The notes beneath the pieces are model-generated. The model was not told the origin of the DNA and did no database searches. It saw nothing but the letters and a program-made list of their open reading frames with translations. Shown in pieces: positions 1 to 64,000 of a stretch of DNA of 64,000 nucleotides. The number at the start of each line of letters is the position of its first letter. Position 1 is the stretch's first letter. Position numbers and translations under genes: made by a program. The stretch covers positions 1-64,000 of the forward strand of contig JAJPJF010000153.1 in the NCBI GenBank assembly GCA_021324415.1, given 5' to 3'. The stretch comes from Nostocales cyanobacterium Centralia_MAG_434 (GTDB taxonomy: Bacteria > Cyanobacteriota > Cyanobacteriia > Cyanobacteriales > Nostocaceae).

Positions 1-107
1 ATATTGGTGAGTATTAATAACTATGGGTGCAATTTCCCACGCCATTTCCCTGATAACTGATAACCGTTTTACTAGTCAATAATTGAAGCTTGCCTGAGCT
101 TTGGCTC

Positions 108-554
108 CTAAGAAGATTTGAATGCCTCCCTGAGTACATAGAATAAGAGCGTTCCCTTATAGGTGAGAAACCCCAAGAATATGGGCAATATTTGTAGTTG
201 GTTCCACCGGGATGCCAGTAGGATTATCACTACCAATAAGGCGAACCGAGTTTTACTCAGCCGTTGGTTCTCTGTGCTCAAACGCTCAACATCCTTTGCC
301 AACATCCTCAAGTAAAGCACACCCGTACATGCTCCCAGCAGATAATTTAAAGCAATGTCCAGGGAATAAAACACCCATACAGAGACAAAAATTACCGCTG
401 TCAAGACAAGTGTGATCAGCCGAAACTCCTGATAGAGTTCATAGAACTCCTGCATAGAGTCTACCGGTTCTGGCTCCTCAAAACCAGATTGAGTATCTTG
501 TCCTGTTGTCGGGATGGGATCAATCGATTCGTCTGACAAGCTCACGGGAGTCAC
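108..554 (-). CDS. atp1: ATP synthase protein I (Atp1/AtpI-like)
   Basis: Small membrane protein of 148 aa beginning at a GTG. The first 40 residues are acidic and polar; four hydrophobic stretches follow (about residues 45-65, 68-83, 103-115 and 122-142), the layout of cyanobacterial ATP synthase subunit I, an accessory protein that helps assemble the c-ring or complex. In cyanobacteria this gene is first in the operon encoding F0 and most of F1. It points off the left edge, so the a-subunit gene should lie just outside. The beta and epsilon genes are separate, at 41.9-43.9 kb, as is normal in this phylum. The family is poorly conserved in sequence, so the call rests on length, topology and cyanobacterial resemblance. 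Confidence 0.75.
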
Positions 555-675
555 AACCAGTACAGCTAATTATGTTGGCTGCTCATTCAGCCAGCTGAAT
601 CATATCACGATCGGGTAACAATACTTTAGGAAAAAACAATTAACTTATGAAATCAGGGAATGGGGATTGGGAGAG

Positions 676-764
676 AGTTAGGAGTTAGGAGTTAAAAATG
701 GGGAGTGGGCATAGTTATAGAGTATTCTCCTTGTCCCCCTTGTCCTCCTTGTCCTCCTTGTCCC
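676..764. repeat. Short tandem repeats (7-bp AGTTAGG and 9-bp CCTTGTCCY)
   Basis: Two AGTTAGG units start at 676. Four 9-bp units of CCTTGTCC(C/T) run from 729 to 764, close to the 3' end of the methyltransferase gene. The 9-bp family recurs near 50017 and, in the opposite orientation, at 57219-57272. Such short tandemly repeated sequences are typical of filamentous cyanobacterial intergenic DNA. No coding potential is evident. Confidence 0.8.
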
Positions 765-773
765 CCTCATCTC

Positions 774-1964
774 CTATACCCCATCGCCCGGTGTCAACAT
801 CACCAGTTGCTTCTGCTGGAGCGATCGCACTTCATCTAACCCGATCTTTACCTTAGGCAAAATTTCTGCTACTGCTGTTTGCCCATCACACAGGAGCAAA
901 AACTCTAGCTCAGTTTCTGATAAGTGGACAAGTTGGTAATCGTAGTTAAATACACTCGGGCTAGGAAAACCCTGCATGCAAGGGCTTTGCTCTGGTATTG
1001 CTGCAAGTAGTGTACTATCGACTGACCAATCAGGTTGGGGTAAGGGTGGACGACTAAGGAAAAACTCATAGTGAGAGACTTCTGGGTCTAGCAACTCTAT
1101 AAGACGATAAAGTTGCTGATTGCTCAAAGCTTTTGCCCGTTCTATTAAATCTGGTGCTTTGCCTAACAAACGTTCTAATTGCCAAAAACTGGGATTAGAA
1201 AAACTGACAAAATTTAATCCTGATGAGTTGATCAACTCAAACAATGTGTCAATGTTGTAATCAATTTCTTGGGGATGAACATACATGTCGGCAAAGTTTT
1301 CATCTCGCTGATTTTCCCAAGACCAGCGTTCCTTTTCTCTCTTGACAATTCTATTATTTTCCGGTATTGAATTAAAGATTTGTCGTCCGACTTGGACACC
1401 GTCACGGTAGTCACCCCGTTTGTTGCCTTGAAGAAGAGCGATCGCCTTTTGCATGAGTTGAATTTCCCAGCGTCCCAACTCGCCATAGACGAAGATATGC
1501 ATCAAGCCGCCAGGAGCTAACTTCTTTGCCAAAGCCTGAATACCACGAATTGGATCACTTAAGTGATGCAACACTCCCACACAGTTGATCAAATCAAATT
1601 CACCCGGCAGTTGTCCTACATCGTATAAGCTCAATTGATGAAATTGAACGCGGTTTGCCCCAGAACGTTGACAGCGTTCTTTTGCAACCTGTAGCGCACC
1701 AGCACTCAAGTCAATTCCCACAACATCAGCACTGGGATTTAGGTGAACTAGATACTCTGTTCCTACACCAGTACCGCAGCCTGCATCTAGAATCTGGATA
1801 TTTTGCTTGTGTGGTTTTTGCCCCGTACAAAAGTTATAAGCGCAATTCCAATTCCAGCGCCAGTTGTAACCAGGAGGTGGCTCATCTAGCAATGGTTCTG
1901 GAGGGAATGGATAGGTATCGTAGAGTTTGGCAACAGCAGTGCTAACGTCTTGAGAATCGGACAT
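774..1964 (-). CDS. Class I SAM-dependent methyltransferase
   Basis: 396 aa from the ATG at 1964. An upstream in-frame TTG at 2015 would add 17 residues, but MSDSQD is the more natural start. The Rossmann motif I is clear (LDAGCGTGVGTEYL), followed by the acidic motif II (VVGIDLSAGAL) and motif 'DLINCVGVLHHL', a standard small-molecule or protein methyltransferase core in the first 190 residues. The remaining 200 residues form an extra C-terminal region of unknown role containing a 'LLLCDGQTAVAEIL' segment that resembles the winged-helix-like ends of some cyanobacterial methyltransferases. It lies between atp1 and the divergent apc operon. The substrate cannot be read from sequence. Confidence 0.85.
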   Translation of the reverse strand: MSDSQDVSTAVAKLYDTYPFPPEPLLDEPPPGYNWRWNWNCAYNFCTGQKPHKQNIQILDAGCGTGVGTEYLVHLNPSADVVGIDLSAGALQVAKERCQRSGANRVQFHQLSLYDVGQLPGEFDLINCVGVLHHLSDPIRGIQALAKKLAPGGLMHIFVYGELGRWEIQLMQKAIALLQGNKRGDYRDGVQVGRQIFNSIPENNRIVKREKERWSWENQRDENFADMYVHPQEIDYNIDTLFELINSSGLNFVSFSNPSFWQLERLLGKAPDLIERAKALSNQQLYRLIELLDPEVSHYEFFLSRPPLPQPDWSVDSTLLAAIPEQSPCMQGFPSPSVFNYDYQLVHLSETELEFLLLCDGQTAVAEILPKVKIGLDEVRSLQQKQLVMLTPGDGV

Positions 1965-5747
<3,783 letters not shown>

Positions 5748-6129
5748 TCAGTTCATAGTTAGCTGTTAATTGTTGACTGTTGACCGTTAAAGGTCAACAG
5801 TCAGTAGTCTCATCGAGTTAAAGGGCGACTTTGAGGTATAGCAGCTTATTACTTTCAGATAATGGTTGTGACAGTGAATCTGAAAAGTAATATTACAAAG
5901 TGTTAAGAGCAGTCATATTTGCTCAACATAATGCCCGAAAATAAATCCGAAAGGTAGCTGAGTTTAGGGGCTTGTGTAGTTCTATTTACCCAAGTGAACT
6001 CGAAATAAGTTTAGTTGCAGTAGTTCTTGAACTATTGTTTCTAAAAAGCGAGAAAATAATCTCAGTCAACCGATATCGCACTAGGTTTGATTAAATTTCT
6101 GGTTTCATTCGTATTGGAGGAATCCATTA
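5748..6129 (+). promoter_or_regulatory. apcE-apcA intergenic region
   Basis: 382 bp. Just after the apcE stop there is a perfect 12-bp inverted repeat with a 6-base loop (5774-5803), without a T-tract, which may be an RNA-stability or processing element. A GTAN8TAC sequence fits the NtcA consensus at 5976-5989, 141 bp before apcA. A strong GGAGG Shine-Dalgarno lies at 6117-6121. The length suggests that apcA has its own promoter besides read-through from apcE. Confidence 0.55.
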
Positions 6130-6615
6130 ATGAGTATTGTCACGAAGTCCATCGTGAATGCTGATGCAGAAGCCCGCTATCTTAGCCCTGGCGAACTGGA
6201 TCGCATTAAGAGCTTTGTCAGCAGTGGTGAGCGTCGCCTTCGCATCGCTCAAGTGTTGACAGACAACCGTGAGCGTCTGGTTAAGCAAGCAGGTGATCAG
6301 CTATTCCAAAAACGTCCTGATGTTGTTTCTCCTGGTGGTAATGCTTACGGTCAAGAAATGACCGCTACTTGCTTACGTGACCTGGACTACTACCTACGCT
6401 TGATTACCTACGGTGTTGTAGCTGGAGATATCACCCCAATCGAAGAAATCGGTGTTGTGGGTGTTCGCGAAATGTACAGATCCCTCGGTACTCCTATCGA
6501 AGCAGTTGGTGAAGGTGTACGTGCTCTCAAGAATGCTGCATCTGCGCTTCTGTCTGGTGAAGACGCTGCTGAAGCTGGCTCTTACTTCGACTATGTAGTT
6601 GGTGCTTTGCAGTAG
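6130..6615 (+). CDS. apcA: Allophycocyanin alpha subunit
   Basis: 161 aa, the exact family length. Pigment protein of the phycobilisome core; pairs with ApcB and receives energy from phycocyanin rods. The phycocyanobilin-binding Cys is at residue 81 ([13 protein letters not shown]). The region 61-75 with SPGGNAYG and the C-terminal [10 protein letters not shown] are characteristic. Preceded by a near-ideal Shine-Dalgarno; apcB follows 65 bp downstream. Codon usage looks optimised (CGT, GGT, CTG/TTG), as expected for one of the most abundant proteins in the cell. Confidence 0.99.
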
Positions 6616-6680
6616 GTTGATATCATTTGCCTACTGAAACTGAAGTATTGCAATACTGTTGGAAATAAGGAAATAACAAC

Positions 6681-7169
6681 ATGGCTCAAGACGCAATTAC
6701 CGCTGTCATTAACTCTGCAGACGTTCAAGGTAAGTACTTGGACAGCACTGCTCTTCAAAAACTAAAAAGCTACTTCTCAACTGGCGAACTGCGTGTACGT
6801 GCTGCTGGCACCATCAGTGCTAACGCTGCTGCTATCGTGAAAGAAGCTGTAGCTAAGTCTTTGTTGTACTCTGATATCACCCGTCCTGGTGGTAACATGT
6901 ACACCACCCGTCGTTATGCAGCTTGCATCCGCGACTTGGACTACTACTTGCGCTATGCTACCTATGCTATGCTGGCTGGCGATCCTTCTATCCTAGATGA
7001 GCGTGTACTGAACGGTTTGAAAGAAACCTACAACTCCTTGGGTGTACCCATTGGTGCTACAGTACAAGCTATCCAAGCAATCAAGGAAGTTACTGCTAGC
7101 TTGGTAGGTCCTGATGCTGGTAGAGAAATGGGCGTTTACTTAGACTATATCTCCTCTGGCTTGAGCTAA
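6681..7169 (+). CDS. apcB: Allophycocyanin beta subunit
   Basis: 162 aa. Chromophore Cys82 counting Met1 ([13 protein letters not shown]) and Asn72, the residue that is gamma-N-methylated in mature beta subunits (Asn71 after Met removal), in [11 protein letters not shown]. Forms the alpha-beta protomer with ApcA. AAGGAAATAAC upstream supplies a Shine-Dalgarno. Followed by a 221-bp spacer before apcC, which may set the excess of apcAB over apcC transcript. Confidence 0.99.
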
Positions 7170-7390
7170 GAGATGTCTTGCACTTAAGAATTTAGGTGCG
7201 ACTTGATGAGGGTCTGGGAATCAAGCGTGAGTGCTAGAAAGTTTTGTCGCTTTTCTTTCTAAATTACTGAACGATGAGTGCTAGCTGTCTAGTATTGGCG
7301 TCTGATTTCCAGACTTGGAATTAATAAAGATTTGCACTCGCAATTTTCAAATAAAAAAGTTTCCATAATCACGACAGGAGATTTAGGAGA
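7170..7390 (+). promoter_or_regulatory. apcB-apcC spacer
   Basis: 221 bp without coding potential. It includes TAGAAAG and CTTTCTA as a 7-bp inverted repeat around a 13-base loop (7235-7261). This could act as a weak attenuator or RNA-stability element that lowers apcC relative to apcAB, a known expression pattern in cyanobacteria. Two GGAG Shine-Dalgarno-like elements precede apcC (from about 7376 and 7386). Confidence 0.4.
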
Positions 7391-7597
7391 ATGGCACGGT
7401 TTTTTAAAATTACTGCTTGTGTTCCCAGCCAAACCCGCATTCGCACTCAACGCGAACTGCAAAATACATACTTTACTAAACTAGTTCCTTATGATAACTG
7501 GTTCCGCGAACAGCAACGCATTATGAAACAAGGCGGCAAAATCCTCAAAGTGGAACTTGCAACTGGTAAGCAAGGCGTCAACACTGGATTGCTGTAA
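7391..7597 (+). CDS. apcC: Allophycocyanin small core linker (LC 7.8)
   Basis: 68 aa, typical length. The sequence MARFFKITACVPSQTRIRTQ is the standard CpcD-like linker fold of ApcC, a small basic protein that sits inside allophycocyanin trimers at the ends of core cylinders and modulates their absorption. Last gene of the apc cluster; a strong intrinsic terminator starts 38 bp after the stop. Confidence 0.98.
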   Translation: MARFFKITACVPSQTRIRTQRELQNTYFTKLVPYDNWFREQQRIMKQGGKILKVELATGKQGVNTGLL

Positions 7598-7635
7598 TTT
7601 CTATAGAAAAAACAATATATTATGTAGGGAGTTGC

Positions 7636-7661
7636 AAAGAGGTCCGATAGACCTCTTTTTT
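7636..7661 (+). terminator. Rho-independent terminator of the apc operon
   Basis: Perfect 9-bp stem AAAGAGGTC / GACCTCTTT with a 5-base loop, running directly into a T-tract. It lies just downstream of apcC and ends the operon. Confidence 0.92.
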
Positions 7662-7793
7662 ACATAAAGTTGGTTTTTGGGGAAGAGCTATTGGGGGGTT
7701 AGCCACACTGATTGCGATGTTCGGTTAATTCGTTAAAATCTACAAGAATCGAGCGATTCACCGACAAAACCCAATCTAAGAATTAAAACTCTT

Positions 7794-8990
7794 GTGAATT
7801 TACGCCGTCTGATTCCATTATTTGATGACTCCGTGTCTACTTGGTCGTTAGAAGCACGGTTATTACGCTGGTTAACATTAATTTGGTTATTTATGGGGTT
7901 AGTCATGCTGTTTTCAGCATCCTATGCTGTTGCTGAGGCTCGTGAGCATGACGGACTGTATTACTTTAAACGTCAACTGATTTGGGTTTTCGTTGCTTTA
8001 ATCATATTCAACATAATTGTTTATTTACCTATACGTAGGATTTTGGGATTATCCCATTGGTTTGTTATTCTGCTACTAGGGTTAATTTTTGTCACCCTAG
8101 TACCAGGGGTAGGAACCAACGCTAATGGTGCAACGCGGTGGATACCTCTTGGACCAGTTCCTATTCAACCATCGGAATTGATTAAACCTTTTTTAGTGCT
8201 GCAAAGTGCACGAGTGTTTGGACAGTGGGAACGAATCTCTTGGGGAATTCGTTTGAGTTGGCTGGCTGTGTTTTGTCTTGTCCTTTTAGGAATTTTAGGA
8301 CAGCCGAACTTAAGTACAACAGCACTTTGTGGCATGACCATTTGGCTGATTGCTTTAGCATCTGGATTGCCTTATAAGTACTTGGGAGGAACAGCTATTG
8401 GTGGAGTCCTGTTGGCAACTCTGAGTATCAGCATAAAAGAGTATCAGCGCAAGCGCGTGATGTCGTTTCTAAATCCTTGGGCTGATGCTCAAGGGAATGG
8501 CTACCAATTAGTACAAAGTTTGCTAGCAGTGGGTTCTGGTGGATTTTGGGGTGCTGGATTTGGACGTTCGCAACAGAAGCTATTTTATTTACCCATCCAA
8601 GACACTGATTTTATTTTTGCAGTGTTTGCTGAAGAGTTTGGCTTTACTGGCAGTATAGTACTATTGCTAGTCTTAGCTTTGTATGCAACCTTGGGATTGC
8701 TCGTGGCTTGGAAGACTAAGCAAACAGTACCAAGACTCGTGGCAATTGGTGTGACAGTTGTGATGGTAGGGCAATCATTACTCCATATTGGTGTTGCTAC
8801 TGGGGCTTTACCAACCACGGGTTTACCTTTGCCCTTGTTTAGTTATGGTGGTAACTCAATGATTGCGAGTTTGATGTTAGCGGGGTTACTGATTCGGGTT
8901 GCCCGCGAAAGTAGTGAAGCTGAAGTGGTGCCTTTGCGCGCGCAGCCTGACAATAAGCGTGAACGACGAATTTTTCGTAAGCCAAAGTAG
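7794..8990 (+). CDS. ftsW: SEDS-family peptidoglycan polymerase (FtsW-like)
   Basis: 398 aa beginning at GTG. About ten hydrophobic helices span residues 25-370. SEDS signatures are present: QPSELIKPF near 125, the extracellular segment with GNGYQLVQSLLAVGSGGFWGAG, QDTDFIFAVFAEEFG, and the C-terminal PLFSYGGNSM. These proteins are glycosyltransferases that polymerise lipid II with a partner class B PBP. FtsW (division) is favoured over RodA (elongation) because of overall resemblance to cyanobacterial FtsW and the short basic C-terminal tail, but I cannot exclude RodA. It precedes ccdA and ccs1 by 142 bp, a neighbourhood seen in cyanobacteria without an obvious functional link. Confidence 0.85.
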   Translation: MNLRRLIPLFDDSVSTWSLEARLLRWLTLIWLFMGLVMLFSASYAVAEAREHDGLYYFKRQLIWVFVALIIFNIIVYLPIRRILGLSHWFVILLLGLIFVTLVPGVGTNANGATRWIPLGPVPIQPSELIKPFLVLQSARVFGQWERISWGIRLSWLAVFCLVLLGILGQPNLSTTALCGMTIWLIALASGLPYKYLGGTAIGGVLLATLSISIKEYQRKRVMSFLNPWADAQGNGYQLVQSLLAVGSGGFWGAGFGRSQQKLFYLPIQDTDFIFAVFAEEFGFTGSIVLLLVLALYATLGLLVAWKTKQTVPRLVAIGVTVVMVGQSLLHIGVATGALPTTGLPLPLFSYGGNSMIASLMLAGLLIRVARESSEAEVVPLRAQPDNKRERRIFRKPK

Positions 8991-9132
8991 AGATGTTGCA
9001 GTGTAACGTCTTTATGTTATTTGGACATGAAAAAATATCTGATCTGATCGTAATACGGTTCGCTTCCACCCAGAGGCTCGTGCTTAAGCTAAAATTCAAG
9101 CAGAGTAAGCATTTCCCGCTCCAAAAAATCTC

Positions 9133-9873
9133 ATGCTTGAAAATCTACAAACCCGGCTGTATGAATTAGAGCAATTTGCCAATGGTCTTGTCTCTAATCA
9201 ATTAACACACTTGACTTGGCTGAGTGTGGCAATTATCTTTTTAGCTGGATTGCTCACTAGCCTTACACCCTGCATGCTTTCTATGCTGCCCATTACTATT
9301 GGCTATATTGGAGGCTATGAAGCTAAAAGCCGTCTACAAGCAGCAGCCCAATCTACCTGGTTTGCTTTGGGCTTGGCAACAACATTGGCAGTGCTAGGTA
9401 TTACAGCAGCTTTTGTTGGAAGAGTCTACGGTCAGGTAGGAATTGGGTTACCAATTATTGTGAGTATCATTGCCATTCTCATGGGGCTAAACTTATTGGA
9501 AGCCTTGCCCCTACAATTCCCTGCTTTGGGTGGTATTGAATGGATTTCTCAAGAATTGCCAAAAGAGGTGCGAGCATATTCGATTGGGTTAAGTTTTGGT
9601 GTCGTCGCTTCTCCATGTAGCACACCTGTTTTGGCCAGTTTGTTGGGTTGGGTTGCCAATACACAAGACATCATCTTAGGAGCAGTGCTACTGCTTTCTT
9701 ACACAGCAGGTTACGTGGCACCGTTAATCTTAGCAGGTACTTTCACTGCTTCCCTGAAGAAATTGCTAGAGATGCGCCGTTGGTCTGGTTGGATTAATCC
9801 AGTTAGTGGTGCCTTATTGGTAGGATTTGGAGTGTTTTCTTTAATTTCTCGAATTCCTGTAGGAAGTTTTTAA
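9133..9873 (+). CDS. ccdA: Cytochrome c biogenesis thiol:disulfide transporter CcdA
   Basis: 246 aa with six predicted membrane helices. The two Cys-containing motifs that define the family are present: LTPCMLSMLP in the first helix and ASPCSTPVLA in the fourth. CcdA carries reducing equivalents across the thylakoid or plasma membrane to keep apocytochrome CXXCH cysteines reduced for system II heme attachment. It is 49 bp upstream of ccs1, the other membrane component, so the two probably form one operon. Confidence 0.95.
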   Translation: MLENLQTRLYELEQFANGLVSNQLTHLTWLSVAIIFLAGLLTSLTPCMLSMLPITIGYIGGYEAKSRLQAAAQSTWFALGLATTLAVLGITAAFVGRVYGQVGIGLPIIVSIIAILMGLNLLEALPLQFPALGGIEWISQELPKEVRAYSIGLSFGVVASPCSTPVLASLLGWVANTQDIILGAVLLLSYTAGYVAPLILAGTFTASLKKLLEMRRWSGWINPVSGALLVGFGVFSLISRIPVGSF

Positions 9874-9922
9874 ATCAAATACGAGTATTTGATGTAGCAG
9901 ATGTTACTAGTAAATCATAAAA

Positions 9923-11347
9923 ATGAATATAGAAGATCCAAGTCCTCAACAATCTCTATGGGCAGCACTTAAACAGTTCTTACGTCAAGATTTTTTACCA
10001 GTGCTGACAAATTTACGCTTGGCGATCGCATTGCTGCTTTTGATTGCACTCTTTAGTGTAAGCGGTACGGTCATTGAGCAAGGTCAGTCTATAAGCTTTT
10101 ACCAAGCTAATTATCCAGAACATCCAGCCTTGTTCGGGTTCTTAAGTTGGAAAGTCATCTTAATTCTAGGTTTAGATCATGTTTATCGAACTTGGTGGTT
10201 CTTAGCATTACTCATTCTATTTGGCACTGCAATTACCGCCTGTAGCTTTACCCGTCAGCTACCAGCACTAAAAGCTGCTCGTCGATGGAAATTTTATGAT
10301 CAGCCTCGCCAATTTCAAAAGTTAGCATTGAGTGCTGAATTTGATGAAAAGACGCAATTTATCCCATCTAATCAAACCCTGACAGAACTATTACAAAAGC
10401 ATCGCTACAAAGTTTTTCAAGAACAAGAGGACATGCTATATGCCCGTAAGGGAATTATCGGGCGGATTGGACCAATTATCGTGCATATAGGTATTGTCAT
10501 TATTTTGCTAGGGTCAATTTGGGGGGTTATGACTGGTTTTGTTGCCCAGGAGATGGTTCCCAGTGGTAACACATTTCAGGTAAAAAATATTACAGATGCT
10601 GGGCCTTGGGCAGCAGCACAAATTCCCAAAGATGTGTCTTTACGAGTCAATCGCTTTTGGATTGACTACACTTCTTCTGGGGCAATAGATCAGTTTTATT
10701 CAGATATATCAGTTTTAGATAAGCAGGGAAAAGAGATTGACCATAAGAAAATTTTTGTCAATCAACCTCTGCGTTATCATGGTGTTACTTTCTACCAAAC
10801 AGATTGGGGCATCTCTGCAGTTCGTGTCGGCATCAATAATAGTCCTATTTTCCAGCTACCAATGGCGCAACTTGCCACCCAAGATAAAGGACGTATCTGG
10901 GGAACTTGGATTCCTACCAAACCAGATTTGAGTGAGGGTGCTGTTTTATTAGCAAAAGACTTGCAAGGAATGGTCTTGATTTATGACTCTACTGGTAAGC
11001 TCGTTGATACAGTTCGTACTGGAATGTCTACTCAGGTTAATGGAGTCACCCTAAAAGTTCTTGATGTTATTGGCAGCACTGGCTTACAAATTAAAGCTGA
11101 CCCAGGAATACCCATTGTTTATACTGGATTTGCCTTACTCATGTTGGGTGTGATTATGAGTTACTTTTCCCACTCACAAATTTGGGTCTTGCAAAAAGAT
11201 GGTCATTTGTATGTGGGCGGCAAAACCAATCGCGCTCAAGTTGCTTTTGAACAAGAGGTTTTAGGTATCTTAGATCAAGTGAGTTTAATGGGTAAGGAGC
11301 ACATTGGCCATAGACCCAAAACTACCACTGAATTGGAAGCAACATGA
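9923..11347 (+). CDS. ccs1: Cytochrome c biogenesis protein Ccs1 (ResB family)
   Basis: 474 aa. Three N-terminal membrane helices (about residues 33-53, 74-105 and 185-205), a large lumenal domain (about 210-395) and a final helix (about 400-420) match the Ccs1/ResB architecture. Ccs1 works with CcsA to deliver and ligate heme in system II (cytochromes f, c6 and c550). A conserved helix-anchored [14 protein letters not shown] segment is visible. CcsA itself is not in this window. Ends in a convergent region containing a 12-bp near-perfect inverted repeat. Confidence 0.95.
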
Positions 11348-11391
11348 GGCTGAAATAGTCTAAAAGCGGATTGCAACACATTCAGGGCAAA

Positions 11392-11416
11392 GCGAAGAAT
11401 CTTCAAGATCCTTCGC
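11392..11416. terminator. Convergent-gene inverted repeat (possible terminator)
   Basis: Arms GCGAAGAATCTT and AAGATCCTTCGC around a single base pair at 11 of 12 positions. It lies between ccs1 and the converging YdcF-like gene. There is no clear T-run, so it may be a dispersed intergenic repeat that serves as a weak bidirectional terminator. Confidence 0.45.
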
Positions 11417-11458
11417 TATACTTCGTTATGCACAGAATGACAAAAGTTTAGGTTTCAC

Positions 11459-12226
11459 CTAATTGGCTAACTTTGCTAATGGGGGGTTTTCTTGCCTAGC
11501 CAATTGTGATGGAATCAATTCTCCCTTCAATCCATAACTCACTAAACCCATATACTCGTAAAACATGAGCATTGCTGTTTTTGTGGGAGTGAGATATTGA
11601 GGAATAGGACTCAGATGTGGAATGACCTCAAACCCTAAACGACGAAAAGTGAGTAGCGATCGCAACATGTGAGGAGGGTCAGTCACAAGTAGAATTCGAT
11701 TAACTCCTCGTGGTTGTAGTATTGATGCAGTAAACAATGCATTCTCTTTAGTCGTTTGGGAACAGTGTTCTTCGTCTAATGCGTTATCGGGAATACCTCT
11801 GGCTTTCAGTTCCTCAACAATTTCTGTCCCATCTCCTGAACCACTTGCAAAAATGAGAGGAGCACGGTGAGATTCCCAAAGTTCTGCCGCAACATTCACC
11901 CGTGAATCTCTAAATTCTTTTCCACGACCTAACACAACTATGGCATCTGTGGTTGTACCAGGATCTGGCGGAATAAAAGCCATCAATCCTTTTTTTTCTA
12001 CAGCAATAGTTAGTGGAAAAGAGGAAATCCAATACATTACTAGTAACACACTTCCTAAACCGCTCCAGAAGCGCTTCCATCGTAGTCTTGGAATCATCCA
12101 TGGTAGAAAGACCAAAACCAAGAGTGGCAAGACTACCAAGGTTGGTGTGGTTAACCAGTTGGAGATCATGGACTTCAAGGTAAGCCACTGACTAGCAGGG
12201 CGTTGGCATAAAGCTGGATCAAGCAT
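11459..12226 (-). CDS. YdcF/SanA-family membrane protein (DUF218)
   Basis: 255 aa. Two N-terminal hydrophobic segments (about residues 25-45 and 54-72) are followed by the DUF218 domain, which starts at DAIVVLGRGKEFRDSRV and contains ASGSGDGTEI, a conserved acidic segment (EEHCSQTTKENA) and LLVTDPPHMLRS. Members are cell-envelope proteins of uncertain biochemical role, implicated in barrier function. Expressed alone, with flanking convergent and divergent neighbours. An alternative start exists at Met20. Confidence 0.85.
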   Translation of the reverse strand: MLDPALCQRPASQWLTLKSMISNWLTTPTLVVLPLLVLVFLPWMIPRLRWKRFWSGLGSVLLVMYWISSFPLTIAVEKKGLMAFIPPDPGTTTDAIVVLGRGKEFRDSRVNVAAELWESHRAPLIFASGSGDGTEIVEELKARGIPDNALDEEHCSQTTKENALFTASILQPRGVNRILLVTDPPHMLRSLLTFRRLGFEVIPHLSPIPQYLTPTKTAMLMFYEYMGLVSYGLKGELIPSQLARQENPPLAKLAN

Positions 12227-12452
12227 TGAATTTCTCTCTGCAGTCTATAAACAGCTCTTCACTGCAATGATAGACGAAACTTTTGCGAAATGTTAAGAAA
12301 ATCTTGGTTAACCATGAACATAACAAGCAAATTAACAAAAAATATGGTAATTCCCTAAAACAATGTCTATGAAAACTGGCTAGACAGCCAGCAAGAACAG
12401 TAGTACTTAGTGGTATTAGCAGCATCAAGTACCACATGCATTGAAAAATAGA

Positions 12453-12683
12453 TTAAAAAGTATAAACAGAGATTTGTTTGAAGCGCACTTCAGAAAGTGG
12501 TTCATCTTCATAAGTGGTTCGCAGGCTAATTTGAAATTCACCAGTCCATTCACCTTTTTGCTGTAGCTTCTCTACTACCTGAGTCGCCTCTAAGACAACT
12601 GTCGGTTTTGGATGATCTTGATGGTTATTATCGCTGGCATGCTCAGTTCCAGTGTGTGAGTGATCGTGACCTTCCATTGCCAT
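12453..12683 (-). CDS. Small His-rich conserved hypothetical protein
   Basis: 76 aa; Met3 is an equally possible start. Six histidines lie in the first 24 residues (GHDHSH, EH, NNHQDH), then a compact alpha/beta-like part with VLEATQVVEKLQQKGEWTG. The His/Asp-rich head could bind Zn, Cu or Ni, but this is inference. No Shine-Dalgarno or operon partner is visible. The protein-like composition and low stop density support a real gene, with moderate certainty. Confidence 0.55.
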   Translation of the reverse strand: MAMEGHDHSHTGTEHASDNNHQDHPKPTVVLEATQVVEKLQQKGEWTGEFQISLRTTYEDEPLSEVRFKQISVYTF

Positions 12684-13085
12684 ATGCAGTTACATCTGCT
12701 CCACCATTCTGTAAAATTTTATAAATATTGCGCCGAATCTGCATAAATAACTTCCTCAGTCCTACTAACTAACTGCAAAATTTACATACACATTTTCTAA
12801 ATTGGCTTACGCAATTGAATGTATTTCTATCTAAAAACTTTACAAAATGTAAAAATTGCATTATATTTATTCATATACCTCAAGCAATTCAAAAACCGAC
12901 TGAGCTAAAACTGATGCAAAAATTAGTTGCTAGCTGAGGAGAATTGTTGAGCAACCTAATTTCCATTCAGCAGCCGAGTTGATGGAACTCTCGTAACTGC
13001 TCAAGTTTTGTTGACTTTTACAGTTAGGGTTTTTTGATTTTGAAGTAGGTATCTTTCATAGACATTTGGACATTTGGTTTCCTCC

Positions 13086-13114
13086 AAACCTCGGTCTGAC
13101 GACCGGGGTTTTTT
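13086..13114 (+). terminator. Rho-independent terminator without upstream ORF
   Basis: Stem AAACCTCGGTC / GACCGGGGTTT with one G-T wobble and a 4-base loop, followed by a further run of T. The plus strand has no open reading frame of note between 12690 and here, so the element may end a non-coding RNA. Confidence 0.8.
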
Positions 13115-13123
13115 CGTTCATAT

Positions 13124-13154
13124 TGTAGAGACGTTGCATTGCAACGTCTCTACA
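13124..13154. repeat. Dispersed palindromic repeat, copy 1
   Basis: Arms of 15 bp (TGTAGAGACGTTGCA and its complement) around one central base. The core GAGACGTTGCA-T-TGCAACGTCTC recurs at 58716-58738. This is a known type of intergenic palindrome in filamentous cyanobacteria. Confidence 0.85.
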
Positions 13155-13207
13155 CGCCATGAATTTTCTACCAATTAACCCTGAGTTCTGTATTCTGCAT
13201 TCTTCAT

Positions 13208-14275
13208 TTAATGGGTGTAATACTCTGCTATTCTATGAGCGATCGCTCCCCATTCTTTGTTTTTATCAAAACATTGGCCGTAAGCAAATCCGCGAATAAC
13301 TGTGCTGTAGTCCACATCTTTCACTTTCCCAATCCGTCCTTTTTCCTGTCCACCAGTGCGGGTATTGCCCTCACGGCTAATTTTTCCAGAGGGTAAAATT
13401 CTTGCCTTTTCCCATGACAATGCTTTATCAATCATTGCTGTCACCTTTGACGAAAGTGAATCTTCCGGAAAATACTCCACCCAGCGCTGAGCATAGACAA
13501 CCCCTACCATTTGATAACTAGTGTCGGAACCACCTTTTTCTGGGTTGACACCATCTTTTTGCTGTAGTGCTAAACCATCCGCAAGTGATTGTTGGGCATA
13601 ATTGATCAATTCGCGATCGCCAGTGAGCTTTCCTGTCAGTCCTAAAGCTGTAGCCACAAGATAGCGACGATGGGTGTAAGGCTGATTGTTGTTGATTCCT
13701 CTTTCCCAAACTCGTGGAGAAATCATCCAACGAGCAGCGCGATGTACCAACGGTGTATATCGAGCAACTTCTTTAGCATACTCTTGTGCATGAGGAGATT
13801 GCTGTATGAATAGAAGTGTGTGAGCAACAGCTTGCACAAAAAAAGAGGTGCTGTGGAAAGGATCGCGTGTTCCAGAAAAACTGCCATCAGCAGCTTGATG
13901 GGCAAATCCCCAGTCAAACATCTTAAATCCTGCTTGAACAGCTTTTGGATTGTTTTTGATCAATCCGCCAATCACAAGTTGCTCTCCGTACCTTTGTTGT
14001 TCAATATACCAAGTTGGTGCCTGCTTATTTTCCCAAAGAACATTTGCACCATTAGCTCCACTAGGTGCCATTGACTTGTAATAACTAGGCAAGTGTTGGT
14101 AGAGAACATTAGCAATCAAATTGGTTGACTCACAATTATGATTGGTTTCTTGAGACAGTCGAGCCGAAACCTGACCATGATGGCTTTTCTGAAATTCTTT
14201 AGCTACTACTGTCGTAGTGATTGTGCCCAATGCCAGGCATAACAATGCTATCCCACTATATCTGCGAATCATCAC
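13208..14275 (-). CDS. Secreted protein, possible alpha/alpha-toroid fold
   Basis: 355 aa. Residues 1-25 form a signal peptide (MMIRRYSGIALLCLALG...VVA). The mature part is helical, with repeated aromatic and helix patterns (WYIEQQRYGEQLVIGGL, WGFAHQAADGSF, SFFVQAVAHTLLF, YLVATALGLTGKLTG) like (alpha/alpha)6 barrels of polysaccharide lyases and glycoside hydrolases. The segment DGSFSGTRDPFHSTS is suggestive of a sugar-processing site. I do not recognise a specific family, so enzymatic activity is inference. Single gene, about 160 bp from the divergent Uma2-family gene. Confidence 0.65.
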   Translation of the reverse strand: MMIRRYSGIALLCLALGTITTTVVAKEFQKSHHGQVSARLSQETNHNCESTNLIANVLYQHLPSYYKSMAPSGANGANVLWENKQAPTWYIEQQRYGEQLVIGGLIKNNPKAVQAGFKMFDWGFAHQAADGSFSGTRDPFHSTSFFVQAVAHTLLFIQQSPHAQEYAKEVARYTPLVHRAARWMISPRVWERGINNNQPYTHRRYLVATALGLTGKLTGDRELINYAQQSLADGLALQQKDGVNPEKGGSDTSYQMVGVVYAQRWVEYFPEDSLSSKVTAMIDKALSWEKARILPSGKISREGNTRTGGQEKGRIGKVKDVDYSTVIRGFAYGQCFDKNKEWGAIAHRIAEYYTH

Positions 14276-14434
14276 AAATTCCTTATCTCAATAACAGGGT
14301 ATAAAAGAATTCTCAACAAGGGAATACAAAAAACTTTGATCAAATCTTTTGTCCTTCATGTGTCAACGAAGACAATCAATAACGCGCTAACATGGAATCA
14401 TTATCTTTACTTAGTGAGTGAGATCCAAAAAATT

Positions 14435-15199
14435 ATGACGACAACCGGATTCTCAACCGCTTTTACTGAATCACCTGCAAGCTTACCTGACCATACTCAG
14501 TTGCCTGAGTCTGACGGCACCTTTGTGAAGAACTTCCAAGAACATCCTCAAAGCATCCTCTTAACCGATTCCATCACGCCAATCTTGCAGAAACTTCATC
14601 CAGATAACCAGTACTGCATTGGTCAAGATAGTGGCATTTACTGGCGGATGACAGAACCTCCCGAAAGAGGAGCCGAAGCACCAGATTGGTTTTATGTCCC
14701 CAATGTGCCGCCAACTCTCAAAGGTCAAATGCGACGATCTTATGTTTTGTGGCAAGAAATTGTTGCACCGTTGATTGTGCTGGAATTTGTCTCTGGAAAT
14801 GGAGACGAGGAGCGAGATAAAACTCCATTCGAGGGTAAGTTTTGGGTTTATGAGCAGGCTATTCGCGTACCTTTTTATAGTATGTACGAAGTGACTAAAG
14901 CCAAAGTAGAAGTTTATCATCATGTGGATGGATACTACTCCTTATTAACAGCAAATGAGCGTGGTCACTATGAAATTCCTGCTTTGGGTGTGGAATTGGG
15001 CATTTGGCAAGGTCTTTACCAGAATGTAGAGCTGCCTTGGTTGCGTTGGTGGGACTTGCAAGGTAATCTACTCTTGACTGGTGAAGAACGTGCTGAACAA
15101 GAACGCCAACGTGCTGAACAAGCAGAATCTTTATTAGAGAAAGAGCGGCTAAGAGCAGAACAGTTGGCAGAAAAACTTCGACAACTTGGGATTGAATAA
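14435..15199 (+). CDS. Uma2-family (DUF820) putative endonuclease with coiled-coil tail
   Basis: 254 aa from ATG 14435; an upstream TTG-initiated extension to 14336 lacks support. The Uma2 core (about residues 45-200) has the PD-(D/E)xK-like pattern APDWFYVPNVPP ... IVLEFVSGNGDEERD, with catalytic-type Asp and Glu. The last 40 residues are a highly charged heptad-like coiled coil (EERAEQERQRAEQAESLL). This variant is common and multicopy in filamentous cyanobacteria. Its cellular function is unknown; a restriction-like or transposon-related nuclease role has been proposed only from fold. Confidence 0.85.
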   Translation: MTTTGFSTAFTESPASLPDHTQLPESDGTFVKNFQEHPQSILLTDSITPILQKLHPDNQYCIGQDSGIYWRMTEPPERGAEAPDWFYVPNVPPTLKGQMRRSYVLWQEIVAPLIVLEFVSGNGDEERDKTPFEGKFWVYEQAIRVPFYSMYEVTKAKVEVYHHVDGYYSLLTANERGHYEIPALGVELGIWQGLYQNVELPWLRWWDLQGNLLLTGEERAEQERQRAEQAESLLEKERLRAEQLAEKLRQLGIE

Positions 15200-15219
15200 G
15201 TCATGTATTTACTAGGTAA

Positions 15220-16206
15220 TTACGATTGGTTCTTCTTCTGTATAACTTGCTGAAATCCAGTAGAATCCAGAAGCAAGATGATAGATCCTGGCAAACTCAA
15301 CAGCCAACTTAAAGCTGTGATCACCAGAGATAGTAGTAGTGCTTGCTCAGCACTCAAACCAATACGACTAAATAAATAAACCCATAAACCTTCCTTAAGA
15401 CCCAACCCACCCAAAGAGATGGGGAGCAAAGTCACCACCACAATAATGGGAATAAACACTAAAAGCTCTAAATAAGAAATAGGAATTTTCAGTTGTTGCG
15501 CTACTAAGTAATGGTAATAAACTATAGCGAGTTGAAGTAATAATGACAGTCCCATTGACAAAGCTAGAGCTTGACGATGTTGAGCAAATTTTCGCAATAG
15601 GATTTGAATTTTGGCAAAACGCTCCGCCACTTTCCCAAGTCGAAACTTTTCTAACCAAGGCTCTGCCCAAATCAACAGTTTAGGACTTGATATTAGCAGC
15701 ACTGCTCCAACTAAGCTTGCTACGCAGGCAAGAAATAGCACAATAATATCCCAACGCCCAATGAGTTTAAAAGCTGGTGGGAGACCAATCAAAGCCAAAG
15801 CAGATAAAGCTGCTAAACCTGTAAATCGTTCTAGAAAGACAGAGACTAATGCCACTTCTGAATCTTTTGTTTGTTTAGCAACTCGATAAACTCGATAAAC
15901 ATCTCCGCCTAGAGCGCCAGGAAGAAAAATATTCAGAAACATCCCTGCAAAATAGCTACTTAGCAAACTGCCCATTGGTGCTGAATGGCCACTGCTGTTG
16001 AGAACGACCTGCCAGCGTACGCAGCTTAACCATTGACAACCTGTGTAGTAGAGTAAGGCAAAGATGATAAAAGGTAAAGAGAGATTTTTACACTGATTCC
16101 AGGCTTGATTGAAATCTATATGAGTGAATACTAATGCTAGTAGACATATACTGACAATAGTTTTTATCAATGTAATTGGCTTGATTTTCATATATCTTTT
16201 TGTCAT
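15220..16206 (-). CDS. Flippase-like membrane protein (LPG synthase TM domain family)
   Basis: 328 aa with about eight membrane helices. Family markers include LSSYFAGMFLNIFLPGALGGDVYRVYRV near residues 85-110 and LPISLGGLGLKEGLWVY near 265. This fold (UPF0104/AglD-like) is found in lysylphosphatidylglycerol synthase and in putative lipid-linked glycan transporters. Here it is the last gene of a glycan cluster, 12 bp behind the GT39-like gene, which favours a role in glycan or glycolipid transfer over aminoacyl-lipid synthesis; no aminoacyltransferase domain is present. Confidence 0.88.
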   Translation of the reverse strand: MTKRYMKIKPITLIKTIVSICLLALVFTHIDFNQAWNQCKNLSLPFIIFALLYYTGCQWLSCVRWQVVLNSSGHSAPMGSLLSSYFAGMFLNIFLPGALGGDVYRVYRVAKQTKDSEVALVSVFLERFTGLAALSALALIGLPPAFKLIGRWDIIVLFLACVASLVGAVLLISSPKLLIWAEPWLEKFRLGKVAERFAKIQILLRKFAQHRQALALSMGLSLLLQLAIVYYHYLVAQQLKIPISYLELLVFIPIIVVVTLLPISLGGLGLKEGLWVYLFSRIGLSAEQALLLSLVITALSWLLSLPGSIILLLDSTGFQQVIQKKNQS

Positions 16207-16218
16207 TAACCAAATTGA

Positions 16219-19200
16219 TTAGTAAGCTCCTAAATCTTTACCTTGAGTAGGTACTCGACTTGGCAATCCATCTTCTGGTTGCCATAAGCGTAAGCGAGCT
16301 CCAAATGAGTCTATGACTGGTTTTCCCAAGGTCTCCATATATTGCCAAGTTTTTGCTTGAAATCTCTTTTCTCTGGTGTCGTCCAAATGAATCCATACAC
16401 GTTTAGACTTTTCCAGCACATGAGTCATCTGATCTAGATTACTAACCACTACTGCACCAGCCCAGCGATCAATTAATCTACCATCATGCCAATATGTTGC
16501 ATCAAAATATCCAGTTCCCATGAGGAAATAATCTAAATGTCCTAAACCAATGACGGACAAAGATGGTAGAGGAGAAATAACAACATCTCCTGACTGCTTA
16601 TGAGCACGGATATATTCAAATACCTGGTCATTACGTCTATTAATAGACTCTTGATAGCCAGCTAAAGTCCTTACTGGTTCTAGATTGCCAAGCAACAGAA
16701 GAATTGCCATACTCAAGGCGATCGCTCTAAGTGGCAGTATATGCAGAACATCCTGCAATCTATTTCCTAAACTTTCTGTTATACAAATTGCACTATAAAT
16801 AGCCAAAAAAACAATTAGTGGATAAATAGCATAGCCATAACGTTCGGCTGTGTCATAACAAAGAATAGTGACGAGAATAACCTGCGAGATAACAAGACTA
16901 AATAAAAAGACTATTTTACGATCATTTAAAATGAGAAAGTAAATGAACCCTATGAGAAACAGTAGGGTATAGAGAACTTGCATCCTATCAGAGCCAACTA
17001 ATAAATTTGCAGCATAATTTGTGATATTTATAAAGTGAAGTCTCAGATAAGGAGCAGTACTATCGGCTATTGCTGGTGAAGGGGTCAAAAGTCGGATAGC
17101 CGCAAAACCTAAATCATAAATGAATATGATTAAAGTCATGAAGCTCCCTAAAAGAATTGACCAGTCTTTTCGTAATTCAAAAGGTCGATAGAAGTATAGG
17201 AATCCTACAAGAAAAGCTGGCAGTAGTGTTAAACTGATTTCTTGAGTGAGTAGAGTTAACGTGAGACTCACAAAAAATATGTGCTGATATTTTTTCCCTG
17301 CCTGCTCAATAAAACCTTTAAAAAATGCCCACAAAGAAAGAAGGCTCATGAATTGCTGAACCTGGTAAAACCGAATATAGCGAGAATACCAAATCTCCCA
17401 AGGGTTGATAGCCAACATAGCTGTAACCAGAAGAGCAACCCAAACTTTTCCCGTGACTGTGCGAACAAAAATATAAACTAGAATTAAAGTCGCTGTACCA
17501 ATTAATATAGATAGATATTTTGCATTAGTAATAGAATCTCCCACAAGCCTTAACCACAAGGCTAGAAAGTAGTGATAGAAAGGACCACGAGTGTACCAAA
17601 TTCCAGATGTGGCAATGGGTGCGCCAGTGTGAAGAATGCCTCGAGTAGCATCTAGAGAAGTATTCTCATCTGTATCCAAGTCCATGAAATTGAGGTTATA
17701 CACCCTCAACGCAAAACCAATGATAATAATTAGGATGAGTAATATTGACTCGCTCCAATTAGACCATTGTCGCTGTAGTCTTGTAGAATCTTTTGGTTGA
17801 TTTTTTGATTCTTGAATCCAGACAAAAGTGGAAGCAACAATTCCAGCAATAGCTGCTAGATACATAATGACAAAAATATTTGCCTGAGCCACCAAAGCTA
17901 AACTTGCATATGCAACTAAACCTAGTATGAGCCAAAGAAACCATTGAGTAAATTTTCGGTCGCCCCAAGTCCACTTTGTTAAAGACGAGATACTTGCATC
18001 ATGTACAGATTCTCCTTGTTTAGTCAGATGTCTATGAAGTTGAGGAAATCTGATGAGGTAAACAAGCAATGTTAATACAACACTGCCTGTAAATCCTAAC
18101 AGTATCAGGTAATTGCTTTGTGCTTGAGCAAATATCAGCCCAATTTCTGACTCTGCATAGCGGTGTTTGAGCAAACCAATGGCGACTAAAAAGAGAGTTC
18201 CTGGTGAGAGTATTGTTGCTCCTATGCTTAAGCTATCCCACAAATTCTCATGAGGCTTTAACCAAAAACCTAAAATCAAGGCATAAACAACAGCGAAGAT
18301 GACACCTCCCAATTGCCAAAGGCTTTGATGCCAAAGGTAATTGGGATAATTGAGTATATAAGCATTGCCTTCAAAACGCTTTTGCAAACTTTGTGGTTGG
18401 GGTAAACCAAGATAACTGACAGGTTGACCTTCACCCGCGCCTTCTGTCCAACCTGGTACGAGGTGGGTTAAAAACGCCCAGTGATTGTCAGTAGCGATCG
18501 CCCCAATAATCTTACCTGTGCTTGTCTGTGCCCATCCATCCAAGAAAAAGTGAACACCATCTGCTAAAGCTACACTTAGAGGATTAGCCAAACTTACAGC
18601 TAAAATATTCCTACCAGGATGTAGAAACTTGGTTACTTCTAACAGATGTAACTGATTGCTATCCTCAACTTTGTCATGTTTGATCAAAACACCATTGAGT
18701 AGTAAAGAATAATTACTGTTGCTAGCAAATCGAATATAGGCATGAGAGATTTCTGTTGATGGTATTTGCCATTGACCCCTGAGCCATACCTGTCCTTTAG
18801 AACTTTGCATTCCAGCGATCCAAGCTCCTTGCAGCGGACGTTCAAACAAATCTCTACTCAAACGGCTGTAAGTAGCTTCTGTCACTGGACCAAGTGTTTT
18901 GGCTTCTGACCAGTTAACATCAGGAAAATCTGGTGCAAACCATTGGAGTGATTCGTGAGTTTCTGACAAATTGGAGATTCGCCAAGAAGTGGTTCCAGTT
19001 GTTAGTGGAATGGGGTTAGCGTTAGCAACAGGATAAACAGCACCCTCAACGACTACACGCGGATTTGTTTGTCCTTTTTGAATTTCCAGCGCGATCACGT
19101 TTTTCCCTGGACGCAGCAATGAAACCAAATCGACATAGGTTGTTAGCTTCCAGTCTTTAGAGCTTGCAAGTAAATAATTTGCGGTCTCAGTTTGATAGTG

Positions 19201-19557
19201 ATTACTGTCATTAAAATTTTGTAATGGAGGGATCTTGATTCCTCCTGCTAAACCCAAAGAACTATTGAGCGCACTGTTTTCTCTCGCTACTAATCGTCCA
19301 TTGACATAAAGTTTAAAGTCATTATCAGCACTGAGGCGCAGCCAACCTACCTGCACAGTACCAGGTATCTCAAATGTATGACGGGCATAAAAACGATAAT
19401 TTGGCGATTGAGGAGCAATCCATTGAGCTTGTGGTGACCATACAACACGCTCAATAGATGTGGGTATCTTTTCCCAAATAGAAAAGCCCAACATTCCAAG
19501 TAAAAAACCCAATGTTAATACCAGGACTAATGATAGCCAACAATGTAATTGCTTCAT
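16219..19557 (-). CDS. GT39/ArnT-like membrane glycosyltransferase with two N-terminal lectin-like domains
   Basis: 1112 aa. After one membrane anchor (residues 5-28) come two beta-sandwich modules (about 40-200 and 245-345), each with the galactose-binding-like signature ADNDFKLYVNGRLV / SNSNYSLLLNGVLI and LLRPGKNVIALE / FLHPGRNILAVS, as in the N-terminal domains of alpha-L-rhamnosidases. A polytopic domain then follows; its GT-C-type catalytic loop is visible as LNFMDLDTDENTSLDATRG, and the next loop has YTRGPFYHYFLALWLRLVGD. Such enzymes transfer sugars from polyprenyl-phosphate donors outside the cytoplasm. Its start overlaps the stop of the TPR gene by four bases (ATGA), so the two are translationally coupled. 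The fusion is unusual. Confidence 0.85.
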   Translation of the reverse strand: MKQLHCWLSLVLVLTLGFLLGMLGFSIWEKIPTSIERVVWSPQAQWIAPQSPNYRFYARHTFEIPGTVQVGWLRLSADNDFKLYVNGRLVARENSALNSSLGLAGGIKIPPLQNFNDSNHYQTETANYLLASSKDWKLTTYVDLVSLLRPGKNVIALEIQKGQTNPRVVVEGAVYPVANANPIPLTTGTTSWRISNLSETHESLQWFAPDFPDVNWSEAKTLGPVTEATYSRLSRDLFERPLQGAWIAGMQSSKGQVWLRGQWQIPSTEISHAYIRFASNSNYSLLLNGVLIKHDKVEDSNQLHLLEVTKFLHPGRNILAVSLANPLSVALADGVHFFLDGWAQTSTGKIIGAIATDNHWAFLTHLVPGWTEGAGEGQPVSYLGLPQPQSLQKRFEGNAYILNYPNYLWHQSLWQLGGVIFAVVYALILGFWLKPHENLWDSLSIGATILSPGTLFLVAIGLLKHRYAESEIGLIFAQAQSNYLILLGFTGSVVLTLLVYLIRFPQLHRHLTKQGESVHDASISSLTKWTWGDRKFTQWFLWLILGLVAYASLALVAQANIFVIMYLAAIAGIVASTFVWIQESKNQPKDSTRLQRQWSNWSESILLILIIIIGFALRVYNLNFMDLDTDENTSLDATRGILHTGAPIATSGIWYTRGPFYHYFLALWLRLVGDSITNAKYLSILIGTATLILVYIFVRTVTGKVWVALLVTAMLAINPWEIWYSRYIRFYQVQQFMSLLSLWAFFKGFIEQAGKKYQHIFFVSLTLTLLTQEISLTLLPAFLVGFLYFYRPFELRKDWSILLGSFMTLIIFIYDLGFAAIRLLTPSPAIADSTAPYLRLHFINITNYAANLLVGSDRMQVLYTLLFLIGFIYFLILNDRKIVFLFSLVISQVILVTILCYDTAERYGYAIYPLIVFLAIYSAICITESLGNRLQDVLHILPLRAIALSMAILLLLGNLEPVRTLAGYQESINRRNDQVFEYIRAHKQSGDVVISPLPSLSVIGLGHLDYFLMGTGYFDATYWHDGRLIDRWAGAVVVSNLDQMTHVLEKSKRVWIHLDDTREKRFQAKTWQYMETLGKPVIDSFGARLRLWQPEDGLPSRVPTQGKDLGAY

Positions 19558-20975
19558 TGTTGCTCTTGCTCCTTTAATGGCGATTTACCCCAAGTTTTCA
19601 TATCTACTGATTGGCGATAACGTTCCCAAGTTTTGTTAACATCACCACTTTGATATTCAGCCCAGGCTAAATGTAGATAGGCTTGCCCGAGTAGACCGAT
19701 TTTCTGCTCTTGAAAATATTGCTGTTCGTCTATAATTTGTTTTGCCACAGCAGCTGATTTTTGGAATTCTCCATTCACAACCCTAGCTAACATAAGGTCA
19801 TAAAGAGCCTCCATATGACCTGGAAATATTGCTAATACTCTTTCAAACATGTCTGCTGCTGCTGCTGGCTTACGGTTATCGGAGTTATTTAAATAATCCA
19901 CGCCCTGATTGAGTATTGCTGTTGCTAAGTATCCCCTAAATAAAAATTGACTAGAATTGCTTTCAAATGATTTTCGCAAATAATTTTCAGCAGATGAAAA
20001 ATCACTATTTTTATAGTACTCAAGTCCCTTAACAAAGTTAATTAAAGGAGGATCAGAGATTTCTGCATAAAACTCTGCCTTTCCTAAGCGCTCTAAAAAA
20101 GAAACATTCCCTTGCAAGGCTGGATACAATCTTATTAAAATTTTACTGGTATTAACAACTTGAGAATACTCACCTTTAGCAAACTGAGTATCAATTTTGT
20201 AGTTAATAATATTGACTCCAATAGTTGATACTAAAATAACAGTAATTAATACAAGTATTCCTGGAGTTAATTTAATAATATCTATAAAAAAATAATTTTT
20301 CCAATTATTTTCTTCTTTTGAACTATTTAGTCTAGGTAATGTAGAATCAACTACAGAGTTTTCATGGGCTCCTAAATAAAATCCAATTAAGCTAATAACT
20401 AATCCAAAAAGAGTAAAAATCCAACCTTTACCAATAAACGTAAAAAAGCTATTTTTATAACCCAAACCATCTAGCAAAACTTTATCCCATGACGATAATT
20501 GAAAAAAACGGCTATCGGGAATTGACATGCTTAAATTCGCTGGTGGTAGTTCTGGGTTATCTAAAAAGATTTTTTGTTTCCATTGTGCTTGAACTTTTGG
20601 GAAATTTTGATCTACATGATCTGATACAGTTTCTCCTTGCTCATAATAAGATGAAGCTAAAAAAGCTACGGTTGGAGACCAAGTAACAATGAAGTAAGGG
20701 AAAAGTAAGGTGAAGATTAAGCTCATCAAAAAAATTAGGCGAGGAGCTCGCCTAACTATAAAATTTAAAGAGAAAGCTAAACCTATGAAGGCTAATAAAG
20801 CAGCTAATAACCTACCAACATTGGTGACGAATAGGTTAGTTTCAAATGCTTTTAAAGACTGTGGCGGCAACTGATACCAAGGATATATGACTCCTACAAA
20901 TAAAACTAAAACTCCAACCCAAAGAGTTAGTTTTTCTCGCTTAAAAAGGTGTTGCCAGCGGCACAATATTCTCAT
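19554..20975 (-). CDS. Membrane protein with C-terminal TPR-like repeats
   Basis: 473 aa. Hydrophobic helices at about 18-32, 54-75, 80-105, 180-205 and 235-255; a polar loop at about 108-175; and a soluble C-terminal third (from about 275) built of helix pairs such as FVKGLEYYKNSDFSSAENYLRKS and MFERVLAIFPGHMEALYDLMLARV that look like TPRs. Its role is unknown. Coupling to the GT39-like gene by a 4-bp overlap implies a partner function, for instance a scaffold or chain-length factor for the same glycan. I do not see a ligase or polymerase signature. Confidence 0.75.
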   Translation of the reverse strand: MRILCRWQHLFKREKLTLWVGVLVLFVGVIYPWYQLPPQSLKAFETNLFVTNVGRLLAALLAFIGLAFSLNFIVRRAPRLIFLMSLIFTLLFPYFIVTWSPTVAFLASSYYEQGETVSDHVDQNFPKVQAQWKQKIFLDNPELPPANLSMSIPDSRFFQLSSWDKVLLDGLGYKNSFFTFIGKGWIFTLFGLVISLIGFYLGAHENSVVDSTLPRLNSSKEENNWKNYFFIDIIKLTPGILVLITVILVSTIGVNIINYKIDTQFAKGEYSQVVNTSKILIRLYPALQGNVSFLERLGKAEFYAEISDPPLINFVKGLEYYKNSDFSSAENYLRKSFESNSSQFLFRGYLATAILNQGVDYLNNSDNRKPAAAADMFERVLAIFPGHMEALYDLMLARVVNGEFQKSAAVAKQIIDEQQYFQEQKIGLLGQAYLHLAWAEYQSGDVNKTWERYRQSVDMKTWGKSPLKEQEQQ

Positions 20976-21058
20976 AGCAAATGCCTAGGAGTCGTTTTCA
21001 TCCAATTTTATTTTTCTTTTGTTTATATTCTCAGTGCCAAAACTGCCACAAAGTAAGA

Positions 21059-22705
21059 TTACGATGAGAATGTTGCTTGTTGATCCATAAAATCTGGTTG
21101 TACAGCAATAGAAGAACTTGAGTTTTGATACGTTCGCTGCTCAGGGAAGCCGTTTTGAGTGTTATCCTGTTGGTAAAAACTCAGTGGAGTAGAAGTATCA
21201 TTGGCTGTTTTGATAGCATGAGTATCCAGTACATCTCCGGGATTTAAGCCTGTGGGATAGAGAACTACCTGCTCTCCAGGCTGCAAGCCTTCTAACACTT
21301 CCCTTTGGTTATCAACTGTTCTCCCAAGCTTCACTTTCTTCACAACAGCTTTGTTGCCTTCTGAAACCATAACCATACCTTCACCAGCCGACAAATGGGT
21401 AACAGAGCTTTCGGGAACGACTAAATTTGACTGGTTTTGAGCAAATTGTACATAACCTTGCAATCCAGGAGGCATTTGCAGATCATTAACAGCAACCCAC
21501 ACAGAATATGTGTACTGTCGGTCAACGCCTACTTTGGGTTGAGCCGTATCTGTTGCAACTGTGGGGTTAAGTTGGATCACTCGTCCTTGGAAGGTACGTC
21601 CAGGATATGCTACTAAACGAATTGTTGCCTGATCGCCTACCTTGATGGCGTTAAGTCGCGCTTGATCAACATAAGCCTTAAAGACAATATTCTGACTCAG
21701 AGTCATTACAGAAGCGCGATCGCGAACATCGATAATTTCTCCACTATGAATATTGACCTTACTGACTAAACCATCAGTACTGGCATAAATAACGGTTCTA
21801 CTTAAGTCTCTTGCTGCCTGCTGTAATTCTATTTTTCTGTTTTCTACCAAAAGACGAGCATCTGCCAAGTCTTTATCTAAGCTCTTCTGAGCAATTTCCA
21901 AAGCTTGTTGTGCAGAGATCAGCTCATTTTGCCGAGTGAGATAAAAATCTTGATTGCTAAATTGCTGGGTTTGAGTGTTTAGAACTCCTTGTTGAGCCTC
22001 TAGGAGTTCTTTTTTACGACTGGCATAAGTATCTTGAATGTCATATAGCTGAAACTTAGACATAGCTCCCTGCTGAGCTAACAGTTTGACTTGTCGTAGT
22101 TTTTGTTCAGCCGTTTTTAATCTTGCCTGACTAGCCTCAATATTACTATCTAGCTCTTGCTGTGCCAGAGTGTTAATTTTTGCAAGCCTGGTTTTAGCTT
22201 CTTCCATCCTTGCTTGAGCAGATGTTACATTCTGCTTCAAGGTTAGCAACCTTTGAGGTGCTGAATTTTGTAAAGTCTGTAAGTTTTTTTGTGCAGTCGC
22301 AAGGTTATTGCGAGCTGTGGTCACCTGATCTTGAAAAGGAGCTTGTTGTAACTCTAGTAGAGGTTGACCTCGATGCACCCACTGTCCTTCTGCAACATAA
22401 ACTTTTTCTACTGGTCCCGATACGAGTGAACGGACTTCTACCTGTTGCATAGCCACAGATTCACCAGGTGCTGCCACACCCTCTTCTAAAGTCTTTGCCG
22501 CTACTTCTACAGTTTGGACTTTGATCGGTTGACCCAAGCTTCTTTGCACAGCTGGGTAACCTATAGCCGAAGAGTAAAATCTTGACTCTGGATCTTTGAG
22601 AGCTGGCAAAAGAACGGTAATCGACAAAACCCCTATTGCACCCAAGGGAGCTGCGGTGAGAGTCGTTAGAACTGCACGGGATAGTAAAAACTCACGAGTC
22701 AGCAT
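21059..22705 (-). CDS. HlyD/RND-type periplasmic adaptor protein
   Basis: 548 aa. One N-terminal membrane segment (about 14-33), a lipoyl-like half-motif (SLVSGPVEKVYVAEGQWVHRGQPLLEL), a long coiled-coil hairpin (about 125-300, rich in Gln/Ala/Lys heptads), a second lipoyl half (VIYASTDGLVSKVNIHSGEIIDV) and a beta-barrel region from about 340. Adaptors bridge an inner-membrane ABC or RND pump to an outer-membrane channel. No pump or channel gene lies beside it, so its partner must be elsewhere. It starts 17 bp after the GT4 gene ends, within the glycan operon, which suggests export of the glycan or glycolipid. Confidence 0.88.
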   Translation of the reverse strand: MLTREFLLSRAVLTTLTAAPLGAIGVLSITVLLPALKDPESRFYSSAIGYPAVQRSLGQPIKVQTVEVAAKTLEEGVAAPGESVAMQQVEVRSLVSGPVEKVYVAEGQWVHRGQPLLELQQAPFQDQVTTARNNLATAQKNLQTLQNSAPQRLLTLKQNVTSAQARMEEAKTRLAKINTLAQQELDSNIEASQARLKTAEQKLRQVKLLAQQGAMSKFQLYDIQDTYASRKKELLEAQQGVLNTQTQQFSNQDFYLTRQNELISAQQALEIAQKSLDKDLADARLLVENRKIELQQAARDLSRTVIYASTDGLVSKVNIHSGEIIDVRDRASVMTLSQNIVFKAYVDQARLNAIKVGDQATIRLVAYPGRTFQGRVIQLNPTVATDTAQPKVGVDRQYTYSVWVAVNDLQMPPGLQGYVQFAQNQSNLVVPESSVTHLSAGEGMVMVSEGNKAVVKKVKLGRTVDNQREVLEGLQPGEQVVLYPTGLNPGDVLDTHAIKTANDTSTPLSFYQQDNTQNGFPEQRTYQNSSSSIAVQPDFMDQQATFSS

Positions 22706-22713
22706 TGTTGAAT

Positions 22714-22741
22714 AGTTATCAGTTATCGGTTATCAGTTATC
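22714..22741. repeat. 7-bp short tandem repeat (AGTTATC)4
   Basis: Four consecutive units, AGTTATC or GGTTATC. The repeat overlaps the end of the GT4 gene and supplies its last residues and stop, so the extreme C-terminus of that protein is repeat-encoded. Confidence 0.85.
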
Positions 22742-23955
22742 AATTCACGGTTAACTGCCAAGTGACCATTCAAGGCCCTAGTAAAAACATGCTCCCACAA
22801 GGGGATAATCCGTGACCAGCTAAACCGTAGTTGGATATCTGCCAAACCTTTTTGTCCCATTTCTTGAGCTTTGATAGGATCATTGAGTAATGATAAGATA
22901 GCTTGTGCTAAAGCTTTTGGATCTTTCTGTGGTACCAGCAATCCTGTAATTCCCGATTGGATGACATCAATAATACCCCCTACAGCACTGGCAATCACGG
23001 GCTTTTGGTGGGCTAAAGCTTCTATCATGACAATTCCCAAACCCTCTGTGTCACCTTTGCTATCTATAATAGCTGGCAATACAAAGATATCGCACCCAGC
23101 ATATTGATCAGCTAGTTCTTCTTTACTCACAAAACCTAGGAACTGTACATAGTTGTTCAGACCCATTGATTGGCACTGCAATTTGATTTCCTCCTCAAGA
23201 ATTCCCTTACCCACAACATGTAAACTTACAGGTTGTTGATCTAGAACTAAAGGCAGAGCTTCCAATAGATATCGTAAACCTTTACGTTCATCTAACCTAC
23301 CGACAAATAGAAGTTTAGGAATTTCCTCTGGAGAACGAGTTTTCGGTGGTTTAGCCTCAATTGTTAGACCATACGGGATAATAGTCACTGGTCCATTGTA
23401 AAGCTTACGAATCAGTGTGCAAGTATAAGACGAGTTGGCTGTCACACCTTTGGCAATGGGTAACAACCACCGCAGGATACTGGCAACAAAGCCAAACTTA
23501 TTTGCTAGCAATAATTCGGCTCCATGGAAACTAAATACCATTGGAATACCTAGCAGAAAGCTGGCAGGTAAAGCCATTAATCCATGAGGGAAAGGCCAAT
23601 GAATTTGGAGTAAATCTGGCTTTTGTTTGCGGCATACCCAAAATAATTGCAATGAACCCAGAAAGATATATAGTGCTGCAACTAGCAAATAAAGAGGTTG
23701 CCTTTGTAGTTTAGTAGGAGCACCGTCCCGTGCCAAATTCTCAAAACGTTTCGGACAGTAGCGAAAGCGATAAACTTGAATACCATCCAATACATAGCTT
23801 TTAGACGCTTCGTAAGCAGGAGCAAATACTGTAAATTTTGCAACCTTTGATTGTAAACGTAAATTTGCTTCTCTTATGAAAGCTCCATGATTTCCATCAG
23901 CCGTCATCGGATAGACTGAAGTAACGACTAAGATATGTTTGTTCTGAAGAGTCAT
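22723..23955 (-). CDS. Glycosyltransferase family 4
   Basis: 410 aa from the ATG at 23955; an upstream in-frame ATG at 23982 is possible. GT-B fold with N-terminal acceptor-side motif DGNHGAFIREANLRL and FSFHGAELL near the domain junction, and the GT4 donor-site motifs KLLFVGRLDERKGLRYLLEAL, VLPAIIDSKGDTEGLGIVMIEALAHQKPVIAS with the EX7E-type pair. A retaining transferase using a nucleotide sugar at the cytoplasmic membrane face; specificity unknown. Lies between a GT2 and an adaptor gene in one minus-strand operon. Confidence 0.93.
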   Translation of the reverse strand: MTLQNKHILVVTSVYPMTADGNHGAFIREANLRLQSKVAKFTVFAPAYEASKSYVLDGIQVYRFRYCPKRFENLARDGAPTKLQRQPLYLLVAALYIFLGSLQLFWVCRKQKPDLLQIHWPFPHGLMALPASFLLGIPMVFSFHGAELLLANKFGFVASILRWLLPIAKGVTANSSYTCTLIRKLYNGPVTIIPYGLTIEAKPPKTRSPEEIPKLLFVGRLDERKGLRYLLEALPLVLDQQPVSLHVVGKGILEEEIKLQCQSMGLNNYVQFLGFVSKEELADQYAGCDIFVLPAIIDSKGDTEGLGIVMIEALAHQKPVIASAVGGIIDVIQSGITGLLVPQKDPKALAQAILSLLNDPIKAQEMGQKGLADIQLRFSWSRIIPLWEHVFTRALNGHLAVNRELITDNR

Positions 23956-24024
23956 AGGCTGGAAACAGTGATGAGGGGTCATGGAGCATAGGAATTGTCT
24001 GAGCTATTCTCAATAATCTCCTAC

Positions 24025-24891
24025 TTAATGAGTTGAACTCTTACTACTCGTTAAGTCTCTAATCTCAATAGGTTGTCTTGGATAAAAACTGGAATAATTG
24101 GTTGCTACATTTATTTGTTTTTGAGCACTTTGCTGAGTTATTTGACGACCCTCAGTGATAAACCACCACCATAATTTTGTGAAATCGATCGCCGAAGTCA
24201 CAAGGCGTCCTTTGCCAAATTTACTTTTTCCAGAATAACGAGCATGCCAAGGAGTGGGAGTTTCTGTGATGCGATATCCCTGTGCTGCTAGTATTGCTAA
24301 CAGATAGCGGTGTGTGATTCTTTCAATAGGCAAGTTTAATAGTATGTCACGACGAACTAGTTTAATCCAATTCATGTCGTGAATGTTTAACCCGAAGACC
24401 AAACGACAAGCCAAGTTAGCAATCAAAGATGCAAAGATTTTGCCATCTCCACGTTTTTGCCGCCAGCCTGCAACTGCGTCTACTCCAGAATCACACGCTT
24501 TTAATAGTAATGGTAAGTCAGTCCGAGGATCAGACTCTAGATCAGCTTGTCCCCAAAATATCCAATCAGTTTTGACATGGACTAAAGCTGTCTTCCACAC
24601 TTCAGTAACACCACGTCTTTTAGGATGACGAATGACTCTCAAAAAGTCATATTTCTTGCTCAACTGGGCGAGAATAATTGGACTATTATCTGTACTGCCA
24701 TCATCAATTACAATAACTGGTAAGGTAAAACCGAGATCCTGGAACGTTTCCTCCAAACTTAGTAGGAGCTTCTCTAAATTACCTTCCTCATTCAACGCTG
24801 GAATGACTACTGTAACGGAACGACTCTGATATGCGGGCTTTAACGCAAATCGCGAGTTATGTTCCTGATGAGCATATTTTTTGTCAAACAT
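24025..24891 (-). CDS. Glycosyltransferase family 2 (polyprenyl-phosphate sugar synthase-like)
   Basis: 288 aa. GT-A motifs are clear: VTVVIPALNEEGNLEKLL, VIVIDDGSTDNS and the metal-site-like QADLESDPRTDLP, followed by a region with DMNWIKLVRRDIL, as in dolichyl-phosphate mannose synthase-type enzymes. Unlike many bacterial relatives it has no pair of C-terminal membrane helices. First gene of the six-gene block; the GT39-like product three genes downstream would need exactly such a polyprenyl-phosphate sugar, which makes a donor-synthesis role attractive but unproven. Confidence 0.88.
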   Translation of the reverse strand: MFDKKYAHQEHNSRFALKPAYQSRSVTVVIPALNEEGNLEKLLLSLEETFQDLGFTLPVIVIDDGSTDNSPIILAQLSKKYDFLRVIRHPKRRGVTEVWKTALVHVKTDWIFWGQADLESDPRTDLPLLLKACDSGVDAVAGWRQKRGDGKIFASLIANLACRLVFGLNIHDMNWIKLVRRDILLNLPIERITHRYLLAILAAQGYRITETPTPWHARYSGKSKFGKGRLVTSAIDFTKLWWWFITEGRQITQQSAQKQINVATNYSSFYPRQPIEIRDLTSSKSSTH

Positions 24892-25919
24892 CTTGTCTTT
24901 ACCTTACGCCTAATTTTCTTGATTCCGGTTCGATGTAATTAAGTGAGTCGGTATAAACTCCAAGGAAACTTGTGAGACAGCGAGTAATTCAACGGAGGAA
25001 AACCCTGTAAAAGAAGCTAGAGGTTGTATCGGGAGTTTTTGCCCTTTGGTAGCGACTGCAAATCCGTTGGCGCAGTGTCTCTGATAAAAGAAGGGTGAGA
25101 ATCGTCCTTAAGCAGATGTCATCATAGTTGCTAGTTAAGGAAAAAGGACGATCAACATAGTTATGTTTATGTTTATTAGCACTCAGTTACTAACTTAGGT
25201 CCAACTTCACTTATTTCGACCGATTTATGAGGAATGGATGTTGAAAAAAACAGTTATTTTTAACCAATGCGGTAGATGTTAAGTAAATGCCCATTTTCTT
25301 GAAACCAGAACAAATCTGCAAATTTTGAGTCATATCTGCAAGCACACACTTAATGCTTGCATTATTCTGTTCTTTTGCTGATCAGTTCAGAACAGCTACA
25401 AAAACAAAGGAATTTCGCCAACTAGTTATTGACTTTTAGAAAGCTTTCATTGAGTGGTAGATGCTCGCATTCCTCTGTTTTCGGGAATTCAAGCCACACA
25501 CATGCATTGTGTTTTGTCACTTTTAATAAGTATAAAGGGTTTTGTAAAAAAATCAACAAATTTTTTTTAATTTTTTTGTCTGTTTTAAAGTTCTGATTAA
25601 TTTTTCCTTTTAGAACGAAAAAATAATTATTTTCTTTTATAGATAGAGTATAATTTTTGTTAGTTTGGGGATAATCTATAAGTATTTATACGCCATAATT
25701 TCGTTTTTGTTACAAACTGTTACTACAGTGTATTTTCTTTTACAGCAAAATTATGATTGCGGGACAGTAAAATATTGCAACAATGCTGTATAATCACGCA
25801 AAAATGATAATCATTGCTTAACTCTGGAAGAGATGGGGATTTTTTGAGCAGGGGAGAAAGAATTCTGGGCAATAAGTTCTTTTCCCCTCGGCACCTATTG
25901 CTCCCTCTGCTTTGTTTGC
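24892..25919 (-). promoter_or_regulatory. 1-kb non-coding AT-rich region upstream of glycan operon
   Basis: No credible coding region. Contains an inverted repeat ATCGTCCTT (25101-25109) / AAGGACGAT (25144-25152), with a nested alternative pairing TCCTTAA/TTAAGGA, and very AT-rich stretches with A- and T-runs around 25545-25680. It probably holds the promoter and a long leader for the GT2-to-flippase operon. No known riboswitch was recognised. Confidence 0.45.
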
Positions 25920-26981
25920 TCAGGAATAAATCTTCTGGTAATACGCTTGATATTCGTCTGATAATAAAGGTTCCCACCAATCGCGGTGATGAAGGTACCA
26001 TTCAACAGTGAGGCGTAGACCCTCTTGTATGGTCACTGACGGTGACCAACCTAAGTGAGTTTTCATCTTAGTCGCGTTAATCGCGTATCTCCGATCATGT
26101 CCTGGTCTATCTTTGACAAACGTAATCAAATCTGACGTAGGACGTACGAGTAGACTGGGTGCGAGTTCGTCCATGAGAAGGCACAACATCTGCACTAAAG
26201 TAATATTTTCTACCTCATTATTGCCACCAATATTATAAGTTTCTCCTGGTATGCCAAAATGAATCACCCTATCTAAAGCAGTGCAATGGTCACCCACATA
26301 CAACCAATCCCGAACATTTTTGCCATCACCATATACTGGTAATTGCTTACCTATGAGAGCATTAATACACATTAAGGGAATTAACTTTTCTGGAAACTGA
26401 TAGGGACCATAATTATTGGAGCAATTTGTGATGATTGCTGGTAGTCTGTAAGTATGGTAATATGAACGTACTAAATGATCACTACCAGCTTTAGAAGCTG
26501 AATAAGGACTATTAGGAGCGTAAGATGTCGTTTCGGTGAAAGGAGGGTCATTAGGACCAAGACTACCGTAAACTTCATCAGTAGAAACGTGAAGAAAACG
26601 ATAATAATCTGGCTTTAATGTGACCTCCCAATGCTGACGGAAAGCCTCTAGCAAAGTGAAAGTTCCTACCACATTTGTTTGTACAAAAGCACTAGGTCCT
26701 AAAATCGAGCGATCTACATGGGATTCAGCAGCAAAGTGGGCAATCGTGTCAATGTTTTCCGTTTGTAGTATCTGATCTATAACAGCGCGATCGCAAATAT
26801 TTCCCTGTACAAAGCGAAAATTCTCTCGTCCCTCAAGAGCAGCTAAATTACAGCGGTTTCCTGCATAGGTGAGAGCATCCAAGACAACAACTTGATCATT
26901 CGGATAAGTGCGACACCAGTGGTGCACAAAATTTGAACCAATAAACCCCGCACCACCGGTCACTAGCAATCGATGATTCAT
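25920..26981 (-). CDS. rfbB: dTDP-glucose 4,6-dehydratase
   Basis: 353 aa from ATG 26981. Extended SDR enzyme with NAD-binding TGGAGFIGSNF at the N-terminus, HFAAESHVDRS, STDEVYGSLG, and the catalytic YSASKAGSD (Tyr-x3-Lys). It converts dTDP-glucose to dTDP-4-keto-6-deoxyglucose, the precursor of dTDP-rhamnose and other deoxysugars for surface glycans. Further downstream sites (NNYGPYQFPEKLIP, DRPGHDRRYAI) match RfbB. The companion rfbA, rfbC and rfbD are not here. Separated by 44 bp from the upstream kinase gene. Confidence 0.97.
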   Translation of the reverse strand: MNHRLLVTGGAGFIGSNFVHHWCRTYPNDQVVVLDALTYAGNRCNLAALEGRENFRFVQGNICDRAVIDQILQTENIDTIAHFAAESHVDRSILGPSAFVQTNVVGTFTLLEAFRQHWEVTLKPDYYRFLHVSTDEVYGSLGPNDPPFTETTSYAPNSPYSASKAGSDHLVRSYYHTYRLPAIITNCSNNYGPYQFPEKLIPLMCINALIGKQLPVYGDGKNVRDWLYVGDHCTALDRVIHFGIPGETYNIGGNNEVENITLVQMLCLLMDELAPSLLVRPTSDLITFVKDRPGHDRRYAINATKMKTHLGWSPSVTIQEGLRLTVEWYLHHRDWWEPLLSDEYQAYYQKIYS

Positions 26982-27025
26982 CAAAATACACTCCTCTTGG
27001 CGCTTTTTGCCTTATGAACAGGTTG

Positions 27026-28054
27026 TTAACTTTCTTCTAACAACGCATGTAATGCCATCTTCATTTCTATTGGTGTTGTCGTTGTTGTCCCAAATTGACG
27101 CACTACAATGCTAGCGGCTAAATTACCTAAAACTGCTGCCTCCCAAGCTGATGCGCCAGACGTTAGACCTAGAGTCAAGGCTGCTGCAACAGTATCCCCT
27201 GCACCTGTAACATCAAACACCTCTGTCCTGTTAAAAGCTGGAATATGATGTTCACTTCCAGCACGGTTGAATAAACTCATCCCTTGCTCACCACGAGTGA
27301 TCAAAACATACTGTGCTTGTGTCAATGCTATGAGATCACTTCCTGCTTGAGTTAAACTCACATCATCGGTAATCTTATAGCCTACAGCAAGTTCTGCTTC
27401 GGGGAGATTAGGGGTAAATAACGTTGCTCCTTGATATCGTTCCAAATGCTTTTGGGCATCTACTATTGTCCGAGGAGCAGACAAAGCCGCTGCAATAACA
27501 GGCTGAGTTAAGGTTCCATCACCATAGTCGGAACATATGACGGCATCTACTGAATGGCTTTGCTCTTTAGTGTATTCGGCTAGTTGTAATTGCAAATCCA
27601 TATCTGGTAACTCATCTGATTTTCGGTCTATCCGAACTATTTGCTGAGTTACTGATTGACGTGAATGACCAGAAATTCGTGTTTTAGTAACTGTTGGGCG
27701 ATGTGGATCAATAAGAACACCATCAGTATTGACCCCAGCTGCTTCTAACAAACCGCGTAACGCCTTTCCCTGATCATCTTTGCCTAAAAGTCCCACAGCC
27801 AAAACCTTAGCTCCCAACTGGGCAAAGTTATAAACTGCATTTGCCCCACCGCCTGGTACTTGCTTAGTAGTTTCATGACGGAGAATTAAGACTGGTGCTT
27901 CCCTGGAAATTCTTTCTACCTGACCAGTCAAAAACTCGTCTAAAGTCAAATCTCCAATCACAAGCACCCGTGCTTCGGTGAATCGTTCTAGCAGATAAAA
28001 TAATCGGTCAGCTGAGGCATGTAACTGAATCTTGAACGCAGAGTCTAAAGTCAT
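27026..28054 (-). CDS. PfkB-family kinase, D-glycero-beta-D-manno-heptose-7-phosphate kinase-like (HldE N-domain)
   Basis: 342 aa. Ribokinase-fold signatures: KQVPGGGANAVYNFAQLGAKV and the C-terminal DVTGAGDTVAAALTLGL (anion hole and catalytic Asp). The opening VLVIGDLTLDEFLTGQVERISREAPV is characteristic of RfaE domain I, which phosphorylates heptose 7-phosphate at C1 in ADP-heptose synthesis. The nucleotidyltransferase domain found in fused HldE is absent, so a separate hldC-like gene would be needed. Located with rfbB, consistent with supply of nucleotide sugars for envelope polymers. Confidence 0.85.
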   Translation of the reverse strand: MTLDSAFKIQLHASADRLFYLLERFTEARVLVIGDLTLDEFLTGQVERISREAPVLILRHETTKQVPGGGANAVYNFAQLGAKVLAVGLLGKDDQGKALRGLLEAAGVNTDGVLIDPHRPTVTKTRISGHSRQSVTQQIVRIDRKSDELPDMDLQLQLAEYTKEQSHSVDAVICSDYGDGTLTQPVIAAALSAPRTIVDAQKHLERYQGATLFTPNLPEAELAVGYKITDDVSLTQAGSDLIALTQAQYVLITRGEQGMSLFNRAGSEHHIPAFNRTEVFDVTGAGDTVAAALTLGLTSGASAWEAAVLGNLAASIVVRQFGTTTTTPIEMKMALHALLEES

Positions 28055-28092
28055 GTTTGTTGTTAGTGCTTAGTGGAATGGTCTCTTAACCA

Positions 28093-28779
28093 TTAACCAC
28101 TAACAATTTTCTCTTGCCAATACACTTTAATAAAATGTGCCTCGCGACCATTCATGTCATGAGTGCATGTGATATTTTCAATAGCTAGGTTAAAAGGAAT
28201 AGCAGTTGTCAGGTAACGTTGTGCGAAAACACCAATATCAGGTGCAAGTTCAGACGCCGTCGTCGCCGCCAATCCTAAACCAATCAATTGCTCTATGAGT
28301 CCTCGTGGTAATAATAGATGTACACTCACAGCTAAGCCAGCTGTCAACAACATTGACGCTGATACATTTGTACCACATCGGGGATGTATAGCCAAATCCC
28401 ACTCACCACTCGTGAGGCGGTGCAGGGCAAGTGTGACGGCACGTCGCAAATCGCTGATATTTACCTTGCCATAGAGATAAAACCCTTGTTCTGTGGACAA
28501 CCCGCTTAATAGTTCATTATCCATGGAAATATTGCTAGAGGCTCTTGTGGGAGTGTGAGCGCGAGTTAACTCACTCAGAACCCAGACGGTACCATGTTCT
28601 AGAGCGTGAACCTGCCGCAGCATCAAAAATTCTTTCAACCCTGGAATAAATGATAATTGTTTGAGTAAATCAGTATCTTGTGTAGGTTGTGGGTAGTCTA
28701 AGGCTCCGATTGGCGCTTTACCATATAGAAGTGCTGTAAAATCAAAATTAAAAAAGTCAGCAGAAGCAGAGGTATTCAT
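28093..28779 (-). CDS. DUF6391 family conserved cyanobacterial protein
   Basis: 228 aa. Diagnostic segments are LRQVHALEHGTVWVLSEL near residue 55 and LAIHPRCGTNVSASMLL near 130, a conserved His/Cys pattern (HALEH, HPxCGTN) suggestive of metal binding. One hydrophobic span follows the second motif. Function unknown. It starts a minus-strand group with the heptose-kinase-like gene 38 bp away, but a functional link is only positional. Confidence 0.75.
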   Translation of the reverse strand: MNTSASADFFNFDFTALLYGKAPIGALDYPQPTQDTDLLKQLSFIPGLKEFLMLRQVHALEHGTVWVLSELTRAHTPTRASSNISMDNELLSGLSTEQGFYLYGKVNISDLRRAVTLALHRLTSGEWDLAIHPRCGTNVSASMLLTAGLAVSVHLLLPRGLIEQLIGLGLAATTASELAPDIGVFAQRYLTTAIPFNLAIENITCTHDMNGREAHFIKVYWQEKIVSG

Positions 28780-29144
28780 AGCAACACTGCTCCTAGGTTA
28801 GATAGAGCAATATATATTTCTTTCAAATGTAACGCTTGAATTAGTCGATTGTTGCTAATTTTTGTTGATAAAGCCGTATATGCCTAATGAAGGAAAGGAA
28901 AAATTTCCGAAAAACTTGAGCTAAAAGGTTTTGGGTGTGGGGAATCAAGAATTCGAACTTATGAGTTGAAAACAAGCCATTCAATGAGATGAACCCTAGA
29001 CCCTACACCCTACCTTTTACACCCTGGCAATAGAAGAATTTGCCTTTTAACTTTTTTCGAGAGGACAAAAACAATGAACCGCCAATTACAAATAGGTTGG
29101 CAGTGTATCAGACGCAGTTCATCCCGTCTTTACAGGCAAATTGT
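28780..29144. other. Intergenic region with CCCTA-type repeats and a small ORF
   Basis: 365 bp. Includes a CCCTA-rich tract (about 28992-29025) resembling short tandem repeats, and a possible 24-codon plus-strand ORF (29074-29148) preceded by GAGAGGA. No other features recognised. Confidence 0.4.
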
Positions 29145-29148
29145 CTAA
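29074..29148 (+). CDS. Possible 24-aa peptide ORF
   Basis: An ATG with a well-spaced purine-rich Shine-Dalgarno (GAGAGGA, 8 bp upstream) opens a 24-codon frame rich in Arg, Gln and Ser, ending in TAA. It overlaps the 3' end of the opposite-strand PedR-like gene by four bases. It matches no small photosynthesis protein that I know. It may be a chance ORF. Confidence 0.25.
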   Translation: MNRQLQIGWQCIRRSSSRLYRQIV

Positions 29149-29408
29149 TCGTTTTGGTTTGGTAAAGCACAGCAATTAACATCGTTCAAGCATACTTTAC
29201 CCCATTGCAAAGCCCAACGTACAAGAGCTACTCGGTTGTCTGTCCCGGTCTTAGTAAGAATATTGCTGATGTGGTTATCAACTGTACGCTTGCTAATTTC
29301 CAGTTTAGCTGCAATTTCTTGGTTAGTTAAGCCAGCGGCCACTAAATCGATAATTTGCAGTTCTCTGTCTGACAGACTTACAGGGGTCTGAGACTCGCCA
29401 CCAGCCAT
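29145..29408 (-). CDS. pedR: LuxR-type HTH regulator, PedR-like
   Basis: 87 aa consisting almost only of a GerE/LuxR DNA-binding domain: LSDRELQIIDLVAAGLTNQEIAAKL then the recognition helix ISKRTVDNHISNIL. There is no receiver domain. The size and sequence resemble cyanobacterial PedR, a small regulator whose activity responds to photosynthetic electron transport through thioredoxin. Cys residues at 73, 79 and 80 near the C-terminus could provide the redox switch described for that protein. The call as PedR ortholog is inference from size, domain and C-terminal cysteines. Confidence 0.75.
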   Translation of the reverse strand: MAGGESQTPVSLSDRELQIIDLVAAGLTNQEIAAKLEISKRTVDNHISNILTKTGTDNRVALVRWALQWGKVCLNDVNCCALPNQND

Positions 29409-29743
29409 GAGCTATTCAATCCTCCCTTGGTATATGTACTTAATCCTCTTTCTCATTCTAGAAGATTCTTTTGAAGGTAGGTATTTCAACTGTTAGCAAC
29501 AATACTTTTATTGATATTTTATTTTTGGTTAAAGTGGACAGTAATTTATAATACAAAATACTAGTGTTAGATATAACATTAAATTTTGGCATTACTGATT
29601 TTCTACTGATATAAAAAATAACGCTTAATTAAGAGCTGATTGTTAATTTCAAGAATTGTATGGACAACTGCCGACATAAGAGCCGAAATTATTGTAAATT
29701 TTGTACGGGAAATTCTAATCGAAAATAAAAAATCTAGAATTCA
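29409..29743. promoter_or_regulatory. Divergent promoter region, pedR-like / fructokinase
   Basis: 335 bp of AT-rich DNA without coding capacity. It must carry the divergent promoters of both genes. No operator, riboswitch or repeat was identified with confidence. Confidence 0.4.
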
Positions 29744-30721
29744 ATGAGTAATCCCCGTGTTTTATGTGTGGGTGAAGTTTTGTTTGATTGTTTAGCTGAC
29801 CAGTTAGGGCTAAAACTGGAGCAAGTCGAGTCTTGGACTCCCTATCCAGGAGGAGCACCAGCAAATGTTGCCTGTGCTTTAACAAAGTTAGGAACATCAG
29901 CAGGATTCATCGGTGCTGTGGGTGAGGATGAATCTGGAAATGCGCTGGTCAGGCTTCTACAAGAAGTAGGTGTTGATACAACAGGCATACAACGTCATCC
30001 AACAGCACCAACGCGGCAAGTTTATGTGGTACGGGATCTAGCAGGCGATCGCAGCTTTGCTGGCTTCGGTGAATACAATACTACTGAATTTGCTGATACC
30101 AAGCTCAACGCTGATTTGTTAGCGCAACCTCTGTTTCAAGAAGCAGATTTTCTAGTTTTGGGCACTTTGGAATTAGCTTATCCAGAAAGTGGGCGTGCTA
30201 TTCACCGTGCTCTTGAATTAGCAGAACTATTTGATATTAAGGTTTTGCTAGATATCAATTGGCGTCCTGTATTTTGGCCTGATCATGACATAGCTCTGCC
30301 AAAAATTCGAGAATTCTTTAAAAGAGTCGATTTTATTAAACTTTCTAAAGAAGAAGCTGAATGGTTATTTGACACGACTGATCCAGGCGCAATCACCTAT
30401 CGTCTAAATTCTGTTGAAGGGGTGATAGTGACAGATGGAGCCCAAGGAATCAGCTACTGTCTCGGCGAAACTGAAGGTAAGCTTCCTGCTTTTTCTATCC
30501 CAGTGGTGGATACAACCGGAGCAGGAGATAGTTTTGTTGCAGGGTTTATCCACCAGATCTGTCAATATGGGCTTGCAAGCTTGAGCGAGCCAGAAATAGT
30601 TAAAAAAATTGTCACTTATGCCAGTGCTGCAGGAGCTTTGACGACAATGAAACCAGGGGCGATCGCTTCTCAACCGACAGCAGCAGAAGTCGAAGCTTTT
30701 CTTGCAACCCATCAACTATAA
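29744..30721 (+). CDS. PfkB-family fructokinase-like sugar kinase
   Basis: 325 aa. PfkB signature 1 (WTPYPGGAPANVACALTKLG) and signature 2 (VVDTTGAGDSFVAGFI), with the catalytic Asp in TGAGD. The N-terminus RVLCVGEVLFDCLADQ and lid region DLAGDRSFAGFGEYN fit fructokinases, which phosphorylate fructose released from sucrose to fructose 6-phosphate. Other sugars cannot be excluded. Single gene transcribed away from pedR-like. Confidence 0.88.
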   Translation: MSNPRVLCVGEVLFDCLADQLGLKLEQVESWTPYPGGAPANVACALTKLGTSAGFIGAVGEDESGNALVRLLQEVGVDTTGIQRHPTAPTRQVYVVRDLAGDRSFAGFGEYNTTEFADTKLNADLLAQPLFQEADFLVLGTLELAYPESGRAIHRALELAELFDIKVLLDINWRPVFWPDHDIALPKIREFFKRVDFIKLSKEEAEWLFDTTDPGAITYRLNSVEGVIVTDGAQGISYCLGETEGKLPAFSIPVVDTTGAGDSFVAGFIHQICQYGLASLSEPEIVKKIVTYASAAGALTTMKPGAIASQPTAAEVEAFLATHQL

Positions 30722-31364
30722 TCTAGTCGGCTACTTTTCTCATCTTCCTGCGTCTGGATAGGAAACGAGTTAGACTGGAGAAAAAAATACTATGCTTGCG
30801 ATTGTTGCCTGTTGATAGATTAACAGTTAGGGCTTGTTTTATTCATGTTTCTTGAGCATTTCTATTTTTAGAAATCAAGCCGTTTTGACTTTTCTATGTG
30901 AGAAATGAATAGAGGAAGAGATATATAAGATATAGCAATCTTACATGATTTGTAAAAATTAACAGTCTTAGAAACCGGGTTTCTTGGATAAACCCGGTTT
31001 CTCGTTTTTCACGAATCATTTATGATTGTTCTATATATAAATTATTATTAAACCATTTGTGTATTAATTTTATTGATTTCTATTTTTCACATCCAGCCAT
31101 CCCAGATTTTATTAAAAAATAAATAAACAAATTTAGTGTATCAACAATTAATACACATTTAAATCTAAAATACACGATTCATTCGTATCAATACTGTTAA
31201 ATCAAATTAGCAACATTAGTACAACAAAGAAATCAAATATTACACCAAATCATAGCATTAGAAATGTTGGTAGATTCATCAGACGAACAACAATAACTTC
31301 TATGAGTTTGGGGTGACGATTTAGTGTCTCATGCACAGCTTTAGCTCATCTGCGTATACGTATT
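30722..31364 (+). other. Intergenic region with inverted repeat and an ORF remnant
   Basis: 643 bp. Contains a long inverted repeat at 30970-31002 (see separate entry) and an open frame without start codon at 31201-31296 whose translation looks protein-like (KLATLVQQRNQILHQIIALE), possibly the end of a decayed gene. The rest is AT-rich without recognised features. Confidence 0.45.
30970..31002. repeat. Inverted repeat AGAAACCGGGTTT, composite family copy 1
   Basis: Perfect 13-bp arms around a 7-base loop, followed by TTTTTCACGAATCATTTATG. A related structure with the same downstream sequence lies at 44857-44883. It could end transcription from the fructokinase gene about 250 bp upstream. Confidence 0.8.
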
Positions 31365-31592
31365 ATGAAGATAACCTACAGCTACCAGTTCACCCATCAT
31401 ACTAACCCTGTAACGACTGACTACAAGTTTATTGTCTATCACACTCACTGCCCTGGTATTTATGATGTTATTCATGAGTTTGATGGGCTAGAAGCTTTGA
31501 ATCACTATAAGGCAGTTCAAGAGGCTACACCAGAACGGTTACAGCAGTATCTTTACATGGTTACTAAACGTGCTAGACCTAAGTCGATTTAA
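31365..31592 (+). CDS. Small hypothetical protein
   Basis: 75 aa, beginning MKITYSYQFTHHTNPVTTDY. Compact, with aromatic residues and a helical segment (YDVIHEFDGLEALNHYKAVQEATPERLQQYLYMV). No recognised domain, signal peptide or membrane span. No clear Shine-Dalgarno. The composition suggests a real soluble protein, but this is not certain. Confidence 0.45.
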   Translation: MKITYSYQFTHHTNPVTTDYKFIVYHTHCPGIYDVIHEFDGLEALNHYKAVQEATPERLQQYLYMVTKRARPKSI

Positions 31593-31743
31593 GCCATCTC
31601 GTAGTCGTAATTCATCAACATTTACACTTAATAACTAGAGATTTTACCTAGGATTAACCAAAAGTTACTGTTTGATGATTACCAGATTCTGCTAATACTG
31701 CTTTCACACTCTATACGGGAGCGAATGCCATGCATTAATTATC

Positions 31744-32019
31744 TTGCGTCTATTGAGTTTGTACAATGCAAAATTTATAGTGAATTTGTTTTATTCAATT
31801 CTTGGAAAGAAAGAACTATACAAAATTACTACAGGTAATACTATTAAGCATATTCTTGTAAGTGATTTAAGTGAAGTATTCTTGAATTTTCCTTCATTTG
31901 CAGAACAAGAAAAAATAGCCAAATTCCTACCCGCAATAGAACACAAAATCGAAGCCCTCACCCAAATTGAACAAACCGAAAAATTCAAAAAAGGCTTACT
32001 CCAAAAACTGTTTGATTGA
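31744..32019 (+). pseudogene. Truncated type I restriction specificity subunit (hsdS C-terminus)
   Basis: The 91-codon frame encodes only the end of HsdS: part of the second target-recognition domain (ITTGNTIKHILVSDL) and the conserved distal helix (AEQEKIAKFLPAIEHKIEAL ... KKGLLQKLF) that spaces and dimerises the recognition domains. Intact HsdS is about 400 aa. There is no ATG at a sensible site and no hsdM or hsdR nearby, so this is a relic. Its C-ending codons differ from neighbouring core genes, in line with acquisition from outside. Confidence 0.85.
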
Positions 32020-32075
32020 AATAGGGAATAGGGAATAGGGAATAAAATAAATGTATTACCAATTACCAATTACCA
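32020..32075. repeat. 7-bp tandem repeats (AATAGGG)3 and (ATTACCA)3
   Basis: Three AATAGGG units (32020-32040) begin just after the hsdS relic and three ATTACCA units (32055-32075) end 4 bp before the Uma2 start codon. The whole 60-bp spacer between the two genes is thus repeat DNA. Confidence 0.85.
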
Positions 32076-32079
32076 AAAA

Positions 32080-32676
32080 ATGATCGCCGCCAAGGACAAA
32101 CCCACAAATTTAACCCCCGAAGAATACTTTGCCTGGGAAGAACAGCAGCTAGAAAAACACGAACTGATCAACGGTCAAGTTTATGCCATGACAGGTGGCA
32201 GCGTAAATCATAGCCGCATTGCCGTCCGCATCACCACACTATTCTCCAACCATCTAGAAAATAGCCCCTGCGAAACTGGTAACTCCGACCTCCGGATCAA
32301 TATTGTCGGTACTAATAACTATACTTACCCAGATGCCAGCGTTACTTGCGACGATCGCGATAAAACCACCACCCAATACATCTCCTACCCCTGCCTCATT
32401 GTCGAAGTCCTCTCCGCCAGAACCGAAGCCTACGACAGAGGCAGCAAATTCCGAATGTACCGCCAAAACCCAGCCTTAATCGATTACCTACTAGTTAGTT
32501 CCACCAGCATCGAAATCGACCTGTATCACAAAAATGACGCAGGCGACTGGTTGATTATCAACTACAAACCAGGTGACACAATCGAACTCAAAAGCATTAA
32601 CCTCAATTTCCCCATTGAACAAGTCTATCGCGGTTTAACCCTTGAACCAGGGAATGGGGAGCAAAACAAAAGCTAG
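32080..32676 (+). CDS. Uma2-family (DUF820) putative endonuclease
   Basis: 198 aa, full family length. Starts with LTPEEYFAWEEQQLEKHELINGQVYAMTGGS, the standard N-terminus, then the nuclease-like core NYTYPDASVTCDD ... LIVEVLSARTEAYDRGSKF, with the Asp and Glu of a PD-(D/E)xK site. Function unknown; common in multiple copies in cyanobacteria. Rich in GCC, ACC, AAC and ATC codons compared with surrounding core genes, like the adjacent hsdS relic, which suggests common horizontal acquisition. Confidence 0.9.
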   Translation: MIAAKDKPTNLTPEEYFAWEEQQLEKHELINGQVYAMTGGSVNHSRIAVRITTLFSNHLENSPCETGNSDLRINIVGTNNYTYPDASVTCDDRDKTTTQYISYPCLIVEVLSARTEAYDRGSKFRMYRQNPALIDYLLVSSTSIEIDLYHKNDAGDWLIINYKPGDTIELKSINLNFPIEQVYRGLTLEPGNGEQNKS

Positions 32677-32733
32677 CCTTAAGTGGAAGCTACCACATTT
32701 TCATGTATGGTGGTAAAATTTTTTCATTAGGAA

Positions 32734-32806
32734 TGGAGCTAAGCGGATTCGAACCGCTGACCCCCTCAATGCCATTGAGGTGCTCTACCAACTGAGCTAT
32801 AACCCC
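32734..32806 (-). tRNA. tRNA-Ala (anticodon GGC)
   Basis: 73-nt cloverleaf. Acceptor stem GGGGTTA/TAGCTCC with one G-T pair, D-arm GCTC-AGTTGGTA-GAGC, anticodon stem CCTCA/TGAGG around loop ATGGCAT giving anticodon GGC, and T-arm AGCGG-TTCGAAT-CCGCT with discriminator A. CCA is not encoded. Bounds the accessory patch on its right. Confidence 0.96.
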
Positions 32807-32988
32807 GTAAAGACTGTTACCTCAGCGCTTTAAAAGGCAACATCTAATTGAATTAGCGCACGTTCGTTAAGTGTACCATAGTAGGCGAATTTTGGTAAAT
32901 AATTAATATCAATATATGTTGAATTTGCACTGAAGACATCGAGAGCGAGCAGTCTTATGGTTTTGAGCCTGCTCATTCAGATGAGTGA

Positions 32989-33180
32989 TCACCTAATTTG
33001 TAGTAGGTAGCTCATGCAGTGCCCCATTAAAAAGTAAACTACTAACATTGCTGCGGCGGCAAGAGCGACTAGCGTACCCGCCAACATCAGTGAAAACTCT
33101 TTGTTCGCGAATGCTCTCTCCATGAGGTGGAGCGACCACGCAACTAGCGCTACATCAAAAACTAAAATAGGAATCAACAT
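32989..33180 (-). CDS. Small membrane protein, conserved-looking
   Basis: 63 aa with two predicted membrane helices (about 2-18 and 29-52) joined by a short charged loop (HLMERAFANKEFS). No known domain. No Shine-Dalgarno is apparent. The high hydrophobicity and intact frame support a genuine small membrane protein, but function is unknown. Confidence 0.5.
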   Translation of the reverse strand: MLIPILVFDVALVAWSLHLMERAFANKEFSLMLAGTLVALAAAAMLVVYFLMGHCMSYLLQIR

Positions 33181-33279
33181 ATCTGTTAATATTTATTTAT
33201 TCTTTGTCACTAATGTTAACATCCTTTTCAAGAACTGTGTGAATAAGTATATGTCAGCCTTTAGATAAGGATTACTTAA

Positions 33280-34053
33280 TCAAGCGGTTATTCTTATTGG
33301 AACTTGATGATTGTGTAAATAAGTTTTAATTTCAGCGACACTTAGTTGCCCATAATGCAAAAGTGAGGCAAGAAGCGCTGCTTCCGCCTTACCTTTGGTC
33401 AAGGCATCATAGATATGTTCACAGTTACCGGCTCCACCGGATGCAATCACGGGAATCTGTACAGCTTCAGCGATCGCCTGCGTCAACGCTAAGTCATAAC
33501 CTGCTTGAGTGCCATCGGCGTCCATACTCGTCACCAAAAGTTCTCCTGCGCCACGTTTTTCGACTTCTTGCGCCCAAAGTAAGGCATCTAGACCAGTGTT
33601 TTCTCTTCCACCCCGCACATAAACATCCCAACCAGGATTGTTTGGTTCTTGTCTACGTTTGGCATCAATAGCAACAACTATGCACTGATTACCAAAGCGA
33701 TCACTTGCCCGATTAATCAAGTCAGGATCTCGTACTGCTGCAGAATTAATACTAACCTTGTCTGCCCCAGCTCGTAAAAGATTTTTAACATTTTCTAAGG
33801 ATTGAATCCCACCACCGACAGTTAACGGAATAAACACTTGCTCGGCAGTGCGGTACACCACGTCAACAATAATATCCCTATCTTCATGAGACGCTGTAAT
33901 ATCTAGAAATACTAACTCATCTGCACCAGCTTCGTTGTAAACCTTTGCTAGCTCTACCGGATCACCCGCATCAGCCAGGTTGACAAAGTTTACTCCCTTA
34001 ACAACTCGTCCTGCCTTTACATCTAGACACGGTAAGATTCTTTTAGCCAACAT
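33280..34053 (-). CDS. hisF: Imidazole glycerol phosphate synthase, cyclase subunit
   Basis: 257 aa (beta/alpha)8 barrel. Catalytic Asp11 lies in [15 protein letters not shown] and the second Asp, near 130, in VVAIDAKRR. Phosphate-binding loops [12 protein letters not shown] and [13 protein letters not shown] are intact. HisF uses ammonia from HisH to make imidazole glycerol phosphate and AICAR in histidine synthesis. Monocistronic here; the other his genes are elsewhere, as usual in cyanobacteria. Confidence 0.98.
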
Positions 34054-34358
34054 GAGTATTTTTACACTCCTGAGTAATTACCCGGAAATTAAATTTTAAA
34101 TTGGAGAGAGGATTCTCAACCGAAAATTTTCTCTCATGAAGGGGGGTTTTAGGGAAGAGGGGTGTGGGGGTGTAAAGGAAAAAGCAATTAGGGCATTCAG
34201 GAAGCGAAAAGGTGAGGGAAAGTGAAAAATTGGGAAATAAATGACCGAATTTTCTAAAAAACAATGATTAATGACAAGAAATCCCTAATGTTTGCCTAAC
34301 TCCCTATCTTCCCACCCCCCCTAAAACAAGTCCTATAGTCAAAGTGATAGTACCAGTT

Positions 34359-35462
34359 ATGGCGATTATCTCATCAAAAAAACAGCCACAAGAACCAAAC
34401 AAAGAGCCAAAAAAGACTCGGGAAGCAGCCAAAGAGCAGGAAAAGGAGAACTTATTACAGCCTGAAGCTGCTGTTGATGAACAGGGTAAACAAGACGAAA
34501 GCATCCGACCACAACGATTTGCTGATTACATAGGACAAAAAGATTTAAAAGACGTCCTAGAAATTGCGATCATTGCGGCTAAGTCTAGAGGTGAGGTACT
34601 AGATCACCTGCTACTCTATGGTCCTCCGGGATTAGGTAAAACCACGATGGCTATGATCTTAGCATCTGAAATGGGAGTCAATTGCAAAATTACCAGTGCC
34701 CCTGCCCTAGAACGTCCCAGAGATATTGTTGGGTTACTCGTCAATCTCAAGCCAGGCGATGTACTATTCATCGATGAAATCCATCGCCTGTCACGCATGA
34801 GCGAAGAAATTTTATACCCAGCTATGGAGGACTATCGTTTAGATATCACTATTGGCAAAGGTTCGAGCGCTCGAACTCGGAGTATTCCACTATCAAAGTT
34901 TACCTTAGTAGGTGCAACAACCCGTGTCGGAGCACTCACATCTCCACTACGCGATCGCTTTGGCTTAGTGCAAAAGTTAAGATTTTATGAAGTGGACGAA
35001 CTGAGCCAAATAGTACTACGCACTGCTCAACTACTTCAAACAGCCATTAACGAGGATGGTGCAACAGAAATTGCACGGCGCTCACGGGGAACACCAAGAA
35101 TAGCAAATAGATTACTAAAACGTGTCCGTGATTACGCGCAAGTCAAATCATCAGGAGAAATTGATGAAAATGTTGCAGCAGAGGCTTTGCAACTATTTCA
35201 GGTAGATCCGTGTGGTTTAGATTGGACAGACCGCAGAATGTTAAGTGTGATTATAGAACAATTCAACGGTGGTCCTGTGGGGTTAGAAACAATTGCAGCA
35301 GCAACAGGTGAAGATGCACAGACTATTGAGGAAGTTTATGAACCTTATTTGATGCAAATTGGCTATTTGCAACGGACTTCTCGTGGTAGGTTGGCGACAT
35401 CAGTCGCGTATAAGCACTTGGGTTTTAAACCTCCAAATGAACAATTATCTTTGTTCTCATAA
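34359..35462 (+). CDS. ruvB: Holliday junction branch migration helicase RuvB
   Basis: 367 aa from ATG 34359 (a GTG at 34344 would add five residues). A charged N-terminal extension of about 55 residues ([13 protein letters not shown]) precedes the core. Motifs: [11 protein letters not shown], Walker [12 protein letters not shown], Walker [12 protein letters not shown], sensor [18 protein letters not shown], and the C-terminal winged helix. Drives branch migration with RuvA. Not in an operon with ruvA or ruvC. Confidence 0.98.
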
Positions 35463-35492
35463 TGTCAGCCATGTTAGACCTGTTAGATTGTC

Positions 35493-35510
35493 GATTTTGA
35501 ACCGCAGATG
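35493..35510 (+). repeat. 18-bp dispersed repeat GATTTTGAACCGCAGATG, copy 1
   Basis: Identical to 63642-63659. Here the last three bases are the probable ATG start codon of the following TPR gene, so the repeat reaches the very start of translation. Confidence 0.8.
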
Positions 35511-36314
35511 AAGAAGTTATTTATCATTTTTTTGAGTTTTTTGCTTATATTTGGATGGGGTGGTGCAGTTATGGCGCAACCCCAATCTTCCACAACCACT
35601 CAAGAGCAGTTACAACAACGAGATCAGCTGGCTACAGAGGCTTTTGCTGCTACCAATAAGGGTGATTTTGCTACAGCAGAAAAGTATTGGACCAAAATTA
35701 TCGAGCAATTTCCTGATAATGCCGCTGTTTGGAGTAACCGAGGCAATTCTAGAGTGAGTCAAAATAAGTTGCAAGAAGCACTGGTAGACTACAACAAGGC
35801 GATAGAATTGGCACCCAATGTTACTGACCCTTACTTGAATCGTGGTACAGCGTTGGAGGGTTTGGGAAAATGGGAAGAGGCGATCGCCGATTATAATCAT
35901 GTCCTGGAGCTTGATCCTAAAGATGCCATGGCATACAACAATCGTGGCAATGCCAATGCAGGTTTAGGGCAATGGGAAGAGGCGATCGCTAACTACAAAA
36001 AATCCTTTACAATTGCCCCCAATTTTGCCTTTGCCCGTGCTAACTATGCTCTTGCTCTTTATCAAATCGGAAAAACAAAAGAGGCCATTCGGGAAATGCG
36101 GAATATTGTTCGCAAATACCCTCAATTTGCCGATGTCCGTGCAGCTCTCACAGCTGCTTATTGGGTAGAAGGAAAAGCAGGTGAAGCCGAAAGTAACTGG
36201 GTGTCAGTAGTCGGATTGGATGGGCGCTACAAAGACATCAACTGGGTAGCAAATACCCGCCGTTGGCCCCCAAATATGGTAGCAGCTTTAGATAAATTTT
36301 TGAAGCTTCAGTAG
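35508..36314 (+). CDS. Secreted TPR-repeat protein
   Basis: 268 aa. An N-terminal signal peptide (MKKLFIIFLSFLLIFGWGGAVMAQP, cleavage near residue 24) is followed by about four tetratricopeptide repeats: AAVWSNRGNSRVSQNKLQEAL, VTDPYLNRGTALEGLGKWEEA, AMAYNNRGNANAGLGQWEEA and AFARANYALALYQIGKTKEA. It is probably lumenal or periplasmic, mediating protein-protein contacts. Similar proteins occur widely in cyanobacteria and some are thylakoid assembly factors, but this one cannot be placed more precisely. Starts 45 bp after ruvB. Confidence 0.85.
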   Translation: MKKLFIIFLSFLLIFGWGGAVMAQPQSSTTTQEQLQQRDQLATEAFAATNKGDFATAEKYWTKIIEQFPDNAAVWSNRGNSRVSQNKLQEALVDYNKAIELAPNVTDPYLNRGTALEGLGKWEEAIADYNHVLELDPKDAMAYNNRGNANAGLGQWEEAIANYKKSFTIAPNFAFARANYALALYQIGKTKEAIREMRNIVRKYPQFADVRAALTAAYWVEGKAGEAESNWVSVVGLDGRYKDINWVANTRRWPPNMVAALDKFLKLQ

Positions 36315-36326
36315 GAAATGGGGAGT

Positions 36327-36346
36327 AGGGGCGCAAGGCGTTGCGC
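36327..36346. repeat. Small palindrome GCGCAA-GGCG-TTGCGC
   Basis: Six-bp arms around a 4-base loop within a GGGGAGTAGGGG tract just after the TPR gene. Probably a variant of the common intergenic cyanobacterial palindromes. Confidence 0.5.
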
Positions 36347-36498
36347 TCTTACAGGACAGAAGTTAGAAATAGGGCGTGGGGAAGAGAAAATCTAATGGCT
36401 AACAACTATCTACTATCGACCAGCAGCAGAGAACTAGTCATTTGGAAGATAATGTGGAAGAAAGTAACACTAGCAATATTCAAAGAGCCTGAAATCCT

Positions 36499-36903
36499 AT
36501 GACTACCCAAATTGTTCTAAATTTACCAGATGAAGTCTACAAAAAAGCCGAACATTTTGCCCAACTCACTAACCGTGCTGTGGTTGATATTTTGACACAA
36601 GCAATAGCACTTTCCCTGTCTCCCATCAGTTCCCAATCGATACCAATTGATAGTAAAGAAACTCCCTCTATTGCTTCTTTATCTGATGAAGAAGTTATTG
36701 CCCTTACTGAATTACAAATGCAACCAGAACAAGACCAAAGGTTAAGCGAATTGCTATACAATCAACAAGCTGGAATACTTACCGAAACTGAGCATTCTGA
36801 ACTTTGGACTTTAATGCAAGTCTACCAAGAAAAACTATTACTGAAAGCTCAGGCTCTACGTGAAGCAGTCCAGCGAGGTTTACGAGAACCTTTAGATGCA
36901 TGA
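36499..36903 (+). CDS. Antitoxin-like protein of an HNH endonuclease module
   Basis: 134 aa. The N-terminus (TTQIVLNLPDEVYKKAEHFAQLTNR) looks like the short beta-strand plus helix of ribbon-helix-helix-type proteins; the middle is low-complexity (SPISSQSIPIDSK); and the last 70 residues are helical (EEVIALTELQMQPEQDQRLSELL). Its stop codon overlaps the HNH gene start (ATGA), so the two are translationally coupled. A regulator or antidote role is inferred from this arrangement and from the N-terminal pattern; no function is known to me. Confidence 0.7.
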   Translation: MTTQIVLNLPDEVYKKAEHFAQLTNRAVVDILTQAIALSLSPISSQSIPIDSKETPSIASLSDEEVIALTELQMQPEQDQRLSELLYNQQAGILTETEHSELWTLMQVYQEKLLLKAQALREAVQRGLREPLDA

Positions 36904-37331
36904 GTTCAGGCTGGATATCAGAAACACTCAGAGAAAAAATTCGCATCCAAGCTGGCGATCAATGTGGTTACTGTCGTAGTTTACAAAAGTATGTCCTTGG
37001 ACTTCTAGAAATTGAACACATCATTCCCAAAGCCAAAGGAGGGACAGATGATGAAGATAATTTATGGTTAGCTTGTCGCCTTTGCAATGGTTATAAAGGA
37101 ATTCAAACTGATGCATTAGACCCCGTAACTGGTAGAAGAGTAAAGTTATTTAATCCCAGAAAACAAGAGTGGTCAGAACATTTTAAATGGAGTGAGGATG
37201 GGATTCAAGTTATTGGAAGTACTGCCTGTGGTCGATCTACAGTTATCGCCTTACAATTAAACAACATTGTGTCAGTTACAGTTAGACAACAATGGGTGTT
37301 AGCAGGCTGGCATCCTCCAAAAAAAACCTGA
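36900..37331 (+). CDS. HNH endonuclease
   Basis: 143 aa. HNH core with zinc-binding pairs CGYC (22, 25) and CRLC (59, 62), the catalytic-type EIEHIIPKAKGG (His40) and DEDNLWLACRLCNGYKG (Asn54), typical of the compact HNH/McrA-like fold. The C-terminal half (about 75-143) has aromatic and positively charged residues and could contact DNA. Coupled by a 4-bp overlap to the preceding gene. Confidence 0.9.
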   Translation: MSSGWISETLREKIRIQAGDQCGYCRSLQKYVLGLLEIEHIIPKAKGGTDDEDNLWLACRLCNGYKGIQTDALDPVTGRRVKLFNPRKQEWSEHFKWSEDGIQVIGSTACGRSTVIALQLNNIVSVTVRQQWVLAGWHPPKKT

Positions 37332-37576
37332 AGATTAATGGTAGCGTATATGGTATCTGATTTTTAAAATACACCCAAGGTAAGTAGTGCCTATCAAAAC
37401 CTGGATATAGTGAACTTGATATAACAGGCATTGCCCACTCTACGCTACTACCAACTGTTAACTATCACAAATAATTTTTTTTACCAACCAGAAGCCACAA
37501 TTACAACTGGTACGCAAAGCAGATTGAGAAGTGTCTGTAGTCTTCTTCTGGTTCCTCATGAGTTAGTTAAGTTTAT

Positions 37577-37604
37577 TCCTAACTCCTCACTCCTAACTCC
37601 TCAC
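37577..37604. repeat. 14-bp tandem direct repeat
   Basis: Two exact copies of TCCTAACTCCTCAC end 6 bp before the ATG of the glycosyltransferase gene. The upstream in-frame extension of that gene reads through this repeat and is therefore judged non-coding. Confidence 0.8.
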
Positions 37605-37610
37605 TTTTAT

Positions 37611-38888
37611 ATGACCCACTTCGGCATCATTTGTCCTGCTACGACTGGGCATCTCAACCCCATGCTAACCTTGGGTTACGAACTACAACGGCGCGGTCAT
37701 CGTGTCACTTTATTTGGTGTGGTTGATGTTCAGACTAAGACACTGCAAGCAGGATTGGAATTTCGGGCGATTGGTGAGTCTGAGTTTCCCAAAGGAGCGA
37801 TCGCACAACACTTGGCTTACTTGGGGAAACTGAGTGGACTTGCAGCATCTGGATATACTATCAAAATTCTCAAACAGACAGCAGCAGTTACTCTTCGAGA
37901 CGTGCCAAAAACAATCAAACAAGTCGGTGTGGAAGCATTGTTAGTGGACCAGGTTTCCTTCGAAGGAGGAACGATCGCAGAGTTTTTGGACATTCCTTTT
38001 ATTACTATTTGTAGCGCATTGGTATTACATCAAGAAGATAGCATTCCTCCACATTTCACAAACTGGCGCTACACTTCAGCCTTGTGGGCACGCTTACGCA
38101 ATAGTACGGTTTACAGGCTACTGAGTCTTGCACAAATCATGGGTGATGTGATACTGGAGTATCGTCGAGAGTGGAAGTTACCAAAACTCACTCGTTACAA
38201 CGATGGCTATTCTCAACTAGCTCAGATCAGTCAACAGCCTGCTGAGTTTGAATTCCCTAGGCAACATTTGCCCCCATGGTTTCACTTTACAGGACCATTG
38301 CACAGTTCGATTGGTCGCGAAACTGACACTTTCCCATATGAACAATTGACTGGGCAACCATTGATTTATGCCTCTATGGGAACCACACAAAACCGTCTTT
38401 TGAAGATTTTCTCCTCTATTGCAGAAGCTTGCAATGGGTTAGACGCTCAATTAGTCATTTCACTTGGTGGTTCCCTGACTGTTGAATCTCTGCCAAGGTT
38501 ACCGGGTTCACCCTTGGTTGTTGGTTATGCACCTCAACTAGAACTCCTAAAGAAAACGACTCTAACGATCACCCACGCTGGACTGAATACCACCTTGGAA
38601 TCTTTAACTAATGGAGTGCCTATGGTTGCCATTCCGATTGCCAATGATCAACCAGGAGTGGCGGCGCGTATAGCTTGGACTGGGACTGGAGAATTTATAC
38701 CCGTGTCTCGCTTGAGTGTTCCCAAAATGCGAGCAGCCATACACCGAGTGCTGACACAAGCCTCTTACAAGCAAAATGCCCTAAGGCTACAAGAGGCGAT
38801 TCGTCGAACTGGAGGAGTGAGTCGAGCTGCTGATGTGGTTGAACAAGCTATCTCCACTGGCAAGCCTGTCCTTTCTAGCGCCGACTAA
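37611..38888 (+). CDS. UGT-like glycosyltransferase (GT1, MGT-type)
   Basis: 425 aa from ATG 37611 (MTHFGIICPATTGHLNPML). GT-B fold: N-terminal GHLNPM acceptor loop and C-terminal donor-site region VGYAPQLELLKKTTLTITHAGLNTTLESL ... GVPMVAIPIANDQPGVAARI, which matches the UGT signature (His-Ala-Gly and final Asp-Gln). Resembles bacterial macrolide and carotenoid glucosyltransferases such as CrtX. Acceptor is unknown; carotenoid or other lipids are plausible in this phylum. It precedes a convergent P450 gene; no co-expression is implied. Confidence 0.88.
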   Translation: MTHFGIICPATTGHLNPMLTLGYELQRRGHRVTLFGVVDVQTKTLQAGLEFRAIGESEFPKGAIAQHLAYLGKLSGLAASGYTIKILKQTAAVTLRDVPKTIKQVGVEALLVDQVSFEGGTIAEFLDIPFITICSALVLHQEDSIPPHFTNWRYTSALWARLRNSTVYRLLSLAQIMGDVILEYRREWKLPKLTRYNDGYSQLAQISQQPAEFEFPRQHLPPWFHFTGPLHSSIGRETDTFPYEQLTGQPLIYASMGTTQNRLLKIFSSIAEACNGLDAQLVISLGGSLTVESLPRLPGSPLVVGYAPQLELLKKTTLTITHAGLNTTLESLTNGVPMVAIPIANDQPGVAARIAWTGTGEFIPVSRLSVPKMRAAIHRVLTQASYKQNALRLQEAIRRTGGVSRAADVVEQAISTGKPVLSSAD

Positions 38889-38966
38889 TTTAGGAAACTT
38901 AATTCAGTTTCAATTTGTATGCTTTACGACGCAATTCTAGTTAGCAATCCTGAAAGATGCTACTAT

Positions 38967-40361
38967 TCAAGCTGAACTAGAGCTAGTCTCTAAGGTTCGT
39001 TGATTTTGAGGATGTATACCCCTTACTACCATCTGCACCCCCTGTTGTGGTCCTAATAGAGCACCCTTACGTACTGGTTTTAGTGGTTTGGTGTCAGCCA
39101 GTTCCATCCGCCAGGTAGACAGTACTGTTGCTAAGACCATTTTCATTTCAAATAGGGCAAATGCCATGCCAATACAGCGACGGTTACCACCACCAAAGGG
39201 TAAATACTCGTATGGGGAAAATTGCCGTTCTAAAAAACGTTCTGGCTTAAACTGCTTCGCTTGTGGATATAAATCTTCCCGATGATGAGTCAGATAAATG
39301 CAAGGGACAACTAAAGTACCAGGATCTAATTGGTATCCCATCATTCCTAGTGGTGATTTCACAACTCGATTTAAAGCCAGCATCGCTACTGGGTAAAGAA
39401 GTAGTGTTTCACTACAGACAGCGTTTAAGTAGGGCGATCGCAAAATAATGTTCGGATCAGGATTTTCACCCAGACTATCCAGTTCTTGTAGTAGTTTCTC
39501 TCGTACCTCTGGTCGATGGTGAATCCAGTATAATGCCCAAGCTAAAGCTGTCGCCGTGGTTTCATGACCTGCCACCAACATAGTGATTAACTCATCACGT
39601 AATTCCTCATCCGTCATTGGCTCACCAACTTCATCGCGAGCCGACATCATCAAAGAAAGAATATCATTACGAGATGAGCCTGGTTGCTCTTTGCGTTCCC
39701 GAATCTCAGCGTAAATGAGTTCGTCAACTTGCTGTTTTCGGCGCAAGAAAATTCCCCAAGGACTCCACGAACCTAAATCCCGTTGCAGAGCTGGGAAGAG
39801 AAACATCAGTGCTGCCACAATAGGTCTTTTGGGATTCAATTGCGCAATTAGGAGTTCTTTTAGCTTTTCGTAACGTGGTCCTTGATCAAGACCAAATACA
39901 GCTTTTAAAATCACTTCAAAAGAGATTGCTTGCATGGAAGGTAGAACTGAAAAGGGTTCTCCAACCTGCCATTTATCAGTGACTTGCTTGGTAATGTCGC
40001 GAATTAACTCACCATAAGCTAGCATCCGTTCCCCATGCAACGGGGGTGTTAACAGCTTTCTTTGCCTCTGGTGTGGCTTACCTTCCAAAGCTAGGAGTGA
40101 TTGTTGTCCCAATATAGGTAATTTAATCCCGGCTGCTTCACCAGAGTCTAACTGTTTTGGATCAGTGGTAAAAATCTGTCCTATTGCCTGAGGGTTACTA
40201 ACAAATACTTGTGGTTTAAAAACTGGACCAATCCGCAGGGTGAAGATATCACCATAGCGTTTGCTACAAGCTTCCATGTATTCTATAGGACGAAGCATCC
40301 ACTGGAGTGTTTGTATTAAGGATGGAGTTTGAGGTCCGTCAGGCAATTTAGGTACAGACAT
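38967..40361 (-). CDS. Cytochrome P450 (CYP110-like) with altered ExxR
   Basis: 464 aa. P450 landmarks: I-helix AGHETTATALAW, PERF region FKPERFL, and heme-binding FGGGNRRCIGMAFA with Cys396. Overall resemblance is to cyanobacterial CYP110-type fatty-acid or terpene hydroxylases. The K-helix motif reads E318-T-L-L, where nearly all P450s have Arg in the fourth position (ExxR); the codon is CTT, one base from CGT. The rest of the fold looks intact, so the gene is not an obvious pseudogene. Confidence 0.93.
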   Translation of the reverse strand: MSVPKLPDGPQTPSLIQTLQWMLRPIEYMEACSKRYGDIFTLRIGPVFKPQVFVSNPQAIGQIFTTDPKQLDSGEAAGIKLPILGQQSLLALEGKPHQRQRKLLTPPLHGERMLAYGELIRDITKQVTDKWQVGEPFSVLPSMQAISFEVILKAVFGLDQGPRYEKLKELLIAQLNPKRPIVAALMFLFPALQRDLGSWSPWGIFLRRKQQVDELIYAEIRERKEQPGSSRNDILSLMMSARDEVGEPMTDEELRDELITMLVAGHETTATALAWALYWIHHRPEVREKLLQELDSLGENPDPNIILRSPYLNAVCSETLLLYPVAMLALNRVVKSPLGMMGYQLDPGTLVVPCIYLTHHREDLYPQAKQFKPERFLERQFSPYEYLPFGGGNRRCIGMAFALFEMKMVLATVLSTWRMELADTKPLKPVRKGALLGPQQGVQMVVRGIHPQNQRTLETSSSSA

Positions 40362-40466
40362 TGTTCTTCTTGTCCTGATAATTGGATGAAGGCTTGACTA
40401 GATTAGCAATTTATGTATTATAAGGTTATTTCCCAGTAAGCAAGACAACAGTGAACAATTGACTTT

Positions 40467-41243
40467 TTACAACAAGAATTCCTTAATTTTGACTGGAGTT
40501 AATTCCTCTACATTGCTCAAAACTGTGAACGCTCCTGCTTTTCGTAGTGTCTCAATATAGGCATCACGACGTGCTGCTGTGTCTTGTACATGAGGTGGTA
40601 AAATTCCCACACCAATCCAATTCCAAGAAGGTTGGTGTGACCTAGCTTTTTCCACTGTGTACATATCAGCCACGGTATCCCCCACATATACGACTGACGT
40701 TAATTCGTCAAGTTCTTTTTCTAGTAGGTGAACTGTCGCCAATAGCCCTGTAGGATCTGGTTTACCTGGTGCATCCTCCATGGCAATCAGCACTGGTGAG
40801 TTTAAACCAAGGCGTTTTTCCAAGACATAGGTGGCAGAAGCACGAGTTGCACCACTGAAAAAGCCCCAAGAAATACCCGCTACAGTCAATTGCTCTAAAT
40901 AACTTGGCTGTAACAATAGCGGTTCATTGCATATATATCCTGTCCAATTATCAGGATCTGTCCCCCGATAACGTGCTTGAAAAAAGGCAACAATAGTGTT
41001 GTAGTCAAGTTGGAGTTCCTCACGAGATTTCCTCTGAGTTTCAAAGTGACGGTAAATGAGTTCTTGAGATGCTTCCCAATCGTTATTCCAAACACCTTCG
41101 GACTTCAGCTGATCAATGTCAATGGGTGTTGGGCGATACTCTCCCCCCGTAAAATGTTCCACAGTATCCGCGATCGCCCTCCGATAAGAACCCCCCACAT
41201 CCCGTACAACACCATCAATATCAAAAACAACAATTATTTTCAT
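40467..41243 (-). CDS. HAD-superfamily phosphatase (TIGR01548-like)
   Basis: 258 aa. HAD motif I FDIDGVVRDVG (nucleophile Asp8), motif II FFSGATR, motif III near GKPDPTGLL with Lys, and motif IV VYVGDTVADMYTV. The helical cap lies between motifs I and II. Similar proteins in cyanobacteria are annotated as TIGR01548 HAD hydrolases with unknown substrate. Single gene; no partner. Confidence 0.85.
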   Translation of the reverse strand: MKIIVVFDIDGVVRDVGGSYRRAIADTVEHFTGGEYRPTPIDIDQLKSEGVWNNDWEASQELIYRHFETQRKSREELQLDYNTIVAFFQARYRGTDPDNWTGYICNEPLLLQPSYLEQLTVAGISWGFFSGATRASATYVLEKRLGLNSPVLIAMEDAPGKPDPTGLLATVHLLEKELDELTSVVYVGDTVADMYTVEKARSHQPSWNWIGVGILPPHVQDTAARRDAYIETLRKAGAFTVLSNVEELTPVKIKEFLL

Positions 41244-41403
41244 AGTTTCTTAGTTGGTTATTATCTAGTTATTAATTATTCTCACTCTTCCACTCCCCAT
41301 TCCTAACTCCTAACTCTCCTATCCTTTAGCCAGATGGTAAAGTATTGCGTTAGAATAATCCATTGCAAAGATAGTGAAACCCGGAGATTCCCCGGAGGTG
41401 CGA

Positions 41404-41703
41404 TTGTCCAAGTTCATTCTGAAAATTTTGTGGCTAGATGAGAACGTCGCCTTGGCGGTAGATCAAGTAGTAGGTAAAGGCACAAGTCCTTTAACCAAGT
41501 ACTTTTTCTGGCCAAGGAATGACGCCTGGGAAGAGTTGAAAAAGGAGCTAGAGTCAAAACACTGGATCAACGAAGTAGATCGGGTGGAGTTACTTAATAA
41601 AGCTACAGAAGTTATTAACTACTGGCAAGAGGAAGGTAGAAACCGACCAATGGCTGAAGCTCAGTTAAAATTTCCTGAAGTTACCTTTACAGGTAGCGCT
41701 TAG
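41404..41703 (+). CDS. psrp3: 30S ribosomal protein PSRP-3 (Ycf65)
   Basis: 99 or so aa. The family begins [18 protein letters not shown]; the best start is the TTG at 41404, preceded by GGAGG at optimal distance. An upstream GTG at 41374 would add ten residues. The conserved [22 protein letters not shown] block is diagnostic. This protein is a cyanobacterial/plastid-specific component of the small ribosomal subunit (cS23). Convergent with atpE; a shared terminator follows. Confidence 0.92.
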
Positions 41704-41802
41704 TACGAATGAATCACCTCCCAACTATTGCACATACAAGCTCTTAATGTGGGATTGTCTTAACCCTGCAGCAACTAGCAATTAGTAGCAATTGAAAACA
41801 CA

Positions 41803-41840
41803 AAAAACTCCTGCTGTGCATTTGCAACAGAGGAGTTTTT
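41803..41840. terminator. Bidirectional terminator between psrp3 and atpE
   Basis: AAAAACTCCT (from 41803) pairs with AGGAGTTTTT (to 41839) over an inner TGCA/TGCA stem. T-runs flank both arms, so it can end transcription from both converging genes. Confidence 0.9.
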
Positions 41841-41891
41841 ATATTGATGTCAAAACTGCCATACTTGTATAGCAATTGAGCAGCCAAATCT

Positions 41892-42305
41892 TTAAATCAT
41901 GCCACCAGCAGCTTGAAAACGAGCACGGGCGCGCTTAAAAGCTTGGGTCGCCTGAATTTGCGCTTGTCTATCACCTGCAGGAACTTGATTCAAACGGGTT
42001 TGTGCTTCGTTAAATGCATTACGAGCCTCCTCTAGGTTAATAGTGTCTCCACGTTCTGCACTGTTAACCAAGATTGTGACTTCATTTTGCTCAACTTCGG
42101 CAAAGCCACCCAATAAGGCGATCGCTACCCAACTTTGATTTTTGCTGGGACGCACCCGCATCACACCTATATCCAAGGCGCTTAAGAGCGGTGCGTGTCC
42201 ACTCAGGATACCTAGCTGACCAGTAGTGCTGGGCAAAATGACTTCTTCTGCAGCTGCATCCCACACTGTTTTATCTGGAGAAATAACACGAACGGTTAAT
42301 GTCAT
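41892..42305 (-). CDS. atpE: ATP synthase epsilon subunit
   Basis: 137 aa. N-terminal beta-barrel [20 protein letters not shown] and inhibitory helical C-terminus ([14 protein letters not shown]). The subunit couples the F1 rotor to the c-ring and restrains ATP hydrolysis. Follows atpB by 102 bp on the same strand; the two form the usual separate cyanobacterial atpBE operon. (The gene is called atpC in E. coli nomenclature.). Confidence 0.97.
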
Positions 42306-42407
42306 CTTTGCTAATTGCTTATTGGTAATTGTTCATGTTAGGGGAGTGGTGAGTGGTAGTAGGAATCTCAAATTCCCTACTTCCCACTCGCTATTCCCTA
42401 CTCCCCA

Positions 42408-44187
<1,780 letters not shown>

Positions 44188-44514
44188 GTGAATGAATTAG
44201 TGCAACGATTATCCCAAGGAAACCACCCAGTTGAAGCTAGCTTACGACCTGAAAAAACTGTAGCTGCTTTGAAAGAGAGTATTGATCGAGACTATGTTCA
44301 TATTAAATTCACAAATACAAAGGGCGGTACTGATTTAGGCGTTCGACTTGATCGGGAAGCGTCTCAGTTCAATGAAGCTGACTTTGAGCAACAAAAGGGG
44401 AAAGTCCATTTAGTTGGAAACTTAACACTCAATTACGTAAAAGTTAGATGCATTGCGGATATTGATCTAGAAACACTGACAGGGATAGGACATCTCGAAC
44501 CGATAGAGGCGTGA
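44188..44514 (+). CDS. Conserved hypothetical protein upstream of MbtH-like gene
   Basis: 108 aa if started at the GTG 44188, which follows AAGGAG by 11 bp; a longer form could begin at 44089. The N-terminal half is helical (MNELVQRLSQGNHPVEASLR), the rest forms strands (YVHIKFTNTKGGTDLGVRLD ... VHLVGNLTLNYVKVRCIAD). I do not recognise the family. It lies 31 bp upstream of the MbtH-like gene and is probably co-transcribed with it. Confidence 0.7.
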   Translation: MNELVQRLSQGNHPVEASLRPEKTVAALKESIDRDYVHIKFTNTKGGTDLGVRLDREASQFNEADFEQQKGKVHLVGNLTLNYVKVRCIADIDLETLTGIGHLEPIEA

Positions 44515-44545
44515 AATATTCTTGACAATTTGCTAGGAGTAAAGT

Positions 44546-44776
44546 ATGGGCACAGAAGACTTGGAAGACAAAACAATTTATAAAGTGGTTGTCAATCACG
44601 AAGAACAATATTCTATTTGGCCTGTTGACCGGGAGAATGCTCTTGGTTGGAAGGATGCAGGCAAAAGTGGTTCCAAAACGGAATGCCTTGAATACATCAA
44701 GGAAGTGTGGACTGATATGAGACCACTCAGTCTACGCAAAAAAATGGAAGAAGCTGCTCAAGACACAACAACGTAA
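44546..44776 (+). CDS. MbtH-like protein
   Basis: 76 aa. Strong MbtH-family signature: [21 protein letters not shown], then [19 protein letters not shown]. MbtH-like proteins bind and activate or stabilise adenylation domains of nonribosomal peptide synthetases. No NRPS lies in this window, so it acts in trans on a distant system or has another role. Preceded by GGAG Shine-Dalgarno (CTAGGAGTAAAG). Followed by a hairpin of a dispersed repeat family at 44857-44883. Confidence 0.95.
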
Positions 44777-45272
44777 TCAAATTTTTGATTGCTGATTTAG
44801 CTCATACGCAGCATATATATTAATTCTATTTGATTCACAAATTTGTTCGTGTCAGGCACCCGATTTCTCCAAGAAATCGGGTGTCTCTTATTCACAAATC
44901 ATTTAGGATTGCAATATCGGTATTGTCGTAATCTCTATGCAAATGCGTTGAATCGAATAGAGTCAGTATCTTGTCTCTACCTTTGGTAATATCTTTCAAT
45001 TGGGATTTGTTGAGAAATATTGCATTTCAACTTTCCAGGTAAAGTTTGTTTTCTTTTGTTTCAAATCAGCGTTATTCCTTGCTAGTCTCTTAATTAGTAA
45101 AAGTATGAGTCAGTTGTTTTAAAAGTCGATAGAGTTTTGTAAGAAAAGCTTAATCATTGTTAAATTGTTTTGATTTCCTATAAATGACTAAGTTTTTGAA
45201 AAATCATCAAGCTCTCTAGATTTTATTTATCAAGACTTTTTAGATATACGAACCTGCATGAATAGCTTCTGT
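44777..45272 (+). other. Intergenic region after the MbtH-like gene
   Basis: 496 bp of mostly AT-rich DNA. Contains the repeat hairpin at 44857-44883 and nothing else that I can identify. Confidence 0.4.
44857..44883. repeat. Inverted repeat CACCCGATTTCT, composite family copy 2
   Basis: Perfect 12-bp arms with a 3-base loop, followed by CTCTTATTCACAAATCATTTAG. Structure and downstream sequence match the element at 30970-31002. Probably functions as a terminator for the MbtH-like gene. Confidence 0.8.
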
Positions 45273-45593
45273 ATGAAACATTACCGTGATGAATGGATTG
45301 AAGAATGGTGTCGTGAAAATGGTTGGACTGACTTATTTGTAGAGCGACATGACAATTATTGGGCTTTTCCGCCTGGGGGTGTGATGCCTGAGCCAATTCC
45401 AACTCAAGTTCTCAAAGTGATCAAAGCCAAAAAAGGATTCACTTATGAAGAAAGGTTGTGGTCGGCTTTAGCAGTTATTGGTACACTTGTAGCCGTTGTT
45501 TCGACTTACTTATTCAAGTGTCCAATGCCACTCGTTTTTGCTTTTGCTCTTGATGCAGTAACAGCAGCGCAACTGGAGGTTGAAGACGCATAG
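45273..45593 (+). CDS. Conserved hypothetical protein with one membrane helix
   Basis: About 106 aa from the ATG at 45273 (an ATG at 45258 adds five residues). The N-terminal motif KHYRDEWIEEWCRENGWTDLFVERHDNYWAFPPGGVMPEPIP is compact and aromatic-rich, as in a conserved cyanobacterial family; a membrane span lies near residues 65-90. Function unknown. Followed by a good intrinsic terminator. Confidence 0.7.
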   Translation: MKHYRDEWIEEWCRENGWTDLFVERHDNYWAFPPGGVMPEPIPTQVLKVIKAKKGFTYEERLWSALAVIGTLVAVVSTYLFKCPMPLVFAFALDAVTAAQLEVEDA

Positions 45594-45634
45594 AATGTTG
45601 GTTGACCATCAGCAGAATATTTTCAAATGGACTG

Positions 45635-45660
45635 AGCCTGCAAAAAGCAGGCTTTGTTTT
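45635..45660 (+). terminator. Rho-independent terminator
   Basis: Perfect 7-bp stem AGCCTGC / GCAGGCT, loop AAAAA, then TTGTTTT. It lies 42 bp after the preceding small membrane protein gene. Confidence 0.85.
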
Positions 45661-45687
45661 GTTGGGAGTATCCCCTAAATGGAATGA

Positions 45688-45738
45688 GTAGTGCGAGCGA
45701 GACGTGAGTGCAAAGCACACGCTTCGCGAACGCACTAC
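45688..45738. repeat. Inverted-repeat element GTAGTGCG
   Basis: Outer 8-bp arms GTAGTGCG/CGCACTAC around a 35-base interior containing smaller self-complementary pieces (GTGC-AAA-GCAC and GCTTCGCGAA). A typical intergenic cyanobacterial palindromic element. Confidence 0.65.
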
Positions 45739-45861
45739 AAAATAAATCTGCCAAATCAGGATGCACCCGTTTTATTTCTATAACCAGTAAATGAATTGAC
45801 AAGCACTTGTCTTGTTATTGTTAAGGTAGAGTTACACAGTTGCTTCTAAATCACAAACCTT

Positions 45862-47046
45862 ATGCTTGACTTTACCAAACTTACAAGACAAATACAGGGT
45901 CTAAGTCAACATCTGACATCAGAAGCTACTGCTAGTCGCCAGCGTTTAGAATTAGCTCAAAAACATCTTCAAGGTGCTCTAGAGCGTCAACAAGAGTTAG
46001 TCCAACAACAACAGAAGTGGCGCGATCGCATTCTTTTTATAAATGCGACACCCCTAGAACCGCTCAATACCTGCATTACTATTCCTGTTCCTCCCAAAGT
46101 TCACACAGTTATTGCAACTGATGGTTCTCAAATTTCTCCTAGCCACCACGAAATTGCCTACTGTTATCTTCTCAATATTGGGAGAGTTGTTTTACACTAT
46201 GGGCAAAATCGCCACCCATTGATGGATAGTTTGCCGGAGATCTTTTATCGTGCAGAAGATTTATATGCTTCTCGTCAGTGGGGTATCCGCACTGAAGAAT
46301 GGATGAGTTATTGTCGCACAGTCAGTGAAGCAACAGTATTAGGAGAACTAGCTTGCAGCGTCCAAGCAGAGATTGCACCAGTACCTACCTTAGCTATGGT
46401 AGATGGTTCGCTAATTTACTGGTTTTTAGAGCAACTACCCATAGACGCACGTAATCGGATTTTACCGCCGATCATAGAAGCTTGGCAAAGGTTACGTGAA
46501 GCACAAATTCCTCTCATGGGATATGTGAGTGCTTCACGCAATATTGAAGGAATTAACTTTTTGCGTCTTTTCTCTTGTCCTCACGCAGTCCCAGATTGTG
46601 CAAGTTATTGCCCTAATCAACAAGAAAAACTTACTTGCAAAATATTAGAGCCATTACGAGATACTGCCCTTTGGTCAACTCAACTCAAACCAGGACAAAG
46701 AAGCTTGCTATGGCGTAGCAACGCTCGCATTCTTGACTTGTATCAAGACCAGCCGATTTACTTTTGTTACGTCCATGTTGGTAGCGAAATTGCTCGGATA
46801 GAAATGCCTGCATGGGTAGCTGAAAATACAGCTATGTTTGACCAAGCACTAGGACTCATGTTGGCACAAGTCCAGAAAGGACAAGGGTATCCAGTAGCGA
46901 TCGCAGAGGCGCATAATCAAGCAGTGGTTCGCGGCGGGGATAAGGCAAGTTTTTTTGCTCTTCTTGAACGACAAATGATTAAAGCAGGTTTGAAAAATGT
47001 AGGAACCTCTTACAAAGAAGCCAGAAAGCGGGGAAGTATTGCCTAA
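45862..47046 (+). CDS. NurA-domain DNA repair nuclease
   Basis: 394 aa. NurA-type RNase H-like nuclease: N-terminal coiled coil (about 1-55), then the metal-site strand TVIATDGSQISPSHHEIAYCY, TLAMVDGSLIYWFLEQLP, and a C-terminal segment with YPVAIAEAHNQAVVRG. In archaea NurA works with the HerA translocase to resect DNA ends. Cyanobacteria encode homologues whose exact role is unclear. No herA is adjacent. Downstream is the 3' end of the converging kinase gene. Confidence 0.85.
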   Translation: MLDFTKLTRQIQGLSQHLTSEATASRQRLELAQKHLQGALERQQELVQQQQKWRDRILFINATPLEPLNTCITIPVPPKVHTVIATDGSQISPSHHEIAYCYLLNIGRVVLHYGQNRHPLMDSLPEIFYRAEDLYASRQWGIRTEEWMSYCRTVSEATVLGELACSVQAEIAPVPTLAMVDGSLIYWFLEQLPIDARNRILPPIIEAWQRLREAQIPLMGYVSASRNIEGINFLRLFSCPHAVPDCASYCPNQQEKLTCKILEPLRDTALWSTQLKPGQRSLLWRSNARILDLYQDQPIYFCYVHVGSEIARIEMPAWVAENTAMFDQALGLMLAQVQKGQGYPVAIAEAHNQAVVRGGDKASFFALLERQMIKAGLKNVGTSYKEARKRGSIA

Positions 47047-47070
47047 ACTCAGATTGATAGTAAAATGTTA

Positions 47071-49737
47071 TTAGCCTTCAAGTAAACTATGTAATGCTTG
47101 TAATAGTTGCTTAATTGTGTACGGCTTTGGCAAAAATGTTGTGATTCCACTCTCTTGAGAGAGTTGCTTACTTTCTACAAGTCCACTGGAAGCAATCACC
47201 TTAACTGCCGGATTCATTTTTTGCAAAGTGCGAATGGTGGTTAAACCATCCATCTCTGGCATCATCATATCTACTAACACAATGCTAATCTCATTTTGAT
47301 GTTGAGCATACATTGCGATCGCTTCAATTCCGTCATGAGCTGTTATGACTCTATAATTGTATTTTTCAAGTGTCGTTTTATTAATTTCAAGAATTTTAGC
47401 TTCGTCATCTACGACTAAAACCAATTCTCCATGTCCCCTAGGCAAGTCCAAACTTTCTATTGACTGTGTTTCATGTTGCGGTTTTGCCTTTAAAAATATC
47501 TGAAATTGTGTTCCCTGGTTCGGTATACTTGAAACCTTGATAAAACCAGTGTGGCTTTTAACAATACCAAGAACATTTGAAAGACCCAGTCCTGTCCCTT
47601 GACCAACTTCTTTAGTTGTGAAAAAAGGCTCGAAAATTCTATCTACGATTTCAGGGGACATCCCTATTCCAGTATCTTCCACAGTAATCACAACGTAGGG
47701 ACCAATAGTTGCCTCAAGATTCATCCTGGCATAGGTTTTGTCAACGAAAAAATTGTGAGCGTAAAGACTCAAAACACCACCATGAGGCATGGCATCACGA
47801 GCATTAATGACTAAGTTCATTAGTACCTGATGCAGTTGGGTAGCATCTCCAAAAATCGGAGCAAGATCTAGGGCTATATCCGTAGAAAATTCGATAGATT
47901 TAGGAAATGTTTGGTTTGCAAACTGCTGAATTTCTATTATCAGGTGTCTAATTTGCAAGATTGAACGTTTACCTTCAACACCGCGTGCAAACGATAGAAC
48001 TTGCTTAACCAAAGCAGCACCACGTTGAGCATTTGTTTCCAATGTTTGAAGTAGCATATCCTTACGCTCATCAGAGATCTTCATCTGCAAAAGTTGCGTA
48101 GACATTAACATTGGGGTCAGTATATTGTTTAAGTCATGGGCAATGCCACTGGCAAGTGTACCAAGGCTTTCTAGTCGTTGCGCTCTTAGCAACTGGGCTT
48201 CAAGTTGTTTCTTTTGTGTAATGTTAGTGTTAACAGTAAGAATTGATTTTGGGTTTCCCTGGGCATCGCGTACTAGTGCCCAGCGCGCTTCAACGATGAT
48301 TTCCTTACCATCTTTTTGTACCTGATTCAATTCACCATACCATTCACCTGCAATATTAACTTGATGTAGAGCCTCCTCAAGTTTGGGTGAATTCTCATAT
48401 AATAGTTCGTTGGCATTCTTGCCCAAAGCTTCTTTTGCTGTCCAACCGTAGAGACACTCAGCACTTTTGTTCCAGAACACAATTTTGTTTTTCAGATCTT
48501 GAACCAGAATTGCATCTGTAGCAACATCCAGTAGGGCTGCTTGTTCCAAGATTTTTTGTTCTGCTTGCTTTCGCTCACTGAGTTCGATTTGTGCTTGCTG
48601 GAAAAGTGTAGACTGTTGAATTGCGATCGCCAGCTGAGCAGCAACGGTACGAGTTAATTCGACTTCCTCAGGATGCCAAGACAACGGTTGTTTGTTTCTA
48701 ATTAAGCTTAAACTACCCCAAACGAAACCACCAAAGTGCAATGGCACGTGTAACCATGCTCCTGGATAAATTTTCGCGAAGGCAAGGTTAATTTCGTCTG
48801 TACAGGTGCTAGCATCATCAATTTTGACAATTTCTAAACGTTTGAGTCGAGTAGCAATCTCATTGCCAATATCTGGAAATTCCAGTCCTAAAGCATCTGG
48901 TAAGTCTGGGTTTTGGCGATAATCTGTGACATTTAGCCACACCTGCTTTTGAGGTAGATATTGCACAATGTCAACTCGGTCTGCTTGCAGAAGTTGCGCA
49001 ATCTCATAAGTTGCCGTAGAAAAAATAGTCTTTAAGTCTAGAGAATTTCGGATGCTTTGAATCACTCGATTCAGCGCTTGCTCTCTTTTAACCTGATGTT
49101 GAGTTTGTTCATAGAGTTGGCTTTGTTGAAGTGCAATTGCTAGCTGTGTTGCTAATTGTTGCAGCAAGTTAATCTCTAACTGCTGCCACTGTCTTGGTCT
49201 CGAACACTGATTAGCAACCAGTAACCCCCATAAATTTTCTCCTTGGAGGATAGGTACGATTAAGCTAGCTCTAATCTGAAACTGAGCCAGTAGATCAACA
49301 TGACATGGGGATAGACCTGCTGTGTAAATGTCTGCTACTGCTTGAATGCGACCTTGTTGATAGAGTTCTCGTCTTGAAGGATCTAAGAAAAATGTGTCTG
49401 TAATTTTTCGTCCTAGAATAGAAGACCAACCAGAATCTACTGATTCTATGATTGTCACTCCACTCCAGTCTGGTTGGAATTGGTAAATAAAAACTCGCTC
49501 AGCTTGGAGAAATTGCTTAACTTCAGATACTGTCGTGCTGAGAACCTCTTCTAAGTTCAAACTTTGCCGAATACGCTGAGCAATCTCCGCCACCAATTGC
49601 TCTCGTGCTCTTTGCTGCTTCAGTTCTGCTTCTACTTGCTGCTGCTCTTGAAAGAATGTTTCTAATTGAGAAAGGCTGTGACGTAGCGTGCCTAGCTCTT
49701 GTATAAGCTGCTCTTTTGTCTTTTCCTCATCTTTCAT
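47071..49737 (-). CDS. Hybrid sensor histidine kinase (GAF-GAF-PAS-HisKA-HATPase-REC)
   Basis: 888 aa. Domain order: N-terminal coiled coil (to about 45); GAF1 (50-205); GAF2 (220-375); PAS (395-510); HisKA with phospho-accepting His533 in GIAHDLNNILTP; HATPase_c (about 635-750, NLVINARDAMP, VEDTGIGMS, GQGTGLGLSNV); and a receiver with Asp822 (LVDMMMPEMDG). GAF1 contains Cys145-His146 in AGLSPCHVDLL followed by LIVPILQGENLWGLLVANQ, the position of the bilin-binding Cys in cyanobacteriochromes, so the protein may be light sensing. No cognate response regulator lies adjacent; the REC may serve in a phosphorelay. Confidence 0.93.
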   Translation of the reverse strand: MKDEEKTKEQLIQELGTLRHSLSQLETFFQEQQQVEAELKQQRAREQLVAEIAQRIRQSLNLEEVLSTTVSEVKQFLQAERVFIYQFQPDWSGVTIIESVDSGWSSILGRKITDTFFLDPSRRELYQQGRIQAVADIYTAGLSPCHVDLLAQFQIRASLIVPILQGENLWGLLVANQCSRPRQWQQLEINLLQQLATQLAIALQQSQLYEQTQHQVKREQALNRVIQSIRNSLDLKTIFSTATYEIAQLLQADRVDIVQYLPQKQVWLNVTDYRQNPDLPDALGLEFPDIGNEIATRLKRLEIVKIDDASTCTDEINLAFAKIYPGAWLHVPLHFGGFVWGSLSLIRNKQPLSWHPEEVELTRTVAAQLAIAIQQSTLFQQAQIELSERKQAEQKILEQAALLDVATDAILVQDLKNKIVFWNKSAECLYGWTAKEALGKNANELLYENSPKLEEALHQVNIAGEWYGELNQVQKDGKEIIVEARWALVRDAQGNPKSILTVNTNITQKKQLEAQLLRAQRLESLGTLASGIAHDLNNILTPMLMSTQLLQMKISDERKDMLLQTLETNAQRGAALVKQVLSFARGVEGKRSILQIRHLIIEIQQFANQTFPKSIEFSTDIALDLAPIFGDATQLHQVLMNLVINARDAMPHGGVLSLYAHNFFVDKTYARMNLEATIGPYVVITVEDTGIGMSPEIVDRIFEPFFTTKEVGQGTGLGLSNVLGIVKSHTGFIKVSSIPNQGTQFQIFLKAKPQHETQSIESLDLPRGHGELVLVVDDEAKILEINKTTLEKYNYRVITAHDGIEAIAMYAQHQNEISIVLVDMMMPEMDGLTTIRTLQKMNPAVKVIASSGLVESKQLSQESGITTFLPKPYTIKQLLQALHSLLEG

Positions 49738-50057
49738 AAGAGACTCTGCAGAAATTTGGAAACCTGTCTTCTACAAATCTAAAACAAGCCCCGTCCATAG
49801 CAGCTAATTTAGAAAACTTACTTTTAGGATTTTCTCTGATCTAGTAAACATATTGTCAAGCTTTGTAGCAATCAGGGAAACTAATTTAACTTTTCTTTAC
49901 AAAAAATATAAATTAACTTAAATAGCTCGGTGAAAATAAACGATAATTCGTTAAGGTTGGGCATAGGAAGTTAGGAGTTATGAATGGGGAGTAGGGAGTG
50001 GGTAGAGAAATTGCCTCCTTGTCCCCCTTGTCCCCCTTCCCCTGTCCCCCCTGTCCC
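49738..50057. repeat. Intergenic region with GGGAGTR and CCTTGTCCC repeats
   Basis: 320 bp. The kinase promoter must lie at the left side. From about 49980 to 50056 there are GGGAGT-type and CCTTGTCCC tandem units (9-bp family, two clean units at 50017-50034) that run almost to the PBP4 stop codon. Confidence 0.65.
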
Positions 50058-51524
50058 TCAAGGACAGTTCTGTAACTTAGCCAGCGACACGACTATCTCA
50101 TCTACTGCTTGTCTAACAACTCGAACGGGTTGATCTATTTGATTCACAATAATACTAAAAACGAGTGGTTGATATTGGGGTGAATTGACATATCCAGCTA
50201 GGGAAACCACGCCATCCATCGTGCCCGTTTTTGCTGTGACAATACCCTCAGCAGGTGTGTTTAGAAAGCGGCTCTTTAACGTACCACTTCTGCCAGCAAC
50301 AGGTAAGGAAGCTTGATACACAAATGCTACTGGTGATTGTGCCATTCCTCGTAGAGTTTGCACAAAAGCTTCTGGACTCACTAAGTCCTTACGTGATAAT
50401 CCTGAAGCATCTACTAAAGAGTAACTTGTAGAATCAACTCCTAACTGGGTTAAGGTTGCTTTCATAACTTCTAACCCAGCATCAGCGCTCGTCTGGTTTT
50501 TATCTGTTATTTTTTTGATAGCAAGGGCTCTCAGTAATGCTTCAGCGAACAGATTGTAACTATTGAGATTCATCTGTGCCACTAATTCCGATAGTGGAGA
50601 AGATTGCACAGCAGCTAGTTCCTGTTCTGGTTGACTCCTATCAGTTGATACGTGTGCTTGGGTCACTATAATTCTTTCTGCTGCCAAAGCATCGCGAAAG
50701 TGCTGCAAGAAGTATTCACTAGGAGCAACCACTGGTAAATTGATGATCTCAGGATCAGAATTTGCTGCCAACTGTCCTTGAATGTGCAAAATTGATCCTT
50801 GCAAATCGCGGGTAATGTTAATGTTCTGTGGCTGATTTTCCTCAACTGTGACGGACTGATTAATAACTTGCCAGTGTTTAGCTTCTTTGCTGTCGTTCCA
50901 AATAACTTGCAGAGGCTTACCCACAGTTCGCGGTAGCAGCTTTAAGCTAAAAACGTTCTGATTAAGAATGAGGCTATTAACAGGCGCACCATAGTCTGAC
51001 TCGATATCTTCCCATTGCCAAGATGGAGGAACCACTTCTCCTCGAACATAACCATCATCAACAATCAATCGATTCACATGCTGAATACCCTTTTGTTTTA
51101 ACTGCTTTGCCAAAGCTATGAGTTGGACATCAGTTAGGGTGGGGTCTCCTCTACCAACAACATGTAAATCACCTTCTTTGCTGAGATATACAGAGGTGCG
51201 AAAGCGAAAATCTACACCAAGTTGCTGTAGTGCTGCAGCTGTTATTAGCAGTTTGTTAGTAGATGCTGGAATAAAGTATTTCTGCGCATCTTGACTGTAA
51301 AGAGTTTGGGCAGATGCGAGGTTTTGCACTAAAATTCCCCAACGCATACGCTTGAATTGGGGACGATTAATGACAGTATCGACGACTGCGCCAAGTTGAT
51401 TTGGACAAATTGATTTTGGAGTAGTTGCTGGAACTTGTGTTTGTGCTTGAACTGGTTTTAGCGTAATGCCTATCTGAGTTACGAAAAACAGCGCTAGAAA
51501 ACCAAGAGAAAATTTTTTCGACAT
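50058..51524 (-). CDS. dacB: D-alanyl-D-alanine carboxypeptidase/endopeptidase (PBP4, DacB)
   Basis: 488 aa. Signal peptide (residues 1-27), then the class C low-molecular-weight PBP fold. Catalytic motifs: SxxK as S88-T-N-K91 in FIPASTNKLL, SxN in NLNSYNLFAEALLRA, and KTG in VTAKTGTMDGV. Cleaves D-Ala-D-Ala and cross-links in peptidoglycan. The central 'domain II' insertion typical of PBP4 is present between about 110 and 290. Confidence 0.95.
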   Translation of the reverse strand: MSKKFSLGFLALFFVTQIGITLKPVQAQTQVPATTPKSICPNQLGAVVDTVINRPQFKRMRWGILVQNLASAQTLYSQDAQKYFIPASTNKLLITAAALQQLGVDFRFRTSVYLSKEGDLHVVGRGDPTLTDVQLIALAKQLKQKGIQHVNRLIVDDGYVRGEVVPPSWQWEDIESDYGAPVNSLILNQNVFSLKLLPRTVGKPLQVIWNDSKEAKHWQVINQSVTVEENQPQNINITRDLQGSILHIQGQLAANSDPEIINLPVVAPSEYFLQHFRDALAAERIIVTQAHVSTDRSQPEQELAAVQSSPLSELVAQMNLNSYNLFAEALLRALAIKKITDKNQTSADAGLEVMKATLTQLGVDSTSYSLVDASGLSRKDLVSPEAFVQTLRGMAQSPVAFVYQASLPVAGRSGTLKSRFLNTPAEGIVTAKTGTMDGVVSLAGYVNSPQYQPLVFSIIVNQIDQPVRVVRQAVDEIVVSLAKLQNCP

Positions 51525-51592
51525 TAACGCAACGAATCGGAATCTTCGTGCTACATGAGTGTTTTACTGCTTCAGTAGTTCCAAAAACTCAA

Positions 51593-52282
51593 CTAAGCCA
51601 TGCTCAAATGTTCAGCTAAAATTCGATCAACTGCATCTCGACATCCAGTGGGAATTGGTAAATTCCACGATTGTCTGGAAAGGAGAAAGCTTGGTGGTTT
51701 CAACCCAATAGTCACGATGTTAGGCTTCACTTCATTCCATCGATAAGATGCGAGTTTTTCCCATTTTACCAATAAAAACATATAGCAGATACCATGCTCT
51801 CTCAACTCCAGGTTGCTCAATCCTGTTAATAGCAGATAGATGGCTAATGACCAATAGAGAACGACTTGTGACATAATTTCTGCTGTGTTGGTTGGATTTG
51901 GCAACTCTGTTGAAATTTGATAAATTGATGACCAAGTTTTTACAGCTGCCATCAGCACTTCAAGTACACCAAACCAAAAAATAAGTTTACTAATTGAGAG
52001 CCTTCCTGCATTAAGTAGTAACGCACCAGCCTTTTGCTTTCGCCAATTCCAGCTCAATAGCCATAAACCTATAAATATGGCAACCAAGAAATTAAAGCTA
52101 ATCCATCCATATTTGCCTAATGAATGTAGTCCTATTGCTAGCAAAAAGCTTAATGGTATTAACCATGTAATACGACGCAGGTTTCTTTGAGCGATTTCTG
52201 GACCAAGTGTACGACTTGAAATTGTGTATCCAATTCCTATCATCACAATTGCAATCAAAACTGCAAAAAAGAACCCAAACAT
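51593..52282 (-). CDS. Membrane protein, DUF5673-like
   Basis: 229 aa. Four or five membrane helices in the first 150 residues (about 3-20, 38-55, 60-80, 95-115 and 135-155). The cytosolic C-terminal part with LELREHGICYMFLLVKWEKLASYRWNEV fits the DUF5673 family, in which an 'LR..GI....W..I..Y.W' pattern is conserved. Function unknown. Confidence 0.65.
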   Translation of the reverse strand: MFGFFFAVLIAIVMIGIGYTISSRTLGPEIAQRNLRRITWLIPLSFLLAIGLHSLGKYGWISFNFLVAIFIGLWLLSWNWRKQKAGALLLNAGRLSISKLIFWFGVLEVLMAAVKTWSSIYQISTELPNPTNTAEIMSQVVLYWSLAIYLLLTGLSNLELREHGICYMFLLVKWEKLASYRWNEVKPNIVTIGLKPPSFLLSRQSWNLPIPTGCRDAVDRILAEHLSMA

Positions 52283-52489
52283 CTCTAACTCCCTGTATTT
52301 AAAGTTACGTGTAGATTACTCCCCTGAACGATCAGGGCATGCTTGGAAATGAATATCTATTATTTTTGATATACGAGTCAATTCTGTTTAGATATGCAGT
52401 AACAAAGGTTTATTTTTGGCAAAATCTTCCACTATTTGATGGAAGTAGTATTAGATAAGCTTCATTTATTGGACAATAGGCGATAATTT

Positions 52490-52538
52490 GGTGGACCACT
52501 AATGCCGTACACATAGTTGTCAGCGTTAGTGGTTCACC
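52490..52538. repeat. Imperfect inverted repeat upstream of 52566 gene
   Basis: 16-bp arms matching at 14 positions (GGTGGACCACTAATGC / GCGTTAGTGGTTCACC), with a 17-base loop, ending 27 bp before the start codon. It could be an operator or an mRNA hairpin. Confidence 0.55.
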
Positions 52539-52565
52539 AGCGATATCCTTTGTAGAGGTGATGGT

Positions 52566-53171
52566 GTGAGTACATTTTTATCTAGCGTCGCTGTACTGCT
52601 GTCAACTTTGGCTTTGGTATGCAGTGGCTATACGACTTACCAACTGTTTGCACTGCAAAAAACGCTGAATACGACTCCTGCAGGAAGTGGTGATGCGATC
52701 GCTCCCAAACAAACAGTGTCTAGTCCAGCAATGACTACGTCTTCTGTCCCGGACATATCACCAACCCTGGCTTCCTCACATGCGGCAATTCAACCAGGTG
52801 AATTTTTACAGCCAGCTTTTGGCAAGAAAGCCCAAGTGGAGTTGCTTGCTGCAAAGCGCATCAAAGATCCACAAACAGGCAACCATGATGTGGTAGCTTT
52901 ACAGATGCGTATCCGTCGCTTTGCGCCGAATGGAGTTGATCCGAGTGAATCTATCGAGGTTTTCAACACAATAGCTCGTAATCCTGACACTAGCGAAACT
53001 TATAAAGGAGTTAGCTCTGAGCGTTCAACAGGAAAGGTTTCTCTATTTTCACTGCGTCCTCAAGCTTCGGCGGATGCTTATGTCTGGTTAAGGGTGCCTG
53101 AAGATGTTCAAACCATAGATATATTTGTGCCAGATACTGCAGCTTTCAAGGGAGTGCCGATTTCTAGTTAA
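52566..53171 (+). CDS. Membrane-anchored hypothetical protein
   Basis: 201 aa from GTG. One N-terminal membrane anchor (about 5-30), a Ser/Thr/Pro-rich linker (about 35-75), then a domain of about 120 residues with beta strands (KAQVELLAAKRIKDPQTGNHDVVALQMRIRRF ... VPEDVQTIDIFVP) that resembles DUF4352-like immunoglobulin folds. Extracytoplasmic location is likely. Function unknown; a strong inverted repeat closes its transcript. Confidence 0.7.
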   Translation: MSTFLSSVAVLLSTLALVCSGYTTYQLFALQKTLNTTPAGSGDAIAPKQTVSSPAMTTSSVPDISPTLASSHAAIQPGEFLQPAFGKKAQVELLAAKRIKDPQTGNHDVVALQMRIRRFAPNGVDPSESIEVFNTIARNPDTSETYKGVSSERSTGKVSLFSLRPQASADAYVWLRVPEDVQTIDIFVPDTAAFKGVPISS

Positions 53172-53185
53172 GAGTCCATTGTTAA

Positions 53186-53228
53186 GTTTGTAGTTGCGCT
53201 AAGCGCAGAACACAGCGCAACTACAAAC
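53186..53228. terminator. Long inverted repeat between converging genes
   Basis: Perfect 15-bp arms GTTTGTAGTTGCGCT / AGCGCAACTACAAAC around a 13-base loop. Placed between the 52566 gene and ilvB, which converge. It probably acts as a bidirectional terminator or an RNA-protecting hairpin, though it has no T-tract. Confidence 0.6.
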
Positions 53229-53234
53229 TAACTG

Positions 53235-55115
53235 TTACAGCTTAGTCCCACACTCAGGACAGAAACTGTAAGTTGGTGGATTTTTTGCACTACAGTTGCT
53301 GCAATAAACAGGATCTGGTTTGTCTTGTTTGAGCTGACGTGGCAAGCCAAGCATTTGTGCATTGCTCTTACCAGGAGCCACCATTGGGTAACAGTTCTCG
53401 TCTCTAGTTACACGAACATCCAAGACGACTGGACCTTGATGCGCTAACATTTCAGCGATCGCATCTTTTAGCTGAGCGCGATCGTGGATCACCATGCCTT
53501 TGATCCCATAAGCTTTTCCCAGCAACTCAATATCTGGCATCCCTACTTCCATATTGGAGCAGGAGTAGCGCTCACCGTAAAAGGCTTGTTGCCACTGGCG
53601 CACCATTCCCTGCCAACCATTATTGAGAATCACTGTCTTGACATTTATTCCATACTGTGCAAGGGTTCCAAGTTCCTGTAAATTCATTTGGAAACTTGCA
53701 TCACCACTGATACAGATCACCTCTTCTTCAGGAAACGCCACTTTCGCGCCCATTGCGGCTGGCACCCCAAAACCCATCGTTCCCAAACCAGCACTAGAAA
53801 TCCAGCGGCGGGGACCATTCTTAAGGAATTGTGCTGCCCACATTTGATGTTGACCGACATCTGTGGTGTAGAAAGCATTGGGTGCTTGGCGATTAACTTC
53901 TACAACCACCTCTTGTGGCGAGATGCTGTCAGGATATTGCGGGACTTCCAGAGGATATTCTTCCTTCCAACGGTTGATCAGGTTGAGCCACTCTTGGGTT
54001 TGATGAGGTGTGCTGGGTGTACCTGTTTGTTTGCACCGACGCAACAAATCAATCAATACGTTCCTGACATCACCAACAATTGGTACATCTGGAATACGGT
54101 TTTTGCCAACTTCGGCTGGATCAATATCGATGTGAATGACTTTAGCGCGGCTAGCAAATTCATCCAACTTGCCAGTGACGCGGTCATCAAATCTTGCACC
54201 CACACAAATTAACAAGTCACAATCGGTGACGGCAAAGTTAGCGTAGGCGGTACCATGCATCCCCAGCATTCCTAAAGCGAGGGGATGGTGTTCATCAAAC
54301 GCACCGATACCCATCAGGGTTGTTGTCACGGGAATATGGAAAGTTTCTGCTAACTGCTTCAGTTCCTGATGAGCACCAGATGCGATCGCACCTCCACCAA
54401 TGTACAGCAATGGTCGTCGGCTTTCACGAATCAACTTGAGTGCTGCACTGATTTGCCGTGGATTCCCCTTAACGGTGGGACGATATCCCGGTAACCTCAC
54501 CGAACCTGGTTCTACTGGTAAATAATCAAACTCTTCTAATGCCACATCCTTGGGCACATCAATCAAAACTGGTCCAGGACGCCCGGTACTAGCAATATGG
54601 AACGCTTCAGCCACAATTCGCGCCATATCTCTAGGATCACGCACTACGTAGGAGTGCTTAACAATTGGTAGCGTAATCCCAAATATATCGGTTTCTTGGA
54701 ACGCATCTGTACCGATTGATTTACGATTGACCTGTCCTGTGACAACAATCAACGGAATTGAGTCCATGTGGGCAGTGGCAATACCTGTCACCAAGTTAGT
54801 TGCCCCAGGACCAGAAGTTCCAAAGCACACTCCTACTTTACCTGTAGCACGAGCATAACCATCAGCGGCATGTGCTGCACCTTGTTCATGTCTCACCAGG
54901 ATGTGCTTAATGCTGCCACCACCAGCCTCTACCTTATAAAGGTCATCATAAATTGGTAGAATCGCACCGCCTGGATAACCAAAAATATACTCAACGCCGT
55001 GACGGCTGAGGCTGTCAAGCAAGGCAAAACCACCAGATACACGTCTTGCTTTCACAACAGCTGGCGATACAGAGACATGGGACTGAGTGTTATTTTCGGT
55101 TTGTGGAGAACTCAT
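53235..55115 (-). CDS. ilvB: Acetolactate synthase large subunit with C-terminal zinc ribbon
   Basis: 626 aa from MSSPQTEN (an in-frame start at 55157 would add 14). TPP enzyme: [13 protein letters not shown], catalytic Glu in [17 protein letters not shown], and the TPP-Mg motif [29 protein letters not shown]. First step of branched-chain amino acid synthesis. After the normal end, a 25-residue extension carries two Cys pairs (CSNC and CPEC), i.e. a rubredoxin-like zinc ribbon not found in E. coli IlvB. The regulatory small subunit gene is not in this window. Confidence 0.95.
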
Positions 55116-55313
55116 TTGGATCTGCAAATCTTCTCCAGAGACACTTGGTGGACGCACAGTCTAACCTCACGCAGTAGCTAAATTTTGTATTCTACAATTT
55201 GATTTTGTAGTCAATCTCTCATTTTAATTGACAATTTGCACTAAATATTGAGATTGTTTTTTAATATTTTTTTAAGTGCAGAATTAGATCTTAACGCAAT
55301 GGGTCTAGGTTGT

Positions 55314-56576
55314 TCAACGAATCGGATCGTGTGTCACACGGCAGGTATTTCGCCACGCCCAAACACCAATAGCAGCAACAACAACACTCATCCCCACAAG
55401 CACAGTTCGTAAACCCAGGATGTCGGTAACTGGACCAGTGATTGCCAGTGGAACTGAAAGAGCAATATTGACAGCATGATTTTGAAAGCCAAACACTTTA
55501 CCAAGCATCGTGGATGGAGTTTGTTGTTGAATTAACGTCTGCATTGGCACCCCAATAAAGGAAGCACCCATACCCAAAACAGCACAAAGTCCCAAAGCCA
55601 CACCCAATTTATGGGTAAAACTGAAGACTGCTAATACCAGCGCCATCATCAGAAAGCCAATTAACGGTAAGGGTTTGCGATAAAATCTCGCACCCCAATG
55701 ACCTAAAATCGCAGCACCTAGTACCATACCCACACCTGCAGCCGCTAGGAAAAAGCCAAATTGTTTCTCTTTTAAACCAAATTCTGCTGCTAATCGAATT
55801 GCCAATACTGTTAATGCTGCAAATACACAATACAAAGTCACGATTTGCAGCATAGCATTCAACACCAAACGCTTGTTCTGGAGATAGAGCAAACCCTCTT
55901 TAAAGTCCACCCAAGGATGAATGCGGTTTTTCAGTTCTCCTTTATGTTTGTGTTCTCTAAAATTAATCAATTGTATACTTACGCTAGATAGCAAATACAA
56001 TGCCCCAACGACAACTTCTTGACCGTAGTCTTCTCCGATCCAAGCCTTAGCCAAACTCAATATCGGCTCCCCGACTGCAAAGCCAACAATGAGAGATCCC
56101 ATCATCGTGCTGCTAAACAGTGCATTTGCTGCTAGTAAATTAGCTCGCTTCACTAAAAGAGGGATAGTAGCTTGTTCAGCTGGCGCAAAAAACTGCGTGA
56201 CGGTAGAGACGTTAAAAGTGAGTAGCAATAGAATCAAGAACTGACGTGGAAGAAAGGGAACAAGTAGTGTCAATACACCACGTAAGACCCCTGAACCAAC
56301 CATAATTAGCTTTTTTGAAAAGAGATCGACAAAGATCCCTCCAGCTGAGCCAAATAAAATTGCTGGGATCGTAAACACCACCATCAAAATTGAGTATTTG
56401 GAGTTTTCTGCTAACCCAGCAGGGGTTGAGTAATTCTCTAACAAAGCAATAATTAAAACGAAGAAGACCTTATCTGCTAACTGGGACACGACTTGCCCAA
56501 TCCACAGGAACATGAAATTACGATTTGTTAGCAGGGCGCTAAACCCATTATTAGCAGTAGGTTCATTGGGAAGCAT
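55314..56576 (-). CDS. MFS transporter (DHA3-like)
   Basis: 420 aa with about twelve membrane helices. Starts NRNFMFLWIGQVVSQLADKVFFVLIIALL, as in DHA3-type drug or macrolide exporters, with motif A-like loop FVDLFSKKLIM near residue 85. The substrate is unknown. Twelve bp downstream of the 56589 gene on the same strand, so a two-gene operon is likely. Confidence 0.88.
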   Translation of the reverse strand: MLPNEPTANNGFSALLTNRNFMFLWIGQVVSQLADKVFFVLIIALLENYSTPAGLAENSKYSILMVVFTIPAILFGSAGGIFVDLFSKKLIMVGSGVLRGVLTLLVPFLPRQFLILLLLTFNVSTVTQFFAPAEQATIPLLVKRANLLAANALFSSTMMGSLIVGFAVGEPILSLAKAWIGEDYGQEVVVGALYLLSSVSIQLINFREHKHKGELKNRIHPWVDFKEGLLYLQNKRLVLNAMLQIVTLYCVFAALTVLAIRLAAEFGLKEKQFGFFLAAAGVGMVLGAAILGHWGARFYRKPLPLIGFLMMALVLAVFSFTHKLGVALGLCAVLGMGASFIGVPMQTLIQQQTPSTMLGKVFGFQNHAVNIALSVPLAITGPVTDILGLRTVLVGMSVVVAAIGVWAWRNTCRVTHDPIR

Positions 56577-56588
56577 CAGAAGTCCGGA

Positions 56589-57161
56589 TTAATTTTCTTC
56601 GTAGCGCTTTACAAGTATATGTACAAATTCTGCAGCCGTCAGTTGCAGCTTTTTGTGTGATTGCTCACTATCTGCACCTACACACCAGCCTTGCACGTTT
56701 TGGGGCGATCGCCACATTTCTAAATGCTCAACAGATGGGTCTGCGTAAAAGTCATTTTGCTCTCTACCAAACAAGGATGAACTCCAGTGAGTGAAATAAT
56801 CATGGCTCATGCGATGGATAGGGAAATTGCCCAATAATGGAACACCCCATCCATCTATAGCAATAAAAGCTTTAACCTGCCCTCCGAATATTTGCCATAT
56901 GTGAGCAGCAGCTATTGCCCCTACGACACCCGCACTAAAGCTAATAAATAAGACTGGCTGATGATTCCAGTCCCCCAAGTTTTGGTATAAAAAGTTTACA
57001 ATATGAAATCCAGATAAAGGTAAAAGACCTTCATCTGGAACAATAAGTATATTTTTCGAGTTTAGACGAGGGTATTTATCAGTAACTGGCCTTAGCAAGC
57101 TGGAGACAAACCTGTCAGTCAAGCCTGGTTCGTGAATTCCAGGGCAAATAACTATACTCAT
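56589..57161 (-). CDS. Alpha/beta-hydrolase-like small protein
   Basis: 190 aa. SIVICPGIHEPGLTDRF suggests the oxyanion-side loop (PGIHEPG), and VLFISFSAGVVGAIAAA resembles a nucleophile elbow (Ser-Phe-Ser-Ala-Gly) of alpha/beta hydrolases. A possible Asp follows in FIAIDGWGVPL and a His near the end. Smaller than typical hydrolases. Function unknown. Twelve bp upstream of the MFS gene. Confidence 0.65.
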   Translation of the reverse strand: MSIVICPGIHEPGLTDRFVSSLLRPVTDKYPRLNSKNILIVPDEGLLPLSGFHIVNFLYQNLGDWNHQPVLFISFSAGVVGAIAAAHIWQIFGGQVKAFIAIDGWGVPLLGNFPIHRMSHDYFTHWSSSLFGREQNDFYADPSVEHLEMWRSPQNVQGWCVGADSEQSHKKLQLTAAEFVHILVKRYEEN

Positions 57162-57583
57162 GTGTCTATAAATCTAGCACTCCTTATATTACCTCTGTTT
57201 TTCCAAAAAAGCAGGGGAGGACAAGGAGGACAAGGAGGACAAGGGGGACAAGGAGGACAAGGAGGACAAGGAGCAGAAGAGGGGAATACTCCATACTATG
57301 CTCTATGCCTCATGCCCGATTTTCCAGTGAGATATTTGTTATATATTAAGTATTATTTAAGCTTTAAGTATACGCATATTATATAGCACAAATTAGAAGG
57401 TTAACTGCCTGTTTTGTATGCTATGCATATAACAGTCTTGATTAAATAAAGCGTTTGGCTGCTCTGGATTTTTTGTTATCCCATCCGGGGGGATAGGATA
57501 ATAATTTACTAGAATGTACTAGTGAGAAAAACAACAAGGCTAGACCTGAGCTTCTCCACGTTCGTTGTATAGAGGAACTTATT
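57162..57583. other. Intergenic region with 9-bp tandem repeat
   Basis: 422 bp. Apart from the repeat at 57219-57272 there is AT-rich DNA and the promoter/leader of the ferrochelatase-like gene, with AGAGGA 8 bp before its GTG start. The open frame across the repeat gives only GGQ-type low-complexity residues and is not a gene. Confidence 0.6.
57219..57272. repeat. 9-bp short tandem repeat (GGACAAGGA)6
   Basis: Six consecutive units of GGACAAGGR, the same family as 729-764 and 50017-50034 in reverse complement. No spacers, so this is not a CRISPR array. Confidence 0.92.
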
Positions 57584-58708
57584 GTGGTTGCAACGCCCGA
57601 AAAACTACAAAACACTCAAGAAACCCTATCAAGCCGTCATAGAGTAGCCGTATTACTGATGGGCTATGGTGAAGTCGAAAGTTACGAAGATTTTGCAAAC
57701 TATAACGAACAGGCCTTAAATCTACTGACAGCAAAATTTGCACCAGTCCCAACCTGGATTTATCCTCCTCTAGCACGCCTATTGGCTTTGTTTGATCGTC
57801 ATGAGTGGGGACATCAGCACCATGATTTTATCTCCCCACACAACGCTATCTTTGAAAAGCAACGTGCTGGTATTGAACAACAACTGCAAGCAAAGTGGGG
57901 TGAGGGAGTCAAAGTCTTCAAAGCCTTCAATTTCTGTGCTCCTTTTCTTCCGCATCAAGTCCTTGCAGAAATTAAAAATCAAGGCTTTGATAAACTACTT
58001 ATTTATCCCTTGCTGGTCGTAGATTCTATATTCACCAGTGGCATTGCGCTTGAGCAGGTCAACAAAGCTTTATCTCAGTTAGCTGATGAGAATGAACATT
58101 GGGTAAAAGGACTGCGCTACATTCCATCTTTCTATAATGAGCCAAAATATATCGATTTGATGGCGCATCTAGTCGAAGAAAAAATCACGTCTGAGCTAGC
58201 TGCTGCTTACTTGCCTTCTGAGATTGGCATTGTGCTGATGAATCATGGTTGTCCACACAAAGCCAAAGGATTCACCTCGGGGATTACAGAAAGTCAAGCG
58301 TTGTACGATTTGATCCGTGAGCAGTTGATCAACCGCTACCCCTTAATTTCCATTGGCTGGCTGAACCATGACACACCCTTAATCGAATGGACACAGCCTA
58401 ACGTAGAACAAGCATCCAACAACCTAATTCAATTGGGTGCTAAGGTAGTTATGTTTATGCCAATCGGGTTTGCAACAGAAAATCACGAAACGCTGTTGGA
58501 TGTGCACCATATCATTCATGCTTTAGAGAAAAAGCATCCTGGTGTAAATTATGTGCAAATGCCTTGCGTAAACGACTATCCTCAGTTTTTGGAGATTGCA
58601 GCAGAATGGGCAAATGCTCACATTGCAGAGCTTTTGTCTGAAGAGTCTGTGGCAGTTGACCCTCAGTTAGCTGTTGGGCATAATCATCATCACCATCATC
58701 ACCATTAA
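57584..58708 (+). CDS. Ferrochelatase-like protein with poly-His tail
   Basis: 374 aa from GTG. Divergent HemH/chelatase-fold protein: VAVLLMGYGEVESYEDF at the N-terminus, DKLLIYPLLVVDSIFTSG, IVLMNHGCPHKAKGF, and VVMFMPIGFATENHETLLDVHHI, which aligns with the ferrochelatase segment containing the active-site His/Glu (FxxxHxET). The protein ends GHNHHHHHHH, a natural run of seven His that could store or deliver metal. True HemH is better conserved, so this may be a paralogous chelatase. The GAGACGTTGCA palindrome follows the stop by 8 bp. Confidence 0.75.
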   Translation: MVATPEKLQNTQETLSSRHRVAVLLMGYGEVESYEDFANYNEQALNLLTAKFAPVPTWIYPPLARLLALFDRHEWGHQHHDFISPHNAIFEKQRAGIEQQLQAKWGEGVKVFKAFNFCAPFLPHQVLAEIKNQGFDKLLIYPLLVVDSIFTSGIALEQVNKALSQLADENEHWVKGLRYIPSFYNEPKYIDLMAHLVEEKITSELAAAYLPSEIGIVLMNHGCPHKAKGFTSGITESQALYDLIREQLINRYPLISIGWLNHDTPLIEWTQPNVEQASNNLIQLGAKVVMFMPIGFATENHETLLDVHHIIHALEKKHPGVNYVQMPCVNDYPQFLEIAAEWANAHIAELLSEESVAVDPQLAVGHNHHHHHHH

Positions 58709-58715
58709 TTCTGTG

Positions 58716-58738
58716 GAGACGTTGCATTGCAACGTCTC
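58716..58738. repeat. Dispersed palindromic repeat, copy 2
   Basis: 11-bp arms GAGACGTTGCA around one base, same core as 13124-13154, directly after the ferrochelatase-like gene. May act as terminator between converging genes (the next gene is on the other strand). Confidence 0.85.
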
Positions 58739-58757
58739 TAGACGCAAAATAGCTTTT

Positions 58758-60101
58758 TCAGTTGACCTGGGTTGTACGAGACATAGCAGCACTCCAAGTC
58801 TGCACGACACGACCTTGAAGCTGCTGTTGTAACCAAGGTGTATTACTAGATAATGTATGAAGATTTTGCTTCTCGGCCGTCCAGGGTTGCTGGGGATCAA
58901 ATAGAACCATCTCTGCTCTTGCACCTGGTGTGATCGCACTTATCCCCTGATTTAAACACGCTGCTGGACGGTTACTCAAAGCCCGCCACAATTCCAAAGG
59001 TGTAAATTCATCTGTTTCTACCAGATGCTGCCACAATAACGGCAGTGCTAACTCAAAACCTATCACCCCTGGTGGAGCCTCCGCAAAGGCTACGGTTTTT
59101 TCTTCATAAGTGTATGGAGTGTGGTCAACAGCGATCGCATCAATAACTCCTGTTCGCACTGCTCGTCGCAACACAGCCAAATCACCGGGATTACATAAAG
59201 GTGGTTCTAGACGCAAGTTTGGATCATAGCTTTTAATGGCTTTTGTATCAAGCAAAAGATGCATCCAAGTTGTGCTAGCAGTGATAGGCAAACCAGAGTC
59301 TTTTGCAGATGCTATCAGTTCGACACTACGAGCGGTAGAGACGCGCATGATATGTACTGGTGTGCCAACAGTAGCAACCAATTCCAACAAACTAGCAATA
59401 GCAGAGGTTTCTGAGAAGGAGGGATTACCTGGCAATCCAAAGCGAATAGAGTCTGGTCCTTCACGCATGACCCCATTTGCCATGAGCTGACGATTACAAC
59501 ACCAAAATGCCAATGGTTTTCCCCAAGGCTGGGTATATTCTAGCACCCGCCGTACCAACCCCAAATTTTCCCAAAGTTGAGTATCAGCAAAACCAATGAC
59601 TCCAGCCGCTGCCAAATCTGACAATTCCGTCATTTGCTTTCCTGCATTATCTAGGGTGAGTGCACCCCAAATATTGAGGAGGGGAGGGGGGGAAGGTGAG
59701 GGAGATGAGGGAGACAAATATATCTCGCTCATCTTTTCACTTTGCTTAAGCAACTGTGTGACTACAGCAGGGTTATCGATGGGTGGGGATGTATCAGGTA
59801 AGATAGTGATGCGCGTAAAGCCGCCAGCAGCTGCTGCTTGCAACAGGGATGAGAGTGTTTCTCGTTCTTCCAAGCCTGGTTCACCAGAGTGGCTATACAA
59901 ATCCACTAAACCAGGTCCCAAAACCAAATCACGACAATCTCTTATTTGCGTGTCATGTGGTACATCAGAAATGCTACTGGCAACCGACCTAATAATGTTA
60001 TCAGTAATCAATACATCAGCAATTTGGTCAGTTTCTAAAACTGGGTCAATAACCCGTACTTGTTGTAACAGTTGACTTGTCATATGGTCTGGTGTTGCCA
60101 T
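58758..60101 (-). CDS. pyrC: Dihydroorotase homologue with missing metal ligands
   Basis: 447 aa amidohydrolase-fold protein close to type I dihydroorotase. The usual DxHxH is D67-L-Y69-S-H71, the metal His of the 'HxED' region is W200, and the HVS-type His is R253; Asp326 (VDHTPY) remains. A Ser/Pro insertion (about 131-140) is encoded by a repeat-like GGGAG-rich tract near 59682-59722. These losses suggest that it does not catalyse the reaction itself and may be a structural partner of aspartate transcarbamoylase (pDHO), or it acts on a different substrate. The gene symbol follows cyanobacterial annotation practice and is tentative. Confidence 0.85.
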   Translation of the reverse strand: MATPDHMTSQLLQQVRVIDPVLETDQIADVLITDNIIRSVASSISDVPHDTQIRDCRDLVLGPGLVDLYSHSGEPGLEERETLSSLLQAAAAGGFTRITILPDTSPPIDNPAVVTQLLKQSEKMSEIYLSPSSPSPSPPPLLNIWGALTLDNAGKQMTELSDLAAAGVIGFADTQLWENLGLVRRVLEYTQPWGKPLAFWCCNRQLMANGVMREGPDSIRFGLPGNPSFSETSAIASLLELVATVGTPVHIMRVSTARSVELIASAKDSGLPITASTTWMHLLLDTKAIKSYDPNLRLEPPLCNPGDLAVLRRAVRTGVIDAIAVDHTPYTYEEKTVAFAEAPPGVIGFELALPLLWQHLVETDEFTPLELWRALSNRPAACLNQGISAITPGARAEMVLFDPQQPWTAEKQNLHTLSSNTPWLQQQLQGRVVQTWSAAMSRTTQVN

Positions 60102-60117
60102 TCATCACGCATAACTT

Positions 60118-61500
60118 TTACAATGCCCCAGCTGCTGTTTTATCCAGTACGCCGCCACCTAAGTGTGTGGTGATATTCATTGCTTGCAGTATAGGTAACC
60201 CATTTAGCCCAGAGGGGTAGTCAATAACGCTCACTGCACCATTGCCTTGACGAAAATTCCAGAATTGTTCTGCTGACAAACCTAGAACATGACAAAGCAA
60301 TGTCTTATTGGTAGCATCATGAGCAACGACTAATCCGGTCTTGAGATGCTTTGCCAATGCAGTTTGAACAATTGACTGCCAAGAGGCTACACTTCGTTCC
60401 CATACTTGCTGCAAATTTTCTCCTTCGGGCATTTGTACTTCTGCTGGCATTATTCGCCATCGGTGCAGTTCTCCCGGAAATTCTTGCTCTATTTCTTTTT
60501 CTAATTTTCCTTCCCAAAGTCCGTGGCTAATTTCCCTTAAACCATCCTGAAATTCCAAATTGACATTCTTATGAGGCTGTAAAATGATTTCTGCCGTTTC
60601 TTTGGGACGTTGCATTGGACTACTAACGGCAAAATCAATCTCTACATTTTGCAGAAATTGAGCTGCTTTTTGTGACTGTTGTCTACCATTATCATTCAGC
60701 GGAACGTCAATTTGTCCTTGAAACCTTGTTTGACGATTCCATTCTGTTTCCCCATGACGGACCAGTAACAATCTTACTCCCTGGTGATTTGGTCGTAAAG
60801 ATGGCAAAATTTCTCCCATGTGTTGAGTCTGATTCATTGACTCTAGTTGGACTGGATCTCCCAATCCCCCAGAAAAATTTAACACACTAATGCCACAGTT
60901 AGATTGCTGTAACGAATGATAGCGAGATGGAGAAATCGACAGTGCAGTAGCAAGCATTGCCCGATTAATACCATTGTGACCCACTATCAGTACAGTTTCG
61001 CCTTGATGACGTTGTAAAATTTCTTGCCAGAACTGGCGTGCTTGTTCGTAAAGAGCAAGAACAGGAAAATACTCTCGTGTTCCCTTATCATCCTTAAGAG
61101 GCATTTGTAATTGGTCGGGATGTTCTTGCCAGATTTGATAATCCTCTGGAAACTTCTCCTTCACTTCGGTGGATAGCATTCCAACCCACGAAGGAAGGTC
61201 AATTTCCATCAGTAGATCTGAAGTTTGAATAGCAGCAGACTGTCCAGAATTCGTTATAAGTTCCTGATGGATGATCTCTGCTGTCTCCTTTGCCCGTTGC
61301 AAAGGACTAGTATAAATTGCATTAAATGATATATTGTTGAGGGCTTTGCCTACTCTAACAGCATCGTTACGACCTTTTTCAGTTAGTTTGGACGCATCAG
61401 AACGTCCCTGAATACGCTTTTCAATGTTATAAGTGCTTTGACCGTGGCGCACAATAATGATGCGAGTCACTTGTTGCCCTCCTCTATCTAAATGTTTCAT
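60118..61500 (-). CDS. Two-domain histidine phosphatase (phosphoglycerate mutase-like)
   Basis: 460 aa formed by two tandem histidine phosphatase domains. Domain 1 opens with IIIVRHGQSTYNIEKRIQGRSD, domain 2 (from about 225) with LLLVRHGETEWNRQTRFQGQID; each has the RHG nucleophile and a second His (VGHNGINRAML and VAHDATNKTLL). Cyanobacterial proteins of this size are annotated as histidine phosphatases; the substrate is not evident. It is 16 bp upstream of the dihydroorotase-like gene, so they are probably co-transcribed. Confidence 0.9.
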   Translation of the reverse strand: MKHLDRGGQQVTRIIIVRHGQSTYNIEKRIQGRSDASKLTEKGRNDAVRVGKALNNISFNAIYTSPLQRAKETAEIIHQELITNSGQSAAIQTSDLLMEIDLPSWVGMLSTEVKEKFPEDYQIWQEHPDQLQMPLKDDKGTREYFPVLALYEQARQFWQEILQRHQGETVLIVGHNGINRAMLATALSISPSRYHSLQQSNCGISVLNFSGGLGDPVQLESMNQTQHMGEILPSLRPNHQGVRLLLVRHGETEWNRQTRFQGQIDVPLNDNGRQQSQKAAQFLQNVEIDFAVSSPMQRPKETAEIILQPHKNVNLEFQDGLREISHGLWEGKLEKEIEQEFPGELHRWRIMPAEVQMPEGENLQQVWERSVASWQSIVQTALAKHLKTGLVVAHDATNKTLLCHVLGLSAEQFWNFRQGNGAVSVIDYPSGLNGLPILQAMNITTHLGGGVLDKTAAGAL

Positions 61501-61563
61501 TCTACTGCAAAGTGTTTGCAGATTATTTAGATTTAGATAGATTTGGCAGCTAGAAGAACCAAC

Positions 61564-61591
61564 AGGTTACAGTCATTCTCTCCTGTAACCT
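61564..61591 (-). terminator. Inverted repeat after the 61605 gene
   Basis: 9-bp arms AGGTTACAG / CTGTAACCT with a 10-base loop, 14 bp beyond the minus-strand stop. No clear T-tract, so a weak terminator or stabilising hairpin. Confidence 0.5.
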
Positions 61592-61604
61592 GTAACATCA
61601 AGAC

Positions 61605-61988
61605 TTATTGACCTTGAACCTGTACCTGGAATCCGTTATTAGCGTCAAAAGCTCTATCCCCTTGTGGAAAGATAAGACTGTTTGGAGATGTTAGTGGTTG
61701 GTCTATATTGCGACGTAATTCGACTTGATTACTGATTGGGACAGAGCTTGCTTCTGGTGAAATATTAGCTGTAGCATTTTTGTCAGAGATAGCTAAAGAA
61801 TTTTGTGGAGAAAAAAATCTACCAAAGTCTTGTTGTGCTGTCCGATTATTAACGCCTATGAGAGAATTACCCGATAATGTGTATGTACCACTGTTTGGCT
61901 TTGGTGCTGGAGGTTTTGCTTGAATAGCACTTTCTACACCCAGAATAGTTGTGATGATTGTTAAAGTGGTAATAATTTTGCTTTTCAT
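61605..61988 (-). CDS. Small secreted hypothetical protein
   Basis: 127 aa. Signal peptide (residues 1-24, cleavage near IQAKPP) and a mature part rich in Asn, Ser and Pro with little regular structure. No domain recognised. Likely periplasmic or extracellular. The frame is well closed, but evidence for function is absent. Confidence 0.6.
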   Translation of the reverse strand: MKSKIITTLTIITTILGVESAIQAKPPAPKPNSGTYTLSGNSLIGVNNRTAQQDFGRFFSPQNSLAISDKNATANISPEASSVPISNQVELRRNIDQPLTSPNSLIFPQGDRAFDANNGFQVQVQGQ

Positions 61989-62423
61989 GGTTATGTATTC
62001 TAACTCTCTATTTACAGTTCGATACAGTTACATTTATGTAGCTCAGAACACGAGAAAGAGTTCTTAAAATAGCCGTTCTCAAACACCACACCACATAGAG
62101 ACACAATTGCTTTGAACAAAGAGATTGATTTGTCTGTTACATTTAAGTTGATTGTGTCTTTTATAATTGGAACCTGAGTTCATCCAAGCTTTAGCAAAGC
62201 CAATACATAAGTTACTGACAAAATACACTAGATTCTATATTTCTATTCTAGCTTATTTCATATTTATCAATTTTTACTCTAGTTGTAGAAGTAAAACCTA
62301 GGGATGAAGCGCTGAGCTATCTGAATAGATCTCTGCTCAAAGAACTATCCCTAAGGCTTTAGCTCACCCCATGCCCAACCTTAACCAATCATCGTTTATT
62401 CTCAACGACCTACTTAATTTGTC
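61989..62423. other. Intergenic region without recognised features
   Basis: 435 bp of AT-rich DNA between two minus-strand genes; it presumably holds the promoter for the 61605 gene and the 3' region of the DUF790 gene. No convincing hairpin, repeat or RNA gene was seen. Confidence 0.4.
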
Positions 62424-63638
62424 TTAATCCATGACTGCTAACACAGCTTTTGGCATCAACTTATCTTTAAACCAGACAATTCTCGCCGGGACATCATTTA
62501 ATTTTATTCCCGCTTTTTCTAAATTTAGCCGTTCTGAAATTGCCAAAATTAAGTTATCACAACCAGCGCGCCGTACTTGAGAAAACTTTTTTTGTAAATA
62601 TTCTGGTCGCCAGTAACCAACAATTTCTAACAAGAAGGTGCGACCATCAGGATGGACTAATCTAAAATCGGGGATCATCACACTTCCAGGAATAGGAATT
62701 AAGTCAACTTCTCTTTCTAAAACCCAGTCTGTTTTCATAGAGTCCCACTTATCAGCAAAAGATGCTTCCAGCATACTATCGTATGGCTTACCAGGAGAGT
62801 AGTGGGATACCAAACCACAATCAGAATTGAGAGTAAAACGTCCAGTTTTCCAAGTATTGGTATAAGTATCACGGCTTTGTAGTGTAGCAGCAAGGCTCCA
62901 TTTAGTCACATGAAGTAATGCCGGAATCAGTTTAGCTATTGATAAACCATATCGTGTACTTGGATTAAACAAACTTGTAGGACCATCAATTGTAATTGTA
63001 AAGCCGTGGTCAGCATCACCCTCAACATAAGACATTAATTGAAATAGCTTTAAATACCGAAATAAAAGCTTATATTGTCCTGGAACATTACGATGAGCAT
63101 TCAAAATAATTTGACTTGCTTTATAAAACACACCTTGCACCTGAGATAAATTATATCGATGTAATAATTCCTCTGGTGCTGGTGTGTCAAAGGCTGTCAA
63201 TATTCGATTTTCTGATAAATCAGCATATAATCCATCATGAACTTCTTTTAGTAAAACTTCCCGATCCAGTTCACGACTTAATTCATCAGCAATTTTGGTT
63301 AAAGTTGATGTTACTAACTCTCGACTTGGGACTGACTGCGCTGCCAAACGAAAAACTCTTTCTCGCAACATTTGAGGTTCTAGAGGACTCACTACCTCAA
63401 AGGTGCAAAAACTGCTTTTAAGAATATAAGCTAAGCCCCGCTTCACCTTATAATCTGGAGTATCCCCTTCTAACTCTAATAATTGACGCTCCAGCATGCC
63501 TTGAGTTTTACCCACCACTTGCCGAAAACAAGTGATTAACTCATTTGCTATCTCCAAATTCTTCTGCTCAATTTTTAGTTTCTTAGGGATGATTGTCTCC
63601 CCATTTTGTCTATAACTAAGTAAATCTGTTGGTAACAT
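62424..63638 (-). CDS. DUF790/Bax1-like nuclease
   Basis: 404 aa. Starts LPTDLLSYRQNGETIIPKKL; the C-terminal nuclease part has PDFRLVHPDGRTFLLEIVGYW, a PD-(D/E)xK-type Asp and Glu arrangement. In archaea the DUF790 protein Bax1 is a nuclease partner of the XPB helicase in nucleotide excision repair. Here an XPB-like helicase ends 124 bp upstream on the same strand, so the archaeal-type pair is preserved. The two genes very likely form one operon. Confidence 0.85.
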   Translation of the reverse strand: MLPTDLLSYRQNGETIIPKKLKIEQKNLEIANELITCFRQVVGKTQGMLERQLLELEGDTPDYKVKRGLAYILKSSFCTFEVVSPLEPQMLRERVFRLAAQSVPSRELVTSTLTKIADELSRELDREVLLKEVHDGLYADLSENRILTAFDTPAPEELLHRYNLSQVQGVFYKASQIILNAHRNVPGQYKLLFRYLKLFQLMSYVEGDADHGFTITIDGPTSLFNPSTRYGLSIAKLIPALLHVTKWSLAATLQSRDTYTNTWKTGRFTLNSDCGLVSHYSPGKPYDSMLEASFADKWDSMKTDWVLEREVDLIPIPGSVMIPDFRLVHPDGRTFLLEIVGYWRPEYLQKKFSQVRRAGCDNLILAISERLNLEKAGIKLNDVPARIVWFKDKLMPKAVLAVMD

Positions 63639-63641
63639 TAG

Positions 63642-63659
63642 GATTTTGAACCGCAGATG
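63642..63659 (+). repeat. 18-bp dispersed repeat, copy 2
   Basis: GATTTTGAACCGCAGATG, identical to 35493-35510. Here it lies in the spacer between the DUF790 gene and the helicase gene and is followed by two CCCAGAGGGT(G/A) units. Confidence 0.75.
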
Positions 63660-63762
63660 TAGACACCCAGAGGGTGACTTCCCAGAGGGTACGTAGATGG
63701 ACGCTGATAATTGTACATACTATTCGCGTTCAACCGTATTCATCCGCAGTTTGTTTCCAAGA

Positions 63763-64000
63763 CTATTCGAGTTCTTCTATGTTCCTTTGAGGGGTGCTTT
63801 CAACTGAGTATTTGATTTCCATTTGCTCAGCAGCCTTAGCAGTTTTGCCCTTACCACCACCATACACAACCTGTAAATTACCTTTCCTTTTTAGTTCATC
63901 ACCTCTTCTCCTCGCTGAGGTTCCTTCTTCACTTGTATCTTCTGCTATGACCTCGTACAAGATTGCTTGCTTGTTTTGCTCGTTTCCTTTTCTTAAAACT
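63763..64000 (-). CDS. XPB-like DEAD/DEAH-box helicase, C-terminal part (truncated by window edge)
   Basis: The frame is open to the right edge; only the last 79 codons are visible. The translation reads NKQAILYEVIAEDTSEEGTS then ARRRGDELKRKGNLQVVYGG, typical of the end of XPB/Ssl2-type helicases (a 'LYE.V...T.EE...RRR' ending). Its position directly upstream of the DUF790 nuclease strongly supports this. The remainder of the gene lies outside the window. Confidence 0.75.
   Translation of the reverse strand, partial: VLRKGNEQNKQAILYEVIAEDTSEEGTSARRRGDELKRKGNLQVVYGGGKGKTAKAAEQMEIKYSVESTPQRNIEELE

Follow-up and report, generated by a model that had tools for sequence, protein, structure and literature searches.

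A cyanobacterial GT-C transferase fused to two CBM67/rhamnosidase-type β-sandwich modules and encoded in a conserved operon

Here, we report a GT-C transferase fused to two CBM67/rhamnosidase-type β-sandwich modules, which is encoded, from an ATG start codon, on the minus strand of the window (the whole stretch of 64,000 nucleotides that was analysed, from Nostocales cyanobacterium Centralia_MAG_434). The enzyme is found in some cyanobacteria, and its probable role is the transfer of a sugar onto a surface glycan. On balance, we lean towards the prediction that the genes of its operon together make up a three-component transmembrane glycosylation system in which the GT-C transferase carries its own acceptor-binding CBM67-like lectin. 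The domain architecture and its conservation, a conserved residue pair and the operon were observed directly. The features of the protein are as follows.

16219..19557 (−): the transferase fused to two CBM67/rhamnosidase-type β-sandwich modules, 1112 amino acids
19474..19554 (−): N-terminal TM helix, residues 2–28 (helix 2–28 in the AlphaFold2 model)
18838..19452 (−): module 1, CBM67-like β-sandwich, residues 36–240 (profile match to PDB 3w5m; AlphaFold2)
19321..19326 (−): D78–N79 of the SADN motif, lying over D179–N180 of SaRha78A (module-1 profile alignment)
18364..18822 (−): module 2, homologous β-sandwich, residues 246–398 (hhalign to module 1; 3w5m)
17788..18348 (−): TM helices and linker, residues 404–590, with invariant KHR at 464–466 (AlphaFold2, alignment, hydropathy)
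16600..17787 (−): GT-C core, residues 591–986 (VIA-align folds; PMT_2)
17665..17670 (−): D630–E631, acidic pair that follows the first helix of the core (29-sequence alignment)
16222..16599 (−): C-terminal α/β domain, residues 987–1112 (AlphaFold2 model)

As shown in the AlphaFold2 model (mean pLDDT 71, pTM 0.59), the protein consists of two β-sandwiches and a helical core, preceded by a hydropathy peak at residues 9–27 with a value of 2.29; at this moderate confidence, the model does not fix where the modules sit with respect to the active site, which counts against the favoured system. In Foldseek searches the model matched SaRha78A (3w5m, E 5.4e-14), the Pleurotus lectin (6t1d, E 1.1e-11) and ArnT (5ezm, E 2.3e-8), and the whole-model TM-scores of the lectin-side matches are low (0.12–0.13) because two modules with a different mutual angle are spanned. 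The tandem of β-sandwich modules in front of a GT-C domain, as proposed in an earlier sequence-only reading, is therefore agreed upon by AlphaFold2, Foldseek and VIA-align, and structure prediction, set beforehand as the check, returned both a galactose-binding-like fold and a GT-C fold. A phmmer search of the full-length transferase against the PDB gave no match. The rhamnosidase model NF041573, which is the sole NCBIfam match at E ≤ 1, covers the N-terminal half (E 4e-14, 51.4 bits versus a cut-off of 1720) with a best stretch of 131–233; a GH78 catalytic (α/α)6 domain was not found, and the C-terminal half is a GT-C fold by VIA-align, not a GH78 catalytic domain.

The fusion defines a genuine protein family. 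Eight other cyanobacterial genomes of the sample carry full-length relatives, as do 25 of the 27 named loci, the remaining two being cut by contig ends; since none of these full-length frames is interrupted by an internal stop, an assembly or annotation artefact was rejected. Module 1 was seen at least seven times in 373 cyanobacterial genomes, every time within the fusion, in a scan that scored up to eight candidates per genome and in which the gene-positive genome G410 was either not drawn or missed. The 31 distinct loci include the window and omit L030 and L033–L036, which are copies of L049, L043, L046, L051 and L061. The set of 29 sequences (A2) omits L059 and L062, whose contigs end inside the gene, alignment A4 omits L058 too (long insert), and the toroid alignment A5 has 16 rows, with L046, L049 and L061 omitted as copies and L050 represented by the first part of its protein only. 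All counts are of sequences and not of independent events, close relatives including L044/L055, L050/L051 and L056/L061. Within the 29 sequences, PF08531 (Bac_rhamnosid_N) was matched in 25 (E ≤ 0.1, best 9.5e-6), Glyco_hydro_2_N in 11 and PMT_2 in 27 (E ≤ 0.1), and the window transferase itself gave no PF08531 match at E ≤ 1. A resident rhamnosidase as the source of the modules was rejected, as PF08531 exceeded its cut-off in none of 60 genomes and the one weak match lay inside an ortholog of the transferase gene. A chance fusion among paralogs was also rejected: the genome contains 13 PMT_2 places, of which this alone has a frame of more than 1100 amino acids, the other 12 having frames of 420–651. 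Plasmid carriage was dismissed, as tblastn against 72,556 plasmid records gave no match at E ≤ 1e-5; chromosomes beyond cyanobacteria were scanned with two peptide patterns only, which distant relatives could escape. No description of the fusion or the operon was found in the literature searched.

The neighbouring genes form a conserved operon, with the following members in the window.

19554..20975 (−): TPR-repeat membrane protein (TPR_16, E 3.8e-8; five hydrophobic peaks)
21059..22705 (−): HlyD/RND-type periplasmic adaptor (PF16576, E 6.3e-18; TIGR01730 over its cut-off)
22723..23982 (−): GT4 glycosyltransferase (PF00534, E 4.7e-43)
24025..24891 (−): GT2 of the polyprenyl-phosphate-sugar synthase type (PDB sequence matches)
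15220..16206 (−): flippase-like membrane protein (PF03706, E 4.2e-42; TIGR00374 over its cut-off)
13208..14275 (−): putatively exported (α/α) toroid protein (hydrophobic N-terminus 7–25; AlphaFold2)

Tallied over the 30 other distinct loci, and counting a locus as observable for a gene only where its flank reaches far enough, the flippase-like gene lies downstream of the transferase in 27/28, the GT4 gene is present in 24/25, the adaptor gene in 23/26, and a TPR gene lies upstream on the same strand in 26/30. The GT2 gene is near the transferase in 20 loci, 16 of these upstream on the same strand; at the other 10 it is either missing or beyond the visible flank, which counts against the system that we favour. 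With the fusion and the operon both conserved, the earlier suggestion of a distinct cyanobacterial enzyme family is supported. Among solved structures, the GT2 is most closely related to ArnC (8vxh, 8.8e-16), DPMS (5mlz, 9.7e-14) and sll0501 (5eke, 2.8e-7), which we take to be GtrB, and by homology the GT2 component of three-component systems thus appears to be present. ArnC and GtrB have C-terminal TM helices, whereas hydropathy gave no C-terminal hydrophobic peak in the window GT2, which counts against the favoured system. In the flippase slot, where GtrA, Wzx, MATE and SMR types have been described, the operon neighbour is instead the PF03706/TIGR00374 protein; phmmer against the PDB found no solved relative of it, and its flippase role is putative, taken from the family name, which is a further point against. 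The toroid gene is often included in the operon. The toroid model (pLDDT 84.7, pTM 0.83) aligned by VIA-align to a 2-epimerase (Z 21.3) and the alginate lyase AlgL (4ozv, Z 17.8); no Pfam family exceeded its cut-off, phmmer against the PDB gave no match and Foldseek none at E ≤ 0.001. Since VIA-align matched many toroids that differ in function and Foldseek gave none, we assign the protein to a fold class and no further. A dTDP-glucose 4,6-dehydratase gene is also encoded upstream in the window, from which no link to rhamnose is drawn.

The profile of module 1 (A3) matched SaRha78A (3w5m) with a whole-sequence E of 1.8e-6, which together with the PF08531 matches in the family supports the rhamnosidase-N-type affinity seen earlier; the best single stretch reached an i-Evalue of only 0.023 and the lectin POL only E 0.08, both of which count against a lectin reading. 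The block is modelled mostly at pLDDT 71–90, the loop 95–135 excepted. By VIA-align, residues 36–234 superimpose on AtRha (6gsz) with Z 16.0 and an rmsd of 3.3 over 160 aligned positions, and residues 39–391 on chain positions 134–472 of SaRha78A, including its CBM67 domain D, with Z 18.1, the rmsd of 16.2 arising because two domains are spanned. D78–N79 aligns with D179–N180 of SaRha78A, which we take to be the Ca2+/rhamnose ligands. In the family, D78 is kept in 29/29 sequences, at identities down to 41%, and residue 79 is Asn in 26/29 and His in 3/29. The CBM67 of SaRha78A is Ca2+-dependent and rhamnose-binding (PMC4690510), and in related fungal lectins two adjacent acidic residues serve Ca2+ and sugar (PMC11512411). 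Module 2 matches module 1 by hhalign (97.2%, E 4.4e-11) and 3w5m by profile (E 5.2e-6), and 0/29 sequences have DN at the counterpart positions 280–281; it is, judged from these alignments, a diverged copy of module 1 without the pair, so that this CBM67 feature appears in module 1 only. Of the two lectin modules proposed earlier, the first thus stands as CBM67-like, whereas the second is diverged.

The loss of the pair in module 2 is also what would be expected if the modules no longer bind sugar and instead have a structural purpose, either anchoring the transferase to the TPR protein or the adaptor or holding dimers together, which we regard as a less likely possibility. The TPR gene, which shares 4 bp with the beginning of the transferase gene in the window, overlaps the latter or is no more than 10 bp away in 24 of the 26 loci that carry it, and the CBM of the GT136 enzyme ORF12 was dispensable under the conditions tested (PMC11127046), a point that also counts against a lectin reading. 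However, the conservation of D78 and N79 at such low identities counts against a docking scaffold, and the pair is retained even in a three-member clade (L057, L058 and L060), in which no nearby TPR-gene or adaptor homolog was found at E ≤ 1e-8.

The transferase fits a PMT_2-type GT-C enzyme by family match, fold and acidic pair. PMT_2 (PF13231) exceeds its cut-off at residues 657–813 (32.7 versus 26.1 bits), and the core aligns by VIA-align with Pmt4 (9i5l, Z 27.2, rmsd 3.3, 337 aligned, residues 599–972), OST (6s7o, Z 26.6) and ArnT (5f15, Z 22.4, rmsd 5.1, 431 aligned). The DxDEN loop noticed earlier is located at residues 628–632; D630 is kept in 29/29 sequences, whereas E631 is kept in 26/29 and is Ala in 3/29, namely in the same three-member clade, which counts against the favoured system. 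PMT_2-type GT-C enzymes have their acidic DE pair in the first loop on the extracytoplasmic side. The modules are separated from the core by five hydrophobic peaks (413, 445, 484, 539 and 561), which, together with the first GT-C helix, place the modules and the DE loop of the window protein on one side of the membrane; part of this stretch (505–595) is poorly modelled, with pLDDT below 50. The extracytoplasmic location proposed for the modules is thus supported by the topology of the window protein, although a crude peak count across the family is odd in 19/29 and even in 10/29, the even ones counting against it. The GT-C fold was likewise correctly foreseen, but its start was not: the core begins at about residue 591, after the five-peak stretch, and not at 430.

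The best fold matches of the core, Pmt4 and Pmt1–Pmt2 (Z 27), and its sole profile match among PDB sequences at E ≤ 1, Pmt1 (E 0.0063), are compatible with a PMT-like protein O-glycosyltransferase, whose acceptor would be an exported protein and whose modules would recognise the already glycosylated protein. We consider this unlikely: the OST and ArnT cores score close to them (Z 22–27), so that the acceptor cannot be read from the fold, and the operon partners resemble glycan-assembly genes. Eukaryotic PMTs (GT39) carry MIR domains, and no MIR family was among the Pfam matches of the transferase at E ≤ 1. A polymerase or ligase acting on a lipid-linked oligosaccharide is very improbable, even though the core also aligns well with those of OST, PglB and AglB (Z 19–27) and the Agl23 model TIGR03663 is matched by 20/29 members (E ≤ 0.01, best 1e-12, by E-value and not by the model cut-off) with no match in the window protein, since the polyprenyl-monophosphate-type GT2 points to a single-sugar donor and the Pfam match is PMT_2, with no OST family.

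In the three-component system that we favour, for which donor, acceptor and order of steps are proposed, the GT2 would charge polyprenyl phosphate with a sugar on the cytoplasmic side, the PF03706 protein would carry the polyprenyl-linked sugar to the other face of the membrane, and the GT-C core, with D630 as the acidic catalytic residue, would then move it to the surface glycan. Module 1, outside the membrane, may bind the acceptor glycan via Ca2+ held by D78 and N79, and module 2 may space or brace module 1, whereas the adaptor, the TPR protein and the exported toroid may handle or trim the glycan. A more elaborate version, which we consider speculative and rather improbable, is a self-contained envelope-glycan system in which outside Ca2+ and acceptor sugars gate decoration via the CBM67 lectin, the PF03706 protein represents a novel type of polyprenyl-sugar flippase, and the adaptor/TPR pair passes the product to the exported toroid for trimming.

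The arrangement may be compared with the three-component pentofuranose system of Citrobacter youngae O1, in which the GT-C enzyme ORF12 (GT136) has a CBM that binds the acceptor O antigen and its partners make and flip the polyprenyl-linked donor, as proposed here (PMC11127046). In contrast to the window modules, the ORF12 CBM is C-terminal (residues 503–652) and immunoglobulin-like, the system uses a phosphoribosyl-type donor synthase and a MATE flippase, and the portion of PMC11127046 that covers it describes no adaptor, TPR or toroid gene. Acceptor-contacting carbohydrate-binding domains are also described there on the mycobacterial GT-C enzymes EmbA/B/C and AftD, so that to treat such modules as foreign to this enzyme class is too strong: CBM-bearing GT-C enzymes are already known, and the window fusion is a further variant. 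EmbB (6x0o) aligns with the window core with Z 17.3. EmbA/B/C and AftD have other CBMs, set apart by their description, and arabinofuranosyl donors. ArnT (GT83), an aminoarabinose transferase acting on lipid A, and the protein O-mannosyltransferases share the GT-C core (Z 22–27), but the window transferase, unlike them, has two CBM67-type modules. The SaRha78A CBM67 and the Pleurotus ostreatus lectin share with module 1 the β-sandwich and an adjacent D–N or D–D pair; the former is part of a glycoside hydrolase and the latter is free, whereas module 1 is part of a transferase.

In conclusion, if the proposed system is correct, the operon would provide a testable enzyme set for decorating cyanobacterial surface glycans outside the membrane, D78–N79 and Ca2+ would be predicted to control acceptor binding, and the PF03706 family would gain a defined transport role to test.

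The fusion transferase and its operon neighbours in the window are, in operon order, as follows.

24025-24891, minus strand, GT2, first in operon order
22723-23982, minus strand, GT4, after GT2
21059-22705, minus strand, HlyD/RND-type adaptor, after GT4
19554-20975, minus strand, TPR membrane protein, directly before the transferase gene
16219-19557, minus strand, fusion transferase ORF, 1112 residues
15220-16206, minus strand, PF03706 flippase-like protein, after the transferase gene
14336-15199, plus strand, ORF separating the flippase-like gene from the toroid gene, presumably Uma2/DUF820-like
13208-14275, minus strand, toroid, a putatively exported (alpha/alpha) protein, past the opposite-strand ORF

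In the transferase, the Pfam model PMT_2 was matched above its cut-off at residues 657-813, PF08531 gave no match at E<=1, and the NCBIfam rhamnosidase model matched the N-terminal half (E 4e-14) with a score well under the model's own cut-off. When the 29 aligned family members, this protein included, were scanned singly, PF08531 was matched by 25 (E<=0.1), Glyco_hydro_2_N by 11 and PMT_2 by 27. The AlphaFold2 model built from the 29-sequence alignment (mean pLDDT 71, pTM 0.59) contains, in order, a first helix, two beta-sandwiches (modules 1 and 2), and TM helices with a low-confidence stretch among them (505-595); these are followed by a helical core and, at the C-terminus, a small alpha/beta domain. 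The top Foldseek matches were, in order, SaRha78A (a CBM67-containing rhamnosidase of known structure, 3w5m), a Pleurotus ostreatus lectin and ArnT. In VIA-align the core aligned with Pmt4 (Z 27.2), OST (Z 26.6) and ArnT (Z 22.4). Residues 36-234 fitted a domain of the fungal rhamnosidase 6gsz (Z 16.0; 160 residues aligned at rmsd 3.3). A longer segment, 39-391, paired with SaRha78A 134-472 (Z 18.1), the rmsd of 16.2 arising because this alignment spans two domains with another mutual angle.

Relatives covered both halves in four of 59 related genomes (own excluded), with weak matches to the core only in a further eight, and of 386 sampled cyanobacterial genomes eight, own included, matched at E<=1e-20; combined, the two sets hold eight other genomes with relatives. 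A pattern scan of one genome per species over 84,980 species returned 27 loci, all cyanobacterial judging by record titles; five of them coincide, in contig and length, with records from five of these eight genomes. The full-length frame is present in 25 of the 27 loci, and the fusion noted in the sequence-only reading is thus real and conserved. Module 1 was found in 7/373 cyanobacterial genomes (own included), always within a frame of 1059-1121 aa. Of 30 genomes, four gave a core match at E<=1e-10, again always within a frame of this kind; the own genome has 13 PMT_2 places, with the long frame at the fusion gene only. The fusion is an old protein family, patchily spread.

The 29-sequence profile of module 1 matched SaRha78A among PDB sequences (whole-sequence E 1.8e-6, best stretch i-E 0.023), with SADN aligned on the identical four letters and D78-N79 placed on positions 179-180, which we take to hold Ca2+ and rhamnose in CBM67. 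The pair is DN in 26/29 sequences and DH in 3/29. The two modules are homologous to each other (97.2%, E 4.4e-11; hhalign), and the profile of module 2 also matches SaRha78A (E 5.2e-6); at the aligned site of module 2, 280-281, DN occurs in none of the 29 sequences, position 281 is mostly G (21/29) and the window protein has N-S. One putative site (module 1) was thus retained and the other lost or never gained. The CBM67 of SaRha78A is described as binding rhamnose in a Ca2+-dependent manner (PMC4690510), and in related fungal lectins a conserved adjacent acidic pair serves Ca2+ and sugar (PMC11512411).

Five hydrophobic peaks (413, 445, 484, 539 and 561) separate the modules of the window protein from its core, and the AlphaFold2 model has five long helices in the same region. 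With the first core helix, five peaks place the modules and the DE loop (D630-E631) on one side, the outer. Since a crude peak count is odd in 19/29 members and even in 10/29, their joint location outside the membrane is likely rather than established. D630 occurs in 29/29 sequences and E631 in 26/29, and R639, R657, R726, R729, Q772, E773, R906 and Y907 are invariant (29/29). Alanine stands at 631 in the transferases of three loci from other genomes, which form one supported clade (100/100).

L057:4446-8003, E631A-clade transferase
L058:9920-13966, E631A-clade transferase
L060:6092-9379, E631A-clade transferase

No homolog of the TPR protein or the adaptor was found near these three at E<=1e-8, and the clade may be a separate functional branch. 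Repeat-like inserts are seen in module 2 of L057 and L058, and likewise in the L058 linker.

Neighbours were tallied over 30 other distinct loci, those whose flank reaches far enough being termed observable. Downstream, in the same orientation, the flippase-like gene is present in 27/28 observable loci (past GT4 in L057 and L060, past a 2.1-kb insert in L052), the TPR gene upstream in 26/30 loci, GT4 in 24/25 and the adaptor in 23/26 observable loci. GT2 is present in 20/30 loci, upstream on the same strand in 16; its closest solved relatives, ArnC, dolichyl-phosphate mannose synthase and sll0501 (which we take to be GtrB), are makers of polyprenyl-phosphate sugars. The toroid, found in 15/30 loci (in two of them at only 24-26% identity), has a hydrophobic N-terminus and a confident structure model; its likeness to 2-epimerases, GH105 enzymes, unsaturated glucuronyl hydrolases and the alginate lyase AlgL is one of fold only. 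Its homolog at L050:1905-4364 lies within a single frame of 819 aa that also holds an extended series of GGxGxD-type repeats, presumably RTX-like, which suggests a secreted protein.

At L042:13394-15130 the frame of the flippase-like gene continues into a C-terminal part of ~250 aa that by eye resembles the separate ORF L038:14400-15185, presumably a methyltransferase; ORFs of 256-267 aa occupy the corresponding place in L041, L044, L046, L047 and L055. Upstream of the operon in the window, 25920-28054 (minus strand) encodes a dTDP-glucose 4,6-dehydratase (above cut-off) and a heptose-7-phosphate-kinase-domain protein (at its cut-off). Elsewhere, at 37431-40361, a macrolide-type glycosyltransferase (plus strand; MGT model, below cut-off) adjoins a cytochrome-P450-like gene (minus strand).

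In the scheme that is most likely as a whole, GT2 would make a polyprenyl-phosphate sugar, the PF03706 protein would carry it across the membrane, the core would move the sugar onto a surface glycan and module 1 would grip that glycan through a Ca2+-bridged contact; the donor, the acceptor, the flippase role and the Ca2+-dependent binding are what we infer here. The GT136 system of Citrobacter, the GT-C of which has a fused CBM, is parallel to this scheme, as are Emb and AftD of mycobacteria, which the same source also names (PMC11127046); there, the GT136 CBM binds unmodified O antigen, yet is dispensable in the conditions tested. Extracellular carbohydrate-binding domains on GT-C enzymes are also mentioned in PMC8035078. 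The literature searched yielded no published description of the present fusion or its operon, and one may still exist. Because GT-C enzymes with a CBM are already known, the fusion is not new in kind; what is new lies in the lectin being of CBM67 type, in the cyanobacterial family and in the operon.
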